A DNA stretch of 64,000 nt, from assembly GCA_022072055.1 (NCBI GenBank), contig JAJVIK010000013.1, positions 186,001-250,000 on the forward strand, in the 5' to 3' direction. Numbering within the stretch: the first letter of the stretch is position 1; each line of letters starts with the position of its first letter. A program made the position numbers and the translations under genes. Below the pieces are notes generated by a model. It was not told the origin of the DNA, did not search any database, and saw only the letters and a program-made list of their open reading frames with translations. Below, in pieces: positions 1-64,000 of the stretch. The stretch is from a bacterium (GTDB lineage Bacteria > Hinthialibacterota > Hinthialibacteria > OLB16).

Positions 1-3000
1 CAGCTCTCCTCGGTCCTGCCGAGGATCACCAGCCAACAGTCGCCGCCCGTGCTGATTCCCGATACGCGCCTCAACGCGCTGATCGTGGCCACCGCCCCCT
101 CCGACGCCACCAAGGTGCTCGACCTGATCCGAAGCCTCGATAGTCCGGGCGGAGAGGGGTTCGTGCCCAAGTTTGTTCGCCTCAAGAACGCGGAGCCGTA
201 TGCGGTCTCCTCCGCGCTCTCTCCGATCCTTTCCGGTTCGGCCAAGATCATCCCGGATCAGCGCACCAGCAGCCTGATCATCTACGACAGCACCGAGAAC
301 GTGCAGCGCCTCATGCCCTTTATCGAGCAGTTGGACGCGACGGATGGACTCGAGGACTTTGTCCTTGAAACCTACAAGCCGACCTCGGCCTATTCGTACT
401 ACCTCTACCTCACCCTGAGCCAATACGCCTCGCTTGTGGCGCCGAAGAAGGGCAAGACGCGCACCAAGACCGTGGTCCAATACGACACCTACACCAACAT
501 GGTGATCCTGATGGGCCCCAAGGAGGAGGTCCACGACCTGATCGAGCTGGCCAAGAAACTCGACACGGTCACCTTCCAAGAGGCGAGACCCAAGATCATT
601 CCCCTCAAAAACCTGAGCGCGCCCCAGTTCACGAGCCGACTATCCACGATCACTCAGGGGGTGACGAGCAGGCAGACGCCCCCCATGGTCATCCCGGACG
701 CCCGTCTGAATTCGCTGATTGTCGCGGGAACCCCGGCCGATGTCTCAAAGATTGTGGAAATTGTTCAGCTACTGGATATCCCCGGCACGGGTGAGCTCTC
801 CCTCCACATCCACCCGCTCAAAAACGCCGAGGCAAGCACGCTGACGGGCACGATTTCCTCCTTCATCACCTCCTTTTCCGAGGTCGGGAAGGTTTTCCCC
901 GAGCCGAGAACGAATAGCCTGCTCATTTTGGACAGCACCGAGACCATTCAGAGGCTGATCCCGATCATCGAGGGGTTTGACACCGCGGAGTCCAGGGAGC
1001 GCTTTGTGGTGGATGTCATCCCGACAAAGACGGCGAACGTCTACGCGGTCTACAACCCCCTTTCAATGTACGCGCAGCAGCTCTCCAGCCTACGCGCCAA
1101 CCCAAGGTCCAGACCCCAGGTGATTGTGGATCCCTCCACTCAGTCGATCATTGTGATCGGACGGCGCGAGGATGTGGACGACATCAAGCGGATCGCGGAA
1201 GACCTGGACAAGCTCCAGTGGGGCGAGGGGATCGAGCCGGAATTCATCCCGCTCAAGAACGCCACCGCCTCCACCGTGGCCTCCTCGATCAGTCGCATTC
1301 TACCGTCGGTGGCCAAGGGCGGCGCCTCCGTGCAGGTTGTCCCGGATGACCGCATCAACCAAGTGATCGTGGTCACCAAACCCGATGATCTCGCCCGGAT
1401 CAAGGGGCTGATTGAGAAGCTCGACATGCCCGACGCTGTGGACCTGGAGACTCGCATCATTCCCATCGAGAACGCGGTCGCCTCCTATGTTTACAGCGCG
1501 ATCTACTCCCTCAAGAGCCCGCGCGGCATGGTCACTTACGATGTGACCACCAACTCGGTCATCCTCCGCGACAATCCCTCCGCTCTGGAGCGCCTCGTCA
1601 AATTGGTTAAGGAGCTCGACGTCAAAGAGGGCGCGGGTCTGGTCACCAAGATCATCCCGCTCAAGAACTCCAGCGCCTCCTCGGTGTACTACCCGGTCAC
1701 GACACTCAAGTCGGCCCGGGGGTACGTCAATGTGGACGTGAACTCCAACTCGCTGATTATCCGCGACACCTCGCCCTCGATGGCGATGCTGGAGGAGATC
1801 ATCGCGGATCTGGACATGCGCGACGCCCCCTCGGAATGGGTGACCGAGATCAAGCGGCTTCGTCACCTAGACCCCAACACGGTCTCGAATCTTGTAACCC
1901 AGCTCTCGACACAGATCTACCAACGCCAAGGGCGGCAACGCCCCAGGAGCTTCGCCTATCCGGAGCCGTCCTCGAATTCGGTGGTCATCATCGGGGTCAC
2001 CGAGGAGGTGAAACCCGCGCTGGACCTGATCGAGCGCTTGGAGCAAGAGGGACAGGTTGCCGGCAACCTCAAGCTCTTCTTCCTCAAGAACACCCGCGCG
2101 CAACGACTCGCCACCCAGCTGCGCCTGGTGTTCCAGTCCACGCGCCGCGGAACCTCGGGATTGGAGACCGCGGTGATCTCGGATGAATTCACGAATTCGA
2201 TCATCGCCATCGGCTCCGAGGCCGACCTGGAGCGCTTGGAAGAGCTGATCACCAAGCTGGACATCCCCAATGCGGGCGGGCTTCAGGTGGAGATTTTCCC
2301 GCTGGAGGGCGTGAGCGCCTCGACCCTGTCCGGCAACCTTCAGCCGCTGCTTGGACCCCAGGGGAGCATCTTCGCCGAGGCGCCTTCGAACTCGCTTGTC
2401 TTGATCGACTCTCCCGAGGTGATCCAAAGGATCGGACAGATTGTGAAGGAGCTGTCCCAACGCAAGGGGCGAATCACGACCCGAATCCGGAAGCTCGAGT
2501 TTGGGGTGGCCTCGAACCTGGCGACCCCGATCAATCAGTATCTGCAAATCGACGCGAGCCGGACAGGGCGCCCCTACCCCAGCGTGAATATCTATCCGGA
2601 GCCTTCCTCCAACTCGGTTCTTATCTTTGGCCCCACGAACGAGGTGGTTTCCATCGAGCGTCTGATCGACCAGCTCGACACTCAGGACCTCGGCGCGCGC
2701 GAGCCGAGAATCTTCCCGCTGCGCTACATTCCGGCCTCGCAGATTCTCGCCCAGTTCATGCAGAGCATTTCCCAGAGCACTGTCGGGGCGCTCCGTCCCG
2801 TGGCGTTCGCCGAACCGACCCGCAACCTGCTGATCGTGATGGCCGCGGACACCGACCTCAAGCGGATCGAGGAAGTGCTCAAGCAGCTCGATGTCCCCGA
2901 ATCCGCCGGACTCGAGACGCGCGTTTATCAGCTAAAACACTCCTCCGCGGCCACCCTGGCCCCGAATCTGGCCCCGCCGATCACCTCGGCGCGCGGAAAA

Positions 3001-6000
3001 GCCTTCGCGGACACCGGGACCAATTCCCTGGTGGTGATCGACACGCCTGAATCCCACGCCCGGGTCCGGGAGTTTATCGACCGGATCGACCTGGGACGCG
3101 GCCAGATTGTCTCCCGCGTGCGCCGGATGGAGAACGCGACCATCAGCACCCTTTCCGGACCCCTGCAGCAGTTTCTCGCGCATCAAGCGCGGACCAAGGG
3201 ACTGACCACTCCGCTCACACAGATTCTGAGCGACCCCTCCTCCAACACGGTCATCATCTACGGCCCCACGGACGAGGTGGAGATTGTGATGGGGCTGCTG
3301 GATGAGCTCGACGCGCAGTCCCTTTTCGACCGCGAGCCGGAGATTGTCCCGCTGACCCGTGCCCAGGCCGCCAAGCTCGCCCCGGTGATTCAACAGCTCC
3401 TCGCGCAGGATCGGACTGGGGCAAACGCTCCGAGAGTGGTGGCCGAGCCTGAAAGCAACACTCTTATCGTGGTCGCCCCGCGCGCGGACCTGCTGCGCGC
3501 CAAGGAGCTGATCGCGCGCCTGGATCAGGTCGAGCTCACCGGCATCGAGACTCGCGTGTTCCATCTCAAGAACGCCGACCCGCAGACCCTCGCCACCAAC
3601 TTGCGCGGGATGGTCGGAAACCCGGCGAAGCTCTTCTTCGACCCGGTCTCCAACTCACTGGTCTACACCGACACGCCGGGGAATCTGGACAACCTCGCGA
3701 AGATCATCACCCAGCTCGACACCTTCAGCGACGAGGCCGGGGTGATGCGCGTGGTTCGCCCGCTGCGGAACACCAGCGCCTCCACGGTTGATGTCGCCCT
3801 CTCCGATTTCGCCCAGTACTTCTCGGCGCGCAAGGGCCGGACCGGACGTCCCCTCACCCGGGTCGCCGCCGATGTCGCCACCAACTCGGTCCTGATCATC
3901 GGCCCCACGGATGAAGTCCAACAGATGGTGTCGCTGCTGGAGGAGATGGACCGCGACAACCTCCGCGAACGTCAGCCAAAGACCTTCTTCCTCAAGCAGG
4001 CCCAGGCCCAGCAGGTCGCCACCCAGCTCACCACCCTGATGGCGCAGCTCGGCGCGGGGCCCAACATGGCCCGGATCGTCGGAAACCAGGAAACCAATTC
4101 CCTGCTTGTCCTCGCCACGCCCACCGACATGGTCCTGATCGAGCAGATGATCACCTCGCTCGATTCCGATGACGGCAACTTGCGCCGTCCCCAGATCTAC
4201 CACCTGAAGAACGCGGACGCGGTTCAACTGGTCACCGCGCTCCGTCCGACCATCGGGGCGCTGGCGATGATCGCCGCGCACGCGGACTCGAACTCGGTGC
4301 TGTACACGGACACCGAGACCAACGTGCAGCGCCTTTTCGCAATCCTGGAGCAGCTCGACGCCGGCAGCCGTCCCGAGGAGATCTCCTCGGAGATCGTTGC
4401 CCTGGTCAACACCAAGGCCGGCAACATCATGCAGCCGCTCCAGACCATTGTGACCCAGATTTCCACTGTTCGCCGGCGCGCCAACAAGCCGCCGCTCCAG
4501 ACCTTCGCCGATCCCGAGGCCAACGCGATTGTGGTGGTCGGCGCCACCGAGGAAGTCACCCAGATCGCGCGGATTGTCCGTGAGCTTGACGCCGAGTCCC
4601 TGACCGAGCGCAAGCCGGAGATCTTCACGCTCGAATTCGCCCGCGCCTCCGACCTGGCGCGCTCCTTCACCACCCTGTTCGCGACCACCTCGCGGTATGG
4701 AACCCAGTCCCGCATCGTGGCGGACGAATGGTCCAACTCGCTGATCGTTATCGCCGACCCCAGGGACATGACCTGGATTCGCCAACTCATTAAGGAGCTC
4801 GACACGCGCGAAGGGCGCAAACGGGTGGTGGAGATATTCATCCTTGAGAACGCGGACGCCTCCTCGCTCGCCGAGAAGCTCACCAATCTGTTCGTCCCGG
4901 GAACCACCACCGGGGGACGCAGCCGAACCCGAAGCTATTGGGACGACCTGTATGGGTATGGAAGGCGCTCGATGGCGCTCACCGAAGGCGAGGTCAGCAT
5001 CATCCCGGACCTCCGCCTCAACGCGCTGGTGGTCACCGCGGAGCCGCAGGACATGACCCAGGTCGCCGAGCTGATCGAGGCCCTGGACATCGAGGCTCCC
5101 AACCTCGACTTCCGAATCTACCATGTGGAGAACGGTGAATCCGAACAGCTCGCGGACACGCTCACCAGTCTCTTCACCGACACCGAGTTCCAGAGCGGCT
5201 ACTACTATCCGGTGGAGCGGGATGTCACCGTGAGCGGGCTTTCCGGCAAGATTCGAGTGATCTCCGAGCCGACCACCAACAGCCTGATCGTGCTCGCCTC
5301 TTCGCCGCGCGCCTTCGAGGTGGTCGAGCAGATGCTCAAGGAGTTGGATCGACCTTCGGTCCAGGCCGGACGGACCAACATCATCCAAGTCCGTAACGCG
5401 CGGGCCAAGGATCTCCAGGATCTCCTCACCAAGCTGTTCCGTCCGGAAGAATCCGCGCAGTCCACGACCCAACGTCGGTTCATTTTCGGGGATTTCTTCG
5501 GCGGCGCGGGCGGCGGCGCGGGCGGCGGGTCGTTCAGCAACTTGATTGGAAAGGTCCGGATCGAGGCCGACACGCGCACCAATTCGCTGCTCGTCATCAC
5601 TCCTGAGCTCTACCGCCCCTCCGTGGAGCAGATCATCAGCGAGCTCGATCGTCCCACCAATCAGGTGCTGCTTGAGGTGCTGATTGTCGAGGTGACCCTC
5701 GGGAACGAGGAGAACAAGGGCATCCAATGGGGCGTGGACCCAACCACCGGGGAAGTAGGCCGAGTGGCGGTCAGCAACACGGAGATCCTGACGTTCGACA
5801 ATGACCGGACCGATTTCCTCAGTCCGGATGATTTCACGAACAACGTGTATAACTTCGGCGCTGACAGTCTGCAGTTCTTCTCGCTCAACCGGGCGAATTT
5901 CCAGGCGGTCCTCAATTTCCTGGAAACTTGTCGCCAAGTGAATGTTCAGTCGCGCCCGAACATCCTCACCGCGGATAATCGCAAAGCGAGGGTCGAGGTG

Positions 6001-6582
6001 GTTTTGGAGACCCCCTTTGTCAAGGAGATCAATGTCACCAACAACACCACAAACTCCTCGGTCGAATATCGGGACGTGGGCCTGATTCTGGATGTCACTC
6101 CACGGATCAACTCGGCCACAGAGGTGACCCTCGATGTCCGCCTGCAGGATGGGAACATTGACCCGACCATCCCTCCGCTGAACGGAACGGCGTTCACCTT
6201 CAGCCGCCGTCAATTCGAGACTCAGCTTGTGGTCAACAACCATCACACCGTGGTGCTCGCCGGCGTGATCTCCGAGCGCTCCGCCGACCAAACCCATCAG
6301 GTCCCGGTCCTCTGGCGCCTGCCGGTGGTGGGCAACAAGCTGTTCACAAACAAGGCTCGCGAAAAGTCCAAGGTCGAGCTCTTGACCTTCATCACCCCTT
6401 ATATTCTCCGGTCGCGAATGGATGTTCTCACGGCCACCGAGATGACTCGCGATAAGTCGGGATCGCAGGCCCTCAAGCGAGTGGACCTGACTTCCGGCGA
6501 CTGGCCGGATGTATACGTGGATGAGCAACAACCCACCCGCGAGGAGGGATGGCGTCAGCCCGTGGGCGCGCCGCCCCGTTGA
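1..6582 (+). CDS. Giant secretin (GspD/PilQ-like), 5' end outside window
   Basis: Outer-membrane secretin pore protein. The frame is open from base 1, in register with a possible GTG at 49, so the gene starts upstream and at least 2193 residues are seen. About 26 consecutive Secretin_N/NolW-like domains of 60-90 residues fill roughly residues 1-1830; each ends in a strand of the type T/S-N-S-L-I-V-I and many begin with a PLKNA-like segment. A Gly/Ala-rich stretch (near nt 5500-5530) precedes the last N-domain. The C-terminal secretin domain (about nt 5660-6420) shows VLLEVLIVEV, SRPNILT, VGLILDVTP and VPVLWRLPVVGNKLF. Ordinary GspD/PilQ proteins have only a few N-domains and about 650-750 residues, so this one is several times longer. 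No other secretion genes are visible in the window. Secretin identity is firm; the transported substrate is unknown. Confidence 0.93.
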   Translation, partial: QLSSVLPRITSQQSPPVLIPDTRLNALIVATAPSDATKVLDLIRSLDSPGGEGFVPKFVRLKNAEPYAVSSALSPILSGSAKIIPDQRTSSLIIYDSTENVQRLMPFIEQLDATDGLEDFVLETYKPTSAYSYYLYLTLSQYASLVAPKKGKTRTKTVVQYDTYTNMVILMGPKEEVHDLIELAKKLDTVTFQEARPKIIPLKNLSAPQFTSRLSTITQGVTSRQTPPMVIPDARLNSLIVAGTPADVSKIVEIVQLLDIPGTGELSLHIHPLKNAEASTLTGTISSFITSFSEVGKVFPEPRTNSLLILDSTETIQRLIPIIEGFDTAESRERFVVDVIPTKTANVYAVYNPLSMYAQQLSSLRANPRSRPQVIVDPSTQSIIVIGRREDVDDIKRIAEDLDKLQWGEGIEPEFIPLKNATASTVASSISRILPSVAKGGASVQVVPDDRINQVIVVTKPDDLARIKGLIEKLDMPDAVDLETRIIPIENAVASYVYSAIYSLKSPRGMVTYDVTTNSVILRDNPSALERLVKLVKELDVKEGAGLVTKIIPLKNSSASSVYYPVTTLKSARGYVNVDVNSNSLIIRDTSPSMAMLEEIIADLDMRDAPSEWVTEIKRLRHLDPNTVSNLVTQLSTQIYQRQGRQRPRSFAYPEPSSNSVVIIGVTEEVKPALDLIERLEQEGQVAGNLKLFFLKNTRAQRLATQLRLVFQSTRRGTSGLETAVISDEFTNSIIAIGSEADLERLEELITKLDIPNAGGLQVEIFPLEGVSASTLSGNLQPLLGPQGSIFAEAPSNSLVLIDSPEVIQRIGQIVKELSQRKGRITTRIRKLEFGVASNLATPINQYLQIDASRTGRPYPSVNIYPEPSSNSVLIFGPTNEVVSIERLIDQLDTQDLGAREPRIFPLRYIPASQILAQFMQSISQSTVGALRPVAFAEPTRNLLIVMAADTDLKRIEEVLKQLDVPESAGLETRVYQLKHSSAATLAPNLAPPITSARGKAFADTGTNSLVVIDTPESHARVREFIDRIDLGRGQIVSRVRRMENATISTLSGPLQQFLAHQARTKGLTTPLTQILSDPSSNTVIIYGPTDEVEIVMGLLDELDAQSLFDREPEIVPLTRAQAAKLAPVIQQLLAQDRTGANAPRVVAEPESNTLIVVAPRADLLRAKELIARLDQVELTGIETRVFHLKNADPQTLATNLRGMVGNPAKLFFDPVSNSLVYTDTPGNLDNLAKIITQLDTFSDEAGVMRVVRPLRNTSASTVDVALSDFAQYFSARKGRTGRPLTRVAADVATNSVLIIGPTDEVQQMVSLLEEMDRDNLRERQPKTFFLKQAQAQQVATQLTTLMAQLGAGPNMARIVGNQETNSLLVLATPTDMVLIEQMITSLDSDDGNLRRPQIYHLKNADAVQLVTALRPTIGALAMIAAHADSNSVLYTDTETNVQRLFAILEQLDAGSRPEEISSEIVALVNTKAGNIMQPLQTIVTQISTVRRRANKPPLQTFADPEANAIVVVGATEEVTQIARIVRELDAESLTERKPEIFTLEFARASDLARSFTTLFATTSRYGTQSRIVADEWSNSLIVIADPRDMTWIRQLIKELDTREGRKRVVEIFILENADASSLAEKLTNLFVPGTTTGGRSRTRSYWDDLYGYGRRSMALTEGEVSIIPDLRLNALVVTAEPQDMTQVAELIEALDIEAPNLDFRIYHVENGESEQLADTLTSLFTDTEFQSGYYYPVERDVTVSGLSGKIRVISEPTTNSLIVLASSPRAFEVVEQMLKELDRPSVQAGRTNIIQVRNARAKDLQDLLTKLFRPEESAQSTTQRRFIFGDFFGGAGGGAGGGSFSNLIGKVRIEADTRTNSLLVITPELYRPSVEQIISELDRPTNQVLLEVLIVEVTLGNEENKGIQWGVDPTTGEVGRVAVSNTEILTFDNDRTDFLSPDDFTNNVYNFGADSLQFFSLNRANFQAVLNFLETCRQVNVQSRPNILTADNRKARVEVVLETPFVKEINVTNNTTNSSVEYRDVGLILDVTPRINSATEVTLDVRLQDGNIDPTIPPLNGTAFTFSRRQFETQLVVNNHHTVVLAGVISERSADQTHQVPVLWRLPVVGNKLFTNKAREKSKVELLTFITPYILRSRMDVLTATEMTRDKSGSQALKRVDLTSGDWPDVYVDEQQPTREEGWRQPVGAPPR
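400..4600 (+). repeat. Higher-order repeat of secretin N-domains (about 640-bp triads)
   Basis: Within the secretin gene the N-domains come in sets of three: a medium one, a short one (strand like NSLVYT or NSVILR), and a long one carrying a basic loop and the motif G-P-T-(D/N)-E-V. The long member recurs near nt 512, 1154, 1996, 2629, 3261, 3901 and 4540. The spacing is about 640 bp, except between 1154 and 1996 where one extra short domain is present. The array therefore grew by duplication of three-domain blocks. Confidence 0.75.
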
Positions 6583-6618
6583 CCCGAGTCCAGCCGCGCA
6601 AAGGGGTGATCTCAAACC

Positions 6619-8172
6619 ATGGTGGGGGCGTCTAACCCTCAAACCACGCGCGGGAACCCCATGACACGGGCCATGGCTCCCATGTTCCTGCTTGTTCTCA
6701 TGGCGATGGAGGCCCATGCGGCGATCCGCGCATCCGAACCCGACGAGCCGACCACCGAAATCCGCCTGGAGCTTATCCCGAACCGCAAGACCGCCTTCTT
6801 CGCGCACCGGGTCCGTCGCCCTTGGGAATCCTGGGGTGACAGAGCAGGGGGCGGAGAGTCCCCGCTCATGGGTCAGGTTCTTGATCACCTTCGACGCACT
6901 GTAAGCTCTCCTTGGCGAGCGATCATCGAACTCGCAATTTCAAGCGAGGTCGAGGAAGTTGTTCTCGCCAGGTGGCCGGATCAGGCCGGCATGGGAGAAA
7001 CGCGCCGGGTCTGGATGGTGGGAGCGCGCGCGCGCGGGCCTGAGCAAGCCGCGCTGCTTGCCCGCGGGTTTGTCGAGCAGTACGGCCTCTTGGGGGAGCG
7101 ACCCCAGGAGCGCCGCGTGCTCGGTCATCGAGTCACGAGCCATCGAGTGACGGGTGGCTGGATTCACGGCCTTTTTTCCGACCGGAGCTGGGTCCTGGCA
7201 TCGAATTTGGGACTTCTCCAGGCTTACCTTTCCACGCTCCCCTCCGCCACCGCTCCCCCGCTTCCCCCTGAGGCGGGGATCCTCATCGGTTGGAAACCAG
7301 GTTCCCTGGCGGACTCGCCCGTGCTCGAGGCCCTGGGAAAGGTGGGCCTGGGGCAGTGCCTTGTCGGATTCAAGGAGCACGACCGTGGTGTTGAAATTCG
7401 ACTTTCCCTTGAGGCGCGTGTACCGTTTCAAGACCGCCTGACTCAGCCCTTGGACCCGGGACTCCTGGAATCGGTTCCGCCCGATGCCGACCTGCTCCTG
7501 GCGGGAGGCTCCACGGAATGGATTCGGCCTGGGGGCGAAGGGATTACCCAGGACTTGCGGGGAGCTCCATTCTCGATCGGGGTCGGCTCCCCTTTGGAGG
7601 GTGGCCTTCCCCCCGAGGGATGGGCCTTTGCCGGCGCGGTCAGAAGAACCACGGCATCGGTTGAAATCCCCATTGAAGTCGAGCGCTTCCTTCGGAAGGT
7701 CTCCGGGACGGATCGGGCCGCGACCGCTGAGCAATCCGTCCGTTTTGACCCGTTTGAATTGGGGTGGAAGAGCGAGTCGCTCGAGGATCGAGTCCTGTTC
7801 GGAAGCGCCCCAAGGAAAGGGCGCGGCTCGGGGGAGCCAATCGACGTCTTCAAACCCTTCAGCGAATTCGCGAGAGAGGCCAGCCTGGGAGGGATCCTCT
7901 CTCCCCGAATGATGGCCCTTCCCTTGGCGTGGGACACCCTCATTCACCACTCGACCTTAACCGAGACGGTTGTCCCATTCGACCTGTCCGACCTATCCCC
8001 CCTGGAGTTTGCGCTGGTCCCCCGAGAGAGGGGCTTTGAGGTCCGCTTCCTTTCCGCCTCCCCCGCCTCGCACCTTCTTTTTTGGACCAGTCTGGCTCTT
8101 CTACTGGACATCGACCAAGCGGGGAAGTGGGACACCTTGGCTGGGATGCTCCAGGAAAAAAATAGGCCCTAG
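6619..8172 (+). CDS. Exported protein of unknown function
   Basis: I do not recognise the family. The 517-aa product begins 36 nt after the secretin stop codon, probably in the same operon. The ATG at 6619 is preceded by GGTGAT (6604-6609), a good match to the anti-Shine-Dalgarno at 9-nt spacing. A second possible start is ATG 6661, which would place the hydrophobic segment MFLLVLMAMEAHA directly at the N-terminus. Either way a Sec-type signal peptide ending at AHA is likely, so the protein is probably periplasmic or outer-membrane associated. No cysteine-bearing lipobox, metal site or known enzyme motif is evident. Position suggests a role linked to the secretin, but that is inference only. 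Confidence 0.7.
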   Translation: MVGASNPQTTRGNPMTRAMAPMFLLVLMAMEAHAAIRASEPDEPTTEIRLELIPNRKTAFFAHRVRRPWESWGDRAGGGESPLMGQVLDHLRRTVSSPWRAIIELAISSEVEEVVLARWPDQAGMGETRRVWMVGARARGPEQAALLARGFVEQYGLLGERPQERRVLGHRVTSHRVTGGWIHGLFSDRSWVLASNLGLLQAYLSTLPSATAPPLPPEAGILIGWKPGSLADSPVLEALGKVGLGQCLVGFKEHDRGVEIRLSLEARVPFQDRLTQPLDPGLLESVPPDADLLLAGGSTEWIRPGGEGITQDLRGAPFSIGVGSPLEGGLPPEGWAFAGAVRRTTASVEIPIEVERFLRKVSGTDRAATAEQSVRFDPFELGWKSESLEDRVLFGSAPRKGRGSGEPIDVFKPFSEFAREASLGGILSPRMMALPLAWDTLIHHSTLTETVVPFDLSDLSPLEFALVPRERGFEVRFLSASPASHLLFWTSLALLLDIDQAGKWDTLAGMLQEKNRP

Positions 8173-8269
8173 GCGGGTGTCCCGGAGAGCTGTATCTTCT
8201 CCCCGCTTCGTTTGGCCCACGCGGCTGCTTTTGGACCTTTTGCCTTGAACGAATTGGAGGAGGAAGATC

Positions 8270-11200
8270 GTGATTCGACGCACCAACTCAATGCCCATCC
8301 GGCGTCTCCTGATGGCTCTGTGCATCCTTGGCCTTGCGCCCAATGCCTCATGGAGCGCCACCCTCACGGTCACGACCACGCTCGACGCAATCGCCACGGA
8401 TGGCTTCTGCTCACTACGCGAGGCCATTCTCGCCGCAAACGCGAACGCCAATGTGAACGAGTGTAGCGGAACAGGGGGTCCATACGGTCACGATGTCATC
8501 ATCCTCCCTTCCACGTTCGTGAACTACTCGATCACGATTCCCGGGAATGGCGAGGACGCCTGCTTGACGGGCGACCTCGACCTCACGGATCCGGCCGGCC
8601 TTACCATTATCGGCCAGCCCAGCATGAAGAGCATTCCGCCCCCCAAGCCCACTGTTTCCGGCAACAACCTGGATCGCGTGTTCCATGTCATCGCGGGAGA
8701 GTTCAACCTCCAGGATGTGAACGTGGCCAATGGAAATCCCTCCGGAGTCATCAAGAAGGGCGACCCAAACACAAAGCAGGCCATCATTTCCAACGGCGGA
8801 GGTTTGCTGATCGATTCCGATAATGTCACTCAGACTTTGACCGGGTGCGACTTCAGCGGGAACGCCATTGCCGGCAATGGCGGAGGGGTCGCGGTCGAGG
8901 GCTGCACGGTCACGCTGACCCTGATCAATTGCACATTGAATAACAACAGCGCGAACCTCGGCGGAGCGATTTACAACGAAGGTTGCAACTTCACCCTCTC
9001 TATCGACCCGACCACCATCTCCGGCAATTCGGCGGTCGATGGCGCGGGCATTGCCAACGTGACCGACGGGGCCTCGATCAACATCGTGGACACGACCTTC
9101 ACAGCAAACATTGCGAGCAACAGCGGAGGCGGAATCTTCAACACCGGCAACAGCGTGATCCTGGGGGTTACCGACAGTGACTTCCTCACCAACATCGCGG
9201 GCGGCGCGGGCGGCGGAATCTACAATTCGGGGAATTCTTTCACGCTGACCATCGACCCGACTACCTTTCTCGGCAACAGCGCGGCCTCGGGCGGGGGCTT
9301 ATTCAACTCCGGCAACAACGCCTCCTTTTTCGCCTCCACCAGCCTCTTCAACGCCAACACCGCCACCGTCGCGGGCGGAATGATCGAATCACAAGGGGAC
9401 AATTGCTCCTTTAGCCTCGTTGCGTGCGCGGTCACCAACAATTCGTGCGGGAATTACGGCGGCGCGATGAACCTGATCGGAGACAGCCTTGTCCTCTCGG
9501 TCGCGGGAAGCGCCATCACCAACAACACGGCGGCTTTTGACGGCGGGGCGATCAGCACCGATTACAGCACGGTCGGCGGAGCGACGATCACCATCAGCAC
9601 CACCGCCTTCATTTCCAATGAATCGCTCGCCCAGAACGGCGGCGCCTTGGCCAACAATTCGGACAATGTCCTCTGGACAATCACGGATTCGACGTTTACC
9701 GCCAACGCGGCGGACGCCGAGGGCGGCGCGATCCACAACAACGGGTCCATGGTGGCCATCTCCATCGATCCCACTCTGTTCAGCGGAAACACCGCACAGA
9801 ACGGTGGAGCGATCTCCAATGTCGACGACAACTTCGCCCTGTCGCTGCTCGATTGCACATTCCTGGTGAACTCCGCCACCGACAATGGAGGTGCGATCTA
9901 TAACTCCGGCAATTCCGCCTCCCTTCTGATCGGAAGCAGCACCTTCACCTCGAACACGGCCTTCAACCTCCTCTCCGGCGGAGGCGGCGCGATCTATGAC
10001 TCCGGGGCGGACACCATGTTGTCCATCCGGGACTCGCTGTTCCTCACCAACGGGGCGTTCACCAACGCGGGCGGCGGCGGGGCGCTCCTTTCCGTGGGCG
10101 ACGGTCTTGCGTTGAGCGTGAGCAATTGCACCTTCGACAATAACGATTCCAGTATTTACGGCGGCGCGGGACTCGCGACGGGGGCCACGGTGGTCGCCGC
10201 CATAACGCAAACCCTGTTTGAAAACAATGACGCCTTCAGCGATGACGGCGGCGCGCTCGCCAACCTGGGCGCCAACGCCGCCTGGATGATTGTCGACAGC
10301 ACCTTCAATCTGAATTCCGCCAACGTCTATGGCGGGGCGATTGTGAACCACGGTACGGGCAGCCTGTGGTTGGTTGACCCCACCAGTTTCACGAACAACG
10401 ATGCAGATCGTGGCAGCGCCTTCGCGAACACGGCCCTGGACGCCAGCCTCACCTTTGTCGATTGCACGTTCAGCGACAACGACGCCGTGCAGGGAGGCGG
10501 AATCTACAATTCGGGCAATTCGGTCGATGCCCTGGTGCTGAACGGCGACTTTGACGACAACGACGCCTTCTCGGACCGCGGCGGCGGGATCTATAACGGC
10601 GGCGAATCCACCGCCTGGATCATCACCGACTCCACCTTCACGCTCAGCAACGCGGTTCTTGGGGCCGCGGTGGCCAACGACGGGGCCAGTTCGACCTTTA
10701 CCGTGGACCCGACCCTCTTCTCGACCAACAACGCCACGCAAGGCGGGGGGTTCGCCAATACGGCGGACAACATGGTCCTGAATTTCATCACCTGCACCTT
10801 CACGGGCAACATGGGTTTCCAGGGAGGGGGCGCGATCTATAACTCGGGCAGCTTTGTGCGGGTCACCCTGGATGACAACATTTTCAGCGATAACGACGCT
10901 TTTTCGGATGAGGGCGGCGCGATCCGGAACTCCGGAGTGGACACCTCCTGGACCATCACCAATTCGGGTTTCGAGCTGTGCAATGCTCAGACCGGCGGCG
11001 CCATCGCGAATCTGGGATCCAACACCACCTTCTTTATTGACCCGACCCTCTTCGAGAACAACACGGCGGGAGCGGGTGGAGCGGTCGCCAACACGGTGGG
11101 CGATGTCACGCTGACATTTCTGGACTGCACCTTCCGGCACAATCGCTCCACGATCACGCACGGCGGGGCGATCTACAACACCGGCGCGGATGTGACCCTG

Positions 11201-14200
11201 AACATCTCCTCAAGCAGCATCCATTCCAACACCGCCGCGCTGCAAGGAGGCGGCATCTATAGTTCCGGTTCCGGTTTCGACCTCAACATGGATACGGCGT
11301 GCTCGGTGAACATGAACCGGGCAATTGGGGGGGGCGGCATTTTCAACGACGGGCCCCTTTCTGGCATCTCCCTGGCCGATGTCGAGTTTGACAACAACGA
11401 CAGCACCTCGGACGGCGCGGCGATCTATAATGGGGCGACCGGCGTGTCCTGGCTGATCACGGATTGCACCTTCACCTCGAACGACGCCATCGGGAGCGGC
11501 GGGGCGATCGCCAATTACGGATCCGACGCGGTGTTTGTCGTCGATCCCACGCTTTTCTCCGGGAACACATCAACTTTCCACGGAGGAGCATTCTACACGG
11601 ATGGCTCCGGAACCGATGTCACCGTGACCGATTGCACCTTCCTGCAGAACTCCACGTCGGGTGGCGCCGGCGGGGCCCTTGCCAACACGGGATCCGGATC
11701 CTCCTTCTCGATTGATCCGACTCTCTACCAGAACAATTCGGCCGACTTCGGCGGCGCGATCTCCAACCTGGTTGATGACGTGACTCTTTCGCTGGTCGAA
11801 TGCACGTTCCTGAACAACGAGGCGACGGTCACCACAGGGGGGGCGATTGACAACCGCGGCGCGGGGGTGACCATCCTCGCCGCAACCTGCAACCTGATCT
11901 CCAACACCGCCGCCACCGAGGGTGGTGGAATTGCGAATGACTCCGACAGCTTCACGCTGATCGTGGGGAATTCCCTGTTTGAATCGAACCGCGCCGGAAA
12001 CGCCGGCGGCGGAATCTTCAGCGGAGCGGATGTGTTGCAGGAGACCGCGACACTCCTTATCTCCGACACATCCTTCACCAACAACATCGCCTCAAGCGTC
12101 TATGGCGGCGCCATCTTCGTGGATGGCGCCACCACGACACTGGCCGTGAACCGGTGTCTCCTTGACGCGAACGAAGCGGGTGAGACCGGCGGCGGGATAT
12201 ACTCAGAAGTGCTCGGAGGCGCTGTCACCATCGCGGATTCGAAATTGTCCGGAAATCTCGCCCCAGAGAATGGTGGCGGCGTGTTTGGGAGCTATTACGG
12301 CGTGACCCTGAGCGTCGCGTCCACCTCCATCGTGGACAACACAGCGGGCCTGGAGGGCGGAGGTTTCTATCTCGAGGGAGCGGTGGATAATTTGCGACCC
12401 TCAACCGCCACCTTCGAAAACTCAACGATCAGCGGAAACCTCGGCGACACTCGGGGAGGCGGCATGGCCCTCTCAAGGGGATCGGGAAGCCTCAGTGTCT
12501 TCCTGAACAACTCCACGGTGACCGAGAATTCAAGCAATTTGGGCGGAGGCATCAGCAATCAGCTGTCGTTCCCAGCCACCATCCGCTTGGCGAACTCAAT
12601 TGTCGCGGGGAACATCGATTTGGGCGGTTCCGTGGATCCCGACATTGACGATGACACCCCGACCACCACTTCGGATGACTTCAATATTATCGGCAACGCG
12701 GATTCGATCACCGGCTTTGTCGCCGCGGCCCACGATCTGACGGGGAACTCAATGTCCCCCTTCGATCCCCAACTCGGACCCCTGATGGATGTCAGCACCC
12801 TGGCGTGCGTGCATTTCCCCCAGGTCGGCAGCCCCGCGGTGGACTCGATTACCCGCTCGGTGACCGGCGCCTACCCGGATGTCTTGCTTGACGATCAACT
12901 TGGAACGGTTCGCCCGCAGGACGGCGATAACGACATGGTTGCCGACAGCGACCGGGGCGCCATCGAGCTCGCGGCCCTCACCATCACCTGCCCGACCGAC
13001 ATCCTTCAGGTCAATGATCCGAATCTCTGCTCCGCCCTGGTGGCCTTTGCCGTGGCGGCCACCGGATCACCAACCCCCACGGTCGCGTGCGCGATCAACG
13101 GAGTGACCATCACCTCGCCGCACGCCTTCCCGGTCGGCGACACCATCGTGGAATGTTCCGCCACGAACTTCGTTGGCACGGTCACCTGCTCGTTCATGGT
13201 CACCGTGCTGGACACTGAGCCTCCGGTGCCTGTGTGCCCGCCGAAGTTCTCGGTGATCGCGGACGGCAACGGCATGGCGCAGGTCCCCGATATCCTCGGC
13301 TCGGTGGCCGCGATGGACAACTGCACATCCCCGCCCAACATTCTCCTGGGTCAAAGTCCGCCAGCCGGAACGATGGTCTCCATCGGGGACACGGATATTG
13401 TGGTTTCCGCAACGGATGAGGCGGGCAATGTCGGCTCCTGCACAACCACCATGACAGTCAACGAGGGCACGCCCACCCCCACAATCACCTCAACGGTCAC
13501 CGAGACTCCAACTCCATCCGAAACATCAACGGCCACCGAAACGGCCACGGTTACCGAGACGGGGACTTCGACCAGCACCGAGACCCCCGAGCCAACCGCC
13601 ACCGAATCCGCCACGGCAACCGACACCGTGACCAGCACTGAGACCGCAACTCCAACCGACACCCTGTCCGACACGGAAACGCCAACACCCACGGAGACCG
13701 TGTCCGCCACCCTCACGGAAACTCCCACGGAAACCGCAACCGAAACGTCGGCGGACACCGCGACGGCGACTGAAACCTCCACCGAGACGCCGTCCCTGTC
13801 GCCCACTTCATCCGAAACTGAAACGGTGACCGAGACCTTTACCGAGACAGCCACGGTAACGTTTACCGAAACCGAAACCTCGTTCACTTTTACCCCGACG
13901 GAGACGGAAACCTCATTCACGTCAACACCGACCGAAACGGAAACCTCATTCACCGCCACGCCCACCGAGACCGAGACCTCGTTCACCGCGACTCCGACCG
14001 AAACCGAAGTCGCCCCGACGCTGACCCCCACGGCCTCGATCACCCCAACTCCGGGCTGCGACAGCGGCGCTTACCTTCTGCTCTCGACCGGCCAGATTGA
14101 GCGGATCGGGCATCCCGTGGTGATTGACATCAACGGCATCAGCCCGCCGTTCCCGATTCAGGATTACGCCAAGGACATGGAGCGCGCCACCGCGGATGAC

Positions 14201-15226
14201 AGCGTGAGCAGCCCGACCCATGACCTGGTGGTTCTGGATGGCGCGGGTGTGGCCTACTTTGTCGAGAACCCCGGCGACAACATCATGCAGGACCTCGACT
14301 CGCTCATCCCGGTGGGCGGCATGTTCCCGAGCGGACGCGCGGTGGACCTTGAGATGTCCGCCTCCAGCGAAGGCTTCTGGGTGTTGGCCGACTTCGGCGG
14401 GATTTACCGCAGCGGCGACACCAAGAATGTCGGCGATCCCTCGCTGGTGCCCAATACCAACAATCTCGGGGTGGGCGCGGATGTGCCCTTCGGCGACATG
14501 CGCGCCGCGAGCCTGCCCAATCCGGGCGGCGCCTCGCTGCGGGCGGTGGCGCTGGCGGTGATCGATGTGGCTCCGGCCGACAACCGAGCGGACGGCTACA
14601 TCGTGATCGACAGCCAGGGCGGCCACTACCAGATCAATCCGGATGGCTCGTTCGTGGCTCCGGGGACCTACTCCGGCGCTCCGGCCAATGATCCGGCCAA
14701 GCTCCTCGAACCCGATCCGGCTCAGGGCGGCTATGTCTGGCCGTTCTTCCCGGGTCTCGACATCGCGCGCGACATCGAGCTCTTCCCGGGCACCTCGGAG
14801 GGCGCGGTGGTGTTTGATGGCTGGGGCGGCATCCACCCGATCCCGGTGAACGATCCCACCAACGGCGTGTTCTACACCCGCAACGAGGATCCGATGAATC
14901 CGGGCAGCCTGATCACCACGGTCGGCATGCGCTATATCGTGGCCGGCTTCGATGATCCCGACACGGCCGAAGACGAGAGCGACGATACCCAGTACGGCAT
15001 CGACGCCTTCTCAATCTTCGTGGACTTCGAGTTCTCGGCGGGGTGCGCGGATGGGTTCTACACGCTGGACAAGAACGGCGTGGTGAACGTGTTCGGCGCG
15101 GCGCGGAACATGCCGGATGAACTGCTCCCGGCCTGGCCGCTCAACGACCACACCCTCGACCAGAACGCGGTGGATATCGAACTCTTCGCGTTCGATGAAA
15201 CAGAAGCCGGGGAGACCGGTTTCTGA
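8270..15226 (+). CDS. CSLREA / parallel beta-helix / HYR surface protein
   Basis: A 2318-aa exported protein. The GTG at 8270 is chosen because GGAGGAGG (8256-8263) sits just upstream; ATG 8291 is an alternative. A signal peptide (residues about 1-29, ending ASWSA) is followed by the CSLREAI motif, then about 1400 residues of beta-helix repeats rich in GGAIYN-S-G-N and TFT-N-N-A turns. Next come a choice-of-anchor-Q-like segment near residues 1440-1540, two HYR-like domains (about 1572-1728), a Thr/Glu/Pro linker (about 1730-1925), and a C-terminal domain beginning CDSGAYLL (about 1929-2318) that may form a propeller. There are no catalytic residues to point to. The likely role is surface display, adhesion or a matrix component. 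It has its own strong terminator 22 nt after the stop codon. Confidence 0.88.
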   Translation: MIRRTNSMPIRRLLMALCILGLAPNASWSATLTVTTTLDAIATDGFCSLREAILAANANANVNECSGTGGPYGHDVIILPSTFVNYSITIPGNGEDACLTGDLDLTDPAGLTIIGQPSMKSIPPPKPTVSGNNLDRVFHVIAGEFNLQDVNVANGNPSGVIKKGDPNTKQAIISNGGGLLIDSDNVTQTLTGCDFSGNAIAGNGGGVAVEGCTVTLTLINCTLNNNSANLGGAIYNEGCNFTLSIDPTTISGNSAVDGAGIANVTDGASINIVDTTFTANIASNSGGGIFNTGNSVILGVTDSDFLTNIAGGAGGGIYNSGNSFTLTIDPTTFLGNSAASGGGLFNSGNNASFFASTSLFNANTATVAGGMIESQGDNCSFSLVACAVTNNSCGNYGGAMNLIGDSLVLSVAGSAITNNTAAFDGGAISTDYSTVGGATITISTTAFISNESLAQNGGALANNSDNVLWTITDSTFTANAADAEGGAIHNNGSMVAISIDPTLFSGNTAQNGGAISNVDDNFALSLLDCTFLVNSATDNGGAIYNSGNSASLLIGSSTFTSNTAFNLLSGGGGAIYDSGADTMLSIRDSLFLTNGAFTNAGGGGALLSVGDGLALSVSNCTFDNNDSSIYGGAGLATGATVVAAITQTLFENNDAFSDDGGALANLGANAAWMIVDSTFNLNSANVYGGAIVNHGTGSLWLVDPTSFTNNDADRGSAFANTALDASLTFVDCTFSDNDAVQGGGIYNSGNSVDALVLNGDFDDNDAFSDRGGGIYNGGESTAWIITDSTFTLSNAVLGAAVANDGASSTFTVDPTLFSTNNATQGGGFANTADNMVLNFITCTFTGNMGFQGGGAIYNSGSFVRVTLDDNIFSDNDAFSDEGGAIRNSGVDTSWTITNSGFELCNAQTGGAIANLGSNTTFFIDPTLFENNTAGAGGAVANTVGDVTLTFLDCTFRHNRSTITHGGAIYNTGADVTLNISSSSIHSNTAALQGGGIYSSGSGFDLNMDTACSVNMNRAIGGGGIFNDGPLSGISLADVEFDNNDSTSDGAAIYNGATGVSWLITDCTFTSNDAIGSGGAIANYGSDAVFVVDPTLFSGNTSTFHGGAFYTDGSGTDVTVTDCTFLQNSTSGGAGGALANTGSGSSFSIDPTLYQNNSADFGGAISNLVDDVTLSLVECTFLNNEATVTTGGAIDNRGAGVTILAATCNLISNTAATEGGGIANDSDSFTLIVGNSLFESNRAGNAGGGIFSGADVLQETATLLISDTSFTNNIASSVYGGAIFVDGATTTLAVNRCLLDANEAGETGGGIYSEVLGGAVTIADSKLSGNLAPENGGGVFGSYYGVTLSVASTSIVDNTAGLEGGGFYLEGAVDNLRPSTATFENSTISGNLGDTRGGGMALSRGSGSLSVFLNNSTVTENSSNLGGGISNQLSFPATIRLANSIVAGNIDLGGSVDPDIDDDTPTTTSDDFNIIGNADSITGFVAAAHDLTGNSMSPFDPQLGPLMDVSTLACVHFPQVGSPAVDSITRSVTGAYPDVLLDDQLGTVRPQDGDNDMVADSDRGAIELAALTITCPTDILQVNDPNLCSALVAFAVAATGSPTPTVACAINGVTITSPHAFPVGDTIVECSATNFVGTVTCSFMVTVLDTEPPVPVCPPKFSVIADGNGMAQVPDILGSVAAMDNCTSPPNILLGQSPPAGTMVSIGDTDIVVSATDEAGNVGSCTTTMTVNEGTPTPTITSTVTETPTPSETSTATETATVTETGTSTSTETPEPTATESATATDTVTSTETATPTDTLSDTETPTPTETVSATLTETPTETATETSADTATATETSTETPSLSPTSSETETVTETFTETATVTFTETETSFTFTPTETETSFTSTPTETETSFTATPTETETSFTATPTETEVAPTLTPTASITPTPGCDSGAYLLLSTGQIERIGHPVVIDINGISPPFPIQDYAKDMERATADDSVSSPTHDLVVLDGAGVAYFVENPGDNIMQDLDSLIPVGGMFPSGRAVDLEMSASSEGFWVLADFGGIYRSGDTKNVGDPSLVPNTNNLGVGADVPFGDMRAASLPNPGGASLRAVALAVIDVAPADNRADGYIVIDSQGGHYQINPDGSFVAPGTYSGAPANDPAKLLEPDPAQGGYVWPFFPGLDIARDIELFPGTSEGAVVFDGWGGIHPIPVNDPTNGVFYTRNEDPMNPGSLITTVGMRYIVAGFDDPDTAEDESDDTQYGIDAFSIFVDFEFSAGCADGFYTLDKNGVVNVFGAARNMPDELLPAWPLNDHTLDQNAVDIELFAFDETEAGETGF

Positions 15227-15247
15227 GACCGGCAAGAAGCATCCGAC

Positions 15248-15281
15248 GGGAGCGGAGCCACTGAGTTCCGCTCCCTTTTTT
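15248..15281 (+). terminator. Rho-independent terminator
   Basis: A perfect 9-bp stem (GGGAGCGGA with TCCGCTCCC) and 10-nt loop are followed by TTTTTT. It lies just after the beta-helix protein gene. Confidence 0.92.
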
Positions 15282-15382
15282 CTAGCCCCGGTTTGAGGGA
15301 GGATTGCCTTTGACCGCGGAGGCCGGACGGGCGCGTATCGCCGTGTTCATAGCCGTGACGCGGGGCGCGAGGGAGAGTGGAC

Positions 15383-15787
15383 ATGCCGGAAGCCAAACCA
15401 CGATTCATCCATCCCGACTTGGTGGAAACCCAGAAATTCGACTGGGGCACGCTCCAGTGGCTCAGCGAACCGCGCATCACGGAAGCGGACCGCTTCAGCT
15501 GCGGCGTTGTGCGCCTCGCCCCGGGCCAGGGGCATGTCACCCACAACCATCCCGACAGCGAAGAGATCCTGTATTTCGTTTCCGGGCGAGGGCGGCAGGC
15601 GGTCGAGGATGAGGTGCGCGATTGTTCGGCGGGTGAACTGGTGCATATTCCCAAGGGGGTATACCACTCCACCATCAACACCGGGGAAAAAGAACTTGTC
15701 CTTTTCGCAGTGTATTCTCCCCACGGCCCCGAGGCCTTTCTCCGGTCCCTCCCGGAGTGCACCATCATCCCTCCCAAGCGCGGGTAG
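15383..15787 (+). CDS. Small cupin-fold protein
   Basis: A 134-aa single-domain cupin. Cupin motif 1 is visible as GHVTHNHPDSEE followed by YFVSGRG, and motif 2 as GELVHIPKGVYHSTIN. These supply the usual His, His, Glu and His metal ligands. Such proteins are mostly sugar isomerases, dioxygenases or metal-dependent binding proteins; the substrate cannot be read here. ATG 15383 is chosen over GTG 15377 because GAGGGAG (15369-15375) gives normal spacing. The gene sits upstream of a DJ-1/PfpI gene in the same direction, possibly one transcript. Confidence 0.85.
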   Translation: MPEAKPRFIHPDLVETQKFDWGTLQWLSEPRITEADRFSCGVVRLAPGQGHVTHNHPDSEEILYFVSGRGRQAVEDEVRDCSAGELVHIPKGVYHSTINTGEKELVLFAVYSPHGPEAFLRSLPECTIIPPKRG

Positions 15788-15838
15788 GCGTGAGTCGGCT
15801 TGGAATGGGACACTGAATTCCACGATCGGAGTATTGGC

Positions 15839-16366
15839 ATGGCCAAGGGCAAGAACTCGAAAAAGAAGATCGCCATCCTGGTTGAAAAAGACTATCAGGA
15901 CATGGAGGTGTGGTACCCCTATTTCCGCCTGCTTGAGGCGGGTCATGAAGCGGTCACGGTCGGAGTCGGCCAGACCGCATACAAGGGGAAATACGGGTAT
16001 CCGATAGAGTGCGCCGCCACGATTGAAAAGATCAAGGCGAAAAACTTCGATGGCGTCGTCGTGCCGGGAGGTTGGGCCCCCGACCACCTGCGCTTGTCGT
16101 CCAAAGTCCTCAAATTCGTGGCCGACATGGATGAGTCCGGAAAGCTGGTCGCGGCGATCTGCCACGCGGGTTGGGTGCTTGCCTCGGCGGAGATCCTCAA
16201 GGGACGGACCGCGACCAGCTACAAGGCCATCAAGGATGATATCGTGCATGCCGGGGCCAAGTGGGTCGACAATGAGACGGTGGTGGATCGGAACCTGATC
16301 ACCGCGCGCACGCCCGCCGACCTTCCCGCCTTCATGAAAGCGGTCCTTGCGTTCCTGGAAAAGTGA
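15839..16366 (+). CDS. DJ-1/PfpI family protein (type 1 amidotransferase-like)
   Basis: A 175-aa member of the DJ-1/ThiJ/PfpI superfamily. Early residues KIAILVEKDYQDMEVWYP match the family start. PGGWAPDHLR forms the conserved glycine loop, and AICHAGW carries the nucleophile-elbow cysteine followed by His. Family members act as glyoxalases/deglycases, chaperones or, rarely, peptidases, and the activity here is undetermined. ATG 15839 is preceded by GGAG at 15828-15831, and an upstream in-frame TTG at 15800 is less likely. The stop codon lies 4 nt before the folC start, so the two genes are probably co-translated. Confidence 0.9.
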   Translation: MAKGKNSKKKIAILVEKDYQDMEVWYPYFRLLEAGHEAVTVGVGQTAYKGKYGYPIECAATIEKIKAKNFDGVVVPGGWAPDHLRLSSKVLKFVADMDESGKLVAAICHAGWVLASAEILKGRTATSYKAIKDDIVHAGAKWVDNETVVDRNLITARTPADLPAFMKAVLAFLEK

Positions 16367-16370
16367 ACGG

Positions 16371-17684
16371 ATGACTGGAATCGACTGGCTTCAATCGCTG
16401 GTCAATTACGAGAAGCGCTTACCCTCGAAGTATTCAGACGAAGCCTTTTCCACGGACCGTTACCGGCGACTTCTGGCGCGCCTCGGCGATCCTCACCGCT
16501 GCGGGATTCCCACGGTCCAGATTCTGGGGACTGATGGAAAAGGATCAACCCTGGCCTTTCTGGAAGAGCTCCTTCATCTCGCGGGAAAGTCAACTTGCGC
16601 CTTCATCTCGCCTCACCTCATCCGGGTGGAGGAGCGATTCCGCTGGAACTCCCTTCCGGCGGACACCTCGGAGCTCGACCGATGCCTGGAGGCGGTGCGA
16701 CCTTTGGCGGAAGAGGGATTAACCTACTTTGAGGCCCTGAACGCCGCCTTTTGGCTGTGGTGCGGGGAACGCCGTCCCGATTATGTCCTGCTTGAAACCG
16801 GCCTTGGGGGGCGCCTTGACACAACCACGATTTGCCACTCCGCGGTCAAGATCCTCACCCTTCTGGACCGGGATCATGTCGGTTTGCTCGGTGGGACAAT
16901 CCCCAAGATCGCGCATGAAAAGCTCGCCGCGCTTGTGCAGGGAGTCCCCACCATTGTGGGCAAGCAGTCGGCGTTCCTTGAGGAGGAGATTCGGAAGCAC
17001 CTTGAGGAAAACTATGTCACCGCGATCTGGACCAGTACTGCCGCTCGCGCCGAGATCGGCGAGCGGACCCGGTCCCACTGGCTGGCGCGGATCGGGAGCG
17101 GCCGCTATGGCGCCCGCTGGTGGAGCCTCGCTCTCCTCGGGGACCATCAAGTGGAGAACTTCGCCTCCGCGCTCTGCGCATTGGATGCTCTTGGGCTTCA
17201 CCCGCCCGACCTTGAAGATCCGATCGCCATCCGTCCGCGCTGGCAGGCTCGCTGCCAAGTCTTGGAGGACTGTCGGGGCTTCTCGTGGGTTCTGGATGGC
17301 TCGCACACCGCGCTTTCGGGGCAATCGTTGCGGAGGCTCCTCGATCAGGTTTTTCCGAGCGAACCGCGTGTTTTCCTGTGCGCCTCCTCACGCGAGAGGT
17401 TCCCGTGGTGTTATCTTCGAGGCCTGGCGCGGAAAGATGACCGGCTTATCCTCGTGGATTACCCACACCCAAGATTATGGGGCGCCGTCGAACTCCGGGA
17501 GTCCCTCGAATCGGAGGGATGGAGCCATCATCCGACCCCCACGCTTGAAATCCTCTCCTCGGAGGAGGCTCTGGCAGCCCCTTGGCCGCATAGAGGCGTC
17601 GTTGTCGCCTCGGGATCCCTGTATTGGGCGGGCCGCGCGCTGGCAGTCCTTTCAGAGAAAGGACTGCAGGGACCCACGGATTGA
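16371..17684 (+). CDS. folC: Bifunctional folylpolyglutamate / dihydrofolate synthase
   Basis: A 437-aa Mur-ligase-type enzyme that adds glutamate to (dihydro)folate or dihydropteroate, in cytoplasmic folate metabolism. Visible signatures are the P-loop GTDGKGST near residue 48, LLETGLGGRLDTT, the metal/ATP segment LDRDHVGLLGGTIPKIAHEK, LGDHQVENFASAL, and DGSHT in place of the usual DGAHN. Length is normal for FolC. ATG 16371 follows the upstream stop by 4 nt; the longer TTG start at 16347 would overlap that gene and is less attractive. The DHFS and FPGS activities cannot be separated from sequence. Confidence 0.92.
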   Translation: MTGIDWLQSLVNYEKRLPSKYSDEAFSTDRYRRLLARLGDPHRCGIPTVQILGTDGKGSTLAFLEELLHLAGKSTCAFISPHLIRVEERFRWNSLPADTSELDRCLEAVRPLAEEGLTYFEALNAAFWLWCGERRPDYVLLETGLGGRLDTTTICHSAVKILTLLDRDHVGLLGGTIPKIAHEKLAALVQGVPTIVGKQSAFLEEEIRKHLEENYVTAIWTSTAARAEIGERTRSHWLARIGSGRYGARWWSLALLGDHQVENFASALCALDALGLHPPDLEDPIAIRPRWQARCQVLEDCRGFSWVLDGSHTALSGQSLRRLLDQVFPSEPRVFLCASSRERFPWCYLRGLARKDDRLILVDYPHPRLWGAVELRESLESEGWSHHPTPTLEILSSEEALAAPWPHRGVVVASGSLYWAGRALAVLSEKGLQGPTD

Positions 17685-17744
17685 TCCCCTCCAAGGGGCA
17701 TGGCAAACTTAGTAGAAGCCTCAGAATAGGGAGACCCAGTCAAA

Positions 17745-18314
17745 ATGGAAAACGAAACCATCCGAGGGAAGGCGTATATCTTGGGAGATGACATCGACAC
17801 CGATCAAATCATCCCCGCCGAGCACCTCGTCTACGATCTCGATGACCCCGAGGAGAGCAAGAAGTACGGGACCTTTGCCCTGTCCGGTGTCCCGCCCGAT
17901 CGGGCCGGACTTCCCGAGGGGGGGACTCCATTTGTTCCCGAGGGTGCCTGGCGCAGCCGCTTCCAGATCATTGTCGCCGGGAAGAATTTCGGCTGCGGCT
18001 CGAGCCGTGAGCATGCTCCCTTCGCCCTCGCGAAAGCGGGTGTGCGGGCCGTGGTGGCCACCTCCTACGCGCGCATCTTTTATCGCAACAGCATCAACGG
18101 CGGGTATCTGATTCCGGCCACCTCGCGCGAGGATCTTTCACGACTGTTCCGCACGGGGGATGAGGTCGAGATTGATGTCGAGGCGGGAATGATTCGCAAC
18201 CTGACCCAGGGGTTGGAAAAGGAGATGGTCCCGCTCGGGGATGTCTCGGCGATCATCCAGGCGGGGAATGTGTTCGAGTACGCCAAACAGGTGGGAATGG
18301 TTTCCGCCGCATGA
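17745..18314 (+). CDS. leuD: 3-isopropylmalate dehydratase small subunit (LeuD/HacB-like)
   Basis: A 189-aa swivelling-domain subunit that pairs with LeuC to isomerise 2- and 3-isopropylmalate in leucine synthesis. Conserved segments are GDDIDTDQIIPAEH near the N-terminus, GKNFGCGSSREHAP (the active-site loop) and SYARIFYRNSINGGYL. The protein is close to the archaeal-type short subunit, so a homoaconitase or related hydro-lyase role is possible. No large subunit is encoded next to it. A tRNA-Arg begins 13 nt after the stop codon, so read-through into the tRNA is likely. Confidence 0.88.
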   Translation: MENETIRGKAYILGDDIDTDQIIPAEHLVYDLDDPEESKKYGTFALSGVPPDRAGLPEGGTPFVPEGAWRSRFQIIVAGKNFGCGSSREHAPFALAKAGVRAVVATSYARIFYRNSINGGYLIPATSREDLSRLFRTGDEVEIDVEAGMIRNLTQGLEKEMVPLGDVSAIIQAGNVFEYAKQVGMVSAA

Positions 18315-18327
18315 AGTTGGTCACGAC

Positions 18328-18404
18328 GCGCCAGTAGCTCAGGTGGATAGAGCAACAGCCTTCTAAGCTGTGGGTCCCCCGTTCGAGTCGGGGCTGGCGT
18401 ACCA
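18328..18404 (+). tRNA. tRNA-Arg (anticodon TCT)
   Basis: A complete 77-nt cloverleaf with encoded CCA. The acceptor stem is GCGCCAG with CTGGCGT, the D-stem GCTC/GAGC, the anticodon stem ACAGC/GCTGT around loop CTTCTAA, and the T-stem CCCCG/CGGGG around TTCGAGT. All stems pair, with one G-U at position 1-72. The 3' 55 nt are duplicated at 25009-25063, marking it as an integration site that stays intact after insertion. Confidence 0.97.
18350..18404 (+). repeat. attL: 55-bp direct repeat (tRNA-Arg 3' part)
   Basis: Identical to 25009-25063. It covers the end of the D-stem through the CCA end, so integration regenerates a functional tRNA at this end. Confidence 0.93.
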
Positions 18405-18409
18405 CAAAA

Positions 18410-18432
18410 CCCCCGTAAACATTGGGGATTTT
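18410..18432 (+). terminator. Possible tRNA terminator
   Basis: A short CCCC/GGGG hairpin with a 9-nt loop is followed by ATTTT, directly after the tRNA. The stem is only 4-5 bp, so support is weak. Because it lies inside the element, it would belong to the mobile DNA. Confidence 0.35.
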
Positions 18433-18915
18433 GCACGGTTCAAATTTTCAACCCTTGTTCATTCCTTGTGGATAACCCGCCGATTCCGGCCCCGTTTTGG
18501 AAAGATTCTGGAAACTATTTCTCGACATGTTTAGGAGAGAAATGGATTCCCTGATCGAGGTATGCCGCGCATGGTCGGCAACCCTTGCGCGGAAAGTCCC
18601 AGGGGATGATCCGATTGTCGGACTCCCCTGGGACCTTCACTCAAGAATCGGCCTACAAGCCTCTGTGAGAAGACTTCCCTCTTCCTCCACCTTGAGAGGC
18701 GCGGGAAGGTGGGATCGTTCAACCTGGCCAATCGTAAGCGGAAGAACCAAGCGGTTGGACCTCTACTCTACTCAATTCCCCGAACCCTTCGGCAACCGAG
18801 GGGTTTCGTAGAGACCTGGCCGGATCGGAGACCCCGGCCTTCCCTTCACCCGCCTTGCCGATCCCTCCCCCCTGAGTGTTGCCAAGGGACCCCTTAACAA
18901 CACTTTTTTCTTCCA

Positions 18916-18959
18916 CGGTAGCATTCACTATTGACACGCTACCGGCTCCCTGATAGGAT
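18916..18959 (+). promoter_or_regulatory. Promoter and putative operator of the serine recombinase gene
   Basis: TTGACA (18931-18936), a 17-nt spacer and TAGGAT (18954-18959) form a sigma-70-type promoter 33 nt before the recombinase ATG. The -35 box is enclosed by a perfect 7-bp inverted repeat, CGGTAGC (18916-18922) and GCTACCG (18938-18944), a natural repressor site. The KfrA-like protein or the recombinase itself could bind it. Confidence 0.65.
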
Positions 18960-18992
18960 TCCATCATCCTCAAGAGCGGAACGGAGCGAACC

Positions 18993-19667
18993 ATGAACGC
19001 GGTGGCCTACCTGAGAGTTTCAACCCAAGAGCAAGCGGACTCTGGCCTATCCCTGGCCAATCAGCGGGAGAAGGTGGAGACCTTGGCCAAGTTGCACGAT
19101 TGGACCTTGACGGCGGTCCGTGAAGACGCGGGAGCCAGCGGCAAGGACACAAACCGCCCCGGTCTTCAGGAAGTCCTATCCTTGGTTCGGTCCCGTAAGG
19201 TGGAGGCGGTTATCGTGCTCAAGCTCGACCGGCTCACCCGGAGCCAGCAAGACCTTTTCAGCCTGCTTTCCACCTTCAAGCGCTACGGTGTCCGGCTGGT
19301 TTCGGTCCATGAGTCCCTCGATACCGATTCGGCGGCGGGACGGTTCTTCCTCTCCATGCTTGGAGCAATCGCGGAATGGGAGCGGGACACAATCTCGGAA
19401 CGGACCGCTTCGGCGATTGGGCAACTCCGCCGGAACGGGAAGCGGTTCTCACGGATTGCCCCCTACGGTTGGGAGTACGATCTCGAAGGCGGAATGATCC
19501 CGGTGGAGGCGGAGCAAGAGGTTATCGACCTGATTAAGACCTTTGCGGTGGAGAAACTCTCCCTTCGGGGAATCGCGCGGGCGCTGGAAGAGCGGGGATA
19601 CCATCCCCGGACCGGGAAGGCGTGGCATCCTTCCCTGATCGGAAAAATCCTTCGGGAGGCGGCTTGA
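18993..19667 (+). CDS. Serine recombinase (resolvase/invertase family)
   Basis: A 224-aa site-specific recombinase. The N-terminal catalytic domain starts AYLRVSTQEQ, with the nucleophilic serine at about residue 10, followed by the VLKLDRLTRS segment and an AIAEWERD...SERT helix typical of the family. After the catalytic domain there is a short C-terminal part beginning SLRGIARALEERGY, resembling the start of the recombinase domain, so it lacks the long C-terminus of large serine integrases. A promoter with a palindrome lies upstream, and the next gene starts 1 nt after its stop codon. Because a tyrosine integrase is also present, this enzyme more likely resolves or inverts DNA, or is a leftover, than drives integration. 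Confidence 0.9.
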   Translation: MNAVAYLRVSTQEQADSGLSLANQREKVETLAKLHDWTLTAVREDAGASGKDTNRPGLQEVLSLVRSRKVEAVIVLKLDRLTRSQQDLFSLLSTFKRYGVRLVSVHESLDTDSAAGRFFLSMLGAIAEWERDTISERTASAIGQLRRNGKRFSRIAPYGWEYDLEGGMIPVEAEQEVIDLIKTFAVEKLSLRGIARALEERGYHPRTGKAWHPSLIGKILREAA

Positions 19668-19668
19668 A

Positions 19669-20043
19669 ATGGAAAGCGAGACAATCTTCAAGGCGGCGGA
19701 GGCGCTTGTCCGGGAGGGGAAGAAACCCACGGTCCGGCTTATCCTGGAACGGATCGGCGGCTCCATGCGCGAGATAACCCCCGCGCTCCGGGAATGGCGT
19801 GAGCAACGGACCCGCCTGGTTTCCCCGAAGGTTCAAATAATGGTCAAGGGATACAAGGCCCTGGACGTTATCGAGAAAGAATCCTTCCGCAACCTGACCC
19901 AACTTCGGCGCATGACAAAGGCGGAAATGCTGGACCGCTTGGGGAAGCTCACCCGCAAGCAGGGGATCAAACCCTCCCATATCGCGGCCCTGGACCTGGA
20001 AGGGGATAAGGTGGTCTCCTTGCCGAAGAAACGGCGGCGGTGA
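19669..20043 (+). CDS. KfrA-like DNA-binding protein
   Basis: A 124-aa protein whose first 45 residues fit the KfrA N-terminal DNA-binding domain (AAEALVREGKKPTVRLIL, then a GGS-type turn and ALREWREQR). KfrA proteins are plasmid-encoded autorepressors with a long coiled coil; here the coiled coil is short. The gene follows the recombinase gene after 1 nt and is probably translated from the same mRNA. It is a good candidate repressor for the palindrome over the recombinase -35 box. The C-terminus is strongly basic (KKRRR). Confidence 0.75.
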   Translation: MESETIFKAAEALVREGKKPTVRLILERIGGSMREITPALREWREQRTRLVSPKVQIMVKGYKALDVIEKESFRNLTQLRRMTKAEMLDRLGKLTRKQGIKPSHIAALDLEGDKVVSLPKKRRR

Positions 20044-20077
20044 ATTATAACACGAAGAGCGGAGCGGAGCGGGAGCG

Positions 20078-20728
20078 ATGGCGCGACAAACACTCATAGA
20101 TGACGACGGCATCATAGTAGAGCAGCGGGTGAAGGTGTCCGGAGAAGATGAGCTGGAATACTGGAAAGACTTCGTAAACGTTCATAATAACAGCCCACGT
20201 ACTACGCTTCACCAAGCATGCGACATTGCGGAACAATGTAAGACTTACGCGGAGACCGCGCTCGAGTCGAATACACTCAAACAATCGGCGCGGTCAGTGT
20301 TGGAGCGGCAATTGAAAGACGCCAATGGGATTCTCGGATGCGCTTGGGCTGTTCAGCTCCACAGCGAAACAATTCCGAAGGAATACCAAGACGCCTTGCA
20401 ATGGGCTATCGTGGAAGCATTCAACATGGGCAGGAGTTTTGAGCGGTTGCGGGTGAGACCCGCCAGCCCGCACGCGAAAACCGGAAAGAAGGTACGCGAC
20501 GGAATGAGTGAAGGCCGAAGGAAAACGGTTGAACAACGAACCAAGGAATCACTACGAAAGAAAGATGAATTTCTCAAGGAGTACAGAAAGAAAAAGAAAG
20601 CAAACCCTCACCTATCGTACACGGAGATCACGAACCTGATAGGAAGCAGTCAGTCTCCTCCCCGGTCCGGGAGACAGGTAAGGAACATCATCCCGAAGTT
20701 CGTGGCTGAAAAAATCGGGAAATCTTGA
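20078..20728 (+). CDS. Hypothetical protein of the integrative element
   Basis: I do not recognise this 216-aa protein. It starts at ATG 20078 after purine-rich GGAGCGGGAGCG. The N-terminal two thirds are acidic and helical; the C-terminal third is very basic (KEYRKKKKANPH), with a segment SYTEITNLIGSS that could be a helix-turn-helix. Base composition is visibly more A-rich than the flanking genes, suggesting a separate acquisition. It may bind nucleic acid, but no function can be assigned. Confidence 0.7.
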   Translation: MARQTLIDDDGIIVEQRVKVSGEDELEYWKDFVNVHNNSPRTTLHQACDIAEQCKTYAETALESNTLKQSARSVLERQLKDANGILGCAWAVQLHSETIPKEYQDALQWAIVEAFNMGRSFERLRVRPASPHAKTGKKVRDGMSEGRRKTVEQRTKESLRKKDEFLKEYRKKKKANPHLSYTEITNLIGSSQSPPRSGRQVRNIIPKFVAEKIGKS

Positions 20729-20844
20729 ATAGAGACTTCCCGCCCCTCTGTGTTGCAATCGCCCCGTAGCTCGTGAGCGAGGCGGTCCTGATCGGCGGTA
20801 TTTCCCACCTTCTAAACCCCTCCCACGAAATTCGCGGAGGGATC

Positions 20845-21105
20845 ATGGCAGACAATCCAGCGGTTAGGGTTTCCACTTTCGAGGGGGCGGCTTTGCTCCG
20901 CGCGGAGGGTTTTCGATTCACCGGCGCAACCCTGAAGAACGGGCGCGTTATCCTCTCGTTCGCGGACCCGGATGGAAGCGCTTCCGACCTTCTCTTACGG
21001 CACGAAGTCGAAGGGGTGTCGGTCAACTCCTTGGCCTTCGCGGAGTCTTTGCGCTGGGCCAAGGACCGGACTTTTGCGGCGCGGCGGGAAGGCGGGCTTG
21101 AATGA
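20845..21105 (+). CDS. Small element protein, possibly DUF5659-like
   Basis: An 86-aa protein starting at ATG 20845 with GGAGGG (20837-20842) in front; the GTG at 20773 gives a longer frame without a comparable ribosome site. The pattern TFEGAALLRAEGF, then GRVILSFADP, then AESLRWAKD matches my memory of DUF5659, a small domain common next to primase genes in phage-like elements, but this is only a pattern resemblance. Its stop codon overlaps the ATG of the next gene, so the two are translationally coupled. Confidence 0.65.
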   Translation: MADNPAVRVSTFEGAALLRAEGFRFTGATLKNGRVILSFADPDGSASDLLLRHEVEGVSVNSLAFAESLRWAKDRTFAARREGGLE

Positions 21106-21695
21106 TGAACTCCTTCGCCTTCACCCAATCGCGCCAAGCCATCGTGAAAATCTTCCAAAGGATTCCCATCGGCCTTGCCCCGGAGTTGACGGCGGTCTGC
21201 CCCGGCGGGAACCTGATCCACGAATACCCTCAAGACCCCAGCGCGGCGGCGCGGTTCCTGGAGAGGTACTCTCACCTTGAAGTTCTGATCGGGGCGGACG
21301 TGGTTCCCGTGGGTAGAACCGAGTTTCACCCTTGGGGCAGTTGCTACCGGGTCGAGGCGCGGAACGTTCACCGGGATCATAAGCAGTCCGCACAACTTGC
21401 GGGCGCGGCGCTTCTCGTTGGTGAGGTGAATTCGACCGAGTGGCTTTCCAGGGTGGATCATTTCTTCGACCGGGGCCCGACCGCGCTCTATATCGTCTTC
21501 ACACACCCCACGATCACCGACCTTGAGCGGTCCCTTGCGCGTCTTGTGCGGGAGAAGCTCGCGGTCACTGTTGAGCAGGCGTTGAATTACGAAAGCTCGG
21601 TTCACTTCACGGTCACCCCTGTTCCCTGCTTCCCCGCGCCTCGATCACTTGAAGACTTGGCCTTTGACCTGGGCGCGCTCCGGGAGGCCGCATGA
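21102..21695 (+). CDS. Hypothetical protein upstream of the DUF3987 gene
   Basis: A 197-aa protein I cannot name. It starts at ATG 21102, overlapping the previous stop codon, and ends overlapping the start of the DUF3987 gene. This is the position usually taken by a primase-polymerase domain in related elements. Histidine, aspartate and arginine residues are scattered (EFHPWGSCYRVEARN, then FFDRGPTALYIVF), and an archaeo-eukaryotic primase or nuclease fold is possible. I see no decisive catalytic motif, so that remains a guess from context. Confidence 0.65.
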   Translation: MMNSFAFTQSRQAIVKIFQRIPIGLAPELTAVCPGGNLIHEYPQDPSAAARFLERYSHLEVLIGADVVPVGRTEFHPWGSCYRVEARNVHRDHKQSAQLAGAALLVGEVNSTEWLSRVDHFFDRGPTALYIVFTHPTITDLERSLARLVREKLAVTVEQALNYESSVHFTVTPVPCFPAPRSLEDLAFDLGALREAA

Positions 21696-23182
21696 TGATC
21701 GACCGCAAGCAAGCGTACATGGAAGAAGCGGCCCGCAACCGGAACACGCTGGACTTCAGACCGTTCCCGATTGAGTCCCTTCCGGAACCGATCCGCTCCT
21801 ACGTCCACAGCGGCGCGGAGGCGCTGGGTTGCGACCCGTCCTTGATTGCGCTTCCTCTTCTTTCTTCGGTTGGCGGGATCATCGGAAACAAGCGCTGGCT
21901 TCGGTTAAAGGCCACCTGGGAGGAACCGCCTAACCTGTGGACTGTCACCATCGGCGAATCCGGCGAACTGAAAACCCCCGCCCTCCGCCTTGCGTTGGAA
22001 CCCATTCAAACAATTCAGGATCGACTCTTCGCGGTTCATGCGCAAGCGATGGAGGTTTTCCAGGATGAGCTCTCCGCTTGGGAATCTTCACCCCGGAAGG
22101 ATCGAGGGGTAAAACCGATTCCTCCACCATGCGCTCGCGTGGCCTGTTCGGATGTCACGATGGAATCCTTGGCGCTCCTTCTCTGTGAGAACCCGAACGG
22201 CCTTCTTGTGTGGAGGGATGAACTCTCCGGATGGGTTGGAAGCTTCAATCAATATCGAAAAGGCGCGGGTGGCGATGAAGGGCATTGGTTATTTTTTTGG
22301 AGTGGCGGCGCGCTCACGGTGGACCGCAAGAGTGGGGAGCGGAAGACGATCCATGTTCGGCGCGCATGCGCTTCAATCACCGGCTCGATTCAACCGGGAA
22401 CGCTTCGGCGGGCGCTCGGAACCGAGCACCTGGAAGACGGAATGGCGGCGCGCTTCCTCATGGCGATGCCACCGAGCAGACCGAAGGTGTGGAATGACAA
22501 CACCATCGGGGAGGCGGTCCGCGCGCGGATGAGGGAAACCTTCGAGGCGCTGGGTTCGCTGCGAGGAGGGGAAGATTGGGACCCGGTCCGGGTGAGCCTT
22601 TCCCCGGATGCCCAGGAAGTCTGGATCGACTTCTTCGAGTCCCATGATCTTGAGGCACGAACCCTGACCGGCCCCCTCCGCTCCGCCTTCGCCAAACTGG
22701 AAGCCTACGCGGCCCGGCTTGCCCTGGTCGTTCACACGGTTCGATCCGTGTCCGGTCACCGGCCCCCGGAGAATCCTTTCGAGGTGGACCCGGATTCCAT
22801 GCGGTCCGGGATCACCCTGGCCCGGTGGTTCGCGGGAGAGGCCCGGCGCGTGTATGCCCTCCTCGGCATTGCCGATCCGGGACGGGCGGAGCAACGCAAC
22901 CTTGTGACCTTGATCGAGGACCGAGGCGGTCGGATCACTGCAAACGATCTTCGGAGGTTCTCTTGGCGGTTCAAGAACGATCCCGAAGGCGCGGAGGCCG
23001 CGCTCGCTGGCCTTGTCAGTGAGGGGCTAGGGACCTGGGATCACCGAGGGGGATCGGATCGGGGGGGAAGACCTTCTTCAGTTTTTGTTCTCACAGACCT
23101 CTACTCTACGAAACCCTCGGAATCAAACGGAAATGGGAGGTTTCGTAGAGTAGAGGCGGATGAAGAAGGGAAACTTTCGTGA
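21692..23182 (+). CDS. DUF3987-family primase/helicase-like ATPase
   Basis: A 496-aa protein matching DUF3987, a family of replication-associated ATPases in plasmids and integrative elements. It has a Walker-A-like GESGELKTPAL near residue 88, then GLLVWRDELSGWVGSF (Walker B/DE-like) and a SITGSIQPGTLRRAL segment typical of the family. The start ATGATG at 21692 overlaps the upstream gene. The last 30 codons run through an 18-bp perfect inverted repeat, so the C-terminus (DLYST...FRRVEADEEG) is shaped by that DNA element. It is the likely replication or copy-control protein of the mobile element. Confidence 0.82.
   Translation: MMIDRKQAYMEEAARNRNTLDFRPFPIESLPEPIRSYVHSGAEALGCDPSLIALPLLSSVGGIIGNKRWLRLKATWEEPPNLWTVTIGESGELKTPALRLALEPIQTIQDRLFAVHAQAMEVFQDELSAWESSPRKDRGVKPIPPPCARVACSDVTMESLALLLCENPNGLLVWRDELSGWVGSFNQYRKGAGGDEGHWLFFWSGGALTVDRKSGERKTIHVRRACASITGSIQPGTLRRALGTEHLEDGMAARFLMAMPPSRPKVWNDNTIGEAVRARMRETFEALGSLRGGEDWDPVRVSLSPDAQEVWIDFFESHDLEARTLTGPLRSAFAKLEAYAARLALVVHTVRSVSGHRPPENPFEVDPDSMRSGITLARWFAGEARRVYALLGIADPGRAEQRNLVTLIEDRGGRITANDLRRFSWRFKNDPEGAEAALAGLVSEGLGTWDHRGGSDRGGRPSSVFVLTDLYSTKPSESNGNGRFRRVEADEEGKLS
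23098..23156. repeat. 18-bp perfect inverted repeat inside the DUF3987 gene end
   Basis: Left arm 23098-23115 (CCTCTACTCTACGAAACC) and right arm 23139-23156 are exact reverse complements around a 23-nt loop. Within each arm CTCTA/TAGAG is itself repeated. Twelve bases of each arm recur in the non-coding left end of the element (18760-18771 and 18802-18813). Confidence 0.9.
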
Positions 23183-23195
23183 GAATTGATTCTCA
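23180..23195. repeat. Short palindrome at the DUF3987 stop codon
   Basis: TGAGAAT-TG-ATTCTCA is a perfect 7-bp inverted repeat that includes the TGA stop codon. The 2-nt gap makes it a protein-binding site rather than an RNA hairpin. The following 140 bp up to the next gene show nothing else I can name. Confidence 0.5.
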
Positions 23196-23334
23196 ATTGG
23201 ACGCCCCCGGCAAGAGACCCCTAGGGGGAGTGGGGGTTCCAAACTTGGGCGGCAAAAATGCTAGGAACGAAGCGCCAGCTGAGTAAAAAAATGCCCCGAA
23301 AAAAAGCGCGAGCTAAACAGATTGGCCGAGGCTA

Positions 23335-23604
23335 GTGATCAAGATCGACCCCCACACCTTTTACACGCGCGCGGACCTCCAAGAGCTGCTTGCTCCTTGT
23401 GGGGTGGACGCCGATTCCTTCATCGGGCGACTGAAGCCACGAAAGGTTTTCCGGTGTTTGTATCGAGGGGCTGACCTCTTGGCGGCCTACGAATCGGCGG
23501 TCCCGCTCGCCGAAATCCACGAGCTCCCACCCCCCAAGAACCGAGGCAACCGTGGACGGCGCAAACGGGCGGCGGTGGAGGCGCTATTCCCTGATCGAGG
23601 ATGA
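23335..23604 (+). CDS. Small basic protein, probable excisionase/DNA-binding
   Basis: An 89-aa protein with GTG start 23335 (no better ATG is present). The core YTRADLQELLAPCGVDADSF followed by a short arginine-rich tail (RGNRGRRKRAA) is compatible with a winged-helix excisionase or MerR-like domain. It lies immediately upstream of, and overlaps by an ATGA, the integrase gene, the usual place for a recombination directionality factor. The call rests mainly on size, charge and position. Confidence 0.6.
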   Translation: MIKIDPHTFYTRADLQELLAPCGVDADSFIGRLKPRKVFRCLYRGADLLAAYESAVPLAEIHELPPPKNRGNRGRRKRAAVEALFPDRG

Positions 23605-24986
23605 AGACCATGAGCGACACGAAAAAGATTCCGCTTGACGAATCGGCTCGATCCGGTCTATCTCTGGAAAAAGGGTTGCCGGATATGCTGGACGCGAACA
23701 TTCCCTCCACCGTTCCTTCGTTGCACTTTGGCCCGGAAGGGCAGGTGAACGAATTGAGACTGAAATCGACCCGGATCGGCATCGTCAATATTCAAGAACT
23801 CGGAAAACGGCGCTACCAGTTGCGCTACCGCGACCTCAGCACCCATCTTGAGGTGAAGCGACGGGTGAGCGGCCTGACCTTGAAAGAGGTTCAAGCGATG
23901 GCGGCGCACCTGAGCACGGAAGCCTACGCCGGACGTGGTTATCTCGCGGCGCGGAAGAAATGCCCCTCGGTGGAGGATGGAATGCGAGAGGCAATCCGTC
24001 TTTCCCGGCGGCGGGATCATGTTCGCAGGGAGACCCAGCGGTTGGCGGACAAGTTTGTCCAATGGCTGGCCGATAGGTTCTCCCAGGTGAAACAATGGGC
24101 CGACCTCAAACCCTTCATGGTGGAGAACTACATCCGCTGTTTGGAGGAGAGCGGCCTGGCCTTCGACACGGTTCGACTCCACCTGCAGCCGGTCAAGATG
24201 GGGTGGCGGTTTGCGGCGGACAACTATCCCGATGAAGTCAGACCCATGCCGAGAGTCCGGCAATCCCCTGCCCCACCCAAGCAGATTGAATGCTTGGAGG
24301 CGGGGGAGCTGGCTTCGCTCTTGGACTGGCTTCGGGGCCGTTATCCGGACCTCCACTGCATGGCTTGTCTTCAAGGACTGTGTGGTCTACGCACCCTTGA
24401 GGCGGCGCACCTGAGGCGGTGTGATATCGACCTCCGGCATGGCGCGGTCGCAATCACCGACACGGAAACCCATGTCCCGAAGAACAAGGGTTCCTATCGT
24501 GTGCTTCCAATCTGCTTGGAAGCGCTGAATGCGCTTACCGAGTACATGAACGGCCAGACCGTGATTCCCTCCACGGGCGCGCTGTTCCTGACTTGCCGAG
24601 GAACCCCCTGGACAGCCTCAAGTCTCCATCATCGGTGGGCAAAGGCCCCGGCGTGGGACCCCCGGCGCGAGAAACCTACGGCGGGTGGGGTGTTGTTCCA
24701 GGCGGCCAAGGACCTGGGCATGCCCCGGCTGGCCGAGGTGCAACCCCACAGGTTGCGGAGCACGTTTGCCACGATGGCGAGCAGGTTGGGCGCGAGCGAC
24801 AGACTGCTTAAGGCGTATCTCGGACACTCACCCGGTGACATTTTGGGGAGCCACTATCGGGCGGTTGACTTGGCGGAACTCCGGTCGGTTTCGGTGGCTT
24901 TATCTGCCTGGCGGACCCTTGGAGCGGACCGGGAAACATGGAAACTTTCGGGAAACTTTGAGGAGACGGCCTTCGTAAAGGCTTGA
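23601..24986 (+). CDS. int: Tyrosine recombinase / integrase
   Basis: A 461-aa phage-type integrase. The catalytic arginine is in CGLRTLEAAHLRRCDI, the HxxR box in HRLRSTFATMASRLG, the late histidine in YLGHSPGD and the nucleophilic tyrosine in the SHYRAVDL segment near the C-terminus. A core-binding SAM-like domain covers roughly residues 130-220. The gene starts at ATG 23601 overlapping the probable excisionase and ends 22 nt before attR, so it is the enzyme expected to act on the tRNA-Arg site. Confidence 0.95.
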   Translation: MKTMSDTKKIPLDESARSGLSLEKGLPDMLDANIPSTVPSLHFGPEGQVNELRLKSTRIGIVNIQELGKRRYQLRYRDLSTHLEVKRRVSGLTLKEVQAMAAHLSTEAYAGRGYLAARKKCPSVEDGMREAIRLSRRRDHVRRETQRLADKFVQWLADRFSQVKQWADLKPFMVENYIRCLEESGLAFDTVRLHLQPVKMGWRFAADNYPDEVRPMPRVRQSPAPPKQIECLEAGELASLLDWLRGRYPDLHCMACLQGLCGLRTLEAAHLRRCDIDLRHGAVAITDTETHVPKNKGSYRVLPICLEALNALTEYMNGQTVIPSTGALFLTCRGTPWTASSLHHRWAKAPAWDPRREKPTAGGVLFQAAKDLGMPRLAEVQPHRLRSTFATMASRLGASDRLLKAYLGHSPGDILGSHYRAVDLAELRSVSVALSAWRTLGADRETWKLSGNFEETAFVKA

Positions 24987-25008
24987 AGAATCGAGGGTTG
25001 AAAATTGC

Positions 25009-25063
25009 GAGCAACAGCCTTCTAAGCTGTGGGTCCCCCGTTCGAGTCGGGGCTGGCGTACCA
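25009..25063 (+). repeat. attR: 55-bp copy of the tRNA-Arg 3' part
   Basis: Exact copy of 18350-18404, including the anticodon loop, T-arm and CCA. The bases on either side differ from the tRNA flanks, which sets the repeat limits. Confidence 0.93.
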
Positions 25064-25274
25064 TTTTCCCCTTGTCTTTGTGCTCTTGCTTTACTTGTCA
25101 GACTCCACGCGCGCGTCCATCCGGACTTGTATGAGGGAGCGCTGTTGGTCCCGGAGAGAGCGTCTCCCCACAAAAGCCCTTCGTGGACATCATAACCCAG
25201 AAGCAGGTTGGCCCTCGCATGGCGAATGGGTCCATGGGACCTCAGACGGACGAGTTCACCGCCCCCTGCCCCAA
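25064..25274. other. Intergenic, nothing recognised
   Basis: About 210 bp between attR and the stop codon of the reverse-strand 996-aa gene. I see no gene, clear terminator or repeat. Confidence 0.5.
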
Positions 25275-28265
25275 CTATCGCATTGAGGCGGTCCGCGCCA
25301 GTTTAAGCGCTTCGATCACATCCCGCGCGTTGATCTTTCCGTTCCGTTCAATGTCCGCCGCGAGCGGAAGCAGCGCCTCGATGCCGAAGGCGCGACGTTG
25401 GACCGGGTGGGGGGCCCACTCTTTCCCAAAAAGGAACAGGGTGTTCTGGGAAGTGGTCTCGCCGCCAATTGCTGTTTCCAATCGCAGCTCGGCGGTGGCG
25501 CTTTGTTCGTTTGCGTTCGAAGCCGCGAGCCAGATCACTATTTCCTCGCCTCCCGGGAGTCCCTGAACTTCCCATGTTGTGACATTCGGCGCGGTGACTG
25601 TCTCATCCAGGACTTCACCCGCGGAGTCAAAGATGACCCCGTGGTAACCCGTCAAGTTGCTTTCGGCGTTGGGAATCCAGCGGAGCCCCACAGCAGTTTC
25701 CTGGATATATGTCGGCGGAAGCCACGAAGGCCGCGCGGGCTTGCCGCTGACCGCCAGGTTTCCGTTCTCCACATCCTCCGTGGCTTCCTGGTCGCCGTCG
25801 ATCATGACTTGGGTGAGGCGAATCTCGGTTTCTGCGCCATCCGGTCCGACCACCTCAAAGCCAATCGAAAGCAGACCCACCACTCCACCCTCCGGGGCGG
25901 GCCCTTTGACCGGATTCCGCTGCACGGTCACGCGGATGATGCCGAGCACATTGTCGATTTCAGGTTCTCCCACGATCACCCAACCCGGATTGGCCTGGAC
26001 ACCCTCCGGAAGGACCTGAATCACCGAGGCGTCAAACTCCAGGATGAGAGTCACATACTCATCGACCTCTTCCGAGTTGATCACGTTGACAGCGACTTCC
26101 ACTTGGGAGCCGGATTCCCCATTGACACTGCTCACCATCACGACCACTGGGAGTGGAGTTGGGGTGGGAGTGAAGGTCGGCGCCGGGGTCAGGTTCGTGG
26201 GGGTGTGGGTCGGCGTGTCTTCTGGAGGCAAGGATGTGTTCGAGGGACTCGCCGTGGGTTCCTCGGTTTCCGAGGCGGTCCCAGAGGGTGTGGCGGTGGA
26301 TGTCGGGGTGTCCTCGCGGGTGTCTGTGGGTGTACTGGTCGAGGAGGGCGTCTCCGTTTCGGCCAAGGTGGCAGTGAACGTTTCCGTCTCCGTGGGAGTG
26401 TGGGTCTCCGTTGGGGTCGAAGTCGGCGCAACCGAGGTGTCGGTCGGCGTGGAAGTCGGCGCGACCGAGGTCTCCGTTGGCGTGGAAGTCGGCGCAACCG
26501 AGGTGTCGGTCGGCGTCGAGGTCGGCACGACCGAGGTCTCCGTCGGGGTCGAAGTCGGCGCAACCGAGGTCTCGGTCGGTGTCGAGGTCAGCGCAACCGA
26601 GGTCTCGGTCGGGGTCGAGGTCAGCGCAACCGAGGTGTCGGTCGGCGTGGAAGTCGGCGCGACCGAGGTCTCCGTTGGCGTGGAGGTCGGCGCGACCGAG
26701 GTCTCCGTCGGAGTCGAGGTCGGCGCGACTGAGGTCTCCGTCGGGGTCGAAGTCGGCGCAACCGTGGTCTCCGTCGGGGTGGAGGTTGGTGTCTCTGTGA
26801 TGGTCAGAGTGTCTGAAAAGGTCGGCGACGGCGTCTCCGTGCCAGTTGGAGTAGCAGTGGGTTCGGGCAGGATAGTGACGAAAACATCAATAGCATTAGA
26901 CGCGGGACAATATCCAGTGCTGGTCACGGTGAACCTGAAGGTTAGGGTTGTTTCCTGGATCACAGCCGGGGTGGTGAACGTGGCGATCCAGGTGTTCCAG
27001 CCGCCGTTGGGTTGGAGAATGACTGTGGGGGAACCTCCAACCTGCTGCCAGGAGTACGTATAAGGGCCTGGCCCGCCGTTTCCCTCCAGTAACACTTCCT
27101 GTCCGCTTACGGCGTGCTCTGGTGTAGCGTAAGCAATTGCTTGGTGTGGCTGACGGCAGGAGGTTAAGGTCGGTGTCTGAGTGGGCGCGACCGAGGTTTC
27201 GGTCGGGGTGGAGGTCGGCGCGACCGAGGTGTCCGTTGGCGTTGATGTTGGCGGAACGAGCGTGTAAGTGCGCGTCGGGGTGGAGGTCGGAGGAACCAGA
27301 GTGTTGGTGCGCGTGGGTGTCGGCGGAATCAGGGTATGGGTCCGCGTTGAGGTCGGCGTTGGCGGAACAAGAGTGTGGGATGGCGTGGCTGTCGGGGGTG
27401 GGAGTGTATGCGTTTGTGTCGGTGTCGGCGGAACACTTGTGTCCGTGGATGTCGGCGTGGGGGTGGAGCTCGGCGGGATCTCCGTGTCGGTCGGAGTCCC
27501 GGTGGGCGTGGGCGAAAAGGCCACGGGACACAAGGTGACATCCACATCCGAGGCGGCCACTGTGACCGGGGTGTCCTCCCAACATCCGTGCGCGTTGCAG
27601 CTTGGAGACACGCTGAGGGTGTAGTCTCCGCAAGGGACATCCGCGAAGGCAAACGAGCCATCCGCCAAACCGGTCACTGTGGTTTTTCCCGTGGGATTGA
27701 GGGTGACCGTGACTCCACCCGCCGCGCCCAAGCAAGTTCCGGGGAATTCGGCCACACGCCCGGAAATGGTGTGCGGGCATCTCTTCGAGAAGGTTCCGTT
27801 GGCGTACGTCACGGGGATCAGGAACCCGTTCACATCCTCGAAAGACCCCATGGAGAGGGTCAGCTCGGATGTGGCGCAACTGGCCGTCCCAGCCAGGTCG
27901 AACAGGATGTTGAACAAGGGACCGCTTCCCGTGGCGGGATCGCTCACCGCCGCGGCGGATATCCGGATGATCCCCGAGGCGTTGTTCACATTGCGCGCGA
28001 TGCTGAAGCCGGTGAGCAACGAGCCGAGGGTGACCCGCGTCTGAGAGGGCACGCTCAAGATTGCGGGATCGTATTGGACCCACAGGTCAGTGACCCCGGC
28101 AAGGTCAGTAAAGGAGTCTCCCTCCACCTGGACACTGATCTGGGTGGCCGAATCCGCGCAATAGTCGGAAATGCCGACAGCCTGTCCTTGGCACGCGATT
28201 GGATGGAGCCAGGCGAGCAGCGCAAGCGTCCCGGACAGCAGGTTCTTCAGGTGGTAGTGGGTCAT
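25275..28265 (-). CDS. Cohesin / PKD-like / FN3 / dockerin-like surface protein
   Basis: A 996-aa exported multidomain protein. Start ATG 28265 has AAGGAG upstream that overlaps the stop codon of the 5468-aa gene 11 nt away, so the two form an operon with coupled translation. In order: signal peptide (1-29); cohesin-like domain (30-165; DLAGVTDLWVQYDPAILSVP); carboxypeptidase-regulatory-like domain (about 170-250; ISGRVAEFPGTC); Thr/Pro linker; PKD-like domain (about 372-475); a Thr/Pro repeat of 11-residue units (about 497-618); a second cohesin-like domain (705-830); a fibronectin-III-like domain (840-925); and a C-terminal helix with dockerin-like ERNGKINARDVIEALKLA. No enzyme domain is seen. 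The likely role is scaffold or assembly on the cell surface. Confidence 0.85.
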   Translation of the reverse strand: MTHYHLKNLLSGTLALLAWLHPIACQGQAVGISDYCADSATQISVQVEGDSFTDLAGVTDLWVQYDPAILSVPSQTRVTLGSLLTGFSIARNVNNASGIIRISAAAVSDPATGSGPLFNILFDLAGTASCATSELTLSMGSFEDVNGFLIPVTYANGTFSKRCPHTISGRVAEFPGTCLGAAGGVTVTLNPTGKTTVTGLADGSFAFADVPCGDYTLSVSPSCNAHGCWEDTPVTVAASDVDVTLCPVAFSPTPTGTPTDTEIPPSSTPTPTSTDTSVPPTPTQTHTLPPPTATPSHTLVPPTPTSTRTHTLIPPTPTRTNTLVPPTSTPTRTYTLVPPTSTPTDTSVAPTSTPTETSVAPTQTPTLTSCRQPHQAIAYATPEHAVSGQEVLLEGNGGPGPYTYSWQQVGGSPTVILQPNGGWNTWIATFTTPAVIQETTLTFRFTVTSTGYCPASNAIDVFVTILPEPTATPTGTETPSPTFSDTLTITETPTSTPTETTVAPTSTPTETSVAPTSTPTETSVAPTSTPTETSVAPTSTPTDTSVALTSTPTETSVALTSTPTETSVAPTSTPTETSVVPTSTPTDTSVAPTSTPTETSVAPTSTPTDTSVAPTSTPTETHTPTETETFTATLAETETPSSTSTPTDTREDTPTSTATPSGTASETEEPTASPSNTSLPPEDTPTHTPTNLTPAPTFTPTPTPLPVVVMVSSVNGESGSQVEVAVNVINSEEVDEYVTLILEFDASVIQVLPEGVQANPGWVIVGEPEIDNVLGIIRVTVQRNPVKGPAPEGGVVGLLSIGFEVVGPDGAETEIRLTQVMIDGDQEATEDVENGNLAVSGKPARPSWLPPTYIQETAVGLRWIPNAESNLTGYHGVIFDSAGEVLDETVTAPNVTTWEVQGLPGGEEIVIWLAASNANEQSATAELRLETAIGGETTSQNTLFLFGKEWAPHPVQRRAFGIEALLPLAADIERNGKINARDVIEALKLARTASMR
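26410..26775 (-). repeat. 33-bp tandem repeat encoding TSTPTETSVAP
   Basis: About 11 copies of a 33-nt unit within the Thr/Pro linker of the 996-aa protein. Changes are mostly E/D and A/V/L substitutions. A looser Thr/Pro repeat lies at about 27170-27500 in the same gene. It is an in-frame minisatellite, likely to vary in copy number. Confidence 0.85.
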
Positions 28266-28276
28266 CTTGTTGCTCC

Positions 28277-31200
28277 TTAGCGTGTGGGCTCCATCCAGCG
28301 GTCGGCGAACTCGAAGAGGTTGCGGGCGGTTTCTCCGGTTACTTCCTTATCCGCCACCGCGCGAATCAGCTCCAGCAAACTTGCGGCGTCAAAGGTCCTC
28401 GCCTCCGCGAATGTCGGCGAGGGGGTGAGGATCGGGGTATTCTCGGATGAGGGAGTCGCATCCGGGACCGGAGTTTCACTCGGCCCTAGGACCGTGAAAC
28501 TTCCATCCTGGAATGACGCCACCAGGAGTTCACCGGAAGCGTTCTCGATGGCGCCGCCGACCAGCGAGAGCGGCGAGGTGGCTCCCGGCGCGCCGATCAC
28601 CTCCATCAGGATCTCCACGATCGCTCCGCTCGCGGAGACCGGCGCGGAACCCGAGGCGGAGAGTCGAATCAACCCGGGATCCTCTCCCGCGTTGGAGAGC
28701 AGCGTCCATCCCTCAAGCGGGGCCGCGAGTGTCGCCCCGGATGGGCCTTGGACTGTGAGGACGGCGGGATCGAAGGTGATTCGGAGGTCGGTGAAGGCCT
28801 GAAGTTGGTCCACCGTGGCTTGGAGCTCCACGATCACGTGCGCGCCGCGTTCACCCGCATGCTCGCCGAGGCTCAGTTCGGCTTCGGGGGCCTCGAGGGA
28901 ATTCGCCTTGAGGCTGACTGAATCCTCCAGACTCTTGGCGCCGCCAGTGTAGATCCAGCTCCCGTTTACATCCCCGGTGAGAACCGCCGAATAGTCCTGG
29001 TTGAACTGATCCGAGAGCAGCGGGTTGTAGCTCCGGCTGGGCGGCTCGATGAGCCAAACAAACGGCGCGGGAATGAGGCCGACCGTGAAGCGAAGGATCT
29101 GGGAAGCGTCAAACGCGGTCACCGTGTTGCTTCGATTCACATCCGCGGCGTTCAACTGGCACGCGTTCAGGACCACCAGGCCGACTGTGTGACGAAGAAT
29201 CAGGGAGGCGTCGAATGCCGTAATCGAGGGAATCGCCACATCACCCGGTTGGATCGCCCGAGTGGCCGTGACCATGTAGGAAACTCCGGCGGGCAGAGAT
29301 TCAAAGGCGTAAAGCCCGGTTGAATCGGTTCGCTCGGACCAACCCGGTGAAAGCTCCAGGGTCGCGTCCGGGACCGGTTTGCTCGCAAGGTCATGGCAAT
29401 AAGCCACTCGCCCGGATATATCAAGCAGCGGGGTGTAGATCCCGGAGAACGCGAGGGTTTCCGAAGCGGCCAAGGCGCCGCTGTCCGAGGTCGGGGTGAT
29501 GTAATCCGATACGGCGTGGAAGACCACCTGATAATCTCCCACTGGAGCGTCATCAATCGTCTCATCCCCGGCGCCGGAATGCGACCCGAACAAGGTTGGT
29601 CCGGTGAGGGTCCAAGTGGCCACATCCGGATCCACATCCACGGTGATCGTGCCGGTGGGCGTGTAGGTTCCCGACAGGATCAATGCTCCGAAGGCGGTGA
29701 GCTCCCCGCTCGCCGAGGGGGGAGTGATGTATTCGGGGAGCGGATCAAAAGTGGCGGTGTATATCCCCACGGGAACTCCCGGAAGCGTCTGGTCCCCCGC
29801 GCCCGCTTGCGGCGTGAAGCCGGCCGGGCCAGTCAAGGTCCAAGTGGCGGAATCCGGATCGACCTCCACGGTCACCGCGCCGGTGGGCGTGTAGGTTCCG
29901 GAGAGGATCAGCGAGCCGAACGCGGCAAGTTCCCCAGTGGCCAAGGGCGGGGTGATGTATCCGGGCAGCGGATCGAAGGTGAGCGAATAGATTCCCTCGG
30001 GGACATCGCTGAAGCTCTGATCCCCGGAGCTGGACTGAGGTGAAAATCCAGCCGGGCCGGTGAGGGTCCAGGTGGCGGCATCCGGTTCCACCTGGACGGA
30101 AACCACGCCGGTTGGAGTGTATGTCCCCGACAGGATCAGCGATCCAAAGGGAGCGAGCGATCCATTCGCCGAAGTTGGAGTGAGGTAACCCGGAAGCGGG
30201 TCGAAGGCGACGGAGTAATTCCCCACCGGAGCATCCGGGACAGACACATCGCCCGACCCGGAGTATGGCGCGAAGCCGACCGGCCCGGTGAGAGTCCAGG
30301 TGGCGCTGTTGGGTTCAACTTCCACGTTCACCGTCCCGGTCGGCGTGTAAGTTCCGGAGAGGATTAACGATCCGAACGCGACCAGCTCTCCGGTGGCCGA
30401 GGGTGGAGTGAGGTGATTGGGGAGTGGATCGAAAACCAACTGATAGACCCCGATTGGCGCATTCGGAAGAGTTTCGTCCCCCGCGCCCATGTAAGGGGCG
30501 AAGCCGTTCGGGCCGGTCAAGGTCCAGGTGGCCGAATCCGGCTCCACCTCAACGCTCACCGAACCGGTCGGGGTGTAACTTCCGCTCAGGATGAGGACTC
30601 CCAGCGAGCTCAACTCTCCGCTTGCCGGGGGCGGAGTGATGTAACCCGGAAGCGGATCAAACGTGACCATGTACATTCCAACCGGGGCATTGCTAAAGGT
30701 CTGATCCCCCGAACCGGCGCGCGGCGCAAAGCCCTCGGGGCCGGTGAGCGTCCAGGAACCCGCATCGGGTTCGACCTCGACCGTGACCGTCCCCTCCGAG
30801 GTCACGCAGAACCAGCCATCGTTGGTGTTGGTGCAGATCGAAGCGCCGTTCGAGTCCTCGAAGCTTCCGACCGAGAGGAAGATCGGAGCGCACAAGCCCG
30901 GGTTGCCCACGATGTCAAAGGTAAGCGTGAGGAGGGTCCCGCTCCCGCTCGCGGGGGTGATCCCGGTCCCGGAAACCAGGACAACTCCGGGTTCGCTCGC
31001 GTTGGCGAAGATGAGCCAATCATCCGGTAGAAGCGAACTTGGAGCGAGCCGATCCTCCGAGGGAAGCGAAAGGATGGTCGGATCGAAACGGACCTCCAGA
31101 CCGGTGATGGCCGACAGATCGCTGACCGGTCCGACCTCAACCGGAATCGTCACCTGATTCCCGCGTGGGTAGCTGAGCGCCTCCGGCAGAGTGACCGCGA

Positions 31201-34200
31201 GACAGGGAGTGGAGGATGCCTGGAGCGCCACGAGCACCGCTTGATCCGGGTTGGCGAGCGTGCCGTTGGTCCCGACATAGAGGACCCCGTTGTCCGCGAG
31301 CGTGACTCCTTCACTGAAGGAGGCGCCTGGCGGGGATACTTGTCTCCTCCAAAGGAGCGAACCGTCATCTCGATCAAGAGCGTAAAGGCCCCCTTCGGAG
31401 TCCACGGTTACATATACCGCGGCATCCGTGATGCAGGGGTCCCCGACATATGTCCCACTGGGAAACTCCCGGCTCCACTTCGGGACACCATCGAGGCCAA
31501 TCGCATGCAGGACCACATCGGAGCCCACCGTCCCAAGATAGACAGTGTCTTGATCCAGGCCTGAGCGCCTGGGCGAGTCTCCGGGGTGGTTTGTCGGAAA
31601 CACCCATTTCACCACGACGGAATACCCATTGTCCTCAAACGCGAAGAAGTCTCCGGTGGTTCTCTCGGACAGGTAGACCGTGCCATCCGCTCCAACGACC
31701 GGAGCGCCGTATCCGAACCTTGCCGCCGGGGATGGGCTGAAGGACCAGTTTACATTGCCACTCCCGGCATCGAGGGCGTAGAGGGTCGCGGATTGGCCGA
31801 AATACACGGTCCGTTGATCCAGCGAAAGCGCCATCGCGGAATTGGTCCCGCCGGGGAATTGCCAGAGGATGGACCCATCTAGTGGGTCCAACTTGGCCCC
31901 ACTTACATAGATGAATCCGAACCGATCCACCGCTGGGGGTGAGAGACTTCCTTGAACGGGCGTCTCCCAACTCAGGGTCCCGGTGGCGCTCGCAAAGGAC
32001 CTGGCGTAGTCGTCTCGGAAGGCCGCAACGACTTGACCACCCAAGTTCAGGGCCGCCGTGCTCAAGCCGAAGCGCAGCACGTCTGAGATGGGTCCGAATC
32101 GCCATCTTTCAAGGCCGCTCGAATCAAAGGAGATGAAATTCTCCTGCCGCGGAGCGGGCGCGGAATCCACATTCCCATAATTGACATAGATGTTCCCGCT
32201 TCCGTCGAGTATGGCCTGTGTCGCGAAGGCCGCTTGGGCCAAGCCCGGGGCCGCTTCCCACAGAATCTCCGGTTCGATCTCCGGCCCCACCCGATCCGTG
32301 AAACCGGTATGTTGAGGGCTTCTCCCAAGCATGGGCTGATCGGTTTCGGCCAATCCCCCGATCGGCCAGCGCCCTTGCGATCCGATCGGTCCGCCATCTG
32401 ATGCAGCGTTCCCCAAAGACGGGTTCGCGTAAAGGAAACCATCCTGTTCGCATCGGTTGGGATCCACGAAGTACGGATCCACGTTCAGATTATTCGCGAT
32501 GGTTCCCGGCCATCCGGAGGTGTTCACAACCTGCGTTCCGGTCGTGAACAAGTCGTTGTACTGGATATCCAGGGTCGTTCCCGGAACGAAAGTTGAATTG
32601 ATGATGCTGATCGGCCTGTCGGACACGATCACGCTGTTGGTAACCTGGAGCGAGCTGGGCGGGTGGGGCGGATTGTACGGCCCCGAATTCGTTCCAATCG
32701 CGATACTGTTGGGGATGTGGAAGTCGCAATGATCAACCAGGAGCGAGGTCGGACGCGCGCCCTCGAACGGCGCGGGGAGCGTGTAAAACTCCGGCCCGAA
32801 CTCCTCCGGGTTATAGAGAATGCACGGGAGCACGGACTCTGTCGCCTCGTTGGTGAACACGCACCCGCTGAAGATGGCGTTTGCGGTGGTCACCTCCACC
32901 ATCTCCATTCTGCCGCCGCAAAAGACACAGTTGGTGCACGTGATATCCGCAACCCCGCCGCCATAGCCGAGGTCCGCCTGGACCGCGAAGAGTTCTTGAC
33001 CGATGAAGGAGCGCGAGAAGCGGCAATCGCTGAAGCTCGCGCTTCCCCCTTCTTGCTGGAAGGAAGCGTCGTTTTCGAGGATGTTGCAGTTCTGATAGAC
33101 AAAGCCTTTGCCCACGGCGTTCTGGGCCGCGAAATTCATTCCGATGAAATCACAGTTCGTGAACGAGCCGTCTTGGGGATGGACAACCGGGTTGTAATAA
33201 GTCTGGCCCGTGAGGAGCAAACCGAGCGCGTTCGCGTAGTCCACCGTGGCGAGACCGATTCCGCCACGGTCCAGGGTGCACTCGGACATGGTCAAGTGGT
33301 CGCAGCGCACGATGCCGTAACCCGCAGAAGAGAAGATCGGGCCTGTCACCGTCTCCAGATTGGTCCAGTCGCCAGAGGCGACAAGCAATCCCACTCTGTC
33401 GCCCGGAGTGAATGTGGACCCTCGGATCGTGCAGCCCTCAAGGGTCACATGGTCCGCCATGACCAGGATCGCCGAGTTCCAGTTATACACGGTGTTCACC
33501 GGACCGTCGTTTTCGAAAGTCAGACCCCGGAGAGTTGCGCCGTTCCCCTCAACAATCATTCCCGCGTGATCCGGAGCGCCCGAGGCGCCCACGAGCTGGA
33601 ACCACAGGTCCACCAAACCTCGTCCGCCCGTTGTGTTCGCGGCGCGGATGGTCGGCGTCTCCCCGGTCGCGGCGCGGATGGTCAGGTTGGTCTTGGAGGG
33701 CGGAATATACAGATCCTCGGCATAGGTGAGGCTATCCACAATCTCGATCAGACAGCCTGAGGTGGCGGCGTTGATGGCGGCCTGAAGCCCCGCCCCACCC
33801 GAGACATAAATCGGGCAACTGACTGGCGGCGGCGGACCCGGTGTCCAGGAGGCCAGGTCAATGCGCGCCGCGTCTTCTCCGGATGATCCGCTCCCGTTCT
33901 TGGAGTAAACAGCCTTCAGCGTGTGTGGACCCGAGGGGACCTCGATTGAGGCCGGGTGCCAGGGGATCTCTCCGGAGAATTGTCCCTGGAGGGTATCGTC
34001 CACATAGAACTCGAGGGTATCGAAGGGTGTTTCCGAGGAAAGCCTCCAATAGAAGCCGGCGGTTCCCGGCCCGACCACCTCGGTCGACAGGAATGAAGTT
34101 TCGTTGTCATGGATGAGGCCGCTGCGGGCAGCGTCAAAGCCATCAAAGCTGGTCTCGCCGTTGGGGTTGAACGTGGTTTCTCCGACGCCGAACCAAGGAG

Positions 34201-37200
34201 CATCGCCGCCGGTGATCCAGGTCAAATCGTAGTTGTCGAGGGCCTCGGGGAGGGAGACCATCGGCGCGGAACCTCCCGTGCTGATGTCTACAATGGTGAA
34301 ATGCGAGAACGAATCGATACCTTGAACCCGGATGACGTTGCGGTTTGGATCACGCGCTTGAGAGATGCCCGCCACCTGCCACGATCCGGGCGCGCCATTG
34401 GGGGATTGGTGAACCACAAGATGCGATTCACTGGCTCCGCCCAATTCCCCATTGGTGTACTCAAAGGTCACCGTGGCGGTCCATGGACCGAGCCGGTCCG
34501 TTTCAATCACCCACTCCATCGGCAGGGTGGTTCCCTGGTTCGGGGAGGGCGGATTGGGCGGCAGCGCTCGATTCAATGTGGCGACATCGATGGAGGAAGA
34601 GCCGCCCGCGTAGTCGATGCTGAGTCGGACCGAGGAAAAGTCCTCCGGGATCGGATTGCCCCCGGGTTGCCTCCGAACATAGGTCGCCGAGATGGCCCCG
34701 GGTCGACCGTGGACCAAATAAGTCTTTCCGGCATCGTAGTTCCCTTGCGAGTTGTAGGGCGCGCCCACCAAGAAATCTCCGAAGCCATCCCCATCCACAT
34801 CCGGAAGCGCTGACAAAGAGGCTCCCGCCGCGTCGTTAGGAAGTTCATTCTGGTAAACAATATCCGCTCGGGACTCAACCGTCTGAATCCCGATCCACGG
34901 GCCAATCCCGCCTCGAATCAGGTAAACATAACTGGAATCAAAATCCTTATTCCCACGAATCAAGAGATCATCATAGCCATCTCCATCGACGTCCATTCCC
35001 CCCGTCACCACATCTCCCAGGTGACTGGCATATTGGGAACCGATGAAGGAAGCGTCCGCGTTCGCCAAACTGAAGTTCTGTCCCCAATTCGCGGACGAAC
35101 GTCCGAAGAGGAGATAGATCTTCCCTGGATACGGCCCCGAGGCGCCATAATTATTCCTTGGCGCACCGATCAGGAAATCGTCGAGGCCATCGCCATTCAT
35201 ATCTCCCACCCCCGCCACCGAAAAGCCCGAATAGTCCGCGGAATACTCACCGACGAACGAAGCATCCGCGGTGGTCACCGAACGGTTCGGGCCAAAGTCG
35301 GTTTCGTTCCCAAGGAAGAGGTACGACTTGCCCGAGCCCGTGCCGCCCGTGTCGTTCCGGAACGCGCCCAAGAGGAAATCGTCGAAGCCATCCCCGTTCA
35401 CATCCCCGACCCCGGCGACACTGGATAGCTCATCAAAGGGGGATTCCCCCGAGTAGGAGGCGTCCGCGTCCGAAAGGGGAGTGTCCGCCGAGAAGTCCGT
35501 TTCATTCCCAAAGAACAGAAACACCTTGCCGGTGTTCAGCCCCGCCTCATCATTGCCCCCCACTCCAATCAGGAAGTCGTCAAAGCCATCCGCGTTGACA
35601 TCACCCGCTCCGGTAACATGGAACTTGGGAGACGTGTATGGATAGATATCGGAGATCTGTGGCGAGATGAATGAAGCATCGGCGCGTGACAGCGGTTGAT
35701 CAGGACCGAAATCAGTCTCGTCTCCATGGAATAGGAATGCCTTCACTTCGATCTGATTCGAATGATTGGGAGTGCGCGCCCCGATGAGAAAATCGTTCAA
35801 GCCATCACCATTAACATCCCCTACACCGGCCACCTCGTTCACTCGCCAGTAGGGGGAGATGTATTCGCCGACAAAGGATGCCGGTGAGTACCACAGATAA
35901 TTGTTTGATCCAAACTCCGACTCATTTCCGAAGATGAGATATGTCTTCCCAACCGGCGTGACGCCCGGAGCTCCGATCAGGAAATCATCGTATTCATCGC
36001 CGTTAACGTCTCCGAGTCCTGCGACGGTGGATCCTGAATGGCCCCACTGGTATTCACCCAGGAAGGAGGAGTCCGCAGTGGAGAGGGGGATGTGGTTCTC
36101 AGGCGCCCAGACCACTCGATCCACTCGACCCAAGTCAAGACCGTCGGAGCCGCTCGAGTCCTTCGAGTACCGCCACTGGAGCGCATGGAACCCCTCGCCA
36201 ATCGGAACCGAGACATGTTGCCAACCGGTGATCCCGGATATCTGGGTGTATTCCGCGTTATCCACGAGGAAGCTGAGAACGTCGTGGTTGAGTTCGGAGG
36301 AGACTCGCCACTCGAAGTTCAACATCCCAGGCCCATTGACGAAGGTCTGGAAAAAGGAGGTCTCGTTGTCCCATAGGGTCCCGCTCCGGGCGGCGTCATA
36401 GCCATCAAAACTGGTCTCGCCTCCGGGGTTAAAGCTTGTCTCGCCAATCCCCACCCAAGAGGCGCTGCCGCCGGTCTCCCAAACCAGGTCCGTGTTGTCC
36501 AGGGCCTGTTCGAGGGGGACAATCAAATCCCGGTATCCCACAGACCCCGCTCCCCCCAGCAGCCGCGAGACGAGCGCGAAATTACCATGGGAATAGGCAG
36601 CCGGATCACACGGTCCCGGGCTTTGGTACAAGGGATCCTCGGACAGGTTCCCGGAAAGGACCGAGGGCCAAGCCATATTCGTAACCTGCGCGCCGGTGGT
36701 CCAAAGGTCGGAATCCTCGATGGTCAAGAGGGACCCTGGAACCACCGAAGTGTGAAGGGCCTTCACACCCTCATGCGCCACCAGGATCGTGTTCCGGATC
36801 CAGATCGCGCCCGTGGGATTGGGACTGTCAAAGGGCTCCGCGTCGGTCACCAGGCCGATTCCCATCGGATTATAGACATCGCAATGATCGAACCTCACCG
36901 AGCTGGGGCGAACCGAATCGACAGGGAACGGCGCCGAAAAGAAATCTCCATCAAAGCGCTGCGGGTTATAGCGCACGCAGGAGTACGCGGGGTCCGTCGA
37001 GGCGCTGGAGAATATGCAGTACTGGAAGTCGGCGTTGCCTTCCTCCACGCGCACGAACTCGCTTCCGCCAGCGCCGCAGAAGCGGCAGTAATGGAACAGA
37101 ACATCAGAGACACCCCCACCAAACCACAGGTCGGCCTCCATATTCACCAGGGGTCGGGTGCTGGAGAGGTTGTCCCTGAAGTCGCAATTGAAGAACTGTG

Positions 37201-40200
37201 CACTTCCTCCTTCTTGAGTGAAAGCGCCGGTGTTGTTCTGGAATGTGCATGTGTTGTAATAGAAGGACCAGCCGACAGAATTCTGCGCGACCCGGTCCCC
37301 ATTGGAAAACACACAAGACAAGAAATAGCCATTCTGTGGATGCACCACGGGATTATAATATGTGCCGGTCACGTACAATCCGAAGGCGTTGGCGTAATCC
37401 AGCGTGGCAAGCTCGATATTCCCACGGTCGAAATTGCAGTACCACACACTCAGGTTGTCGCCTCGGATCACTCCATACCCGGCGGATGTGAAGGCCCCGG
37501 GAAAAAGGCTTTCCAGGCTCGCCCAATCCCCGCTGGCGAGGGCAAGGCCGGCCTGATCACCGGAAAGGTCCGCGGCTCCCCGGATTGTGCACGATTCCAA
37601 CCGAACATTGTCGGCCATGACCAGAACCGCCGAGCCATGACCGAATGGCGTGTTGGCCGGTCCGTCATTCTCGAGGGTGAGACCGAGGAGTTGCGTTCCG
37701 TTCCCCTCGATGATCATACCATAGTGATCCGGCGCTCCAGCGGCGCCCAAGAGGTTGAAGAGGATCCCGATCAGACCCCGGTTTCCGGTGTTGTTCGCGG
37801 CGCGGATCACCGGAGTCTGCCCATATTGCGCCCGAATTGTGAGATTGGTCTTGGTGGGGGGAATGTACAGGTCCTCCACATAGGTCGCGCTGTCGAGGAT
37901 GACAATCTCGCATCCGGACTGCGTGGAGTTGATCGCGTCCTGCAATCCGACGCCACCGGAGACATACGTCGTGCACCCATAGGTCCAGTTGAACAAGTCC
38001 ACTCTCCCAAGGTCGGCCCCCGATGATCCGCTCCCGTCCTTCTCGTAGCGCCATTCCAAACTGTGCGGACCACTCGACACCTGGGTGGAAAAAAACGCCC
38101 AATCCGTCGAGCCGGAGAGCTGCTCGACAGGGAAACCATCCACGAGGAAGGTCAGGAAATCATGGTTCGCCTCGGAGGAGACTTTCCAATAGAAGCTCGC
38201 CGTTCCGGGACCGTGGACGGTCGTGGCAAGTGTGGACCAGCCATTGTCTCCAATCGGACCGCTCTGAGCTCCGTCAAAGCCATCCACGCTGATGTTTCCG
38301 GTTGGGTCATAGCTCGCGGACGCAAGCCCGGTCCATGCGGCGTCGCCATAGCTCCAGATTGGGGTGGAATAACTGTCCACCGCCTCGTCGAGAGACACCG
38401 AATAATAGGGCGGTGGGCAGCTCTCGCAAACCGGGACATGGAACAGTCGCGCCACCGTGGAGAGCGCGGGGAGCTTGGGCTGCCCGCCGCAGTCCGGCTC
38501 ACTGACAGTCGAAACGCCGTTTTCGGACAGCCAGACCACACAGAGCGTGTTGTCATGCAGCGCCACCTTGATGGTCGCGCTGGAATTGGAGAACGCGCTA
38601 TACGCGATATCCATGTCGGGGGAAGGAATCGAGGAGGGATAGAAGGTGCTTGTCGCTGGGGTTCCATCCTGATTAAACACACGAACGACCGGAGCACCGC
38701 CGTCCCCGACACCTTCGCGCCAAGCCAAAGCGAAGTCGCCTTCGGGCGTGGCGTAAACGTCCATCGTGTTCGCCGAAATCTGGTCCAAGGTCGCCACCGA
38801 GTCCTCATAGCCGGCGATCACCGGCAGGGGTGTCACCGTCTGAAGGTTGTCCACTCGGAAGCGAAGGACACAGGGGCGGAGAACTCCGCCGACTTGTGGG
38901 CGGTAGAGCGCGGTCATATAAATGGTGTCGTTCGAGCATGAAAGCGTGTTTGTCGATGAGATACTGAGCGTTCCGTCGTTTGGATACGGCAGCAACCCCG
39001 AGTAAACAATCAACGCGTTGTAATTGAAGATCTGGGCGATCCGAGTTCCATCGTTACGGAAGACAGCCAGCGTGCCGCCGAAAAAGGAGCTCCGAACGGC
39101 GAAGAAGCCCTCCCCGGCGTCAACGCCCTGATAAGCGATACTATCCGTGGTCAGACCCGTTGCCGGATCGACGATCGTGGGGGTGGTGCTGACAACAAAG
39201 TTGGAAGCGTCCGGCGTGGTGATCGTGTGGACATTGCAGCGGTGCGTGCTGTTATTCAAATTCGGGACGATGCCATGGTCCCGAAAATACTCCACGACGC
39301 CCACATCCGTGATCAGGCCGCCGCTTCGGCTGCGGTCGACAAGGCTATAAAGTGTGTTTCCGTCGGACAGAATCGAGACGCCATTGATTCGGCTTGAGTG
39401 GAAGTCCGCGGGAAAGTAGGGGAGCTCCGTGTGAGAGACAGTTGAGGGGATATTGCGGCCCGCGGTCAGGTTACTGATTTTGTTTCCATACCGGTCGAAG
39501 CGCTGGAATATTCCGTGATCCAGAGTAACAGGGGGTATGCCGGACTGAATGTAGTCGAACGCCGCCAGTGTGTTCGGAAAGGCGTATCCGGGGTCGTTAT
39601 TGTAGTGTTGTCCCACGACGTATTGGCCGGTGTCCGGATCGGAATCGACATGGGTGTTCCACCCGAACCCCGTGTTAATTCCATAGAAGGAGGCCGCGGC
39701 CCCCTGCATATCCACCACCGCCCCAAGATCGTCGATATAGACATTGCTCTTGGGTCTCACAATTCCTTGCGGGGAAATAGTCGCCTTGGCCGGACCGCAG
39801 GAGGGCTCTTCCGCGATCCCGAAGAGGATGAACTCTTGTTGCAGGGTCCCAGGGTCGGGACCGAGCGGTGCCACATCGAAGTTGCGGAAGCCGTTATCGA
39901 GCGGCAGGAAGTCCGGCCAGACATCAAAATTCTCAGACAGGGGACTCGCACCAGCGCAGGCCGGATTCAAGAGCGGGTAGGAGAACGGATCGCAGGTCGA
40001 GGTGGGAGTGGGCGTTGGAGATGGAACTGTAGGCGTGATGGTCGGGGTGTTCGTGGGGGTTAGAGCCAGGCCGGAAAAGCCAACCGCGCCGAGCTGCCCA
40101 CCGCTAGCTCCGGCGCTTGCCAGGGTCGCGTTGTGATACAAGAAGCCCGCCGGATCGCACAGGGATGGGTCCTCATAGGCGGGGTCCTCGTGCAGGTTGT

Positions 40201-43200
40201 TGGCAATCACTCCGGACCAGGCGCCGGGAGTGACTTCGGTCCATCCGGCCTGTACGAACAGGTCGTTGTATTGAATGTCCACGGTCGATCCGGGAACCGT
40301 GCTCGGGTTCAACAATCTAACCGGCTCGTTGGCCACGATGATGGTGTCGCTAATGAGGATCGAACCAGGCGGCTTGGGAGGATCGTACGCCCCGGACCCG
40401 GTGGCGATTCCGACTCCGAGCGGGTTGTGGAGGTCGCAATTCTCGAGCCTCAGCGAGGTCGGGCGGGTGAGAGAGGGCGAGATCAGTGGATTGAAGAAAT
40501 CATTATCGTAGTTCTCCGGCGTGTATCGGATGCATGTGGAATCCGGACCCATGCTCCGGTTCGAGAGAATACAGTGCTGAAGGACTGCGTTGCCCTCATC
40601 CACCCGAACAAGTTGCGAACCGCCGCCGCAGAAAGTGCAGTTGACCGCCGTGATGTCGGCGACACTCCCACCGTAGCCCAGGTCCGCCTCGGCGGAGAGG
40701 AGCGCCCCGCCGGTGTCATTCGCGCGGCTGAAGCTGCACTCCCAGAAGACCGCGCTTCCGCCTTCCTGACTGACCGTCCCTTGGTTATCATGAAAGGCGC
40801 AATTGTAATAAAGGAAGTTTTCTCCCACGGAGTTCTCGACCACCCAGTTTCCGTTGGTGAAGGTGCAATTGATGAAGGTTCCATCTTGGGGTTGCACCAA
40901 GGGATTGTAGAATCCGAGGAGGATGCCGAGGATGTTGGCGTAGTCGATGGAGGCCAGTTCAATCTTGCCCCTATCGAATAGGCAGTCCACGACCGTAAGA
41001 TTATCACACCTCACCTGAGTGTAACCGGCTGAAGCGAAGGGAGTTGAAGCAAGCGCGCGCGCCTCAAAGGCGGCCCAGTCTCCCGAGACGATCGCCAAAC
41101 CCGCCTCATCCCCGCCAACAGGGTTGCCGCGAATGGTGCAGGACTGGATCGACACGTTGTCGGCGTATAGTGATATAGCGCTGCTGAACCCGAAAACCGA
41201 GTTCCCCGGGCCGTCGTTTTCAATGGTTAGTCCCTGGAGGGCGGTTGCATCCCCTTCAACGATCACGCCCAAGTGGTCCTGGGCATTGGGGACACCCAGC
41301 ATGGCATATGATAGACCAGGCAATCCGCGATTGTAGCCTGTGTTCGCCGCCTTGATGACCGGGGTTTGCCCCGCCGCGGCGCGGATGGTCAAGAATGGTT
41401 TCGAGGGTGGAATGTAGATGTCCTCAATGTAGGTGAGGCTGTCTTGAATCTCGATAATGCATCCGGGTTGAGCGGAGTTGATGGCGGCCTGAAGGCCGGA
41501 ACCTCCCGACACGAAGATCGGATTGGGGCAGGAGGGGTTGGGTGTCCGGGAAGGCGTGGGTGTGGGAGGCGTGGGGGAGTTTGTGGGGGTCGGACTCGGA
41601 TACGTCGGGGTGGATGTCGGACTGGGTGGCAGCGGCACATTCGGAACTTGCAGTACGGTCGCGATGTTGTCATTGATTTCCAATCCGAGGACCGGCGCCG
41701 GATTCAAGACCCGAGCAGTGACAAGGAGGCGACCCGAGACCATGGAACAGGACGGGTTCCGGGCATTGAATCCTGTAACGACACTCGGACCCGGCTCACT
41801 TCCCTGGAAGACTAAGAAAATACCCGTGACCGGATCGAGGTTGCTGTCGTAGAACCGACCCAGAATCTGAGGACTCCCTGTCAGACTGTATTCCATCCAG
41901 CAGACAAAAACATTGTCATCCTTGTCCGAACACACATTCACCCGATCGGGCGCCGCAACAATTCCATCCGTGACATAGGCTTCCTTGACAGTGGTTCGAT
42001 CACTCGCCCTGATCTTGGTGATGTAGACGCCGCCGGTTGGATTCCCCAGGAAATCAACGCCCCTTCCGGCCAGGTAGATGAAGCTGCTTTGGATATCGGA
42101 ATCGATTCGCGACGCAGTTCCGCTGGTGGAATTGATAGACGTCGTTGTTCCCCCGTATGGAGGAAGCGGATCGAGTGACGATGTTCGGATGATCGCTTCC
42201 CAAGTCCCGAGTGGATTCCCTGAATTGTCCCAGAACCCAATCGTTCGATTCCCCGCGGCGCTAAGGGCCCCGGAATCAGGGCGCACCGCGAAGCCACCAT
42301 TATACGCGGCGACATTGGACCAGATGCTAGTGCTTGCCGTTGGGTCCACTCCCTGGTTCGCGTTGAACGGGCCAAAGATGACTTCTCCCTGGGTCGGTGA
42401 CCCATCCTGCCCGTCCACAACCGTCGCGGCAGCGGCGCGAAGGCCAATCGGGTTCAGATTCCCCGAGCGGTCATCGGTGACCACCACAAAGTTGCCGTTG
42501 GAAAGCCCCCGTATTTCCCCACCAAACCGGATCTGACTATTCTGGACGCCTTGTGTGAACTGGCCGTAAGTCGGATCGATCAATCGATTCAATGGAGCGG
42601 GAACTCCGGAGGCCTTGTTAAAGAGCTGGACGGAAGCAACCTGGGCTATGTAAACGAATCCGCTTCCATAACTTGGGAAAAGGCTCGGGAAAGCCCAGGG
42701 AGTGCATTCGTTCCCCAGGAGATACTTGGTCCCTCCTTCCCGCTTGTCCCCGGCAATGCGTGGGGGGTTCCCGTCAACGCGCGCGATGTCGTTATTGTCG
42801 GTCCATGGGGTACTGGATTCCGTGAAGAAACCGTCGGTTTCGAGGACTGAGCCATCCGTGTTAAAGAACGCAACCACGGCGCGCTCGGTGATCCCCACGA
42901 GGTCCCCTTCCGCCTCGGTGTTTGCCGCCAGTGCAAGAGTTCCGTCACCAAACGCGGTCGTGTACGGCTCCCAATTGCTCAAGTTGGTCACTGAGTTCTT
43001 GAATGGAAGGATGTCCGCCATCAGCAGGTTGACACCCGCAGTTTGTGGGTTGGGGTAAATGAGGAAGTCAATGGTTGCGGTGGGCTGCGGTGTTGGCTGC
43101 GTCTCGGTCGGTGATGGCGTCGGATGGGTGGGCGTCACCGTTTCGGTTAGCGCTGGTCCGCTGAAGCCGGATGCGCCAAGCTGGCCGCCGGAAGAATCGG

Positions 43201-44683
43201 CGGTCGCCAAATTCACGTTGTGATAAAGGAAGCCCGCCGGGTCACATAAAGACGTGTTGTCGTAGAGGGGGTTTGCGTTCAAGTTGTTCCCCACAGTGAC
43301 ATTCCAGCTCCCCAGCGGGTTGCTGATCTGAGTTCCCCCTGTGAAGAGGTCGTTGTATTGGATAACCGCTGTCGGGACAGAGGGGCCGGTTACGCTGGCG
43401 AAGGCCACCGGCTCGGCGCAAGCCAGAATTGAGTTCATGAGGCTGAGGCTCCCTGGCGGCTCGCCCACCCCAGGAAGGTCGTTTGCGTAAACCCCGCGCC
43501 CATCAGGGCTGAAGAAATCACAATGATCGATGGTCAGGCGAGTCTCCGCGGGCATCCCGATCAGAGTGAAATCGGAGTCGATGTCTCCGGGTGAATACTG
43601 AATTCCCGCGACGACGGATGGGGATGTGGCGGTCACATTGAAGATGCACTCGCTGAAGGTGGCGATTCCCTCGCTGACACGCACCAAGCGTCCCTCGCTC
43701 GATCCGCCGCAAAAAACGCAGCGGTTGCAGTCGACCGTTGCGAGGCCGCCGCCGAAACCGAGGTTGGCCTCGATATCCATGAGGTTCTGTTGCGAGCTCC
43801 GCTCAAATCGACAGTCAGTGAAGGTGTGGTTTCCCCCCGCGCAGCGAAACCCATCACGGGCATCGTGGAAGGAACAGGCGTTGAAGATGTAATTCCCAAC
43901 AGCGTCCTCCGCGAGATCGTTCCCTCGCTCAAATTGCGCGTTGGTGAACGTGCCGGAAGGATGTACTACTGGGACAGGAGGCACATTTCCAGTCACGAGT
44001 ATCCCTATAGCGAACGCGAAATCCATTGTCTGGAGCAAGTCATCACCATTTCGCAATGTGGAATCAGTTACGGAAAGGTCTAGGGATGTCCTGGGCGCGG
44101 AGTATCCGAGGGCGGTGATTGCATTTCCGACAAATGGATCAAGCCAAGCGTAGGACCCCGTGATAACAAGGATACATTGCCCCGCTTGGTTGTCTGGATT
44201 GGCCTCCAGAATACAGTTCTCAATCGTGCAGCTGTCCCCCATTACGGTCATCGTCGCTCCTTCGCCCAGAGCGGGATTCCCGGTCGAGGTGTAGTTTCGG
44301 ATAGTGAGATTCCTGAACGTTGTCCCTGCCCCCTCCACGATGATTCCGTGATGGTCCGGCAAGTTGCCGATGCCGAAGGCTGTGTAGATCAGGCCAAGCA
44401 GACCCCGCGTTGTGGGATTGGTGGGGACCGTATTCGCCGCCTCGATGGTCACTTGCGCGCCGGAGACCGGCTGGATTGTCAGGTTGTTCTTGGAATTGAG
44501 ACTGCTGCCCGGAATCCAGAGGTCCTCGACATAGGTCCCCGCGGCGATCTCAATGGTGTCGCCACTGGCAGCGCCATTGATGGCCGCTTGAATCGTGGGA
44601 TAGCCGGCGGGAACCAGGAGGGTCGCCCCCTGGGCCCCCAGCGAGATGGAAAAAACAAGGATCGGAAAGGCGAGTTTGCGCAT
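28277..44683 (-). CDS. 5468-aa mosaic surface protein (four beta-helices, FG-GAP, PQQ propeller, cohesins)
   Basis: Start ATG 44683 is chosen because AAGGAG precedes it by 6 nt and a signal peptide (MRKLAFPILVFSISLGAQG) follows; the open frame runs further upstream without support. Approximate order by residue: beta-helix 1 (20-530); unknown beta-rich part (535-1010); beta-helix 2 (1054-1534); beta-rich part (1560-2090); jelly-roll-like module (2094-2231); beta-helix 3 (2234-2721); jelly-roll-like module (2724-2861); about seven FG-GAP/integrin-type repeats (2864-3331; GVGDVNGDGFDDFLIGA); jelly-roll-like module (3477-3612); beta-helix 4 (3622-4107); PQQ-type propeller (4111-4491; ALDAGSGNVNWSF); cohesin-like (4492-4627); six PEGA-like repeats (4629-5083); regulatory-like and dockerin-like segments (about 5090-5207; AADVNRSNTVTAFDASQILR); cohesin-like (5274-5396); and a C-terminal helix. 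FG-GAP loops suggest calcium binding. It is first in an operon with the 996-aa gene and carries an ECF-type promoter. Confidence 0.88.
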   Translation of the reverse strand: MRKLAFPILVFSISLGAQGATLLVPAGYPTIQAAINGAASGDTIEIAAGTYVEDLWIPGSSLNSKNNLTIQPVSGAQVTIEAANTVPTNPTTRGLLGLIYTAFGIGNLPDHHGIIVEGAGTTFRNLTIRNYTSTGNPALGEGATMTVMGDSCTIENCILEANPDNQAGQCILVITGSYAWLDPFVGNAITALGYSAPRTSLDLSVTDSTLRNGDDLLQTMDFAFAIGILVTGNVPPVPVVHPSGTFTNAQFERGNDLAEDAVGNYIFNACSFHDARDGFRCAGGNHTFTDCRFERSSQQNLMDIEANLGFGGGLATVDCNRCVFCGGSSEGRLVRVSEGIATFSECIFNVTATSPSVVAGIQYSPGDIDSDFTLIGMPAETRLTIDHCDFFSPDGRGVYANDLPGVGEPPGSLSLMNSILACAEPVAFASVTGPSVPTAVIQYNDLFTGGTQISNPLGSWNVTVGNNLNANPLYDNTSLCDPAGFLYHNVNLATADSSGGQLGASGFSGPALTETVTPTHPTPSPTETQPTPQPTATIDFLIYPNPQTAGVNLLMADILPFKNSVTNLSNWEPYTTAFGDGTLALAANTEAEGDLVGITERAVVAFFNTDGSVLETDGFFTESSTPWTDNNDIARVDGNPPRIAGDKREGGTKYLLGNECTPWAFPSLFPSYGSGFVYIAQVASVQLFNKASGVPAPLNRLIDPTYGQFTQGVQNSQIRFGGEIRGLSNGNFVVVTDDRSGNLNPIGLRAAAATVVDGQDGSPTQGEVIFGPFNANQGVDPTASTSIWSNVAAYNGGFAVRPDSGALSAAGNRTIGFWDNSGNPLGTWEAIIRTSSLDPLPPYGGTTTSINSTSGTASRIDSDIQSSFIYLAGRGVDFLGNPTGGVYITKIRASDRTTVKEAYVTDGIVAAPDRVNVCSDKDDNVFVCWMEYSLTGSPQILGRFYDSNLDPVTGIFLVFQGSEPGPSVVTGFNARNPSCSMVSGRLLVTARVLNPAPVLGLEINDNIATVLQVPNVPLPPSPTSTPTYPSPTPTNSPTPPTPTPSRTPNPSCPNPIFVSGGSGLQAAINSAQPGCIIEIQDSLTYIEDIYIPPSKPFLTIRAAAGQTPVIKAANTGYNRGLPGLSYAMLGVPNAQDHLGVIVEGDATALQGLTIENDGPGNSVFGFSSAISLYADNVSIQSCTIRGNPVGGDEAGLAIVSGDWAAFEARALASTPFASAGYTQVRCDNLTVVDCLFDRGKIELASIDYANILGILLGFYNPLVQPQDGTFINCTFTNGNWVVENSVGENFLYYNCAFHDNQGTVSQEGGSAVFWECSFSRANDTGGALLSAEADLGYGGSVADITAVNCTFCGGGSQLVRVDEGNAVLQHCILSNRSMGPDSTCIRYTPENYDNDFFNPLISPSLTRPTSLRLENCDLHNPLGVGIATGSGAYDPPKPPGSILISDTIIVANEPVRLLNPSTVPGSTVDIQYNDLFVQAGWTEVTPGAWSGVIANNLHEDPAYEDPSLCDPAGFLYHNATLASAGASGGQLGAVGFSGLALTPTNTPTITPTVPSPTPTPTSTCDPFSYPLLNPACAGASPLSENFDVWPDFLPLDNGFRNFDVAPLGPDPGTLQQEFILFGIAEEPSCGPAKATISPQGIVRPKSNVYIDDLGAVVDMQGAAASFYGINTGFGWNTHVDSDPDTGQYVVGQHYNNDPGYAFPNTLAAFDYIQSGIPPVTLDHGIFQRFDRYGNKISNLTAGRNIPSTVSHTELPYFPADFHSSRINGVSILSDGNTLYSLVDRSRSGGLITDVGVVEYFRDHGIVPNLNNSTHRCNVHTITTPDASNFVVSTTPTIVDPATGLTTDSIAYQGVDAGEGFFAVRSSFFGGTLAVFRNDGTRIAQIFNYNALIVYSGLLPYPNDGTLSISSTNTLSCSNDTIYMTALYRPQVGGVLRPCVLRFRVDNLQTVTPLPVIAGYEDSVATLDQISANTMDVYATPEGDFALAWREGVGDGGAPVVRVFNQDGTPATSTFYPSSIPSPDMDIAYSAFSNSSATIKVALHDNTLCVVWLSENGVSTVSEPDCGGQPKLPALSTVARLFHVPVCESCPPPYYSVSLDEAVDSYSTPIWSYGDAAWTGLASASYDPTGNISVDGFDGAQSGPIGDNGWSTLATTVHGPGTASFYWKVSSEANHDFLTFLVDGFPVEQLSGSTDWAFFSTQVSSGPHSLEWRYEKDGSGSSGADLGRVDLFNWTYGCTTYVSGGVGLQDAINSTQSGCEIVILDSATYVEDLYIPPTKTNLTIRAQYGQTPVIRAANNTGNRGLIGILFNLLGAAGAPDHYGMIIEGNGTQLLGLTLENDGPANTPFGHGSAVLVMADNVRLESCTIRGAADLSGDQAGLALASGDWASLESLFPGAFTSAGYGVIRGDNLSVWYCNFDRGNIELATLDYANAFGLYVTGTYYNPVVHPQNGYFLSCVFSNGDRVAQNSVGWSFYYNTCTFQNNTGAFTQEGGSAQFFNCDFRDNLSSTRPLVNMEADLWFGGGVSDVLFHYCRFCGAGGSEFVRVEEGNADFQYCIFSSASTDPAYSCVRYNPQRFDGDFFSAPFPVDSVRPSSVRFDHCDVYNPMGIGLVTDAEPFDSPNPTGAIWIRNTILVAHEGVKALHTSVVPGSLLTIEDSDLWTTGAQVTNMAWPSVLSGNLSEDPLYQSPGPCDPAAYSHGNFALVSRLLGGAGSVGYRDLIVPLEQALDNTDLVWETGGSASWVGIGETSFNPGGETSFDGYDAARSGTLWDNETSFFQTFVNGPGMLNFEWRVSSELNHDVLSFLVDNAEYTQISGITGWQHVSVPIGEGFHALQWRYSKDSSGSDGLDLGRVDRVVWAPENHIPLSTADSSFLGEYQWGHSGSTVAGLGDVNGDEYDDFLIGAPGVTPVGKTYLIFGNESEFGSNNYLWYSPASFVGEYISPYWRVNEVAGVGDVNGDGLNDFLIGARTPNHSNQIEVKAFLFHGDETDFGPDQPLSRADASFISPQISDIYPYTSPKFHVTGAGDVNADGFDDFLIGVGGNDEAGLNTGKVFLFFGNETDFSADTPLSDADASYSGESPFDELSSVAGVGDVNGDGFDDFLLGAFRNDTGGTGSGKSYLFLGNETDFGPNRSVTTADASFVGEYSADYSGFSVAGVGDMNGDGLDDFLIGAPRNNYGASGPYPGKIYLLFGRSSANWGQNFSLANADASFIGSQYASHLGDVVTGGMDVDGDGYDDLLIRGNKDFDSSYVYLIRGGIGPWIGIQTVESRADIVYQNELPNDAAGASLSALPDVDGDGFGDFLVGAPYNSQGNYDAGKTYLVHGRPGAISATYVRRQPGGNPIPEDFSSVRLSIDYAGGSSSIDVATLNRALPPNPPSPNQGTTLPMEWVIETDRLGPWTATVTFEYTNGELGGASESHLVVHQSPNGAPGSWQVAGISQARDPNRNVIRVQGIDSFSHFTIVDISTGGSAPMVSLPEALDNYDLTWITGGDAPWFGVGETTFNPNGETSFDGFDAARSGLIHDNETSFLSTEVVGPGTAGFYWRLSSETPFDTLEFYVDDTLQGQFSGEIPWHPASIEVPSGPHTLKAVYSKNGSGSSGEDAARIDLASWTPGPPPPVSCPIYVSGGAGLQAAINAATSGCLIEIVDSLTYAEDLYIPPSKTNLTIRAATGETPTIRAANTTGGRGLVDLWFQLVGASGAPDHAGMIVEGNGATLRGLTFENDGPVNTVYNWNSAILVMADHVTLEGCTIRGSTFTPGDRVGLLVASGDWTNLETVTGPIFSSAGYGIVRCDHLTMSECTLDRGGIGLATVDYANALGLLLTGQTYYNPVVHPQDGSFTNCDFIGMNFAAQNAVGKGFVYQNCNILENDASFQQEGGSASFSDCRFSRSFIGQELFAVQADLGYGGGVADITCTNCVFCGGRMEMVEVTTANAIFSGCVFTNEATESVLPCILYNPEEFGPEFYTLPAPFEGARPTSLLVDHCDFHIPNSIAIGTNSGPYNPPHPPSSLQVTNSVIVSDRPISIINSTFVPGTTLDIQYNDLFTTGTQVVNTSGWPGTIANNLNVDPYFVDPNRCEQDGFLYANPSLGNAASDGGPIGSQGRWPIGGLAETDQPMLGRSPQHTGFTDRVGPEIEPEILWEAAPGLAQAAFATQAILDGSGNIYVNYGNVDSAPAPRQENFISFDSSGLERWRFGPISDVLRFGLSTAALNLGGQVVAAFRDDYARSFASATGTLSWETPVQGSLSPPAVDRFGFIYVSGAKLDPLDGSILWQFPGGTNSAMALSLDQRTVYFGQSATLYALDAGSGNVNWSFSPSPAARFGYGAPVVGADGTVYLSERTTGDFFAFEDNGYSVVVKWVFPTNHPGDSPRRSGLDQDTVYLGTVGSDVVLHAIGLDGVPKWSREFPSGTYVGDPCITDAAVYVTVDSEGGLYALDRDDGSLLWRRQVSPPGASFSEGVTLADNGVLYVGTNGTLANPDQAVLVALQASSTPCLAVTLPEALSYPRGNQVTIPVEVGPVSDLSAITGLEVRFDPTILSLPSEDRLAPSSLLPDDWLIFANASEPGVVLVSGTGITPASGSGTLLTLTFDIVGNPGLCAPIFLSVGSFEDSNGASICTNTNDGWFCVTSEGTVTVEVEPDAGSWTLTGPEGFAPRAGSGDQTFSNAPVGMYMVTFDPLPGYITPPPASGELSSLGVLILSGSYTPTGSVSVEVEPDSATWTLTGPNGFAPYMGAGDETLPNAPIGVYQLVFDPLPNHLTPPSATGELVAFGSLILSGTYTPTGTVNVEVEPNSATWTLTGPVGFAPYSGSGDVSVPDAPVGNYSVAFDPLPGYLTPTSANGSLAPFGSLILSGTYTPTGVVSVQVEPDAATWTLTGPAGFSPQSSSGDQSFSDVPEGIYSLTFDPLPGYITPPLATGELAAFGSLILSGTYTPTGAVTVEVDPDSATWTLTGPAGFTPQAGAGDQTLPGVPVGIYTATFDPLPEYITPPSASGELTAFGALILSGTYTPTGTITVDVDPDVATWTLTGPTLFGSHSGAGDETIDDAPVGDYQVVFHAVSDYITPTSDSGALAASETLAFSGIYTPLLDISGRVAYCHDLASKPVPDATLELSPGWSERTDSTGLYAFESLPAGVSYMVTATRAIQPGDVAIPSITAFDASLILRHTVGLVVLNACQLNAADVNRSNTVTAFDASQILRFTVGLIPAPFVWLIEPPSRSYNPLLSDQFNQDYSAVLTGDVNGSWIYTGGAKSLEDSVSLKANSLEAPEAELSLGEHAGERGAHVIVELQATVDQLQAFTDLRITFDPAVLTVQGPSGATLAAPLEGWTLLSNAGEDPGLIRLSASGSAPVSASGAIVEILMEVIGAPGATSPLSLVGGAIENASGELLVASFQDGSFTVLGPSETPVPDATPSSENTPILTPSPTFAEARTFDAASLLELIRAVADKEVTGETARNLFEFADRWMEPTR
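29432..30796 (-). repeat. Six tandem about 225-bp PEGA-like repeats
   Basis: Each unit encodes roughly 74 residues of the form V-E-V-E-P-D-x-A-T-W-T-L-T-G-P ... FDPLPGYITPP ... LILSGTYTPTG. Five units are close copies; the last (downstream) one has drifted. Confidence 0.85.
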
Positions 44684-44936
44684 GGTGAGCTCCTTGTACA
44701 GCCGGCCCCAGCGCGGGGAACAAACCTCCCCCGCATGTTTAGTGGATACGAGGGCAATGGAAAAAAGGTTACAGAAACTTCTTCCAGGAACGGGGAGGCG
44801 AAAAAGTGCCTGAAAAAGGGGTATCCGAGGGGTCATGCGGCCTAGCGAGCCTCGATTTTTTTCTAGCGCGCCGCCCTTGAAATGGTGTATACTCCCCCTT
44901 GCTTGCGTTGTCCCCTGAGATGGTGGGAGGCTCCAA
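44684..44936. other. Divergent regulatory region between the 5468-aa gene and the sigma factor gene
   Basis: 253 bp. The reverse-strand ECF-type promoter of the 5468-aa gene is at 44745-44773. Towards the sigma gene there is TATACT (44888-44893) without a convincing -35 box, and the 15-nt-spaced TGTAACC element is absent, so the sigma gene seems to use another promoter. CGAGG (44826-44830) and CCTCG (44850-44854) followed by ATTTTTTT form a weak terminator- or attenuator-like hairpin upstream of it on the forward strand. Confidence 0.5.
44745..44773 (-). promoter_or_regulatory. ECF-type promoter, site A (5468-aa gene)
   Basis: On the reverse strand TGTAACCTTT (44773-44764), 15 nt, then TATC within CGTATC (44748-44745). 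Transcription would start about 55 nt before the ATG. The same element with the same 15-nt gap occurs at sites B and C. Confidence 0.72.
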
Positions 44937-45620
44937 ATGGCTTCAAGGGTGATGGCAGGTTCACCTGTGGAGGAGCAGTGGATTCGAGATCAGGTAGAAG
45001 TTTCGCGCGAGGAAGGCTGGTCGGCCTTCCTGCAGGGATTTGAGTCTTTTATCCGATTCCGGATTTCGTTGTACCGGTTTTCTCCTGAGGATGCGGAGGA
45101 TGTCTTTCAGGAGGTCTGCCTGCGATTGGCGAAGGATGATTCCCGGCTCCTGAGGGAATGGGACCCGAATAAGGCCCCGCTTTCGGGATACCTGGGCGTG
45201 ATCACAAGCAGCGTGTGCTTGAGTTTTCTCAAGTCCGCTTACTATTCATATAGCCGGAGGAAAGTGTCGCTTTCAGACACGGAGTGGCGACGTGGCGAGG
45301 TGTACGCGCTGCTCGAGGACACGGCCCCGACTCCAGAGGAGCGCTTGTCGCGCCTGGAACGGCTTGAGCGGATCGAGACCCTCCTTGAGAGCTGGATGCG
45401 CGGTCGCTCCCTTTCCGCGGAGGATTGTTTATTGGTCCGCTTGCGCATTGGTGGGATGAGCTATCGGGAGGCGTCGAACATTCTCGGCATTTCGTTGGTC
45501 AACGCCAAGGTTCGCTTTCACCGTTTGAAAGAGGACCTCGCACGCTTCCTGCTGGGGCCCTCGGCGGGGGAAAAGCGCGCCCATGAGGGAAGAAGGAGGA
45601 AGTCACCGGAGCCTGGTTGA
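44937..45620 (+). CDS. ECF-type RNA polymerase sigma factor
   Basis: A 227-aa sigma-70-family factor with regions 2 and 4 only. Region 2 shows FSPEDAEDVFQEVCLRLAK and then YLGVITSSVCLSFLKS; region 4 shows LVRLRIGGMSYREASNILGI followed by SLVNAKVRFHRLKEDL, the DNA-binding helix-turn-helix for the -35 element. ATG 44937 follows GGGAGG at normal spacing; ATG 44952 is an alternative. No anti-sigma gene is directly adjacent; the nearest candidate is the 427-aa protein at 48.9 kb. It lies divergent from the 5468-aa gene, whose promoter has an ECF-type element, and is the obvious candidate to read sites A, B and C. Confidence 0.92.
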   Translation: MASRVMAGSPVEEQWIRDQVEVSREEGWSAFLQGFESFIRFRISLYRFSPEDAEDVFQEVCLRLAKDDSRLLREWDPNKAPLSGYLGVITSSVCLSFLKSAYYSYSRRKVSLSDTEWRRGEVYALLEDTAPTPEERLSRLERLERIETLLESWMRGRSLSAEDCLLVRLRIGGMSYREASNILGISLVNAKVRFHRLKEDLARFLLGPSAGEKRAHEGRRRKSPEPG

Positions 45621-45820
45621 GCGGGTTCCAAGGGTTTGGCGGCATGGCACGACCAATCTGGTGATATCGGCGAGAATAACCTTCCATCCCTTTCAGGAGG
45701 CCAGCCCCCATCACTCCTGAGAACCACTTGGCAGCTCTGATCACGGGACTCCTTTGGTACTTCCCTTTCAATCTCCTCACATTCCTCACCTCACGTCTGA
45801 CTTCCGCTCATGAGCTGGAA
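45621..45820. other. Convergent intergenic region
   Basis: 200 bp between the stop codons of the sigma gene and the 917-aa gene. A perfect 7-bp inverted repeat (TCAGGAG 45693-45699, CTCCTGA 45714-45720) could be a hairpin but has no T-run. I see no gene here. Confidence 0.4.
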
Positions 45821-48574
45821 TTATTCACCCTGCCAACTCCGACTTCGACGGAGGAGGTCGGTATACCCTCGGTCTCCATCCCGTATATGGCGCATCATCT
45901 CAAGCAGGCGCGGTGGGTTGAGAGAGGGTTCCTTGTCGGATCTCCAGACCACCTGATCCACCCAAGCGGCATCGCGGTATTGGGAGCGACTGCGATCTTT
46001 GGCATAGATCCACTCAACAACATGATTCCCTTCCTGTAACTCATAGACCTCATGCCGCCACGCGTCCACGCCTGAAATGCGATCCATGGTGTTTCCGTCA
46101 ATGGAGAATATCAGGTAATCAAAACCGGGTTCGGATGAAACCGACCACCAGAAAGTAAGCGTGCCGGGGCCGACCAAATTGGCGGTGAGGACCGTGGCTT
46201 GGTTGTTTCCCACTCTTCCGCTTTGCGCCGCATCATTCCCATCGTGGGTGGTGGTCGATTGGAGGAACCACTCACCGGCGCCCACTGAGACCCAGTGAGG
46301 TTGCGTGTTGTCCACGGCTTCGGCGAGGTCGAGGTTCTGAGTGGGCGTGAAAGTCACGGTGGGGGTCGATGTAGACGTCACGGTGAAGGTTGGCGTCGGA
46401 GTCGCGGTGGCCGTGGAGGTGCCTGTGTCCGTCACCGTGGGTGTGTTGGAGGCGGTGGGCGAGTGGGTGTGGCTCCTGGTCACCGTTGCTGTTTGCGTTT
46501 CCGTGATGGTGAAGGTGTGGGTTGGAGTCGGTGTAACCGTGGGGGTCGGAGTATGAGTCGTTGTTGACGTATTAGTGATGCTGGGAGTCGGAGTGAATGT
46601 CGGGGAAGTTGAGGGGGTTGCCGTGACCGTCGGCGTGTCCGTTATCGTAAAGGTGGCCGTGATCGTCGGGGTATTGGTCGAGGTTCCTGTAACCGTGTGT
46701 GTCGGCGTAGGGGTCCCGGTGTGTGTCTGCGTCCTTGTGTGAGTCTTGGTGTTTGTCGCCGTTGCTGTCTCGGTGGGCAGCCTTCCGCCCGGGCAGTGAA
46801 TCCCGCAGTTGTAGCGGCCTCCTGAAAACCCCATGTCGTTTCTGTCGTAACCGTTTCCCGGGGGGAAGCAAGTGTCGTGGTGCGTCATGAAACCACAGTC
46901 CGGCAGGTGTCCCGGAGGCGCGCCGGCATCAATACACGGAGACGTGGGTTGGAGACAGAAATTGTTGACGGAGGGATCGGTGAATTGAGGATCCGAGGAG
47001 ATGTTGCCTTGTCCGGGATCTCCATCCTGGATGCATGAATAAGTCGCCTCGCAGCCATCCAAGTCATCTCCATTTTCCCAAAGGATGCAACTGAAGATTC
47101 CGCTACAGAAAAACGCACCACCATCAAGACATGCTATTCCGCCTCCCGCGCCCCCCGCAGCGACGTTCTGAGCAATCGTGCAATTCCCGCAATAAAGAGC
47201 GGTTCGAACGTATATTGCCCCCCCGTTCTGGGAGGCGAAGTTTCTCGCGAAAAGCGAGTTTACGATTTCGACGGACCCGGTTTCCGAGGCATAGCCTCCC
47301 CCACGACGAGTCGCTTGGTTTTCGATGAACCTGCATCTCACCAGCCAGGCAGGACCATACACTCCTCCGCCATTTCCCCCCGAACTTTCGGGGTCAGTGG
47401 CTTGATTTCCCGCGAACCGACAATCAAAGACTCGACCGTGGCCACCCCCCGTCATAAAACGACCGAACGCACACCCCCCTCCCTCTTTCGCTTGATTGCC
47501 GGAAAAGAGGCAGGTCCTGATCGTTGCCCCTCCGTAAAAACCACCACCCGCGTTGTTAGCTCGATTTGTCACGAATGTGCAGTTCTCCACTCGAACATCG
47601 TAGGAACCTCCCGCGACTCCGCCCCCATTCCCACTCTCTACCTGATTGGATGTGAAGAGGCAATCTCGAATCAACACCTGTGGATTCGACGGACCAGAAA
47701 AGAGATTGGCCACACAAATCCCACCCCCGGCGCTTCCGGCGATATTCCCGGTCAGGTAAGAGTTCGTGATCGTGGCGGTGACATAGGCGATATCCAGGTA
47801 GATCCCCCCTCCTGACCCTGCTTGATTCTCCCGAATATCACAGCCCTGAATGGCTATGGACCTTTCGGTTGAGCCGGTAACCGCGATTCCACCACCGTTT
47901 CCTCTGGTCACGTTTCCAGAGATGGTGCATGCCTGAAGAGTGGGGAACGTGGCGGGGAATCGAAACGTGTCGTACTGGCACCAAACCCCGGCGCCACCCA
48001 CTTGCCCTTGTGGTGGGAATGTTCCCGAGGTGTTGCCGGTAAGGGTGCATTGTGTGAGCATGGGGGCGGAATCCTTGCAGAATACCCCCGCTCCCCGGTA
48101 AGCCGCGTTATTGGAGATAACGCACTTGGAGATGGTCGGAGAGGAATTCGATTTGATCGAGATGCCGCCGCCCTCCTCGCCAGCTCCACGTGTAATTGTC
48201 AATCCGGATAGTGTGCAGTTAGGTCCCTCTCCGCTTTCGAATCGAACCAACGCGAACCCGGGAACTAACTGGCCATCGATTGCAGTCCCAGCCACAACTC
48301 CCGGGTCATTCGGGTTTGTGGATTGGACGACAAGGTCCTTCCCCAGGAAGTTGATGTGTTCCACGTACGTTCCCGGGTGGACAAGGATTACATCGCCGGA
48401 TACCGCCGCGTTGATTGCGGCTTGGATGGTCGTGAAGTTTCCCGTGCCATCCAGACGCACGTTATAGGTCGCCGCGCCAACCGAACCCATCTCGCCATAC
48501 AGGACCGCGAAGCACGATAGAACCGTCCCTATCGGCCAACCGAACAATGGATGCGCTGCCCTCGAACCTTTCAT
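45821..48574 (-). CDS. Parallel beta-helix protein with Thr/Pro linker and jelly-roll-like module
   Basis: A 917-aa exported protein. ATG 48574 has GAGGGG upstream and starts a signal peptide ending near VGAA (about residue 35). The beta-helix (about 38-590) opens with NFTTIQAAINAAVSGDVILV, the same opening as in the 5468-aa protein, and has GGGI-C repeats. A Thr/Pro/Ser linker (about 595-745) follows. Then comes a module (about 745-885) of the type LAEAVDN ... GPGTLTFWWSVSSE ... GVDAWRHEVYELQEG ... WVDQVVW that also occurs three times in the 5468-aa protein. The last 30 residues (LLEMMRHIRDGDRG and onward to SRSWQGE) resemble the C-terminus of the 5468-aa protein. Its promoter carries site B of the shared ECF-type element. 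Confidence 0.88.
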   Translation of the reverse strand: MKGSRAAHPLFGWPIGTVLSCFAVLYGEMGSVGAATYNVRLDGTGNFTTIQAAINAAVSGDVILVHPGTYVEHINFLGKDLVVQSTNPNDPGVVAGTAIDGQLVPGFALVRFESGEGPNCTLSGLTITRGAGEEGGGISIKSNSSPTISKCVISNNAAYRGAGVFCKDSAPMLTQCTLTGNTSGTFPPQGQVGGAGVWCQYDTFRFPATFPTLQACTISGNVTRGNGGGIAVTGSTERSIAIQGCDIRENQAGSGGGIYLDIAYVTATITNSYLTGNIAGSAGGGICVANLFSGPSNPQVLIRDCLFTSNQVESGNGGGVAGGSYDVRVENCTFVTNRANNAGGGFYGGATIRTCLFSGNQAKEGGGCAFGRFMTGGGHGRVFDCRFAGNQATDPESSGGNGGGVYGPAWLVRCRFIENQATRRGGGYASETGSVEIVNSLFARNFASQNGGAIYVRTALYCGNCTIAQNVAAGGAGGGIACLDGGAFFCSGIFSCILWENGDDLDGCEATYSCIQDGDPGQGNISSDPQFTDPSVNNFCLQPTSPCIDAGAPPGHLPDCGFMTHHDTCFPPGNGYDRNDMGFSGGRYNCGIHCPGGRLPTETATATNTKTHTRTQTHTGTPTPTHTVTGTSTNTPTITATFTITDTPTVTATPSTSPTFTPTPSITNTSTTTHTPTPTVTPTPTHTFTITETQTATVTRSHTHSPTASNTPTVTDTGTSTATATPTPTFTVTSTSTPTVTFTPTQNLDLAEAVDNTQPHWVSVGAGEWFLQSTTTHDGNDAAQSGRVGNNQATVLTANLVGPGTLTFWWSVSSEPGFDYLIFSIDGNTMDRISGVDAWRHEVYELQEGNHVVEWIYAKDRSRSQYRDAAWVDQVVWRSDKEPSLNPPRLLEMMRHIRDGDRGYTDLLRRSRSWQGE

Positions 48575-48661
48575 GGTGGGAGCCCCTCTTTCTATTTCCG
48601 TGATTGACCGCGCCGATTTGAAGCCACCCGAAACTCCTACTCCTTTAGGCCCTCACCCGGG

Positions 48662-48689
48662 CGCCAAGTGGCTAGGTCACCACTTGGCG
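48662..48689. repeat. 10-bp perfect palindrome in a divergent promoter region
   Basis: CGCCAAGTGG (48662-48671) and CCACTTGGCG (48680-48689) with an 8-nt loop. It lies in the 374-bp region between the 917-aa gene and the CHAT operon, in the transcribed leader of the 917-aa gene if site B is used. It could be an operator or an mRNA leader hairpin; no T-run follows on either strand. Confidence 0.7.
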
Positions 48690-48756
48690 GTGCGAATTCA
48701 TGCCCTATCCACTCCTCGCGCGGCAAATCTTCAACATGGATTTTTTCCCTTTGAGA

Positions 48757-48785
48757 GATACACGGTCACGAGCGGAAAGGTTACA
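48757..48785 (-). promoter_or_regulatory. ECF-type promoter, site B (917-aa gene)
   Basis: Reverse strand TGTAACCTTT (48785-48776), 15 nt, TATC (48760-48757). The 10-bp upstream block is identical to site A and the gap is the same length. The leader would be about 175 nt and includes the palindrome at 48662-48689. Confidence 0.72.
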
Positions 48786-48884
48786 GGCAAGAATCCGAAT
48801 TCCTTGGTGGAAACCGGCCGGTTCCTGCCATCAATCGAACAAACCTAACCTCAGCACCCGGAACAGTCGCCAATTCCCATCCCC

Positions 48885-48913
48885 TGTAACCTATCCCATC
48901 ATCTCCTTGTATG
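48885..48913 (+). promoter_or_regulatory. ECF-type promoter, site C (427-aa/CHAT operon)
   Basis: Forward strand TGTAACCTAT (48885-48894), 15 nt, TATG (48910-48913), ending about 35 nt before the chosen ATG. It is back-to-back with site B, 100 bp away, so both transcription units could be switched on together. Confidence 0.68.
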
Positions 48914-48948
48914 ATGAACTGGAAGGGATTTGAGACAGGGTGGAACCG

Positions 48949-50223
48949 ATGGATTCGGAATGGTTCAACGATATTGCGGGGCTTCTGGCGGGGAGCCTAT
49001 CGCCGGAGGATCGCGGGCGGGTGCTGGCTCGGCTGGCGCATGATCCCGAGGCGCGTGAACTGCTTGCGGTGGAAAGCGCCGTCCCAAGGGTCGCCGGACC
49101 GGATTCGAACTACCCCTTTGGCCTGCTACCGGGGATTATGGTCGGAAACCAGCAGGATTATTTCCGAATCCTCCGCCTCGATCACTTCTGCTTGGGCATC
49201 GAGGAGCGACGTGTGGATCGGTTCCTTGCCCGCATTACGCCCAAGAAAATGCCGCTCTGTTTCAAGGACTTTCTTCACCTTGAAACCGAACCGGGTTCCC
49301 CCTGTGGCAGAATCCGTCTCTCGTTGGAGTGGAGGGAGGGCGAAATCCTGGTGCGCTGGCGGGGCGAAGGGACCTCGAAGAACCATCTGGAATTCTGGAG
49401 AGAGGGCCGCTTGGTTCGAGCGGTCAGCGCCTCGGTGCCGATTGAGATTCCTTCCGAATTGTTCGCGGCTGGAGACACCTTGGTGGTCCGCCTGGACCGA
49501 GACAACGTGGGCCTCACCCTCCAGTGGATTCCGGTTGAGCTGGGTCTTTCCGATTGGGTCTCGGCTTGTATCGGCAACGCCTTGGCGGGAAATCCCCGTG
49601 AGTCGGTCCGTCTTCTGCGAACAGAAGTCCTTGAACGATTCCCGGAGCCTCTTCTGATTGAGCGCGCGGCCTGTCTGCTCTCCTCGCTCGGCTCGGTCAC
49701 CAAGAACATTCGAGGGCTGCTGATGCCGGTTCCACTCACTCGCTCTGCAAACCGGCGGGAGGACCAAAGGAACGCGTTCCAGGTGGTCTGGCGCGGTATG
49801 CTCCAGTGTTGGCCCGACGCGGGCCTCCGTCCCAACCCCTGGGCGGTCGAACTGGAGGATTTCGGAACCCCACCCCCGCTTCCCTCTCAAGTCGAGGAAC
49901 TTGTCCTTGCCCTGTTTCAAGCGGTGGAGCAACCGCCCCAGGAGATGTCTTGTCATCAGGCAACCCTGACGGATCCGAATCTCAGAATGGGCTGGGCGTC
50001 GTTTTGGGGGTGGAGCCTGCTCTTATCGGATCAGCCGGAGGAGGCCAAAGCGTGCTTCGACTCGGTTGAGGCTTCCGAGGAGGACCCGTTTTCGCTCCGG
50101 GAGTCCAGGGGGCTCGCCGCCCATCTCCTCGCGTATTCCGAATCTCGACGGCCTTCAAGGGAGGAGTGGATGGATTCCTCCCTTGGCGTGTGGAGGAAAG
50201 TGTTCCAACTGATTCTGGATTGA
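48949..50223 (+). CDS. Unknown protein with anti-sigma-like N-terminus
   Basis: A 424-aa protein of no family I recognise; ATG 48949 is used, though GTG 48940 in the same frame is possible. Residues 3-40 (LAGSLSPEDRGRVLARLAHD, then PEARELL) resemble the helical N-terminus of anti-sigma factors, but there is no zinc-binding HxxxCxxC and no membrane segment. The middle (about 110-190) looks like a beta-sandwich (RIRLSLEWREGEILVRW). The C-terminal part is helical and TPR-like (WSLLLSDQPEEAKACF). It is the first gene of an operon with the CHAT/kinase gene 15 nt downstream. It could be a sigma regulator or the CHAT substrate; both are inference. Confidence 0.75.
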   Translation: MDSEWFNDIAGLLAGSLSPEDRGRVLARLAHDPEARELLAVESAVPRVAGPDSNYPFGLLPGIMVGNQQDYFRILRLDHFCLGIEERRVDRFLARITPKKMPLCFKDFLHLETEPGSPCGRIRLSLEWREGEILVRWRGEGTSKNHLEFWREGRLVRAVSASVPIEIPSELFAAGDTLVVRLDRDNVGLTLQWIPVELGLSDWVSACIGNALAGNPRESVRLLRTEVLERFPEPLLIERAACLLSSLGSVTKNIRGLLMPVPLTRSANRREDQRNAFQVVWRGMLQCWPDAGLRPNPWAVELEDFGTPPPLPSQVEELVLALFQAVEQPPQEMSCHQATLTDPNLRMGWASFWGWSLLLSDQPEEAKACFDSVEASEEDPFSLRESRGLAAHLLAYSESRRPSREEWMDSSLGVWRKVFQLILD

Positions 50224-50238
50224 TCCGCATTCGCAACC

Positions 50239-53200
50239 ATGATTCCCTCAAACGGACCTCTCCGGCTGATTCTGGTGGCGCGCCGCGTGGACAACCGTTG
50301 CCGAATGGAGCTCCACCAGGCTTTTTCGGATCAGTCGAGCTTGGTCTGTCACGCCGACCATCCCTTGGAGCCGGAGAGGGTTGAGCGCCTCTCACTGATG
50401 GTTCTGAGGCACATCCGTCTCACCAATCGGGAGGGAACATCGGTCGCCGAGGAGGAGCGTTTCACGCGGACATGCGGGGAGCTCCACAACCTCCTTCTGC
50501 CTCCTCCGGTCCGGGAGGCGCTGCGAGGCTCCAGGGCCCATTACCTCCTGATTCGTGCTGACGAGTGGTTTGCGGCGCTTCCCTGGGAGTTCCTGTACGA
50601 TGGTGGGGAATTCCTGTGCTGCAAGTACTGTCTTGGACGACAGCCGCTCGATTCGTCGATCGCATCGGCTTCGCGCGGACACCGGCCCGTGTTCGGGCTT
50701 TCCTTCCTTGTCGTGTCGGACCCAACCCGCGGCTTGCCGGCCGCGTCTGAAGAGGGAAACGCCCTCTACCGGATGTTGAGCTCGGAATCGACGATCACAC
50801 TTCAGTGGTTAAACGGTCCTGTCCGCAAACAGGAGCTCCAGGATCGGCTCGGATGGTGCGACATCCTTCACTATTGCGGACACGGACAGCATTGCGAGAG
50901 CGAGGGCGCGGACCCGGGATGGGCTTTCGCGGATGGGCCCCTAAGCCCCTCTGAGATCCGAGACCGGTTGGCGGGAGGGAAGGACCCTCCCTTGCTTGTT
51001 TTCTCGAATGCCTGTGGGGATGCGCGAGACCGAGAGACCGGATCAGATTCGGTCATAAGGCGATTGGGGTCGCATGCCCATGCCTTTCTGAGCGCGGGTT
51101 CGGAGTGTGTGGTCGGGACCTTGTCGGAGGTCCTGGACGAATCGGGGGCAAAGTTCGCGCATGCGTTCTATGGGCGAGTGCTAGAAGGAGAGCGTATCGG
51201 GGCGGCGCTGCGCTCGGCTCGCGCGGAGCTCCGGGCCGCCGGTCCCACGACCGATCTCTCCTGGGCGCAGTATGTCCTTTACGGCGACCCGACGACCTCG
51301 GTATTCGAGGAGGCCGCCTCGGAACGGACCGCGCGGACCATCGTGTTGGTGGACTTGGATGAGCAACCCATCCGTTCCGGGGGGTCGTCGGAGCGGACCT
51401 CCGCCCCCGGAGGGTTGGATGTGGGCGCGCGGGAACTCCTTCAGAACGCCCTTCTCTCGTTTCCGGATGCGGCCTGGACCTCGGAGTCGGAGCCGCCGTT
51501 CTTGTGCGCCTTCTCCAGGCCTTCGGACGCCGCGCGGTTCTGCTGCATGCTGCATTCGGCGGCCCGTCGAAGCGACCACGGTCCCGAGCGGGCTTCACCC
51601 CTGCGTCTGGCGGTAAGTTCCGGCGAGGTCACCCTGGATAAAGGAATGGGTGAAAACGCCATCACTTCCGCGCGCGGACCTTCCGTGGATGTCGCCTGGT
51701 CCCTGCTGAAATTGGTCCGGACCGGGCAGACCCTGATGGTCCACTCAGCCTTTGACGACGCTCGGGCGGTCCTTAAAGATCGTGATTTCCCCGATTCGGC
51801 GGAACTGGTCTGGTCGAATCATGGCCCCTACCGTCTTGCCGATCTCGACGACCCCCTTTGGATCTGCGAAATGGGGGAAAAGGGAAGCGCGCCGCTGCTT
51901 GCCCCGGTGGAATCCGCGGAGGCGCGAAGGCTCACGCTCCCCGATGAGGAGCCGGTGCTGGGGTGGCGTCCTTCCTTGGAGAAATCGCTTCCCAATGCCC
52001 CGGATTGGGTGCTGACCGAGAAGCTGGGGGAGGGCGGCTTCGGCGAGGTTTGGCGCATTCAGAATCGCGCGAACAACGAAAGGCGCGTGGCGAAGTTCTG
52101 CTTTCAATCCGAGCGGGTGCGTCACCTCAAACGCGAGGTGAGTTTGATCCGACTCCTGCGCGAGCGCATTGGAAAGCACCCGAATATCGTTCAGCTGCAT
52201 GAGGTCTGCTTCGAGACCCCTCCCTATTACATTGTCATGGAGGATGTGGCGGGGAAGGACTTGGCGAAGTGGTTCGAGGAACACCGGGATCACCCCAAAC
52301 TCACCGAACAAGTTCGTCTCGAGATCGTCGCGCGGGTGGCGGACACGCTTCAGTCCGCGCATGACGCCGGAGTGATTCACCGCGATGTCAAACCGAGCAA
52401 CATCCTGATCAAGGGAACTCTCGATTCCGATTCGGGCATCACGGTCATGTTGACCGATTTCGGGATCGGTCAAGCGCCTGGGCGGGAGATTCCGTCCGGC
52501 TCCACGCTCACCGGCTTCACCGGAACGTTCAGCCCGACCGAGCTCCGAGCAAGGTCCGGAAGCTGGCTCTACATGGCCCCGGAGGTTCTCGTGGGACAGG
52601 AGTCTTCGATCCGGTCGGACGTGTATTCCCTGGGGGTGATTCTGTATCAGATTGTCCATGGGGAGTTCAACCAGCCGCTCCCCGCGGACTGGGAACGTGG
52701 GATTAAGGATCCGATCCTGGCGGGAGATATCCGGCGTTGCCTGGCTCGTAGGCCAGAGGATCGCTACGAAAGCGCCGGGGAGTTCGCCAGGGCCCTGAGG
52801 AATCTGGGGGAGCGTCGGATCGCCCAGGCCATCGAGGAAACTCGACGCCGAACCGAGGCGCGCCGGCGCCGTTTGACATTCGGACTCGGAGTTTTCTCCG
52901 TATTCGCCATGGCCCTGACCATCGCGCTAGGGAGTGCGTGGCGAGTGGCCGTTCAGGCGCGCGAACGTGAGCGACTCGCGCGCCTGGAAGCCGAGAGAGG
53001 GCATTACCACTCCCAGATTCATGAGGCCCAACGCGCGATTGAAGACCATGACTCGTGGAGCGCCAGGGAGATCCTCTATAAGTGCCCTGAACACCTTCGG
53101 GGCTGGGAGTGGGGCCGTCTTGCATACCTGTCGAACCTGGAGCAACGGGTCTTTGGATTTGAAGACACCGAAGTGTACTGCATGGCTCAGTCGCGGGATG

Positions 53201-54957
53201 GAAGCACGCTGGCCTGCGGTGGAATGGATGGCCGAGTCCGCGTTTGGGAACTCCGCTCTGGGAACCTCCTGTGGGAGTTCAAGGCGGGAGAGGGGCGGGT
53301 CATCCAGCTCGCCCTGGACTCGGATTCCACGACACTGGCCGTGTCGGATGAGGCCTGGGTTTCGATTTGGGACGTTAACTCACACCGCCGCACCGGACAG
53401 TTTAGAGCGGAGCGTCCGCCCGTGGTGGAGCTCCAGTTCTTGCCTGACCGAAGCCTCTTGGCCAGCGCTGACTCGCACGAGTGTTTTTGCATCCGAGACC
53501 TGTCCAAGCCCGGCAGGCCGGCCATGGAGTTGGGGGATGTCGGGCAGTTGCGAGATTTGGCAATCACACCGGATGGCTCCCGAATGTTCGCGGCTTGCCA
53601 TGACCACGGGCTGATGATTTTCAATGGGCAGACCTTTGCCCTCGAGAAAGCCCTGGGGGAGGAGGGGCAACTCGCCACCTCGGTGACGGTGGACAACGCC
53701 GGGGGAGCGTTCGCGGTCGCCTTCGAGAACCGAATCCGCCTTGGTTCCGTCCCGAGTTTGGATTTATCGGGAGCTGAATTGAGAGTTCCCGGTCCCGTGG
53801 AATCCCTATGCTTTTTCAGGGATGGCCGCCTCTTGGCCTATCAGACCTCGATGGGATCCTACGGCGTCATCGACTTGGAGAGCCGCGCCGAACGCTACAC
53901 GGGCCGTGGCGCGATCGGAAAAACCATCCTCATTTCCCCGCTCGACAACCGAGTGGTGGTCCTCGGGAGAGACCGCCGCGTTCGTGAATACCGGCACGAT
54001 CGGGACCTTGATGGGATTCCACTCGAGGGGCATCAGGCGTTTGTCTCGGCATACGATTTCAGCAGTGATGGGGAGATGTTGGCCACCGGAAGCGATGACC
54101 AAACCATTCGGCTTTGGGACACAGAGAGCGGCCGGAACATCTCGACGTTTATTTCACCAAGGCCCATTCGATGCCTGGCTTTCCTTTCAGAGAACCAGAG
54201 AATCGTGGGCGGTTCGCCGGGTGGGGCTGTCCAACAGTGGGACACCATCACGGGGCAGCTGATCAAAGAGATTCAGACGGGTGCATCGAACATCACCTCC
54301 ATCTGTCGCCATCCCGCCAAGGACCGTTTCGCAATCAGCACATCGGAGGGCCAAGTGGTGGTCTATGAAAGATCCACCCTGGAAAAGGTCCTGACCATCG
54401 TCGCCTCAAATGGGCCGGTGTCCAGGGTTGCCTTTAGTCCGGATGGGTCCCGATTGGCCACCGCCGGCGAAGATTATCTTGTGAAGGAATGGGACTCTGA
54501 AACGGGAAACCTTGTTCGGGTCTTCGAGGCGCACACCAGCCCTGTCAATCAGGTTGCTTTCCTTGCGGATGGAGAACGATTGGCATCCGCGGGTGAGGAT
54601 CAACGAATCCTGATTTGGAACAGAGAAACCGGCGAATGTGTGGGAACCATGTTGGACAAAGAATACTCCTTGTTTGACCTCGCCGTGTCCCCCGACTCGC
54701 AGCGGCTGTTCACTCGAGCGCGCCTTTGGGACCTGAACAACTTCCGGCCAATCCTGGATTTCGGCGAACGTCATCGGATCTTGCACCGGGATGGCCTGCT
54801 CATGGTTGAAGGGGGCGTTCCCACCGCTCTCAGAATCCTCCCGGCCTTTCCCTGGAAGGATCACGACCTTTCCGAAGACCCGACTTTGAGCCTGGAAGAG
54901 CGTGTGGAGGAGTACCGTGGGCGCTATTGGCAGGCGCGCGGCGCGCCCTCGAAGTGA
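50239..54957 (+). CDS. CHAT protease-like + cyclase-like + Ser/Thr kinase + WD40 membrane protein
   Basis: A 1572-aa signalling protein. CHAT domain (about 100-375): ILHYCGHGQH (catalytic His, near 214) and VFSNACGDARD (catalytic Cys, near 259). A degenerate class III nucleotide-cyclase-like domain (about 364-555) begins IVLVDLDEQ and contains LRLAVSSGEV and GQTLMVHSAF; the second metal aspartate seems missing, so it is probably non-catalytic. Protein kinase (about 590-870): GEGGFGEV, lysine in VAKFCF, HRDVKPSN, DFG and APE are all present, so it should be active. One membrane helix (878-901) and a coiled stretch lead to about 500 residues of WD40 repeats (DQTIRLWDTESG). The kinase and CHAT parts face the cytoplasm if WD40 is outside. 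No clear ribosome site precedes ATG 50239, suggesting coupling to the upstream gene. Confidence 0.93.
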   Translation: MIPSNGPLRLILVARRVDNRCRMELHQAFSDQSSLVCHADHPLEPERVERLSLMVLRHIRLTNREGTSVAEEERFTRTCGELHNLLLPPPVREALRGSRAHYLLIRADEWFAALPWEFLYDGGEFLCCKYCLGRQPLDSSIASASRGHRPVFGLSFLVVSDPTRGLPAASEEGNALYRMLSSESTITLQWLNGPVRKQELQDRLGWCDILHYCGHGQHCESEGADPGWAFADGPLSPSEIRDRLAGGKDPPLLVFSNACGDARDRETGSDSVIRRLGSHAHAFLSAGSECVVGTLSEVLDESGAKFAHAFYGRVLEGERIGAALRSARAELRAAGPTTDLSWAQYVLYGDPTTSVFEEAASERTARTIVLVDLDEQPIRSGGSSERTSAPGGLDVGARELLQNALLSFPDAAWTSESEPPFLCAFSRPSDAARFCCMLHSAARRSDHGPERASPLRLAVSSGEVTLDKGMGENAITSARGPSVDVAWSLLKLVRTGQTLMVHSAFDDARAVLKDRDFPDSAELVWSNHGPYRLADLDDPLWICEMGEKGSAPLLAPVESAEARRLTLPDEEPVLGWRPSLEKSLPNAPDWVLTEKLGEGGFGEVWRIQNRANNERRVAKFCFQSERVRHLKREVSLIRLLRERIGKHPNIVQLHEVCFETPPYYIVMEDVAGKDLAKWFEEHRDHPKLTEQVRLEIVARVADTLQSAHDAGVIHRDVKPSNILIKGTLDSDSGITVMLTDFGIGQAPGREIPSGSTLTGFTGTFSPTELRARSGSWLYMAPEVLVGQESSIRSDVYSLGVILYQIVHGEFNQPLPADWERGIKDPILAGDIRRCLARRPEDRYESAGEFARALRNLGERRIAQAIEETRRRTEARRRRLTFGLGVFSVFAMALTIALGSAWRVAVQARERERLARLEAERGHYHSQIHEAQRAIEDHDSWSAREILYKCPEHLRGWEWGRLAYLSNLEQRVFGFEDTEVYCMAQSRDGSTLACGGMDGRVRVWELRSGNLLWEFKAGEGRVIQLALDSDSTTLAVSDEAWVSIWDVNSHRRTGQFRAERPPVVELQFLPDRSLLASADSHECFCIRDLSKPGRPAMELGDVGQLRDLAITPDGSRMFAACHDHGLMIFNGQTFALEKALGEEGQLATSVTVDNAGGAFAVAFENRIRLGSVPSLDLSGAELRVPGPVESLCFFRDGRLLAYQTSMGSYGVIDLESRAERYTGRGAIGKTILISPLDNRVVVLGRDRRVREYRHDRDLDGIPLEGHQAFVSAYDFSSDGEMLATGSDDQTIRLWDTESGRNISTFISPRPIRCLAFLSENQRIVGGSPGGAVQQWDTITGQLIKEIQTGASNITSICRHPAKDRFAISTSEGQVVVYERSTLEKVLTIVASNGPVSRVAFSPDGSRLATAGEDYLVKEWDSETGNLVRVFEAHTSPVNQVAFLADGERLASAGEDQRILIWNRETGECVGTMLDKEYSLFDLAVSPDSQRLFTRARLWDLNNFRPILDFGERHRILHRDGLLMVEGGVPTALRILPAFPWKDHDLSEDPTLSLEERVEEYRGRYWQARGAPSK

Positions 54958-55065
54958 ATCCGTGGAGGTGGGCTTAAGAAGGAGTGCTTACTTGGGACTC
55001 GAACTCATTCTTGGTGCAGCTTAGCTCTTCCCAGGAGTGGGTTATGCGCCGTCGAGGGGGGGGTG

Positions 55066-55091
55066 TGACACCTCGCCCGGGTGTCATTTTG
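55066..55091 (+). terminator. Likely terminator of the CHAT operon
   Basis: Stem TGACACC (55066-55072) with GGTGTCA (55080-55086), a 7-nt loop, followed by TTTTG. It lies 109 nt after the stop codon. Confidence 0.65.
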
Positions 55092-55143
55092 TTTCGGAAG
55101 CCAAGATGATTCGAGGATTGGGAGGTGTTCATGAAGGTCTACA

Positions 55144-55192
55144 CCCTCTTCCAAGCCGTGGGACACCCGTTCGAGTCGGGGCTGTCGTACCA
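55144..55192 (+). repeat. Decayed copy of the tRNA-Arg 3' half
   Basis: 49 nt ending in CCA align to the 3' part of tRNA-Arg(TCT) with about 8 differences; the stretch CCCGTTCGAGTCGGGGCTG is exact. No 5' half precedes it, the anticodon stem no longer pairs, and the loop would read TCC. It looks like an old att site, or a remnant of a related tRNA. Confidence 0.75.
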
Positions 55193-55283
55193 AGAGATTT
55201 CCTGTCTTGCCATTCTGAGGTCCTTTGTCCGCCCGATGTAAAGCATGGACTGGGACATGCGGGTGTGGCAAAATCAGATTTCC

Positions 55284-55312
55284 TGACCTTATCTACGAAT
55301 GAGGTAAGGTCA
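55284..55312. promoter_or_regulatory. Operator-like palindrome upstream of the HEAT-like gene
   Basis: TGACCTTATC (55284-55293) and GGTAAGGTCA (55303-55312) are complementary with one mismatch around 9 nt. Its position just upstream of the gene suggests a repressor site and argues for the downstream start at 55356. Confidence 0.5.
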
Positions 55313-55355
55313 GCCCCGCCCAATGCCCATACTCACCAAAAAGGGGGCGATTCCC

Positions 55356-55970
55356 ATGCCACCGATTCCTCAGGGCTTGGCTTCCACCGTGGCCTCCCCA
55401 AGTTCCGATGATCTTACTCTGCAGGCCCTGTTGGAGGGCTTGAAGCAGCCGGACCCGGAGGTCCGAACCGGAACTTGGCGGCGCGCCCCCGAGGTCGGCG
55501 CACCGGCGGTCCAGCCCTTGGTTGAGTTGATGGGGCACGAGAACTCCGAGATTGCGCGCGCGGCCAAACGCGGCTTGTGGCATATGGTCCGTCATGCCGG
55601 GCGCCCCGGCGCCGAGGAGGAAAGGGCCGCGCTGGAGACTGAATTGGATCGGCTGATCCAGGTGGAACAAGCCGTGGCGGTGCTCCGGGAGCTGCTCTGG
55701 ATGGTGTCTGAAATTGGAACGGATCGTTCGGTTCCAACCATCGCGGCGCTGCTCTCCCGCGAGGACACTCGCGAGGACGCCAAGATGGCGCTTGAGCGAA
55801 TTCCAGGCGACCGGTCCCTGGAGGCCCTCAAGCAAGCGATTCAAAGCGCGCCGGAGGGGTCCAGGCCGAGCATTGCGCATTCGCTCCGGGTTCGGGGAGT
55901 GGAAGTTTCCGGGTATCCCTCCAAGAAGCTTCAGCCATCCAAGAAGACCGAGGTTCAACCCATCCCCTGA
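55356..55970 (+). CDS. HEAT-repeat-like protein
   Basis: A 204-aa soluble protein. ATG 55356 is preceded by AAAAAGGGGG at suitable spacing; ATG 55323 in frame is less well supported and lies only 11 nt from a palindrome. The sequence is built of paired helices with the HEAT/PBS-lyase pattern (AVQPLVELMGHENSEIARAA; SVPTIAALLSREDTREDAKM; EALKQAIQSA), the sort of scaffold used for protein binding. There is no signal peptide and no catalytic motif. It ends 47 nt before the Gfo/Idh/MocA gene, same strand, so the two may share a transcript. Confidence 0.8.
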   Translation: MPPIPQGLASTVASPSSDDLTLQALLEGLKQPDPEVRTGTWRRAPEVGAPAVQPLVELMGHENSEIARAAKRGLWHMVRHAGRPGAEEERAALETELDRLIQVEQAVAVLRELLWMVSEIGTDRSVPTIAALLSREDTREDAKMALERIPGDRSLEALKQAIQSAPEGSRPSIAHSLRVRGVEVSGYPSKKLQPSKKTEVQPIP

Positions 55971-56017
55971 GGGTGGCGCAACGCCAGTCATCGCCGAGGC
56001 AAAGGAGCAACGACCCC

Positions 56018-57355
56018 ATGCAAACCCGATCAGAATGGAAGCGGAGAGAGTTCATCGCGGGAGTGGGGGCGAGTCTTTCCCTTCCCTTCATCCTGCCACC
56101 GGGTATTCGAGGCGCGGCTGGAGCGCCGAGCCCTAACGAGCGACTGACCATCGCCCTCATCGGTTGCGGGGGCATGGGGGGGTTCCTTCTCGGTAGACTG
56201 CTTGCCTTCCGGGAAGAGGGGACTGTTCATGTGGCGGCGGTCTGCGATGTGGATGAAACCAGGTTGACTGAAAAGCTGGCCAAGGCGGGCCCGGGCGTGA
56301 CTCCCTACCGAGACTATCGCTACATCCTCGAACGCAAGGATGTGGATGCCGTGGTGATCGCCACTCCCGATCATTGGCACGCGCTCCAGATGGTCCACGC
56401 CGCGGAGACCGACAAGCATGCCTATGTGGAAAAGCCGGCCTGCTGCACCATTGAGGAGGGCACGGCCATGATGCGCGCGGCGCGGGAGAACAAGATCTCC
56501 GTCCAGGTCGGCTCTCAGGGGCGCTCCGAGCACGAAGCCTATCTGGCGCACCGATATCTGGCCAACGGAGCCGTTGGCCGGGTTGATCGCGTGGATTGTT
56601 TCCACTATCCAAGCCCAATCGATGAGGAGCCGGTCCCGGACAGCGAGCCGCCCACCGAACTGGATTGGGATATGTGGTTGGGGCCGCTACGTTGGCGTCC
56701 CTACAACAAGCGCTACTGTCACGGGACCTTTCGCTGGCTCATGGAGTCGGGCGGCGGGCAGATTCGAGATCGCGGCGCGCATGTGATGAGCTGCGCCAAG
56801 CACTGGATGAACGCCGACGGACAGACCCCGGTGACCGTTGAGGCGACCGGGACCCCCCCGATCCAGGGGCTGTGGGACAGTTGCGTCGACATCAATGTGA
56901 CCTACACCTTCAAGGACCCCGACTGGGTTCTCACCTGGAACCAGCCCGGCGAGCCGGTCCCCAAGGAGGAGCGCGCCGCGGATGAGCCGCAGATCACTCG
57001 ACCCGGATACGGGGCAGTCTACCACGGGGACAAGGGGGATTTTGTCCATTGGGGCGGGGACAGCGGGACCTGGGCCGAGCGGAAGTGCCGGGAATGGGAG
57101 CCACCGGCCGGGGCCATCGAGGTTTTCAAGAGTCCCGGTCACATGGAGGACTGGTTCATCGGAATCAAGACTGGCCGCAAGACAATCATGAACATCGACG
57201 CGGCGGTGGAAGTGGCCGACCTCTGCAATCTGGGGAACCTCTCGTATCTTCTTGGGAGAAAGCTCCACTGGGATGGAGCCAATCGCCGGATCATCGGGGA
57301 TGACTACGCCAATCGGCTGCTGGGAAGACCGCAGCGCTATCCGTACCATCTCTGA
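56018..57355 (+). CDS. Gfo/Idh/MocA family oxidoreductase with Tat signal
   Basis: A 445-aa NAD(P)-dependent sugar or inositol dehydrogenase-type protein exported by the Tat system. The N-terminus has KRREFIAGVG followed by a hydrophobic stretch, the twin-arginine signal. The Rossmann fold begins IALIGCGGMGG; DHWHALQMVHA and VEKPAC supply the family's conserved EKP lysine. ATG 56018 has AAGGAG 10 nt upstream and places the twin-arginine motif correctly; the longer GTG start at 55973 does not. Such exported members are numerous in Planctomycetes-like bacteria and are usually linked to polysaccharide breakdown. The substrate is unknown. Confidence 0.93.
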   Translation: MQTRSEWKRREFIAGVGASLSLPFILPPGIRGAAGAPSPNERLTIALIGCGGMGGFLLGRLLAFREEGTVHVAAVCDVDETRLTEKLAKAGPGVTPYRDYRYILERKDVDAVVIATPDHWHALQMVHAAETDKHAYVEKPACCTIEEGTAMMRAARENKISVQVGSQGRSEHEAYLAHRYLANGAVGRVDRVDCFHYPSPIDEEPVPDSEPPTELDWDMWLGPLRWRPYNKRYCHGTFRWLMESGGGQIRDRGAHVMSCAKHWMNADGQTPVTVEATGTPPIQGLWDSCVDINVTYTFKDPDWVLTWNQPGEPVPKEERAADEPQITRPGYGAVYHGDKGDFVHWGGDSGTWAERKCREWEPPAGAIEVFKSPGHMEDWFIGIKTGRKTIMNIDAAVEVADLCNLGNLSYLLGRKLHWDGANRRIIGDDYANRLLGRPQRYPYHL

Positions 57356-57587
57356 GCCGCCCCATCATTCTCCCTCCAAGGCTATGATCTCCCCCTCGCG
57401 CCGAGCGGTCTCGACAGGTGGTGTCAAGCAGATAATCAATCCCATTCATCGCGGAAGGCTCGCTGGATGTCGAGTGGGTCGCCCTCAAACCCCGGGGCCC
57501 CCTCAAGGCTGCCCATGAAGTCCTTTTGTCCACCGATCCTTGACCTGATTGCAGCCTTGCTGGGGGTCGGTTGAGGAGAGGATGGCG
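57356..57587. other. Convergent intergenic region before the rRNA terminator
   Basis: About 230 bp between the oxidoreductase stop codon and the reverse-strand rRNA terminator. I see no gene or repeat. Confidence 0.4.
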
Positions 57588-57630
57588 CAAAAACACGAAT
57601 CGCCCTCAGGGGGTTTCCCTTCGGGCGATT
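57588..57630 (-). terminator. rRNA operon terminator
   Basis: On the reverse strand, AATCGCCC pairs with GGGCGATT (plus-strand arms 57623-57630 and 57598-57605), with an inner AGGG/CCCT stem. A run of five T follows. It starts 9 nt after the 5S 3' end. Confidence 0.88.
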
Positions 57631-57638
57631 CCATTTAA

Positions 57639-57756
57639 TCCCGGCGCGTTCCTACTCTCCCACCCCCGCCAGGGGGCAGTACCATCGGCGATGGAGGGCT
57701 TAGCTTCTGTGTTCGGGATGGGAACAGGCGTTTCCCCTCCTCCATACACACCGGAA
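57639..57756 (-). rRNA. rrf: 5S ribosomal RNA
   Basis: The universally conserved core CCCATCCCGAACACAGAAG is present on the reverse strand. Terminal sequences TTCCGGTG and CGCCGGGA pair to close helix I, giving about 118 nt. It is downstream of 23S and co-transcribed with it. Confidence 0.93.
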
Positions 57757-58006
57757 ACTTTACGAAACGGTCACTCGAGATCCACGCCTGGTTCGGAGTG
57801 CATCTTCGCGCCAGGGTGGAGAGCCACCGCTTATCATCCATGAATGCGGTGGGGTGATGCTGCCTTGCATTGATTTGTAGATCAAGTCCTTCGTCCGATT
57901 AGTACCGGTTAGCTCCACGCGTCACCGCGCTTCCACTTCCGGCCTATCAACCTCGTCGTCTTCAAGGGGACTTATCTCCGAAGAGGGGAGAACTCATCTT
58001 GAGGTG

Positions 58007-58039
<33 letters not shown>

Positions 58040-58158
58040 CTTCGCGACTCGGCTACCCTGCGATGCCCTTGGCAGGACAACAGGTACACCGTTGGTCGCT
58101 CCGTTCCGGTCCTCTCGTACTAGGAACAGCTCCTCTCAATTCTCCTACGCCCACGACA

Positions 58159-58214
<56 letters not shown>

Positions 58215-58245
58215 TGGCGAACAGCCAAACCCTTGGGACCGCCTA

Positions 58246-58287
<42 letters not shown>

Positions 58288-58506
58288 TCCCGTCGCTGTG
58301 GGCGCTTGGGGAAGATCAGCCTGTTATCCCCGGGGTACCTTTTATCCGTTGAGCGACGGCCGTTCCATGCTGAGCCGCCGGATCACTAACACCTGCTTTC
58401 GCACCTGCTCGACTTGTGGGTCTCGCAGTCAAGCTCCCTTGTGCGTTTACACTCGACGCGCGATTACCAACCGCGCTGAGGGAACCTTTGCGCGCCTCCG
58501 TTACAG

Positions 58507-58538
<32 letters not shown>

Positions 58539-58796
58539 ACCTGCCACTGTCTCCGGTCCGGATGACGGATCAGGGTTAGAGCTCCAGTAACACCAGGGTG
58601 GTATTTCAAGGTTGGCTCCCCCGAACCTAGCGGCCCGAGTTCACTGCCTCCCACCTATCCTACACAAGAATCACCAAAGCCCAATGACAGGATATAGTAA
58701 AGGTCCACGGGGTCTTTCCGTCTAGCCGCGGGTACCCGGCATCTTCACCGGGATTACAATTTCACCGAGCTACTCGTTGAGACAGCTCCCAGATCG

Positions 58797-58843
<47 letters not shown>

Positions 58844-59531
58844 CACCATCTTCCCGCTTTTTCTGGCGGGGGTGGACCATCTCTTTATCCGAGTTTCAAG
58901 GACTCACGGATCTCTTCAAGCCTCGGCCGGGTCGTGGAGTTCATGGTGAGTGCGACCTCAATGATCTCCAGCAGCCCTTCCCGCGTCAGATGCCGCCTTT
59001 CCTGCATCATCAGCAGAATCTGCCTGAACTTGCGAAAATCCGTGTGTTTCTTGGTTTTAAGGGGGTGTTTCATGAAGAACTCGCAAACCTGGGCAAGCCC
59101 CTCCAGGTTCCGGATTCGGAACGCGAATCGCTCTCCATGGTTTCGCCGAACGACCCCAGCCCCAAAGTGCTTCTTGAGGGCATACAGGACCTGAATATCT
59201 CGCTCGTGCTGAACCACGGTGAATTCTGGCAGGACTTGGTGTCCCACGGTCATTTCCGGATGCTTTTGAAGGCTGACATGAAAGCAGCCTTCACCGTCGA
59301 CAAACCCGACGATCCAATCCGGAGTCAGTTCCATGAAGCTTCCCCTTGAACTCGGATAACCGGCATATGGCCTCTGAGGATCCTCTTTCGAGTTTCCTGC
59401 GGATTGCCCAATCCTTCCCATTTTTACGCCAAGCCAACTTTGCTTGGGAGCGTAGGGAAGGCTCTCAGGGTGTTCCCGCATACAGCCGGTTATTGCCCCA
59501 CAGGTTACCCTGTGGGCAGGCAACGGATGTC
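58844..59531 (-). mobile_element. Group I intron in 23S rRNA (E. coli position 1931)
   Basis: The exon junction is CCTAAGGT / AGCGAAATT, that is after U1931. The 5' exon ends in U and the intron ends in G, as group I splicing requires. Visible parts in RNA sense: an internal guide GCCT pairing with exon AGGT (U-G at the splice site); hairpin CCCACAGG-GTAA-CCTGTGGG (59497-59516) with a GNRA loop; Q-like CAATCCGCAGG; R-like CTCAGAGGCCA; and S-like AAGAGATGGTCC. GGCCA/TGGTC form P7. The homing endonuclease gene lies between R and S, that is in P8. Confidence 0.93.
58885..59334 (-). CDS. LAGLIDADG homing endonuclease (intron-encoded)
   Basis: A 149-aa single-motif LAGLIDADG protein, expected to act as a homodimer that cuts intronless 23S genes and so spreads the intron. 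The motif is present as WIVGFVDGEGCFHVSL near the N-terminus; GEG at its end supplies the acidic metal ligand. Further family features are the FTVVQHERDIQVLYALKKHF and FAFRIRNLEGLAQ segments. ATG 59334 is preceded by GGGGA; the open frame continues upstream through intron core sequence but is unlikely to be translated. Many relatives also assist splicing (maturase activity), which cannot be judged here. Confidence 0.93.
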   Translation of the reverse strand: MELTPDWIVGFVDGEGCFHVSLQKHPEMTVGHQVLPEFTVVQHERDIQVLYALKKHFGAGVVRRNHGERFAFRIRNLEGLAQVCEFFMKHPLKTKKHTDFRKFRQILLMMQERRHLTREGLLEIIEVALTMNSTTRPRLEEIRESLKLG

Positions 59532-59566
<35 letters not shown>

Positions 59567-59828
59567 TGGGGCTTCGATTCAGAGCTTTGCCCGAGGGCTA
59601 ACCCCTCCTCTTAACCTTCCAGCACCGGGCAGGCGTCAGGCCCTATACTTCCACTTTCGTGTTTGCAGAGCCCTGTGTTTTTGCTAAACAGTCGCCTGGG
59701 ACCTTTCACTGCGGCTCTCCGGTGCTCCAAGAGTATTCCATTCACACCAGAAAGCGCCCCTTCTTCCGAAGTTACGGGGCTATTTTGCCGAGTTCCTTAA
59801 CGAGTTATCACTCGAGCGCCTGAGGATA

Positions 59829-59865
<37 letters not shown>

Positions 59866-60370
59866 ACCTCAGAACAAACCACGAGGCTTTTCTAGGAGGC
59901 ATGGAGTCATCTGAAGTGCTTCACCCGGAGGATCCACACCCTGTCGCGCCTCAGCGTTATTGACGCCCGGATTTGCCTGGACGTCCGCCTACACGCTTCG
60001 GTACCCAATACCCTTGCGGGACCATCTGAGTCTCAGACTATCCTTCCCCGTCCCCCCTTGGTTTAACGTTCTGCGGCGGCAAAGGAATATTAACCTTTTT
60101 CCCATCGACTACGCCTTTCGGCCTCGCCTTAGGGGCCGGCTGACCCGAGGAGGATGAACCTTGCCCCGGAAACCTTAGGTTTACGGCGAGCAGGACTTTC
60201 ACCTGCTTTGTCGTTACTCATGCCAGCATCATCTCTTCCGGCCGCTCCACACGTCCTTGCCGGTCGTGCTTCGCTGCGGACGGAATGCTCCCCTACCACT
60301 CCGATTGCTCGGAGTCCGCGGCTTCGGCGGTGTGCTTGAGCCCCGTTGAATTATCGGCGCTGCGATGATT

Positions 60371-60401
<31 letters not shown>

Positions 60402-61455
60402 AATGGCTGCTTCTAAGCCAACCTCCTGGTTGTCTAGCCACCGCAACAACCTTTACCACTGAGCACACACTTTGGGGCCTTAGCCGGCGGTCTGGGCTGT
60501 TTCCCTTTTGACGATGGAGCTTATCCCCCACCGTCTAACTCCCGGAATAAAAGTGATGGCATTCGGAGTTTTTCTGGGTTCGGTAATCTGGTAGGACCCC
60601 TAGTCCAAAAAGTGCTCTACCACCATCACTCAATTTCCCGAGGCTCATCCTAGAATGATTTCGGGGAGAACCAGCTATATCTTGGTTTGATTGGCCTTTC
60701 ACCCCTATCCACAGCTCATCCAAGCGGTTTTCAACCCACATTGGTTCGGCCCTCCACCTACTGTTACATAGGCTTCAGCCTGGCCATGGATAGATCACAC
60801 AAGTTTCGGGTCTGCCCCCTGCGACTGTGACGCCCATTTCAGACTCGCTTTCGCTTCGGCTCCGGACCTGAAGTCCTTAACCTAACGCCACAGAGGACAA
60901 CTCGCTGGCTCATTAAACAAAAGGCACGCGGTCAGGCATCCCGAAGAATTGCCCTCCCACAGCTTGTAAGCATGCGGTTTCAGGGACTATTTCACTCCCC
61001 TTCCGGGGGTCTTTTCACCTTTCCCTCGCGGTACTGGTTCACTATCGGTTACGGGAGAGTATTTAGCCTTACGAGATGGTCCTCGCGGATTCCGGCGGGA
61101 TTCCTCGTGTCCCGCCGTACTCGGGATTCCTCTAGGGCTCTTGAACCTTTCGCTTACAGGGCTTTCACCTTCTCTGGCTCTGTTTTCTGGCAGATTCGGC
61201 TAGATTCGCCAGTCCCATGTTGAGGTCCCACAACCCCGAGGGGACATGTCCCCCCGGTTTAGGCTCTTCCCCGTTCGCTCGCCGCTACTGAGGGAATCGT
61301 TTTTACTTTCTCTTCCTCCAGGTACTAAGATGTTTCAGTTCCCTGGGTCTCGCTTCTTACGCCTATGGATTCAGCGCAAGATAACGTCGCTCTCACGACG
61401 CTGGGTTGCCCCATTCGGAAATCCCCGGATCAACGGTCGTTTGCACCTCCCCGAG

Positions 61456-61490
<35 letters not shown>

Positions 61491-61683
61491 CCGTACCAAG
61501 GCATCCACCGCATGCCCTTACTAACTTGAAAAATCGACGCTCGAACAACATCACCCCACGACAGTCACGGAGGACTCTCGCGGGACTTTATGCTCGGTGT
61601 CCGCTTCGTAAAAGACCTCAATTGTCAAAGACCATCCGGCGGTCTCCCGCAGTCTGTGCGTCCGCCGGCGCCTGAACGTGAAA

Positions 61684-61709
61684 CGGGGGCAAGCTATCGC
61701 CTGCCCCCG
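61684..61709 (-). other. Hairpin in the rRNA leader
   Basis: CGGGGGCA (61684-61691) and TGCCCCCG (61702-61709) form a perfect 8-bp stem with a 10-nt loop, about 75-100 nt after the expected rRNA start. It could be a leader antitermination or processing element, or mark the end of transcripts from the upstream NeuB-like gene. Only TTT follows, so it is a poor terminator. Confidence 0.45.
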
Positions 61710-61789
61710 CTAAAGAGCCTCGATAGCACCCGGTCAACTTATATCGGAATCATTCGCCGCATAAGTGTGTCGCGTTCCGGCAAAAAGGA

Positions 61790-61817
61790 AGCATATCAAA
61801 ACGCCCGGCTGTGTCAA
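61790..61817 (-). promoter_or_regulatory. rRNA promoter (sigma-70 type)
   Basis: Reverse strand TTGACA (61817-61812), 16-nt spacer, TATGCT (61795-61790). It lies about 58 nt past the stop codon of the upstream gene and about 260 nt before mature 23S. It confirms that 23S-5S is its own transcription unit. Confidence 0.78.
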
Positions 61818-61874
61818 CCGGTACCGTTTCATCCCTGATCCAAACCTGCTCCTCGCGCTCTATCTCCAGTTGGT

Positions 61875-63803
61875 TCAAGCACTTGCAAGAGGGATTTGCG
61901 CGCCTGCCCAAATCCCCGACAGGCGTTCGATCGCGGTGTAGAAACCCTCGCCCCCATACTTGTGGCCCTGCCAGATTTCGGTCGCCACAATGACCTCCGT
62001 GTTCCGGGCCAGAAGCCCGGCCATGGGGCGGAAATCGATTCCGCCCTCGCCCACTTGAAGCCCCTCGCCATCCACGCCCAGGCCATCGGAAACGTGGAGG
62101 TATCGAACGAGCGGCCACAAGCGGGTCATGTAATCCGTGAGATTGAGTTTGGCGTAGTTGCAGTACAGCGCCGCATGCGAGGTGTCGAACACGATGTTGT
62201 AGCGATACTCGGCGCAGAACCGCTCGATCAGGTCCACGTCCATGAATAGATTGCTGAACCACTCCTCCGAGAAGAACCAGGGAAGCGGGGGCATGTTCTC
62301 CACCAGGATCTCCACATTGGTGGGATCGATCTCGGCGAGGGACACGGCCAATCGTTCGTAAAGGGTCCAGCGTTTCTCCCTTTCGAGCGGCATCACCTGG
62401 CTCCACCCGCCGCCATGAATGACCAGCTTCACCGGAGTGTTCCGATTGCCCTCGAAGTGCGGCTTGATGGCTCGTCCCAGGTCCGCCAACCTTTTCCAAA
62501 CATCGCGCGTCGCGGAAAGGACCTCCGGCTGTGTGGTGCAACCATCGAGGAGGATGGTCCCCCAGTATTCCGGCATGTGGAGAATGACCTCAAACGGGTA
62601 TGTTCCCAGCCAATTGGGGAGACCGGCCTCCAAGTCGCGATCCGAGAGGTGGAATTCAACCGCCGCGAGGTCCGGGTGGACAATGGTTTCCAGGTCGGCG
62701 TAGCGGACAATCACTCCCCATCTGTAACCGGATGGGAGTTTCTTTCGCCGTTGAGTCTCCGCCGCGCCAAGGTCCTGTTCGGTGAACTCCTCATCCTTGC
62801 GAATGGCGCGCTGGATCTTCTTTCCGACAAGGTCATAGAGCCGCTGCGGGGAGAGTCCCTTTCCCGGTGATTTCGCGGTGATCATGGGTCGTTCCAGAGT
62901 TGTCCCGGCCTCGATGTCGCAAGCCGCGACCAGACTCTTCCCTAGAACCGTCCGATTCATCATCTCCCCACGGGTCATCCATTTCTTCGGCTGACCCAGC
63001 GCCTCCTCGGCGATGCGGATGTCTCGCACCAGTCGCGCGAGCCCTTGCGGTTCCAGCGAGGAGGCGTGGTCCGGACCGCGGAGAGTCCGGTCCAGGGTCA
63101 GGTGACGCTCGATCACGCAGGCGCCCAAGGAGGCGGCGACAACCGAAACCGCGATGCCCTTCTCGTGACCGCTGTATCCCACGGGGACCCCAAACTTGCG
63201 TTGCATCTCCGGGATGTAGCTCAGGTTGAGATTACGGAACGGAGCGGGATAGGTGCTATTGCAGTGGAGTAGGGCAAAGGGGACTCCTCTTTCCCGAACG
63301 AAACCGCAAGTTGCCTCGATCTCGGTCTCGGAGGCCATTCCGGTGGAGATGAGAAGCGGCTTCCCCTTTCCACACAGATATTCAAGCAGATCGAGGTTCG
63401 TGAGATCGGCGCTTGCGACCTTATACGCCGGGACCTCAAGCGCTTCGAGGAGGTCGGCGCTGGGACGGTCCCAGGGGGTGCAGAGAAACGTGATTTGACG
63501 CTCCTTGCAGTAGCGCGAGACCTCACGGAAGTCGGAATCGGAAAGCTCGAATTCCTGGAGGAACGGAAGAATGTATTGAAACCCTTTTTCGCCCTTTTCG
63601 GGGGTGTCGAGGAGTTCGTTGCGATACAGGTCGCGCAGGCTTCGCTTTTGCAGCTTGACCGCATCCACGCCCGCCTGGATGGCGATGTCGACCAGGGCCT
63701 TGGCGAGGTGGAGTTGACCATTGTGGTTGAGGCCGATCTCGGCAATGATGAAACAAGGACGGCCGGGACCGATCTCGCGCCCCGCGACGGATATCGGAGT
63801 CAT
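61875..63803 (-). CDS. NeuB-type sialic acid synthase fused to a TIM-barrel isomerase-like domain
   Basis: A 642-aa fusion. The N-terminal NeuB domain (about 1-275) condenses phosphoenolpyruvate with an N-acetyl amino sugar: FIIAEIGLNHNGQLHLAKAL, DAVKLQKR, STGMASETEIEAT and GYSGHEKG are family signatures. A SAF/antifreeze-like domain follows (about 290-355; SLVAACDIEAGTTLERPMIT and SPGKGL). The C-terminal 280 residues resemble xylose-isomerase-like sugar-phosphate isomerase barrels (VEILVENMPPLPWF, NIVFDTSHAAL, YLHVSDGLG). ATG 63803 is used, with GGGGGA upstream; an upstream GTG at 63818 is possible. It starts 19 nt after a regulator gene. The likely pathway is sialic, legionaminic or pseudaminic-type surface sugar synthesis. 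Confidence 0.9.
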   Translation of the reverse strand: MTPISVAGREIGPGRPCFIIAEIGLNHNGQLHLAKALVDIAIQAGVDAVKLQKRSLRDLYRNELLDTPEKGEKGFQYILPFLQEFELSDSDFREVSRYCKERQITFLCTPWDRPSADLLEALEVPAYKVASADLTNLDLLEYLCGKGKPLLISTGMASETEIEATCGFVRERGVPFALLHCNSTYPAPFRNLNLSYIPEMQRKFGVPVGYSGHEKGIAVSVVAASLGACVIERHLTLDRTLRGPDHASSLEPQGLARLVRDIRIAEEALGQPKKWMTRGEMMNRTVLGKSLVAACDIEAGTTLERPMITAKSPGKGLSPQRLYDLVGKKIQRAIRKDEEFTEQDLGAAETQRRKKLPSGYRWGVIVRYADLETIVHPDLAAVEFHLSDRDLEAGLPNWLGTYPFEVILHMPEYWGTILLDGCTTQPEVLSATRDVWKRLADLGRAIKPHFEGNRNTPVKLVIHGGGWSQVMPLEREKRWTLYERLAVSLAEIDPTNVEILVENMPPLPWFFSEEWFSNLFMDVDLIERFCAEYRYNIVFDTSHAALYCNYAKLNLTDYMTRLWPLVRYLHVSDGLGVDGEGLQVGEGGIDFRPMAGLLARNTEVIVATEIWQGHKYGGEGFYTAIERLSGIWAGAQIPLASA

Positions 63804-63822
63804 TTGTTCATCCCCCACTTCC

Positions 63823-63999
63823 CTACGCGGCCCCAGGCCGTTGGATTCCCAGTTTCTGAATCCTGCTGCGAAGGGTGTTCGGGTGGAGGTCGAGGACCTT
63901 GGCGGCGCCTCGCGCCCCCTCGATCACCCAATTGGTTCGATGCAGCACCTCGAGGATATGGCGACGTTCAACATCGATTAGGGATGACTCCGTGGATTC
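63823..63999 (-). CDS. C-terminus of a Fis-type (NtrC-family) regulator, truncated by window end
   Basis: Only the last 58 codons are inside the window. The segment VERRHILEVLHRTNWVIEGA, then AAKVLDLHPNTLRSRIQKLGI, is the classic Fis-family helix-turn-helix at the end of sigma-54-dependent activators such as FhlA/NtrC. The stop codon is TAG at 63825-63823. The gene ends 19 nt before the NeuB-fusion start and is probably in the same operon, although the AAA+ part cannot be seen. Confidence 0.8.
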   Translation of the reverse strand, partial: ESTESSLIDVERRHILEVLHRTNWVIEGARGAAKVLDLHPNTLRSRIQKLGIQRPGAA

Positions 64000-64000
64000 C

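Follow-up and report, generated by a model that had tools for sequence, protein, structure and literature searches.

A candidate ECF sigma, anti-sigma and CHAT module and its putative promoter element at a giant surface-protein locus of the phylum Hinthialibacterota

In a bacterium of the phylum Hinthialibacterota, a gene for a giant secreted protein, a gene for a second secreted protein and an operon encoding a CHAT/kinase protein are preceded by one and the same two-block sequence element. Which regulator reads this element, how that regulator might be held and released, and whether the arrangement recurs elsewhere are the questions considered here for the window (the whole 64-kb stretch of DNA that was analysed, contig C6:186001-250000), together with the genome to which it belongs, searched as 5.86 Mb in 32 contigs, and the genomes of its relatives.

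The shared element and the genes behind it

The three copies of the element are all intergenic, and each is oriented toward its gene. The sites and the secreted proteins encoded next to them are as follows:

44746-44773, minus strand: site A, putative promoter element TGTAACCTTT-N14-GTAT of the 5468-aa gene
48758-48785, minus strand: site B, putative promoter element of the 917-aa gene
48885-48912, plus strand: site C, putative promoter element of the 427-aa/CHAT-kinase operon
28277..44683, minus strand: 5468-aa secreted giant protein with Thr/Pro linkers, predicted target of site A
25275..28265, minus strand: 996-aa Thr/Pro-linker protein, encoded about 12 nt beyond the 3' end of the giant gene
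45821..48574, minus strand: 917-aa secreted Beta_helix/Chlam_PMP protein with a Thr/Pro linker, predicted target of site B

A preliminary description of the window had already placed a shared element upstream of the 5468-aa gene, the 917-aa gene and the CHAT/kinase operon, with no further copy upstream of a window gene, and both points hold exactly. The pattern TGTAACCTWT-N14-GTAT has three exact matches in the window, against a mean of 0.00 in 100 dinucleotide shuffles; likewise, TGTAACCWWT-N15-TAT has exactly three copies and none in 100 such shuffles. Site A lies about 63 nt 5' of the ATG (44683) of the 5468-aa gene, site B 184 nt 5' of the ATG of the 917-aa gene and site C 28-37 nt 5' of the start of the 427-aa gene. 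Gene starts were called mechanically, and the longest mechanical open reading frame of the giant gene (5519 aa) would overlap site A; however, the shorter start adopted in the preliminary description is backed by a ribosome-binding site (AAGGAG) and by a signal peptide at ATG 44683. The 996-aa gene and the giant gene probably share a transcription unit. The blocks of the three sites can be read as TGTAAC-N17-(C/T/G)GTAT, which is the layout of an ECF sigma promoter, and an AAC-like -35 and a CGT-like -10 element are present, in silico, near the sigma locus. AAC and CGT blocks typify the promoters of the SigX/SigW type in Bacillus subtilis.

Across the genome, sites A-C are the only exact copies of the 28-bp two-block pattern. 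A random genomic spread of the motif, which the preliminary description had named as the outcome that would speak against a regulon, is thus not what emerged, the distribution being non-random and locus-specific; the scan that it proposed for matches before Thr/Pro-linker genes yielded, beyond the locus, a single copy with one mismatch. This copy (C4:19745-19772, minus strand, equal to L053:9746-9773; sequence TTCTGTAACCTTTTTCCCTGAGCCTCCGTAA) stands 53 bp 5' of the ATG of a gene for a secreted protein of 777 aa that contains long Thr/Pro repeats; the gene is a plausible distant fourth target of the regulon. At two mismatches the genome offers background only, with 12 matches vs 11 for a reversed control pattern.

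Several minor observations concern the same sequences. A 28-bp stretch occurs twice in identical form inside genes, at a distance of 3.2 kb (G000 C1:412404 and 415597; L007, L008), which suggests a local repeat. A large open reading frame (2318 aa) with a Thr/Pro-rich stretch occupies window positions 8270-15226 and has no copy of the element. The Thr/Pro-linker proteins, including those encoded at window 28277-44683, at L046 11347-16917, at L053 7360-9693 and by the M2 targets in L043 (described below), have common C-terminal tails, of the type LF(D/E)FA..W after a dockerin-like segment or (A/D)VE(D/G)W(E/D)(F/L)Y, and these tails may be sorting or anchoring signals.

The sigma factor, its candidate inhibitor and the CHAT protein

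The regulatory genes of the locus are on the plus strand, one of them between the giant gene and the 917-aa gene and the others behind site C:

44937..45620, plus strand: ECF sigma factor, 227 aa, with sigma2, sigma4 and a DAED-type sigma2.2 motif
48940..50223, plus strand: 427-aa putative anti-sigma, with an N-terminus like a zinc-less anti-sigma domain, a disordered linker, and beta and helical domains
50239..54957, plus strand: 1572-aa receptor-like protein, with CHAT, a cyclase-like remnant, a Ser/Thr kinase, a transmembrane-like stretch and WD40
50467..51288, plus strand: CHAT protease domain of that protein (residues 77-350), with His215 and Cys259 invariant in 9/9 modules
52012..52668, plus strand: Ser/Thr kinase domain of that protein (residues 592-810), with K/HRD/DFG present

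The presence of an ECF sigma gene in the cluster, as first described, is borne out by TIGR02937 (sigma70-ECF), which the window sigma matches with 51.1 bits against a cut-off of 42.9. It also passes Sigma70_r2 (25.2; cut-off 24) and falls just under the cut-off for Sigma70_r4_2 (22.4; 25.7), and its profile matches solved ECF sigmas. The acidic motif reads EDAEDVFQE, and the paralogues keep acidic residues there. The lack of the element before the sigma gene itself was likewise seen again, none being found upstream of 44937-45620 when the window and the upstream regions of the modules were inspected. Since transcription from an own element is common among ECF sigmas and not universal, this does not disqualify the sigma as the reader of the sites.

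The first gene of the operon behind site C, which the preliminary description did not recognize as such, probably encodes an anti-sigma. The likely start of the 427-aa protein is ATG 48949. Searches of Pfam (nothing significant) and NCBIfam gave no match. An AlphaFold model (pLDDT 84) begins with three helices, followed by a disordered linker (residues 46-55), beta domains and, at the C-terminus, helices, and a Foldseek comparison of this model with the PDB returned only insignificant Ig-like and TPR-like matches. Profile comparison was more informative. The N-terminus of the 427-type proteins aligns in register with a zinc anti-sigma profile (hhalign Prob 86, E=5e-6), with a score of 26.5 vs a mean of 7.2 and a maximum of 13.5 in 300 column shuffles, and the match is confined to the N-terminal windows of the 427 alignment; compared over their full length, the 427-type and zinc anti-sigma profiles are only weakly similar (P=0.003). 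The zinc ligands H-x3-C-x2-C are absent from the 427-type proteins and present in their positional equivalents of other phyla. By homology and position, the 427-aa protein is thus probably a zinc-less anti-sigma.

In the 1572-aa protein, the CHAT domain is recognized by Pfam (CHAT, 1.2e-30), and in the alignment a transmembrane-like stretch separates the kinase from WD40. In the PDB, Foldseek matches the CHAT model to separase, to Csx29 and to DdvA, an anti-sigma that contains CHAT. The CHAT domains of the modules, with their intact His/Cys dyad, are putative proteases. A reading of the 1572-aa protein as a defence system was set aside, the PADLOC/MADS matches being to its generic kinase domain.

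A module in seven copies, most with an element of their own

Neither the repetition of the module nor the constancy of CHAT within it figured in the preliminary description. The genome encodes six further full-length paralogues of the sigma, making seven in total; the seven sigma genes and seven 427-type genes pair 1:1, and a CHAT gene adjoins in 7/7. The modules are M1 in the window, M2 on C9, M3 and M4 on C1, M5 on C12, M6 on C6 and M7 on C5. CHAT is the constant partner and kinase/WD40 is not: in M6 and in R2, a cyclase-CHAT protein carries a nucleotide-cyclase domain in place of kinase/WD40, with a CsgG-like end in M6. The cyclase-CHAT-CsgG-like architecture is common to Nitrospirae and M6 (L116, L119, L046). 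A scan of a collection of genome contigs with the 427-aa protein alone gave no match. The 427-type profile finds exactly seven loci in the genome and, among 14 genomes of the class, occurs beyond it only in two of the same family, namely G001, Candidatus Hinthialibacteria bacterium OLB16 (LMZT01000121), and the MAG OFTM149. A more distant sigma/412-aa/CHAT cluster, R6, belongs to another family of the class. The closest relatives compared belong to other genera than the window species.

Six of the seven modules have an ECF promoter element of the TGYARN-N17/18-CGTA type, each in a version specific to the module. Upstream of the 427-type gene it reads TGTAGY-N17/18-CGTACC in M2, TGCAGA-N17-TGTATA in M3, GGCAAT-N17-CGTACA in M4, TGTAAG-N18-CGTAAT in M6 and TGCAGG-N17-YGAAT in M7; the corresponding regions of M5 and its relative R5 yielded no element. 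The M2 pattern TGTAGY-N17/18-CGTACCY has three genome matches, all within the M2 locus, before the 427-type gene, before a LuxR-type gene followed by one for a 1533-aa PKD/Thr-Pro protein, and before the gene for a 1965-aa Thr/Pro protein. The M6 pattern TTGTAAG-N16-CTCGTAATC has two exact matches, both in the M6 locus, with its own 427 operon and a 1856-aa subtilase/Thr-Pro protein as targets. The M7 pattern TTTGCAGGAAA-N12-CTYGAATWAT has two matches even when three mismatches are allowed, both in the M7 locus, with its own 427-type gene (the M7 sigma gene lies downstream of it in the same orientation) and a 419-aa Thr/Pro CARDB protein as targets. The M3 and M4 elements have a single exact genome match each. 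Weak copies of the M1 and M6 elements, with two to three mismatches, were dismissed as background, nearly all of them lying inside genes. In four modules, ten copies are thus all in their own locus, facing a gene start and unique in the genome, and their targets are the 427-aa operon and neighbours, mostly encoding secreted Thr/Pro-linker proteins. Each pattern was defined from its own copies, such that recovery of these is by construction; uniqueness in the genome and location in cis are not. Each of the six modules for which a private variant was found probably controls its own surface proteins, independently of the others.

When each 427-upstream region was compared with its own locus in an unbiased two-block search, the signal did not exceed that of shuffles, and the module elements were therefore judged by whole-genome specificity, by leave-one-out scoring and by a test on sister pairs. 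The archetype [TG]G[TC]A[AG]N-N17/18-[CTA]G[TA]A occurs in 9/12 regions upstream of 427-type genes, with 0.73 expected and a maximum of 5 in 500 shuffles. In leave-one-out matrix scoring, the proposed site was the best in 10/10 regions having one (combined p=1.8e-8). A tree of sigma and 427-type proteins contains four sister pairs (M2+R4, M3+M7, M6+R2 and M4+R1), three of which join different genomes; the -35 hexamers within pairs differ at two positions in total, vs 8.9 with shuffled labels (p=0.0002), and the sharing of whole sites is similarly marked (p=0.0004). A Mantel test of sigma against promoter distance gave p=0.17 with the most distant module, R6, and p=0.016 without it. The element consensus was derived from the sites described, a circularity that the leave-one-out and sister-pair tests soften and do not remove. 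As judged from these comparisons, the element tracks the sigma across modules and genomes, which is the best available sequence evidence that this sigma family reads the element. With a locus-specific element, paralogous modules and co-variation with the sigma, the regulon of giant surface proteins and a signalling operon first suggested for the window is supported.

A proposed switch, its alternatives and its relatives

The reading favoured here, and considered moderately probable, is that the sigma encoded at 44937-45620 reads sites A-C, that the 427-aa anti-sigma holds it and that CHAT frees it, turning the regulon on. All three parts are inferred from sequence, the last of them, the freeing of the sigma, with Craspase (Csx29/Csx30/CASP-sigma) as the model. 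In the resting cell, the 427-aa protein would hold the sigma. The 1572-aa membrane protein would receive a signal via its WD40 part, and its kinase would gate the CHAT protease, which would cleave or displace the 427-aa protein and leave the sigma free. Free sigma would then transcribe the anti-sigma/receptor operon (feedback), the genes for the adjoining giant secreted proteins and, probably, one Thr/Pro-linker gene elsewhere.

Within the same regulon, the kinase could instead be the switch, phosphorylating the sigma or the anti-sigma, with CHAT as a scaffold or acting on another substrate. Its catalytic motifs are intact in most modules, and an ECF sigma adjoining a Ser/Thr kinase is an established mechanism, exemplified by PknT/EcfP and PknS/EcfK of ECF43 (PMC8999054). 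However, the kinase-activated sigmas of ECF43 lack the acidic DAED motif in sigma2.2 (PMC8999054), whereas the window sigma has it and its paralogues retain acidic residues; the constant partner in the modules is CHAT; and M6, R2 and the Nitrospirae relatives have CHAT with a cyclase and no kinase. Because CHAT is kept in the kinase-less M6 and R2 and the sigma keeps its DAED motif, CHAT is favoured as the candidate releasing enzyme, and a switch operated by the kinase appears unlikely. It is quite improbable that the elements are operators of a classical repressor or activator rather than sigma promoters. Conserved blocks could be operators, and a LuxR-type gene is present in the M2 locus; however, that gene is seen in M2 only, the 17-18 bp between the TGYAR-type and CGTA-type blocks are fixed, dyad symmetry is absent, distances to gene starts are short and the element changes along with the sigma paralogue. 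That the sites are unselected remnants of a local duplication of upstream DNA would fit their presence within one locus but is very improbable, given that the two blocks persist while the spacers and flanks of A, B and C have no obvious similarity, that unrelated genes are among the targets and that diverged blocks recur in modules of other genomes.

The favoured reading, in which CHAT releases the sigma from its inhibitor, can be compared with several known systems. In Craspase, an ECF sigma with sites in the same locus is inhibited by Csx30, and the CHAT protease Csx29 cleaves this inhibitor (PMC10028731). As in this type III-E system (Csx29 TPR-CHAT, Csx30 and CASP-sigma), the module co-encodes an ECF sigma, an inhibitor-like protein and CHAT, has sigma sites before genes of the locus itself, and possesses a CHAT whose model aligns to Csx29 structures (Foldseek E about 2e-11 to 1e-8). 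Unlike in Craspase, there is no Cas7-11 or CRISPR effector among the module genes, CHAT sits on a membrane receptor-like kinase or cyclase protein, and the outputs are giant surface proteins; a PDB sequence search found no match between the 427-aa family and Csx30. A CHAT fold in an ECF regulator is shared with the transmembrane DdvA (PDB 8rot, 8rw5), but DdvA is by its PDB title itself an anti-sigma, whereas the module has separate anti-sigma-like and CHAT genes. Genes for CHAT, subtilase and carboxypeptidase proteins have been noted around ECF54 sigmas, whose control has been proposed to be proteolytic (PMC8999054); compared by description, the module resembles them in the CHAT gene near the sigma and departs from them in that its anti-sigma-like gene is constant, ECF54 being described without an anti-sigma (PMC8999054). 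The proposed logic, with a protease removing an anti-sigma, also recalls the RseA/DegS-type proteolytic release of ECF sigmas, as that mechanism is summarised in PMC10028731, although the protease is a different one.

In the open-access literature, no paper was found that joins a CHAT domain with an ECF sigma, an anti-sigma and a kinase; the combination of CHAT domain, sigma factor and ECF was met in the Craspase paper alone. Given this and the known nature of ECF sigma/anti-sigma signalling, the module is read as ECF signalling to which a CHAT receptor, repetition and private promoters are the new additions. For an uncultured phylum, it offers a testable gene-control circuit, and it connects a signalling switch with giant Thr/Pro-linker surface proteins. 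Paralogous sigmas with matched, differing promoters in one cell should also be useful for decoding sigma-promoter recognition and as orthogonal switches. Additionally, the comparison suggests that bacteria use the chain of CHAT protease, anti-sigma and sigma known from type III-E CRISPR more generally.

A scan with the CHAT alignment retrieved 49 loci from many phyla, with a sigma of this type near CHAT in 33/49. In those of the loci that were read from Omnitrophota, Nitrospirae and Desulfobacteraceae, an H-x3-C-x2-C protein, mostly of 200-250 aa, is encoded between sigma and CHAT, and some of these pass the zf-HC2 cut-off, indicating a classical zinc anti-sigma N-terminus. A broader proposal, to be taken as tentative, is that a CRISPR-free family of sigma/anti-sigma/CHAT switches exists in Hinthialibacterota, Omnitrophota, Nitrospirae, Desulfobacteraceae and probably Eisenbacteria, with the sigma being freed when CHAT cuts the anti-sigma; that in Hinthialibacterota it may form up to seven mutually insulated channels in one cell, with private promoters selecting giant surface proteins; and that Craspase could be its RNA-guided offshoot.

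The upstream regions of the Omnitrophota sigma genes gave no clear ECF archetype, and by eye many have TTGACA...TATAAT-like blocks. Several of the Omnitrophota sigma/zf-HC2/TPR-CHAT operons (L120, L122, L124, L130-L146) follow, by eye, the end of an apparent membrane pyrophosphatase gene. In the Eisenbacteria equivalent (L149:5532-8535) the order is CHAT-sigma-zf-HC2, the last gene having two zf-HC2 stretches, and in Spirochaetota (L157:5301-6224) a CHAT gene is followed by an open reading frame that resembles, by eye, ECF sigma region 2.

Follow-up and report, generated by a model that had tools for sequence, protein, structure and literature searches.

Signal-dependent proteolysis of an anti-sigma factor is a known route to the release of ECF sigma factors, as in the RseA/DegS and RsiW systems (PMC10028731). 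In Craspase, the cutting of a sigma inhibitor by a protease, which relieves the sigma factor, has been shown experimentally (PMC10028731). Proteolytic control has also been proposed for the ECF54 group, which has genes for CHAT, subtilase and carboxypeptidase proteins in its genomic context and was described without an anti-sigma factor, and ECF43 sigma factors have lost the acidic motif of region sigma-2.2 (PMC8999054). Within the literature that we searched, CHAT proteins were tied to sigma control only in these two studies, and the tables of the ECF reclassification (PMC7826278) may already list the context described below. Here, we describe a three-gene unit encoding an ECF sigma factor, an anti-sigma-like protein and a CHAT protein (hereafter, trio), which recurs in several bacterial phyla.

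The window, that is, the whole 64,000-nucleotide stretch of bacterial DNA that was analysed, carries one such trio (Table 1). The sigma gene product scored 51.1 bits against TIGR02937 (cut-off 42.9), with Sigma70_r2 above and r4_2 just under their respective cut-offs, and satisfies the definition of an ECF sigma factor, namely, regions 2 and 4 without a region 3 domain. The initial annotation had placed an ECF sigma gene 3 kb away from the other two genes, which held: its 3' end lies 3.3 kb upstream of the gene for the 424-aa protein, on the same strand, but since an oppositely oriented gene for a 917-aa protein intervenes, the sigma gene is outside the operon proposed for the other two. The 424-aa gene starts with an ATG preceded by a plausible ribosome-binding site and ends 15 bases short of the CHAT gene. 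Comparing the intergenic stretches within the window for common dyads yielded nothing convincing, and among dyads shared upstream of 49 sigma genes, the top count of 8, compared with 5–7 in 30 shuffles, was uninformative. The latter search was dominated by TATAAT-like AT-rich words.

Table 1. Features of the sigma/anti-sigma/CHAT locus (positions within the window).
Feature	Position	Strand	Remarks
ECF sigma factor, 227 aa	44937..45620	+	has regions 2 and 4 and keeps the acidic sigma-2.2 motif (PEDAEDVFQE)
Soluble anti-sigma-like protein, 424 aa	48949..50223	+	helical N-terminus (residues ~1-45) and C-terminal half, with a predicted beta region between
Nonapeptide LMPVPLTRS, residues 258-266 of the 424-aa protein	49720..49746	+	proposed CHAT cut R265|S266 (no cleavage data)
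CHAT - degenerate cyclase-like - Ser/Thr kinase - TM - WD40 protein, 1572 aa	50239..54957	+	putative receptor-protease (activity inferred)
CHAT domain, residues 77-350	50467..51288	+	PF12770; dyad H215/C259; E117 and D300, both acidic, occupy separase S1-like positions
Ser/Thr kinase domain, residues 592-810	52012..52668	+	PF00069; every catalytic motif present
Predicted transmembrane helix, residues 879-897	52873..52929	+	Arg-rich stretch just before

The claim that an intact CHAT catalytic pair and all kinase motifs coexist in one membrane protein was borne out by Pfam matches, motifs and the predicted transmembrane (TM) helix. The CHAT domain matched PF12770 at 107.4 bits (cut-off 24), with the dyad histidine in HYCGHG and the cysteine in NACG; both residues are invariant in 88/88 CHAT domains, a check made by sequence comparison only. 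The kinase domain (PF00069, 126 bits) displays GEGGFGEV at 597, VAK at 617–619, HRDVKPSN at 714, DFG at 740 and APE at 780, and the WD40 repeats were confirmed. The suggested cyclase-like domain held only weakly: no Pfam cyclase match was obtained for this stretch of the window protein, the label resting on its equivalent in one paralogue, which matches PF00211 at 3.5e-6. The CHAT domains retain acidic residues aligned with separase Glu917 and Asp1082, which have been modelled to bind the P1 arginine (PMC4626109); the conservation of E117 was, in part, favoured by the pattern used for the CHAT scan.

Conserved linkage had been set beforehand as one of three tests that could refute the proposed switch, and it was passed from both the CHAT side and the anti-sigma side. 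The genome contains seven copies of the trio, covering 7/8 of its CHAT genes, with the gene order shuffled among copies; an anti-sigma-like gene is present in all seven, the six other strong homologues of the window sigma each reside within a trio, and all seven sigma factors (7/7) carry the acidic sigma-2.2 motif. The family of window-type middle proteins (13 members in 4 genomes) is accompanied by a sigma gene in 13/13 loci and also by a CHAT gene in 11/13; one of the two loci without CHAT is truncated by the contig end, and the other, L049, combines sigma and middle protein with no CHAT within 19.8 kb. A CHAT-recruited scan of 84,980 species, from which 80 CHAT loci were kept, produced 54 clear trios; the automatic count was 55, including one locus (L130) that was removed, as its sigma match amounts to one weak stretch within a 584-aa frame. 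Fourteen of the 80 loci had neither sigma nor anti-sigma despite room upstream, and no sigma gene was found outside trios in 1.15 Mb. The reverse search, from the anti-sigma, gave 27 matches in 365 genomes, with CHAT adjacent in 26 and sigma adjacent in 26, the upstream sequence of the single match lacking sigma reading N. Among the seven paralogues, sigma distances correlate with those of the middle proteins (r 0.52; 40/5040 permutations), and CHAT distances track neither sigma (r 0.04) nor the middle protein (r -0.36).

The anti-sigma gene of the distant loci lies directly upstream of the CHAT gene, and a TM helix follows the CHAT domain in 70 of the 80 loci. The CHAT domain is the constant part, with kinase, cyclase, TPR, trypsin and WD40 domains being interchangeable. 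For instance, one of the seven trios of this genome (C6b) has no kinase. Nor do eight of the ten CHAT proteins that were scanned among the 80 loci; a ninth carries the domain, and the tenth is a frame-broken fragment (L066), the later frames of which fell outside the scan. Kinase and WD40, which the initial annotation had in the place of CRISPR, are lineage-specific input parts rather than the core of the system.

The middle protein of the window had been annotated as anti-sigma-like over its first 40 residues, and profile comparison upheld this: its N-terminal part scored 31.0 against ZAS-type anti-sigma factors, above the maximum of 18.3 reached by 200 column-shuffled versions of the whole profile, and the assignment is therefore supported. 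The beta part of the family alone did not exceed the controls (17.9 vs 18.3 and 20.3). The zinc motif H-x3-C-x2-C is replaced by HDPEARELL, and Pfam zf-HC2 did not match. The window family has lost its zinc ligands, and only the profile match ties it to ZAS; in two members (C9 and L049), the N-terminus is degenerate or missing. A simple hydropathy scan detected no TM helix in the 424-aa protein or in 12/13 members of its family. Its structure model, for which two sequences were used, was unusable (mean pLDDT 41), and comparison of two profiles (A4 and A5) with PDB sequences did not match Csx30. An alignment (A6) that put window-type and distant anti-sigmas together was visibly misaligned and was dropped.

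ZAS-type proteins do occupy the middle slot elsewhere. In the distant trios, zf-HC2 was matched in 42/49 middle proteins at E <= 0.01, the H, C and C of the zinc motif are each present in 46/49, and the PDB matches of the profile include the anti-sigmas ChrR, RsiW and DdvA, with RsrA matching weakly. By sequence, the middle protein of these trios is thus mostly a zinc-finger (ZAS) anti-sigma factor, with sigma binding inferred. The same simple hydropathy scan found no TM helix in 48/49. Csx29, Csx30 and CASP-sigma were not among the PDB matches of the profiles. In a fold search with the model of a distant anti-sigma (L084, pLDDT 79), no PDB entry reached E <= 0.001; Ig/FnIII-type folds accounted for many of the top 50 rows, in which the ChrR–SigE complex ranked 34 and Csx30 did not appear.

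One arginine is invariant in 49/49 distant anti-sigmas, lying in a linker that is flanked by well-modelled parts but has itself, over part of its length, a pLDDT < 50, and R265 is likewise invariant in 7/7 paralogues of this genome. L084 and L107 of Desulfonema magnum are examples of simpler trios, and the residue is R124 in the L084 anti-sigma. The motif PxPxxR[SG] is found in 11/13 window-family members (it is missing in L051, and L050 is cut at that point) and at the invariant arginine of 9/49 distant anti-sigmas. Searched against 705,646 aa, the window-family motif gave 12 matches: these 9, one window-family protein and 2 others; the pattern was composed after inspection of the sequences. 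It precedes the beta domain in the distant anti-sigmas and follows it in the window family. In the absence of cleavage data, the linker arginine in this setting may be regarded as a possible CHAT cleavage site.

Taken together, we consider it likely that the trio is a signal relay in which the sigma is freed when a receptor-protease in the membrane cleaves its soluble anti-sigma factor; sigma binding, cleavage and its site, topology, signal and target genes are all inferred. The single-pass protein would expose CHAT and kinase on one side, presumably the cytoplasm, and the WD40 propeller on the other, presumably outside. The anti-sigma-like N-terminus of the 424-aa protein would bind the ECF sigma and deny it access to RNA polymerase. 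CHAT would be activated by a signal received at the WD40 end, with the kinase and the degenerate cyclase-like domain as probable intermediates, and would then cut the 424-aa protein behind R265 (PVPLTR|S), so that the damaged holder releases the sigma and the genes of the latter are switched on. The protease-gated switch suggested by the initial annotation is hence supported by linkage, with nothing biochemical shown.

Alternatively, the switch could be kinase-gated, with the Ser/Thr kinase phosphorylating either the 424-aa protein or the sigma (precedents are ECF43/EcfP–PknT and PknB with RshA) and CHAT serving as a scaffold. The kinase motifs are intact and kinase-linked ECF sigmas are known (PMC8999054), but the kinase is dispensable across trios whereas CHAT with its invariant dyad is always present, and the seven sigmas here keep the acidic motif that ECF43 lacks, rendering this explanation unlikely. 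We find still less reason to view the trio as a conflict or cell-death module, in which CHAT would be an executioner with other targets and the sigma/anti-sigma pair would control its expression. An immunity role has been proposed for caspase-like systems near ECF sigma genes (PMC8195603), and Craspase is linked to CRISPR; against this stand the fixed one-to-one trio, the anti-sigma gene immediately upstream of CHAT in distant loci, and the fusion of CHAT to TM and, in scanned examples, to CsgG/LpoB-, FlgT- or trypsin-like domains, often envelope-associated. Harder to dismiss is the possibility that the arginine motif is a docking or sigma-contact segment, with CHAT acting elsewhere or non-proteolytically. 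The differing position of the motif relative to the beta domain favours it, as does the observation that Csx29 cuts Csx30 in a loop in which an alanine scan found no single essential residue (PMC10028731); conversely, the invariant residue is basic, in a linker modelled as flexible, and the CHAT acidic residues align with separase positions modelled to bind arginine.

If the proteolytic relay is correct, caspase-like proteolysis of sigma inhibitors would be a general principle of bacterial wiring beyond CRISPR, with the membrane anchor in the protease and not in the anti-sigma; the trios would provide a family of orthogonal protease/sigma switches and a candidate evolutionary source of Craspase, and the single arginine offers a precise and cheap test. 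A bolder reading holds that these are widespread, apparently undescribed single-pass receptor-proteases, in which a cytoplasmic, separase-like, Arg-specific CHAT cuts soluble ECF anti-sigmas at a PxPxxR|[SG] linker under swappable sensors (WD40, kinase, cyclase, TPR, CsgG/LpoB-like, trypsin), with Craspase having branched off later, as an RNA-guided form, from such a trio without CRISPR; as one joint claim, we lean slightly against it.

Craspase (type III-E: Cas7-11, Csx29, Csx30 and CASP-sigma) is, by analogy, the nearest counterpart of the trio, likewise combining a CHAT protease with an ECF sigma and a soluble inhibitor of the latter, presumed in the trio; the type III-E-like logic invoked in the initial annotation remains an analogy, homology not having been shown. 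No CRISPR-like direct repeats were found in 44900–57600, and no Cas gene was noticed near the trio by eye, without a profile search. The CHAT of Craspase follows TPRs, whereas that of the trio is at or near the N-terminus, ahead of the TM helix, and in the window protein is followed by kinase, TM and WD40. ECF54 likewise has CHAT in the sigma neighbourhood but, unlike the trio, is described as having no anti-sigma. ECF43 and other kinase-linked ECF sigmas share the nearby Ser/Thr kinase gene, but the trio differs in its retained acidic motif, which sets it apart from ECF43, and in its optional kinase. The distant middle proteins resemble the ZAS (zf-HC2) anti-sigmas ChrR, RsiW and RsrA by profile but add a flexible Arg linker and a C-terminal Ig-like beta domain, and the window version lacks the zinc ligands and adds a helical half. 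With RseA/DegS and RsiW, finally, the trio would share the release of an ECF sigma through anti-sigma proteolysis, but there the anti-sigma spans the membrane, whereas in the trio a membrane-spanning protease is paired with a soluble anti-sigma.

The layout proposed in the initial annotation, an ECF sigma gene, a gene for a 424-aa protein and a CHAT-kinase-WD40 gene, was found as described (see the table), in a 5.86-Mb assembly of 32 contigs whose nearest named relative is Candidatus Hinthialibacteria bacterium OLB16, of the same family. The claim that CHAT, kinase and WD40 parts with intact catalytic motifs are united in one membrane protein also held: all three score over the cut-off in a domain profile search, the catalytic motifs are complete and a single transmembrane helix occupies residues 879-897. 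The cyclase-like part held only partly, the domain being degenerate. The 424-aa protein matched no Pfam family over the cut-off and nothing whatever in NCBIfam or PADLOC, and single-chain folding yielded no usable model.

Coordinates of the features in the window and at two further loci
Feature	Position	Strand	Remarks
5519-aa protein gene	28277-44836	-	Secreted-looking; repeated blocks, long Thr/Pro-rich spacers; flanks the sigma gene, diverging (100 bases)
ECF sigma gene	44937-45620		
917-aa protein gene	45821-48574	- (opposite)	Secreted-looking; repeated blocks, long Thr/Pro-rich spacers; lies between the sigma and 424-aa genes, flanking the former and diverging from the latter
Hairpin GCCAAGTGG / CCACTTGGC	48663-48688		Between the diverging 917-aa and 424-aa genes
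Inverted pair GGTTACAGG / CCTGTAACC	48779-48787 and 48883-48891		Same intergenic region
424-aa (middle protein) gene	48949-50223		
CHAT-kinase-WD40 gene	50239-54957		Begins 15 bases beyond the 424-aa gene
5S rRNA gene	57639-57755		
23S rRNA gene	57878-61531	-	Split by a group I intron
Group I intron	58853-59541		RF00028, 52.6 bits
212-aa frame in the intron	58885-59523		Which we take to be LAGLIDADG homing endonuclease-like
647-aa frame	61875-63818	-	Which we take to be a fused N-acetylneuraminate synthase-type enzyme with a TIM-barrel-like second half
L049 (G002:C546), sigma and middle protein	5138-7287		No CHAT gene across the 19.8-kb contig
L028, trio	6928-12423		CHAT protein is class III cyclase-CHAT-cyclase, replacing the kinase-WD40 form

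The window genome carries eight CHAT genes. Searched against it, the 424-aa protein found itself and six matches at 25-32% identity, and the ECF sigma itself and six strong matches at 27-41%, besides one weak, stop-containing match (3.5e-4). The seven middle proteins and seven sigmas coincide at seven places adjoining seven of the eight CHAT genes; next to the eighth, C29, neither was found within the 10 kb taken. Gene order in these trios varies: sigma > 424 > CHAT, CHAT diverging from 424 > sigma, 424 > CHAT > sigma, sigma diverging from 424 > CHAT (two loci), sigma convergent at the CHAT end and, in the window, an order with an extra intervening gene. Six of the seven trio CHAT proteins are built like that of the window; in the remaining one, C6b, a class III cyclase precedes CHAT and there is no kinase. 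The kinase is therefore not what all the trios have in common. Among the paralogues, sigma distances correlate with those of the middle proteins (r 0.52, reached by 40 of 5040 permutations), and CHAT distances follow neither partner (r 0.04 and -0.36). This pattern could mean that each sigma pairs with its own anti-sigma and the protease is interchangeable, or equally, with n = 7, be mere noise.

Conserved linkage of the three genes, which the initial annotation had named as a check, was examined from both the CHAT and the anti-sigma sides, and held. A CHAT alignment was scanned over 84,980 species genomes, and 80 of 172 confirmed loci were kept; their record labels include Omnitrophota, Desulfobacterota/Deltaproteobacteria, Nitrospirota, Myxococcales and Planctomycetota, among other groups. 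Sigma, middle protein and CHAT were all identified by profile at 55 loci (54 after removal of the doubtful L130); 10 lay too near a contig end for a decision, one had a middle protein and no sigma despite room, and 14 had CHAT alone with room upstream. The usual distant layout is sigma > middle > CHAT on a single strand, with a sigma-to-CHAT gap of ~0.7 kb. No other sigma occurred outside trios in the 1.15 Mb of fetched DNA, the only one scored as far belonging to the trio on contig 121 (L066; 51,651 bases) of OLB16. Because these loci were CHAT-recruited, a reverse search was run with the middle-protein profile against 117, 148 and 100 genomes from the phyla of three trio genomes. It yielded 27 matches in 26 genomes, at least three being loci already inside the profile; CHAT adjoins 26 (L165 has none within 1.5 kb) and sigma adjoins 26 (upstream of L152 the sequence is N). 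Two more Desulfonema copies, not CHAT-recruited, are likewise complete trios (L140 and L141).

A related fourth gene lies directly upstream of sigma, often overlapping its start, at 12 trio loci (L071, L074, L084, L088, L101, L104, L107, L117, L120, L121, L131 and L132). Its product has about 600-825 aa in complete copies, and two of three scanned contain a CsgG/LpoB/FlgO-like domain, as found after the transmembrane helix in some CHAT proteins.

Closer to the window, a profile of the seven middle proteins, searched against 40 further genomes, matched in OLB16 (two loci), G002 (three) and G004 (one, weak). Sigma is present at all six loci and a CHAT gene at four (two with broken frames); CHAT is absent from L049, and at L050 its position falls past the contig end. 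Extra sigma matches at 1e-10 occur in G004 (two), G007, G009, G010 and G011 (one each), and none of the four fetched (L055, L056, L058, L059) has a middle protein beside it. C6b-type CHAT genes without sigma or middle protein also exist (L054, L057). L053, in the same genome as L049, is a CHAT gene lacking both partners, and the two are perhaps one split trio.

The 49 distant middle proteins are probably anti-sigmas, a reading inferred from sequence, as is their sigma binding: 42 match zf-HC2, and the top PDB profile matches are 3hug (which we take to be anti-sigma RslA, the entry naming only a membrane protein), ChrR, RsiW and DdvA (E 6e-4 to 4e-3). In the model of the L084 protein, the helical N-terminus and the C-terminal beta sandwich are both confident, with a flexible stretch between them. 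Aligned with the distant profile by hhalign, the window family scores 42.3, against a maximum of 18.3 in 200 column shuffles and 20.3 for the reversed profile; the score falls to 32.7 without the divergent L051. The N part carries the signal (31.0); on its own, the C part scores at control level (17.9). On this basis, the 424-aa protein is likely an anti-sigma relative that lacks zinc and whose C-terminus has been remodelled, although only the profile match supports this and binding is inferred.

Two alignment columns never vary in the distant anti-sigmas: a Tyr within the beta domain and a linker Arg (R124 in L084) that is flanked by stretches with pLDDT <50 (114-120 and 127-129). The residue before this Arg is L, V, I or A in 46 of 49 proteins, and the one after it is G or S in 41. 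The window family keeps R265 in all seven own paralogues, and [LF]xP[LIVA][PMA]x[TVLFA]R[SGA] occurs exactly once in each of 11 of 13 members. In the frames of the 80 loci (705,646 aa searched) this pattern occurs 12 times: in nine distant anti-sigmas at the invariant Arg, in one window-family member and in two other frames. It is post hoc, being derived from the window family, and the nine anti-sigma occurrences are mutually related. Plain inheritance might account for the sharing; however, the motif lies ahead of the beta region in the distant anti-sigmas and behind it in the window family, and these different chain points favour a shared reader. CHAT, the partner common to both families, is a candidate for that reader, and the linker Arg/R265 a tentative cleavage site; both are inferences, without cleavage data. 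As to the annotated CHAT active site, the dyad (H215/C259) is conserved at the sequence level in 88 of 88 CHATs compared, as are the Glu of PWE (E117) and D300, PWE conservation being partly selected by the genome scan. In PDB profile alignments, PWE and the D line up with yeast separase. In a model of C. elegans separase, the P1-Arg contacts are Glu917, beside Trp916, and Asp1082 (PMC4626109), to which E117 and D300 may be equivalent, by our own inference.

A transmembrane helix follows CHAT in 70 of 80 CHAT proteins; in the own copies it comes after CHAT-kinase in six and after CHAT-cyclase in C6b. Among ten proteins scanned, TPRs and CsgG/LpoB-like, FlgT-like and trypsin-like domains lie after the helix, as does WD40 in the window protein, and cyclases or one kinase ahead of it. 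Given this topology, the sensor-type domains beyond the helix and the solubility of the middle proteins, the sensor part would lie outside the membrane and the protease inside, with the soluble anti-sigma as its putative substrate; the sidedness is inferred. The 5519-aa and 917-aa proteins are possible sigma targets. No autoregulation motif was found upstream of the sigma genes or in the window intergenic regions.

In the open-access literature searched, which did not cover the main ECF classification paper, we found no description of a trio of ECF sigma, ZAS anti-sigma and membrane CHAT protein, and claim no priority. In Craspase, the type III-E CRISPR switch, the CHAT protease Csx29 cuts Csx30, relieving a sigma factor (PMC10028731). 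A review noted CHAT genes in the neighbourhood of ECF54 sigmas and suggested proteolytic control without an anti-sigma (PMC8999054); by contrast, the trios described here include an anti-sigma or anti-sigma-like gene. They may represent a variant, apparently undescribed, form of protease-gated ECF control.
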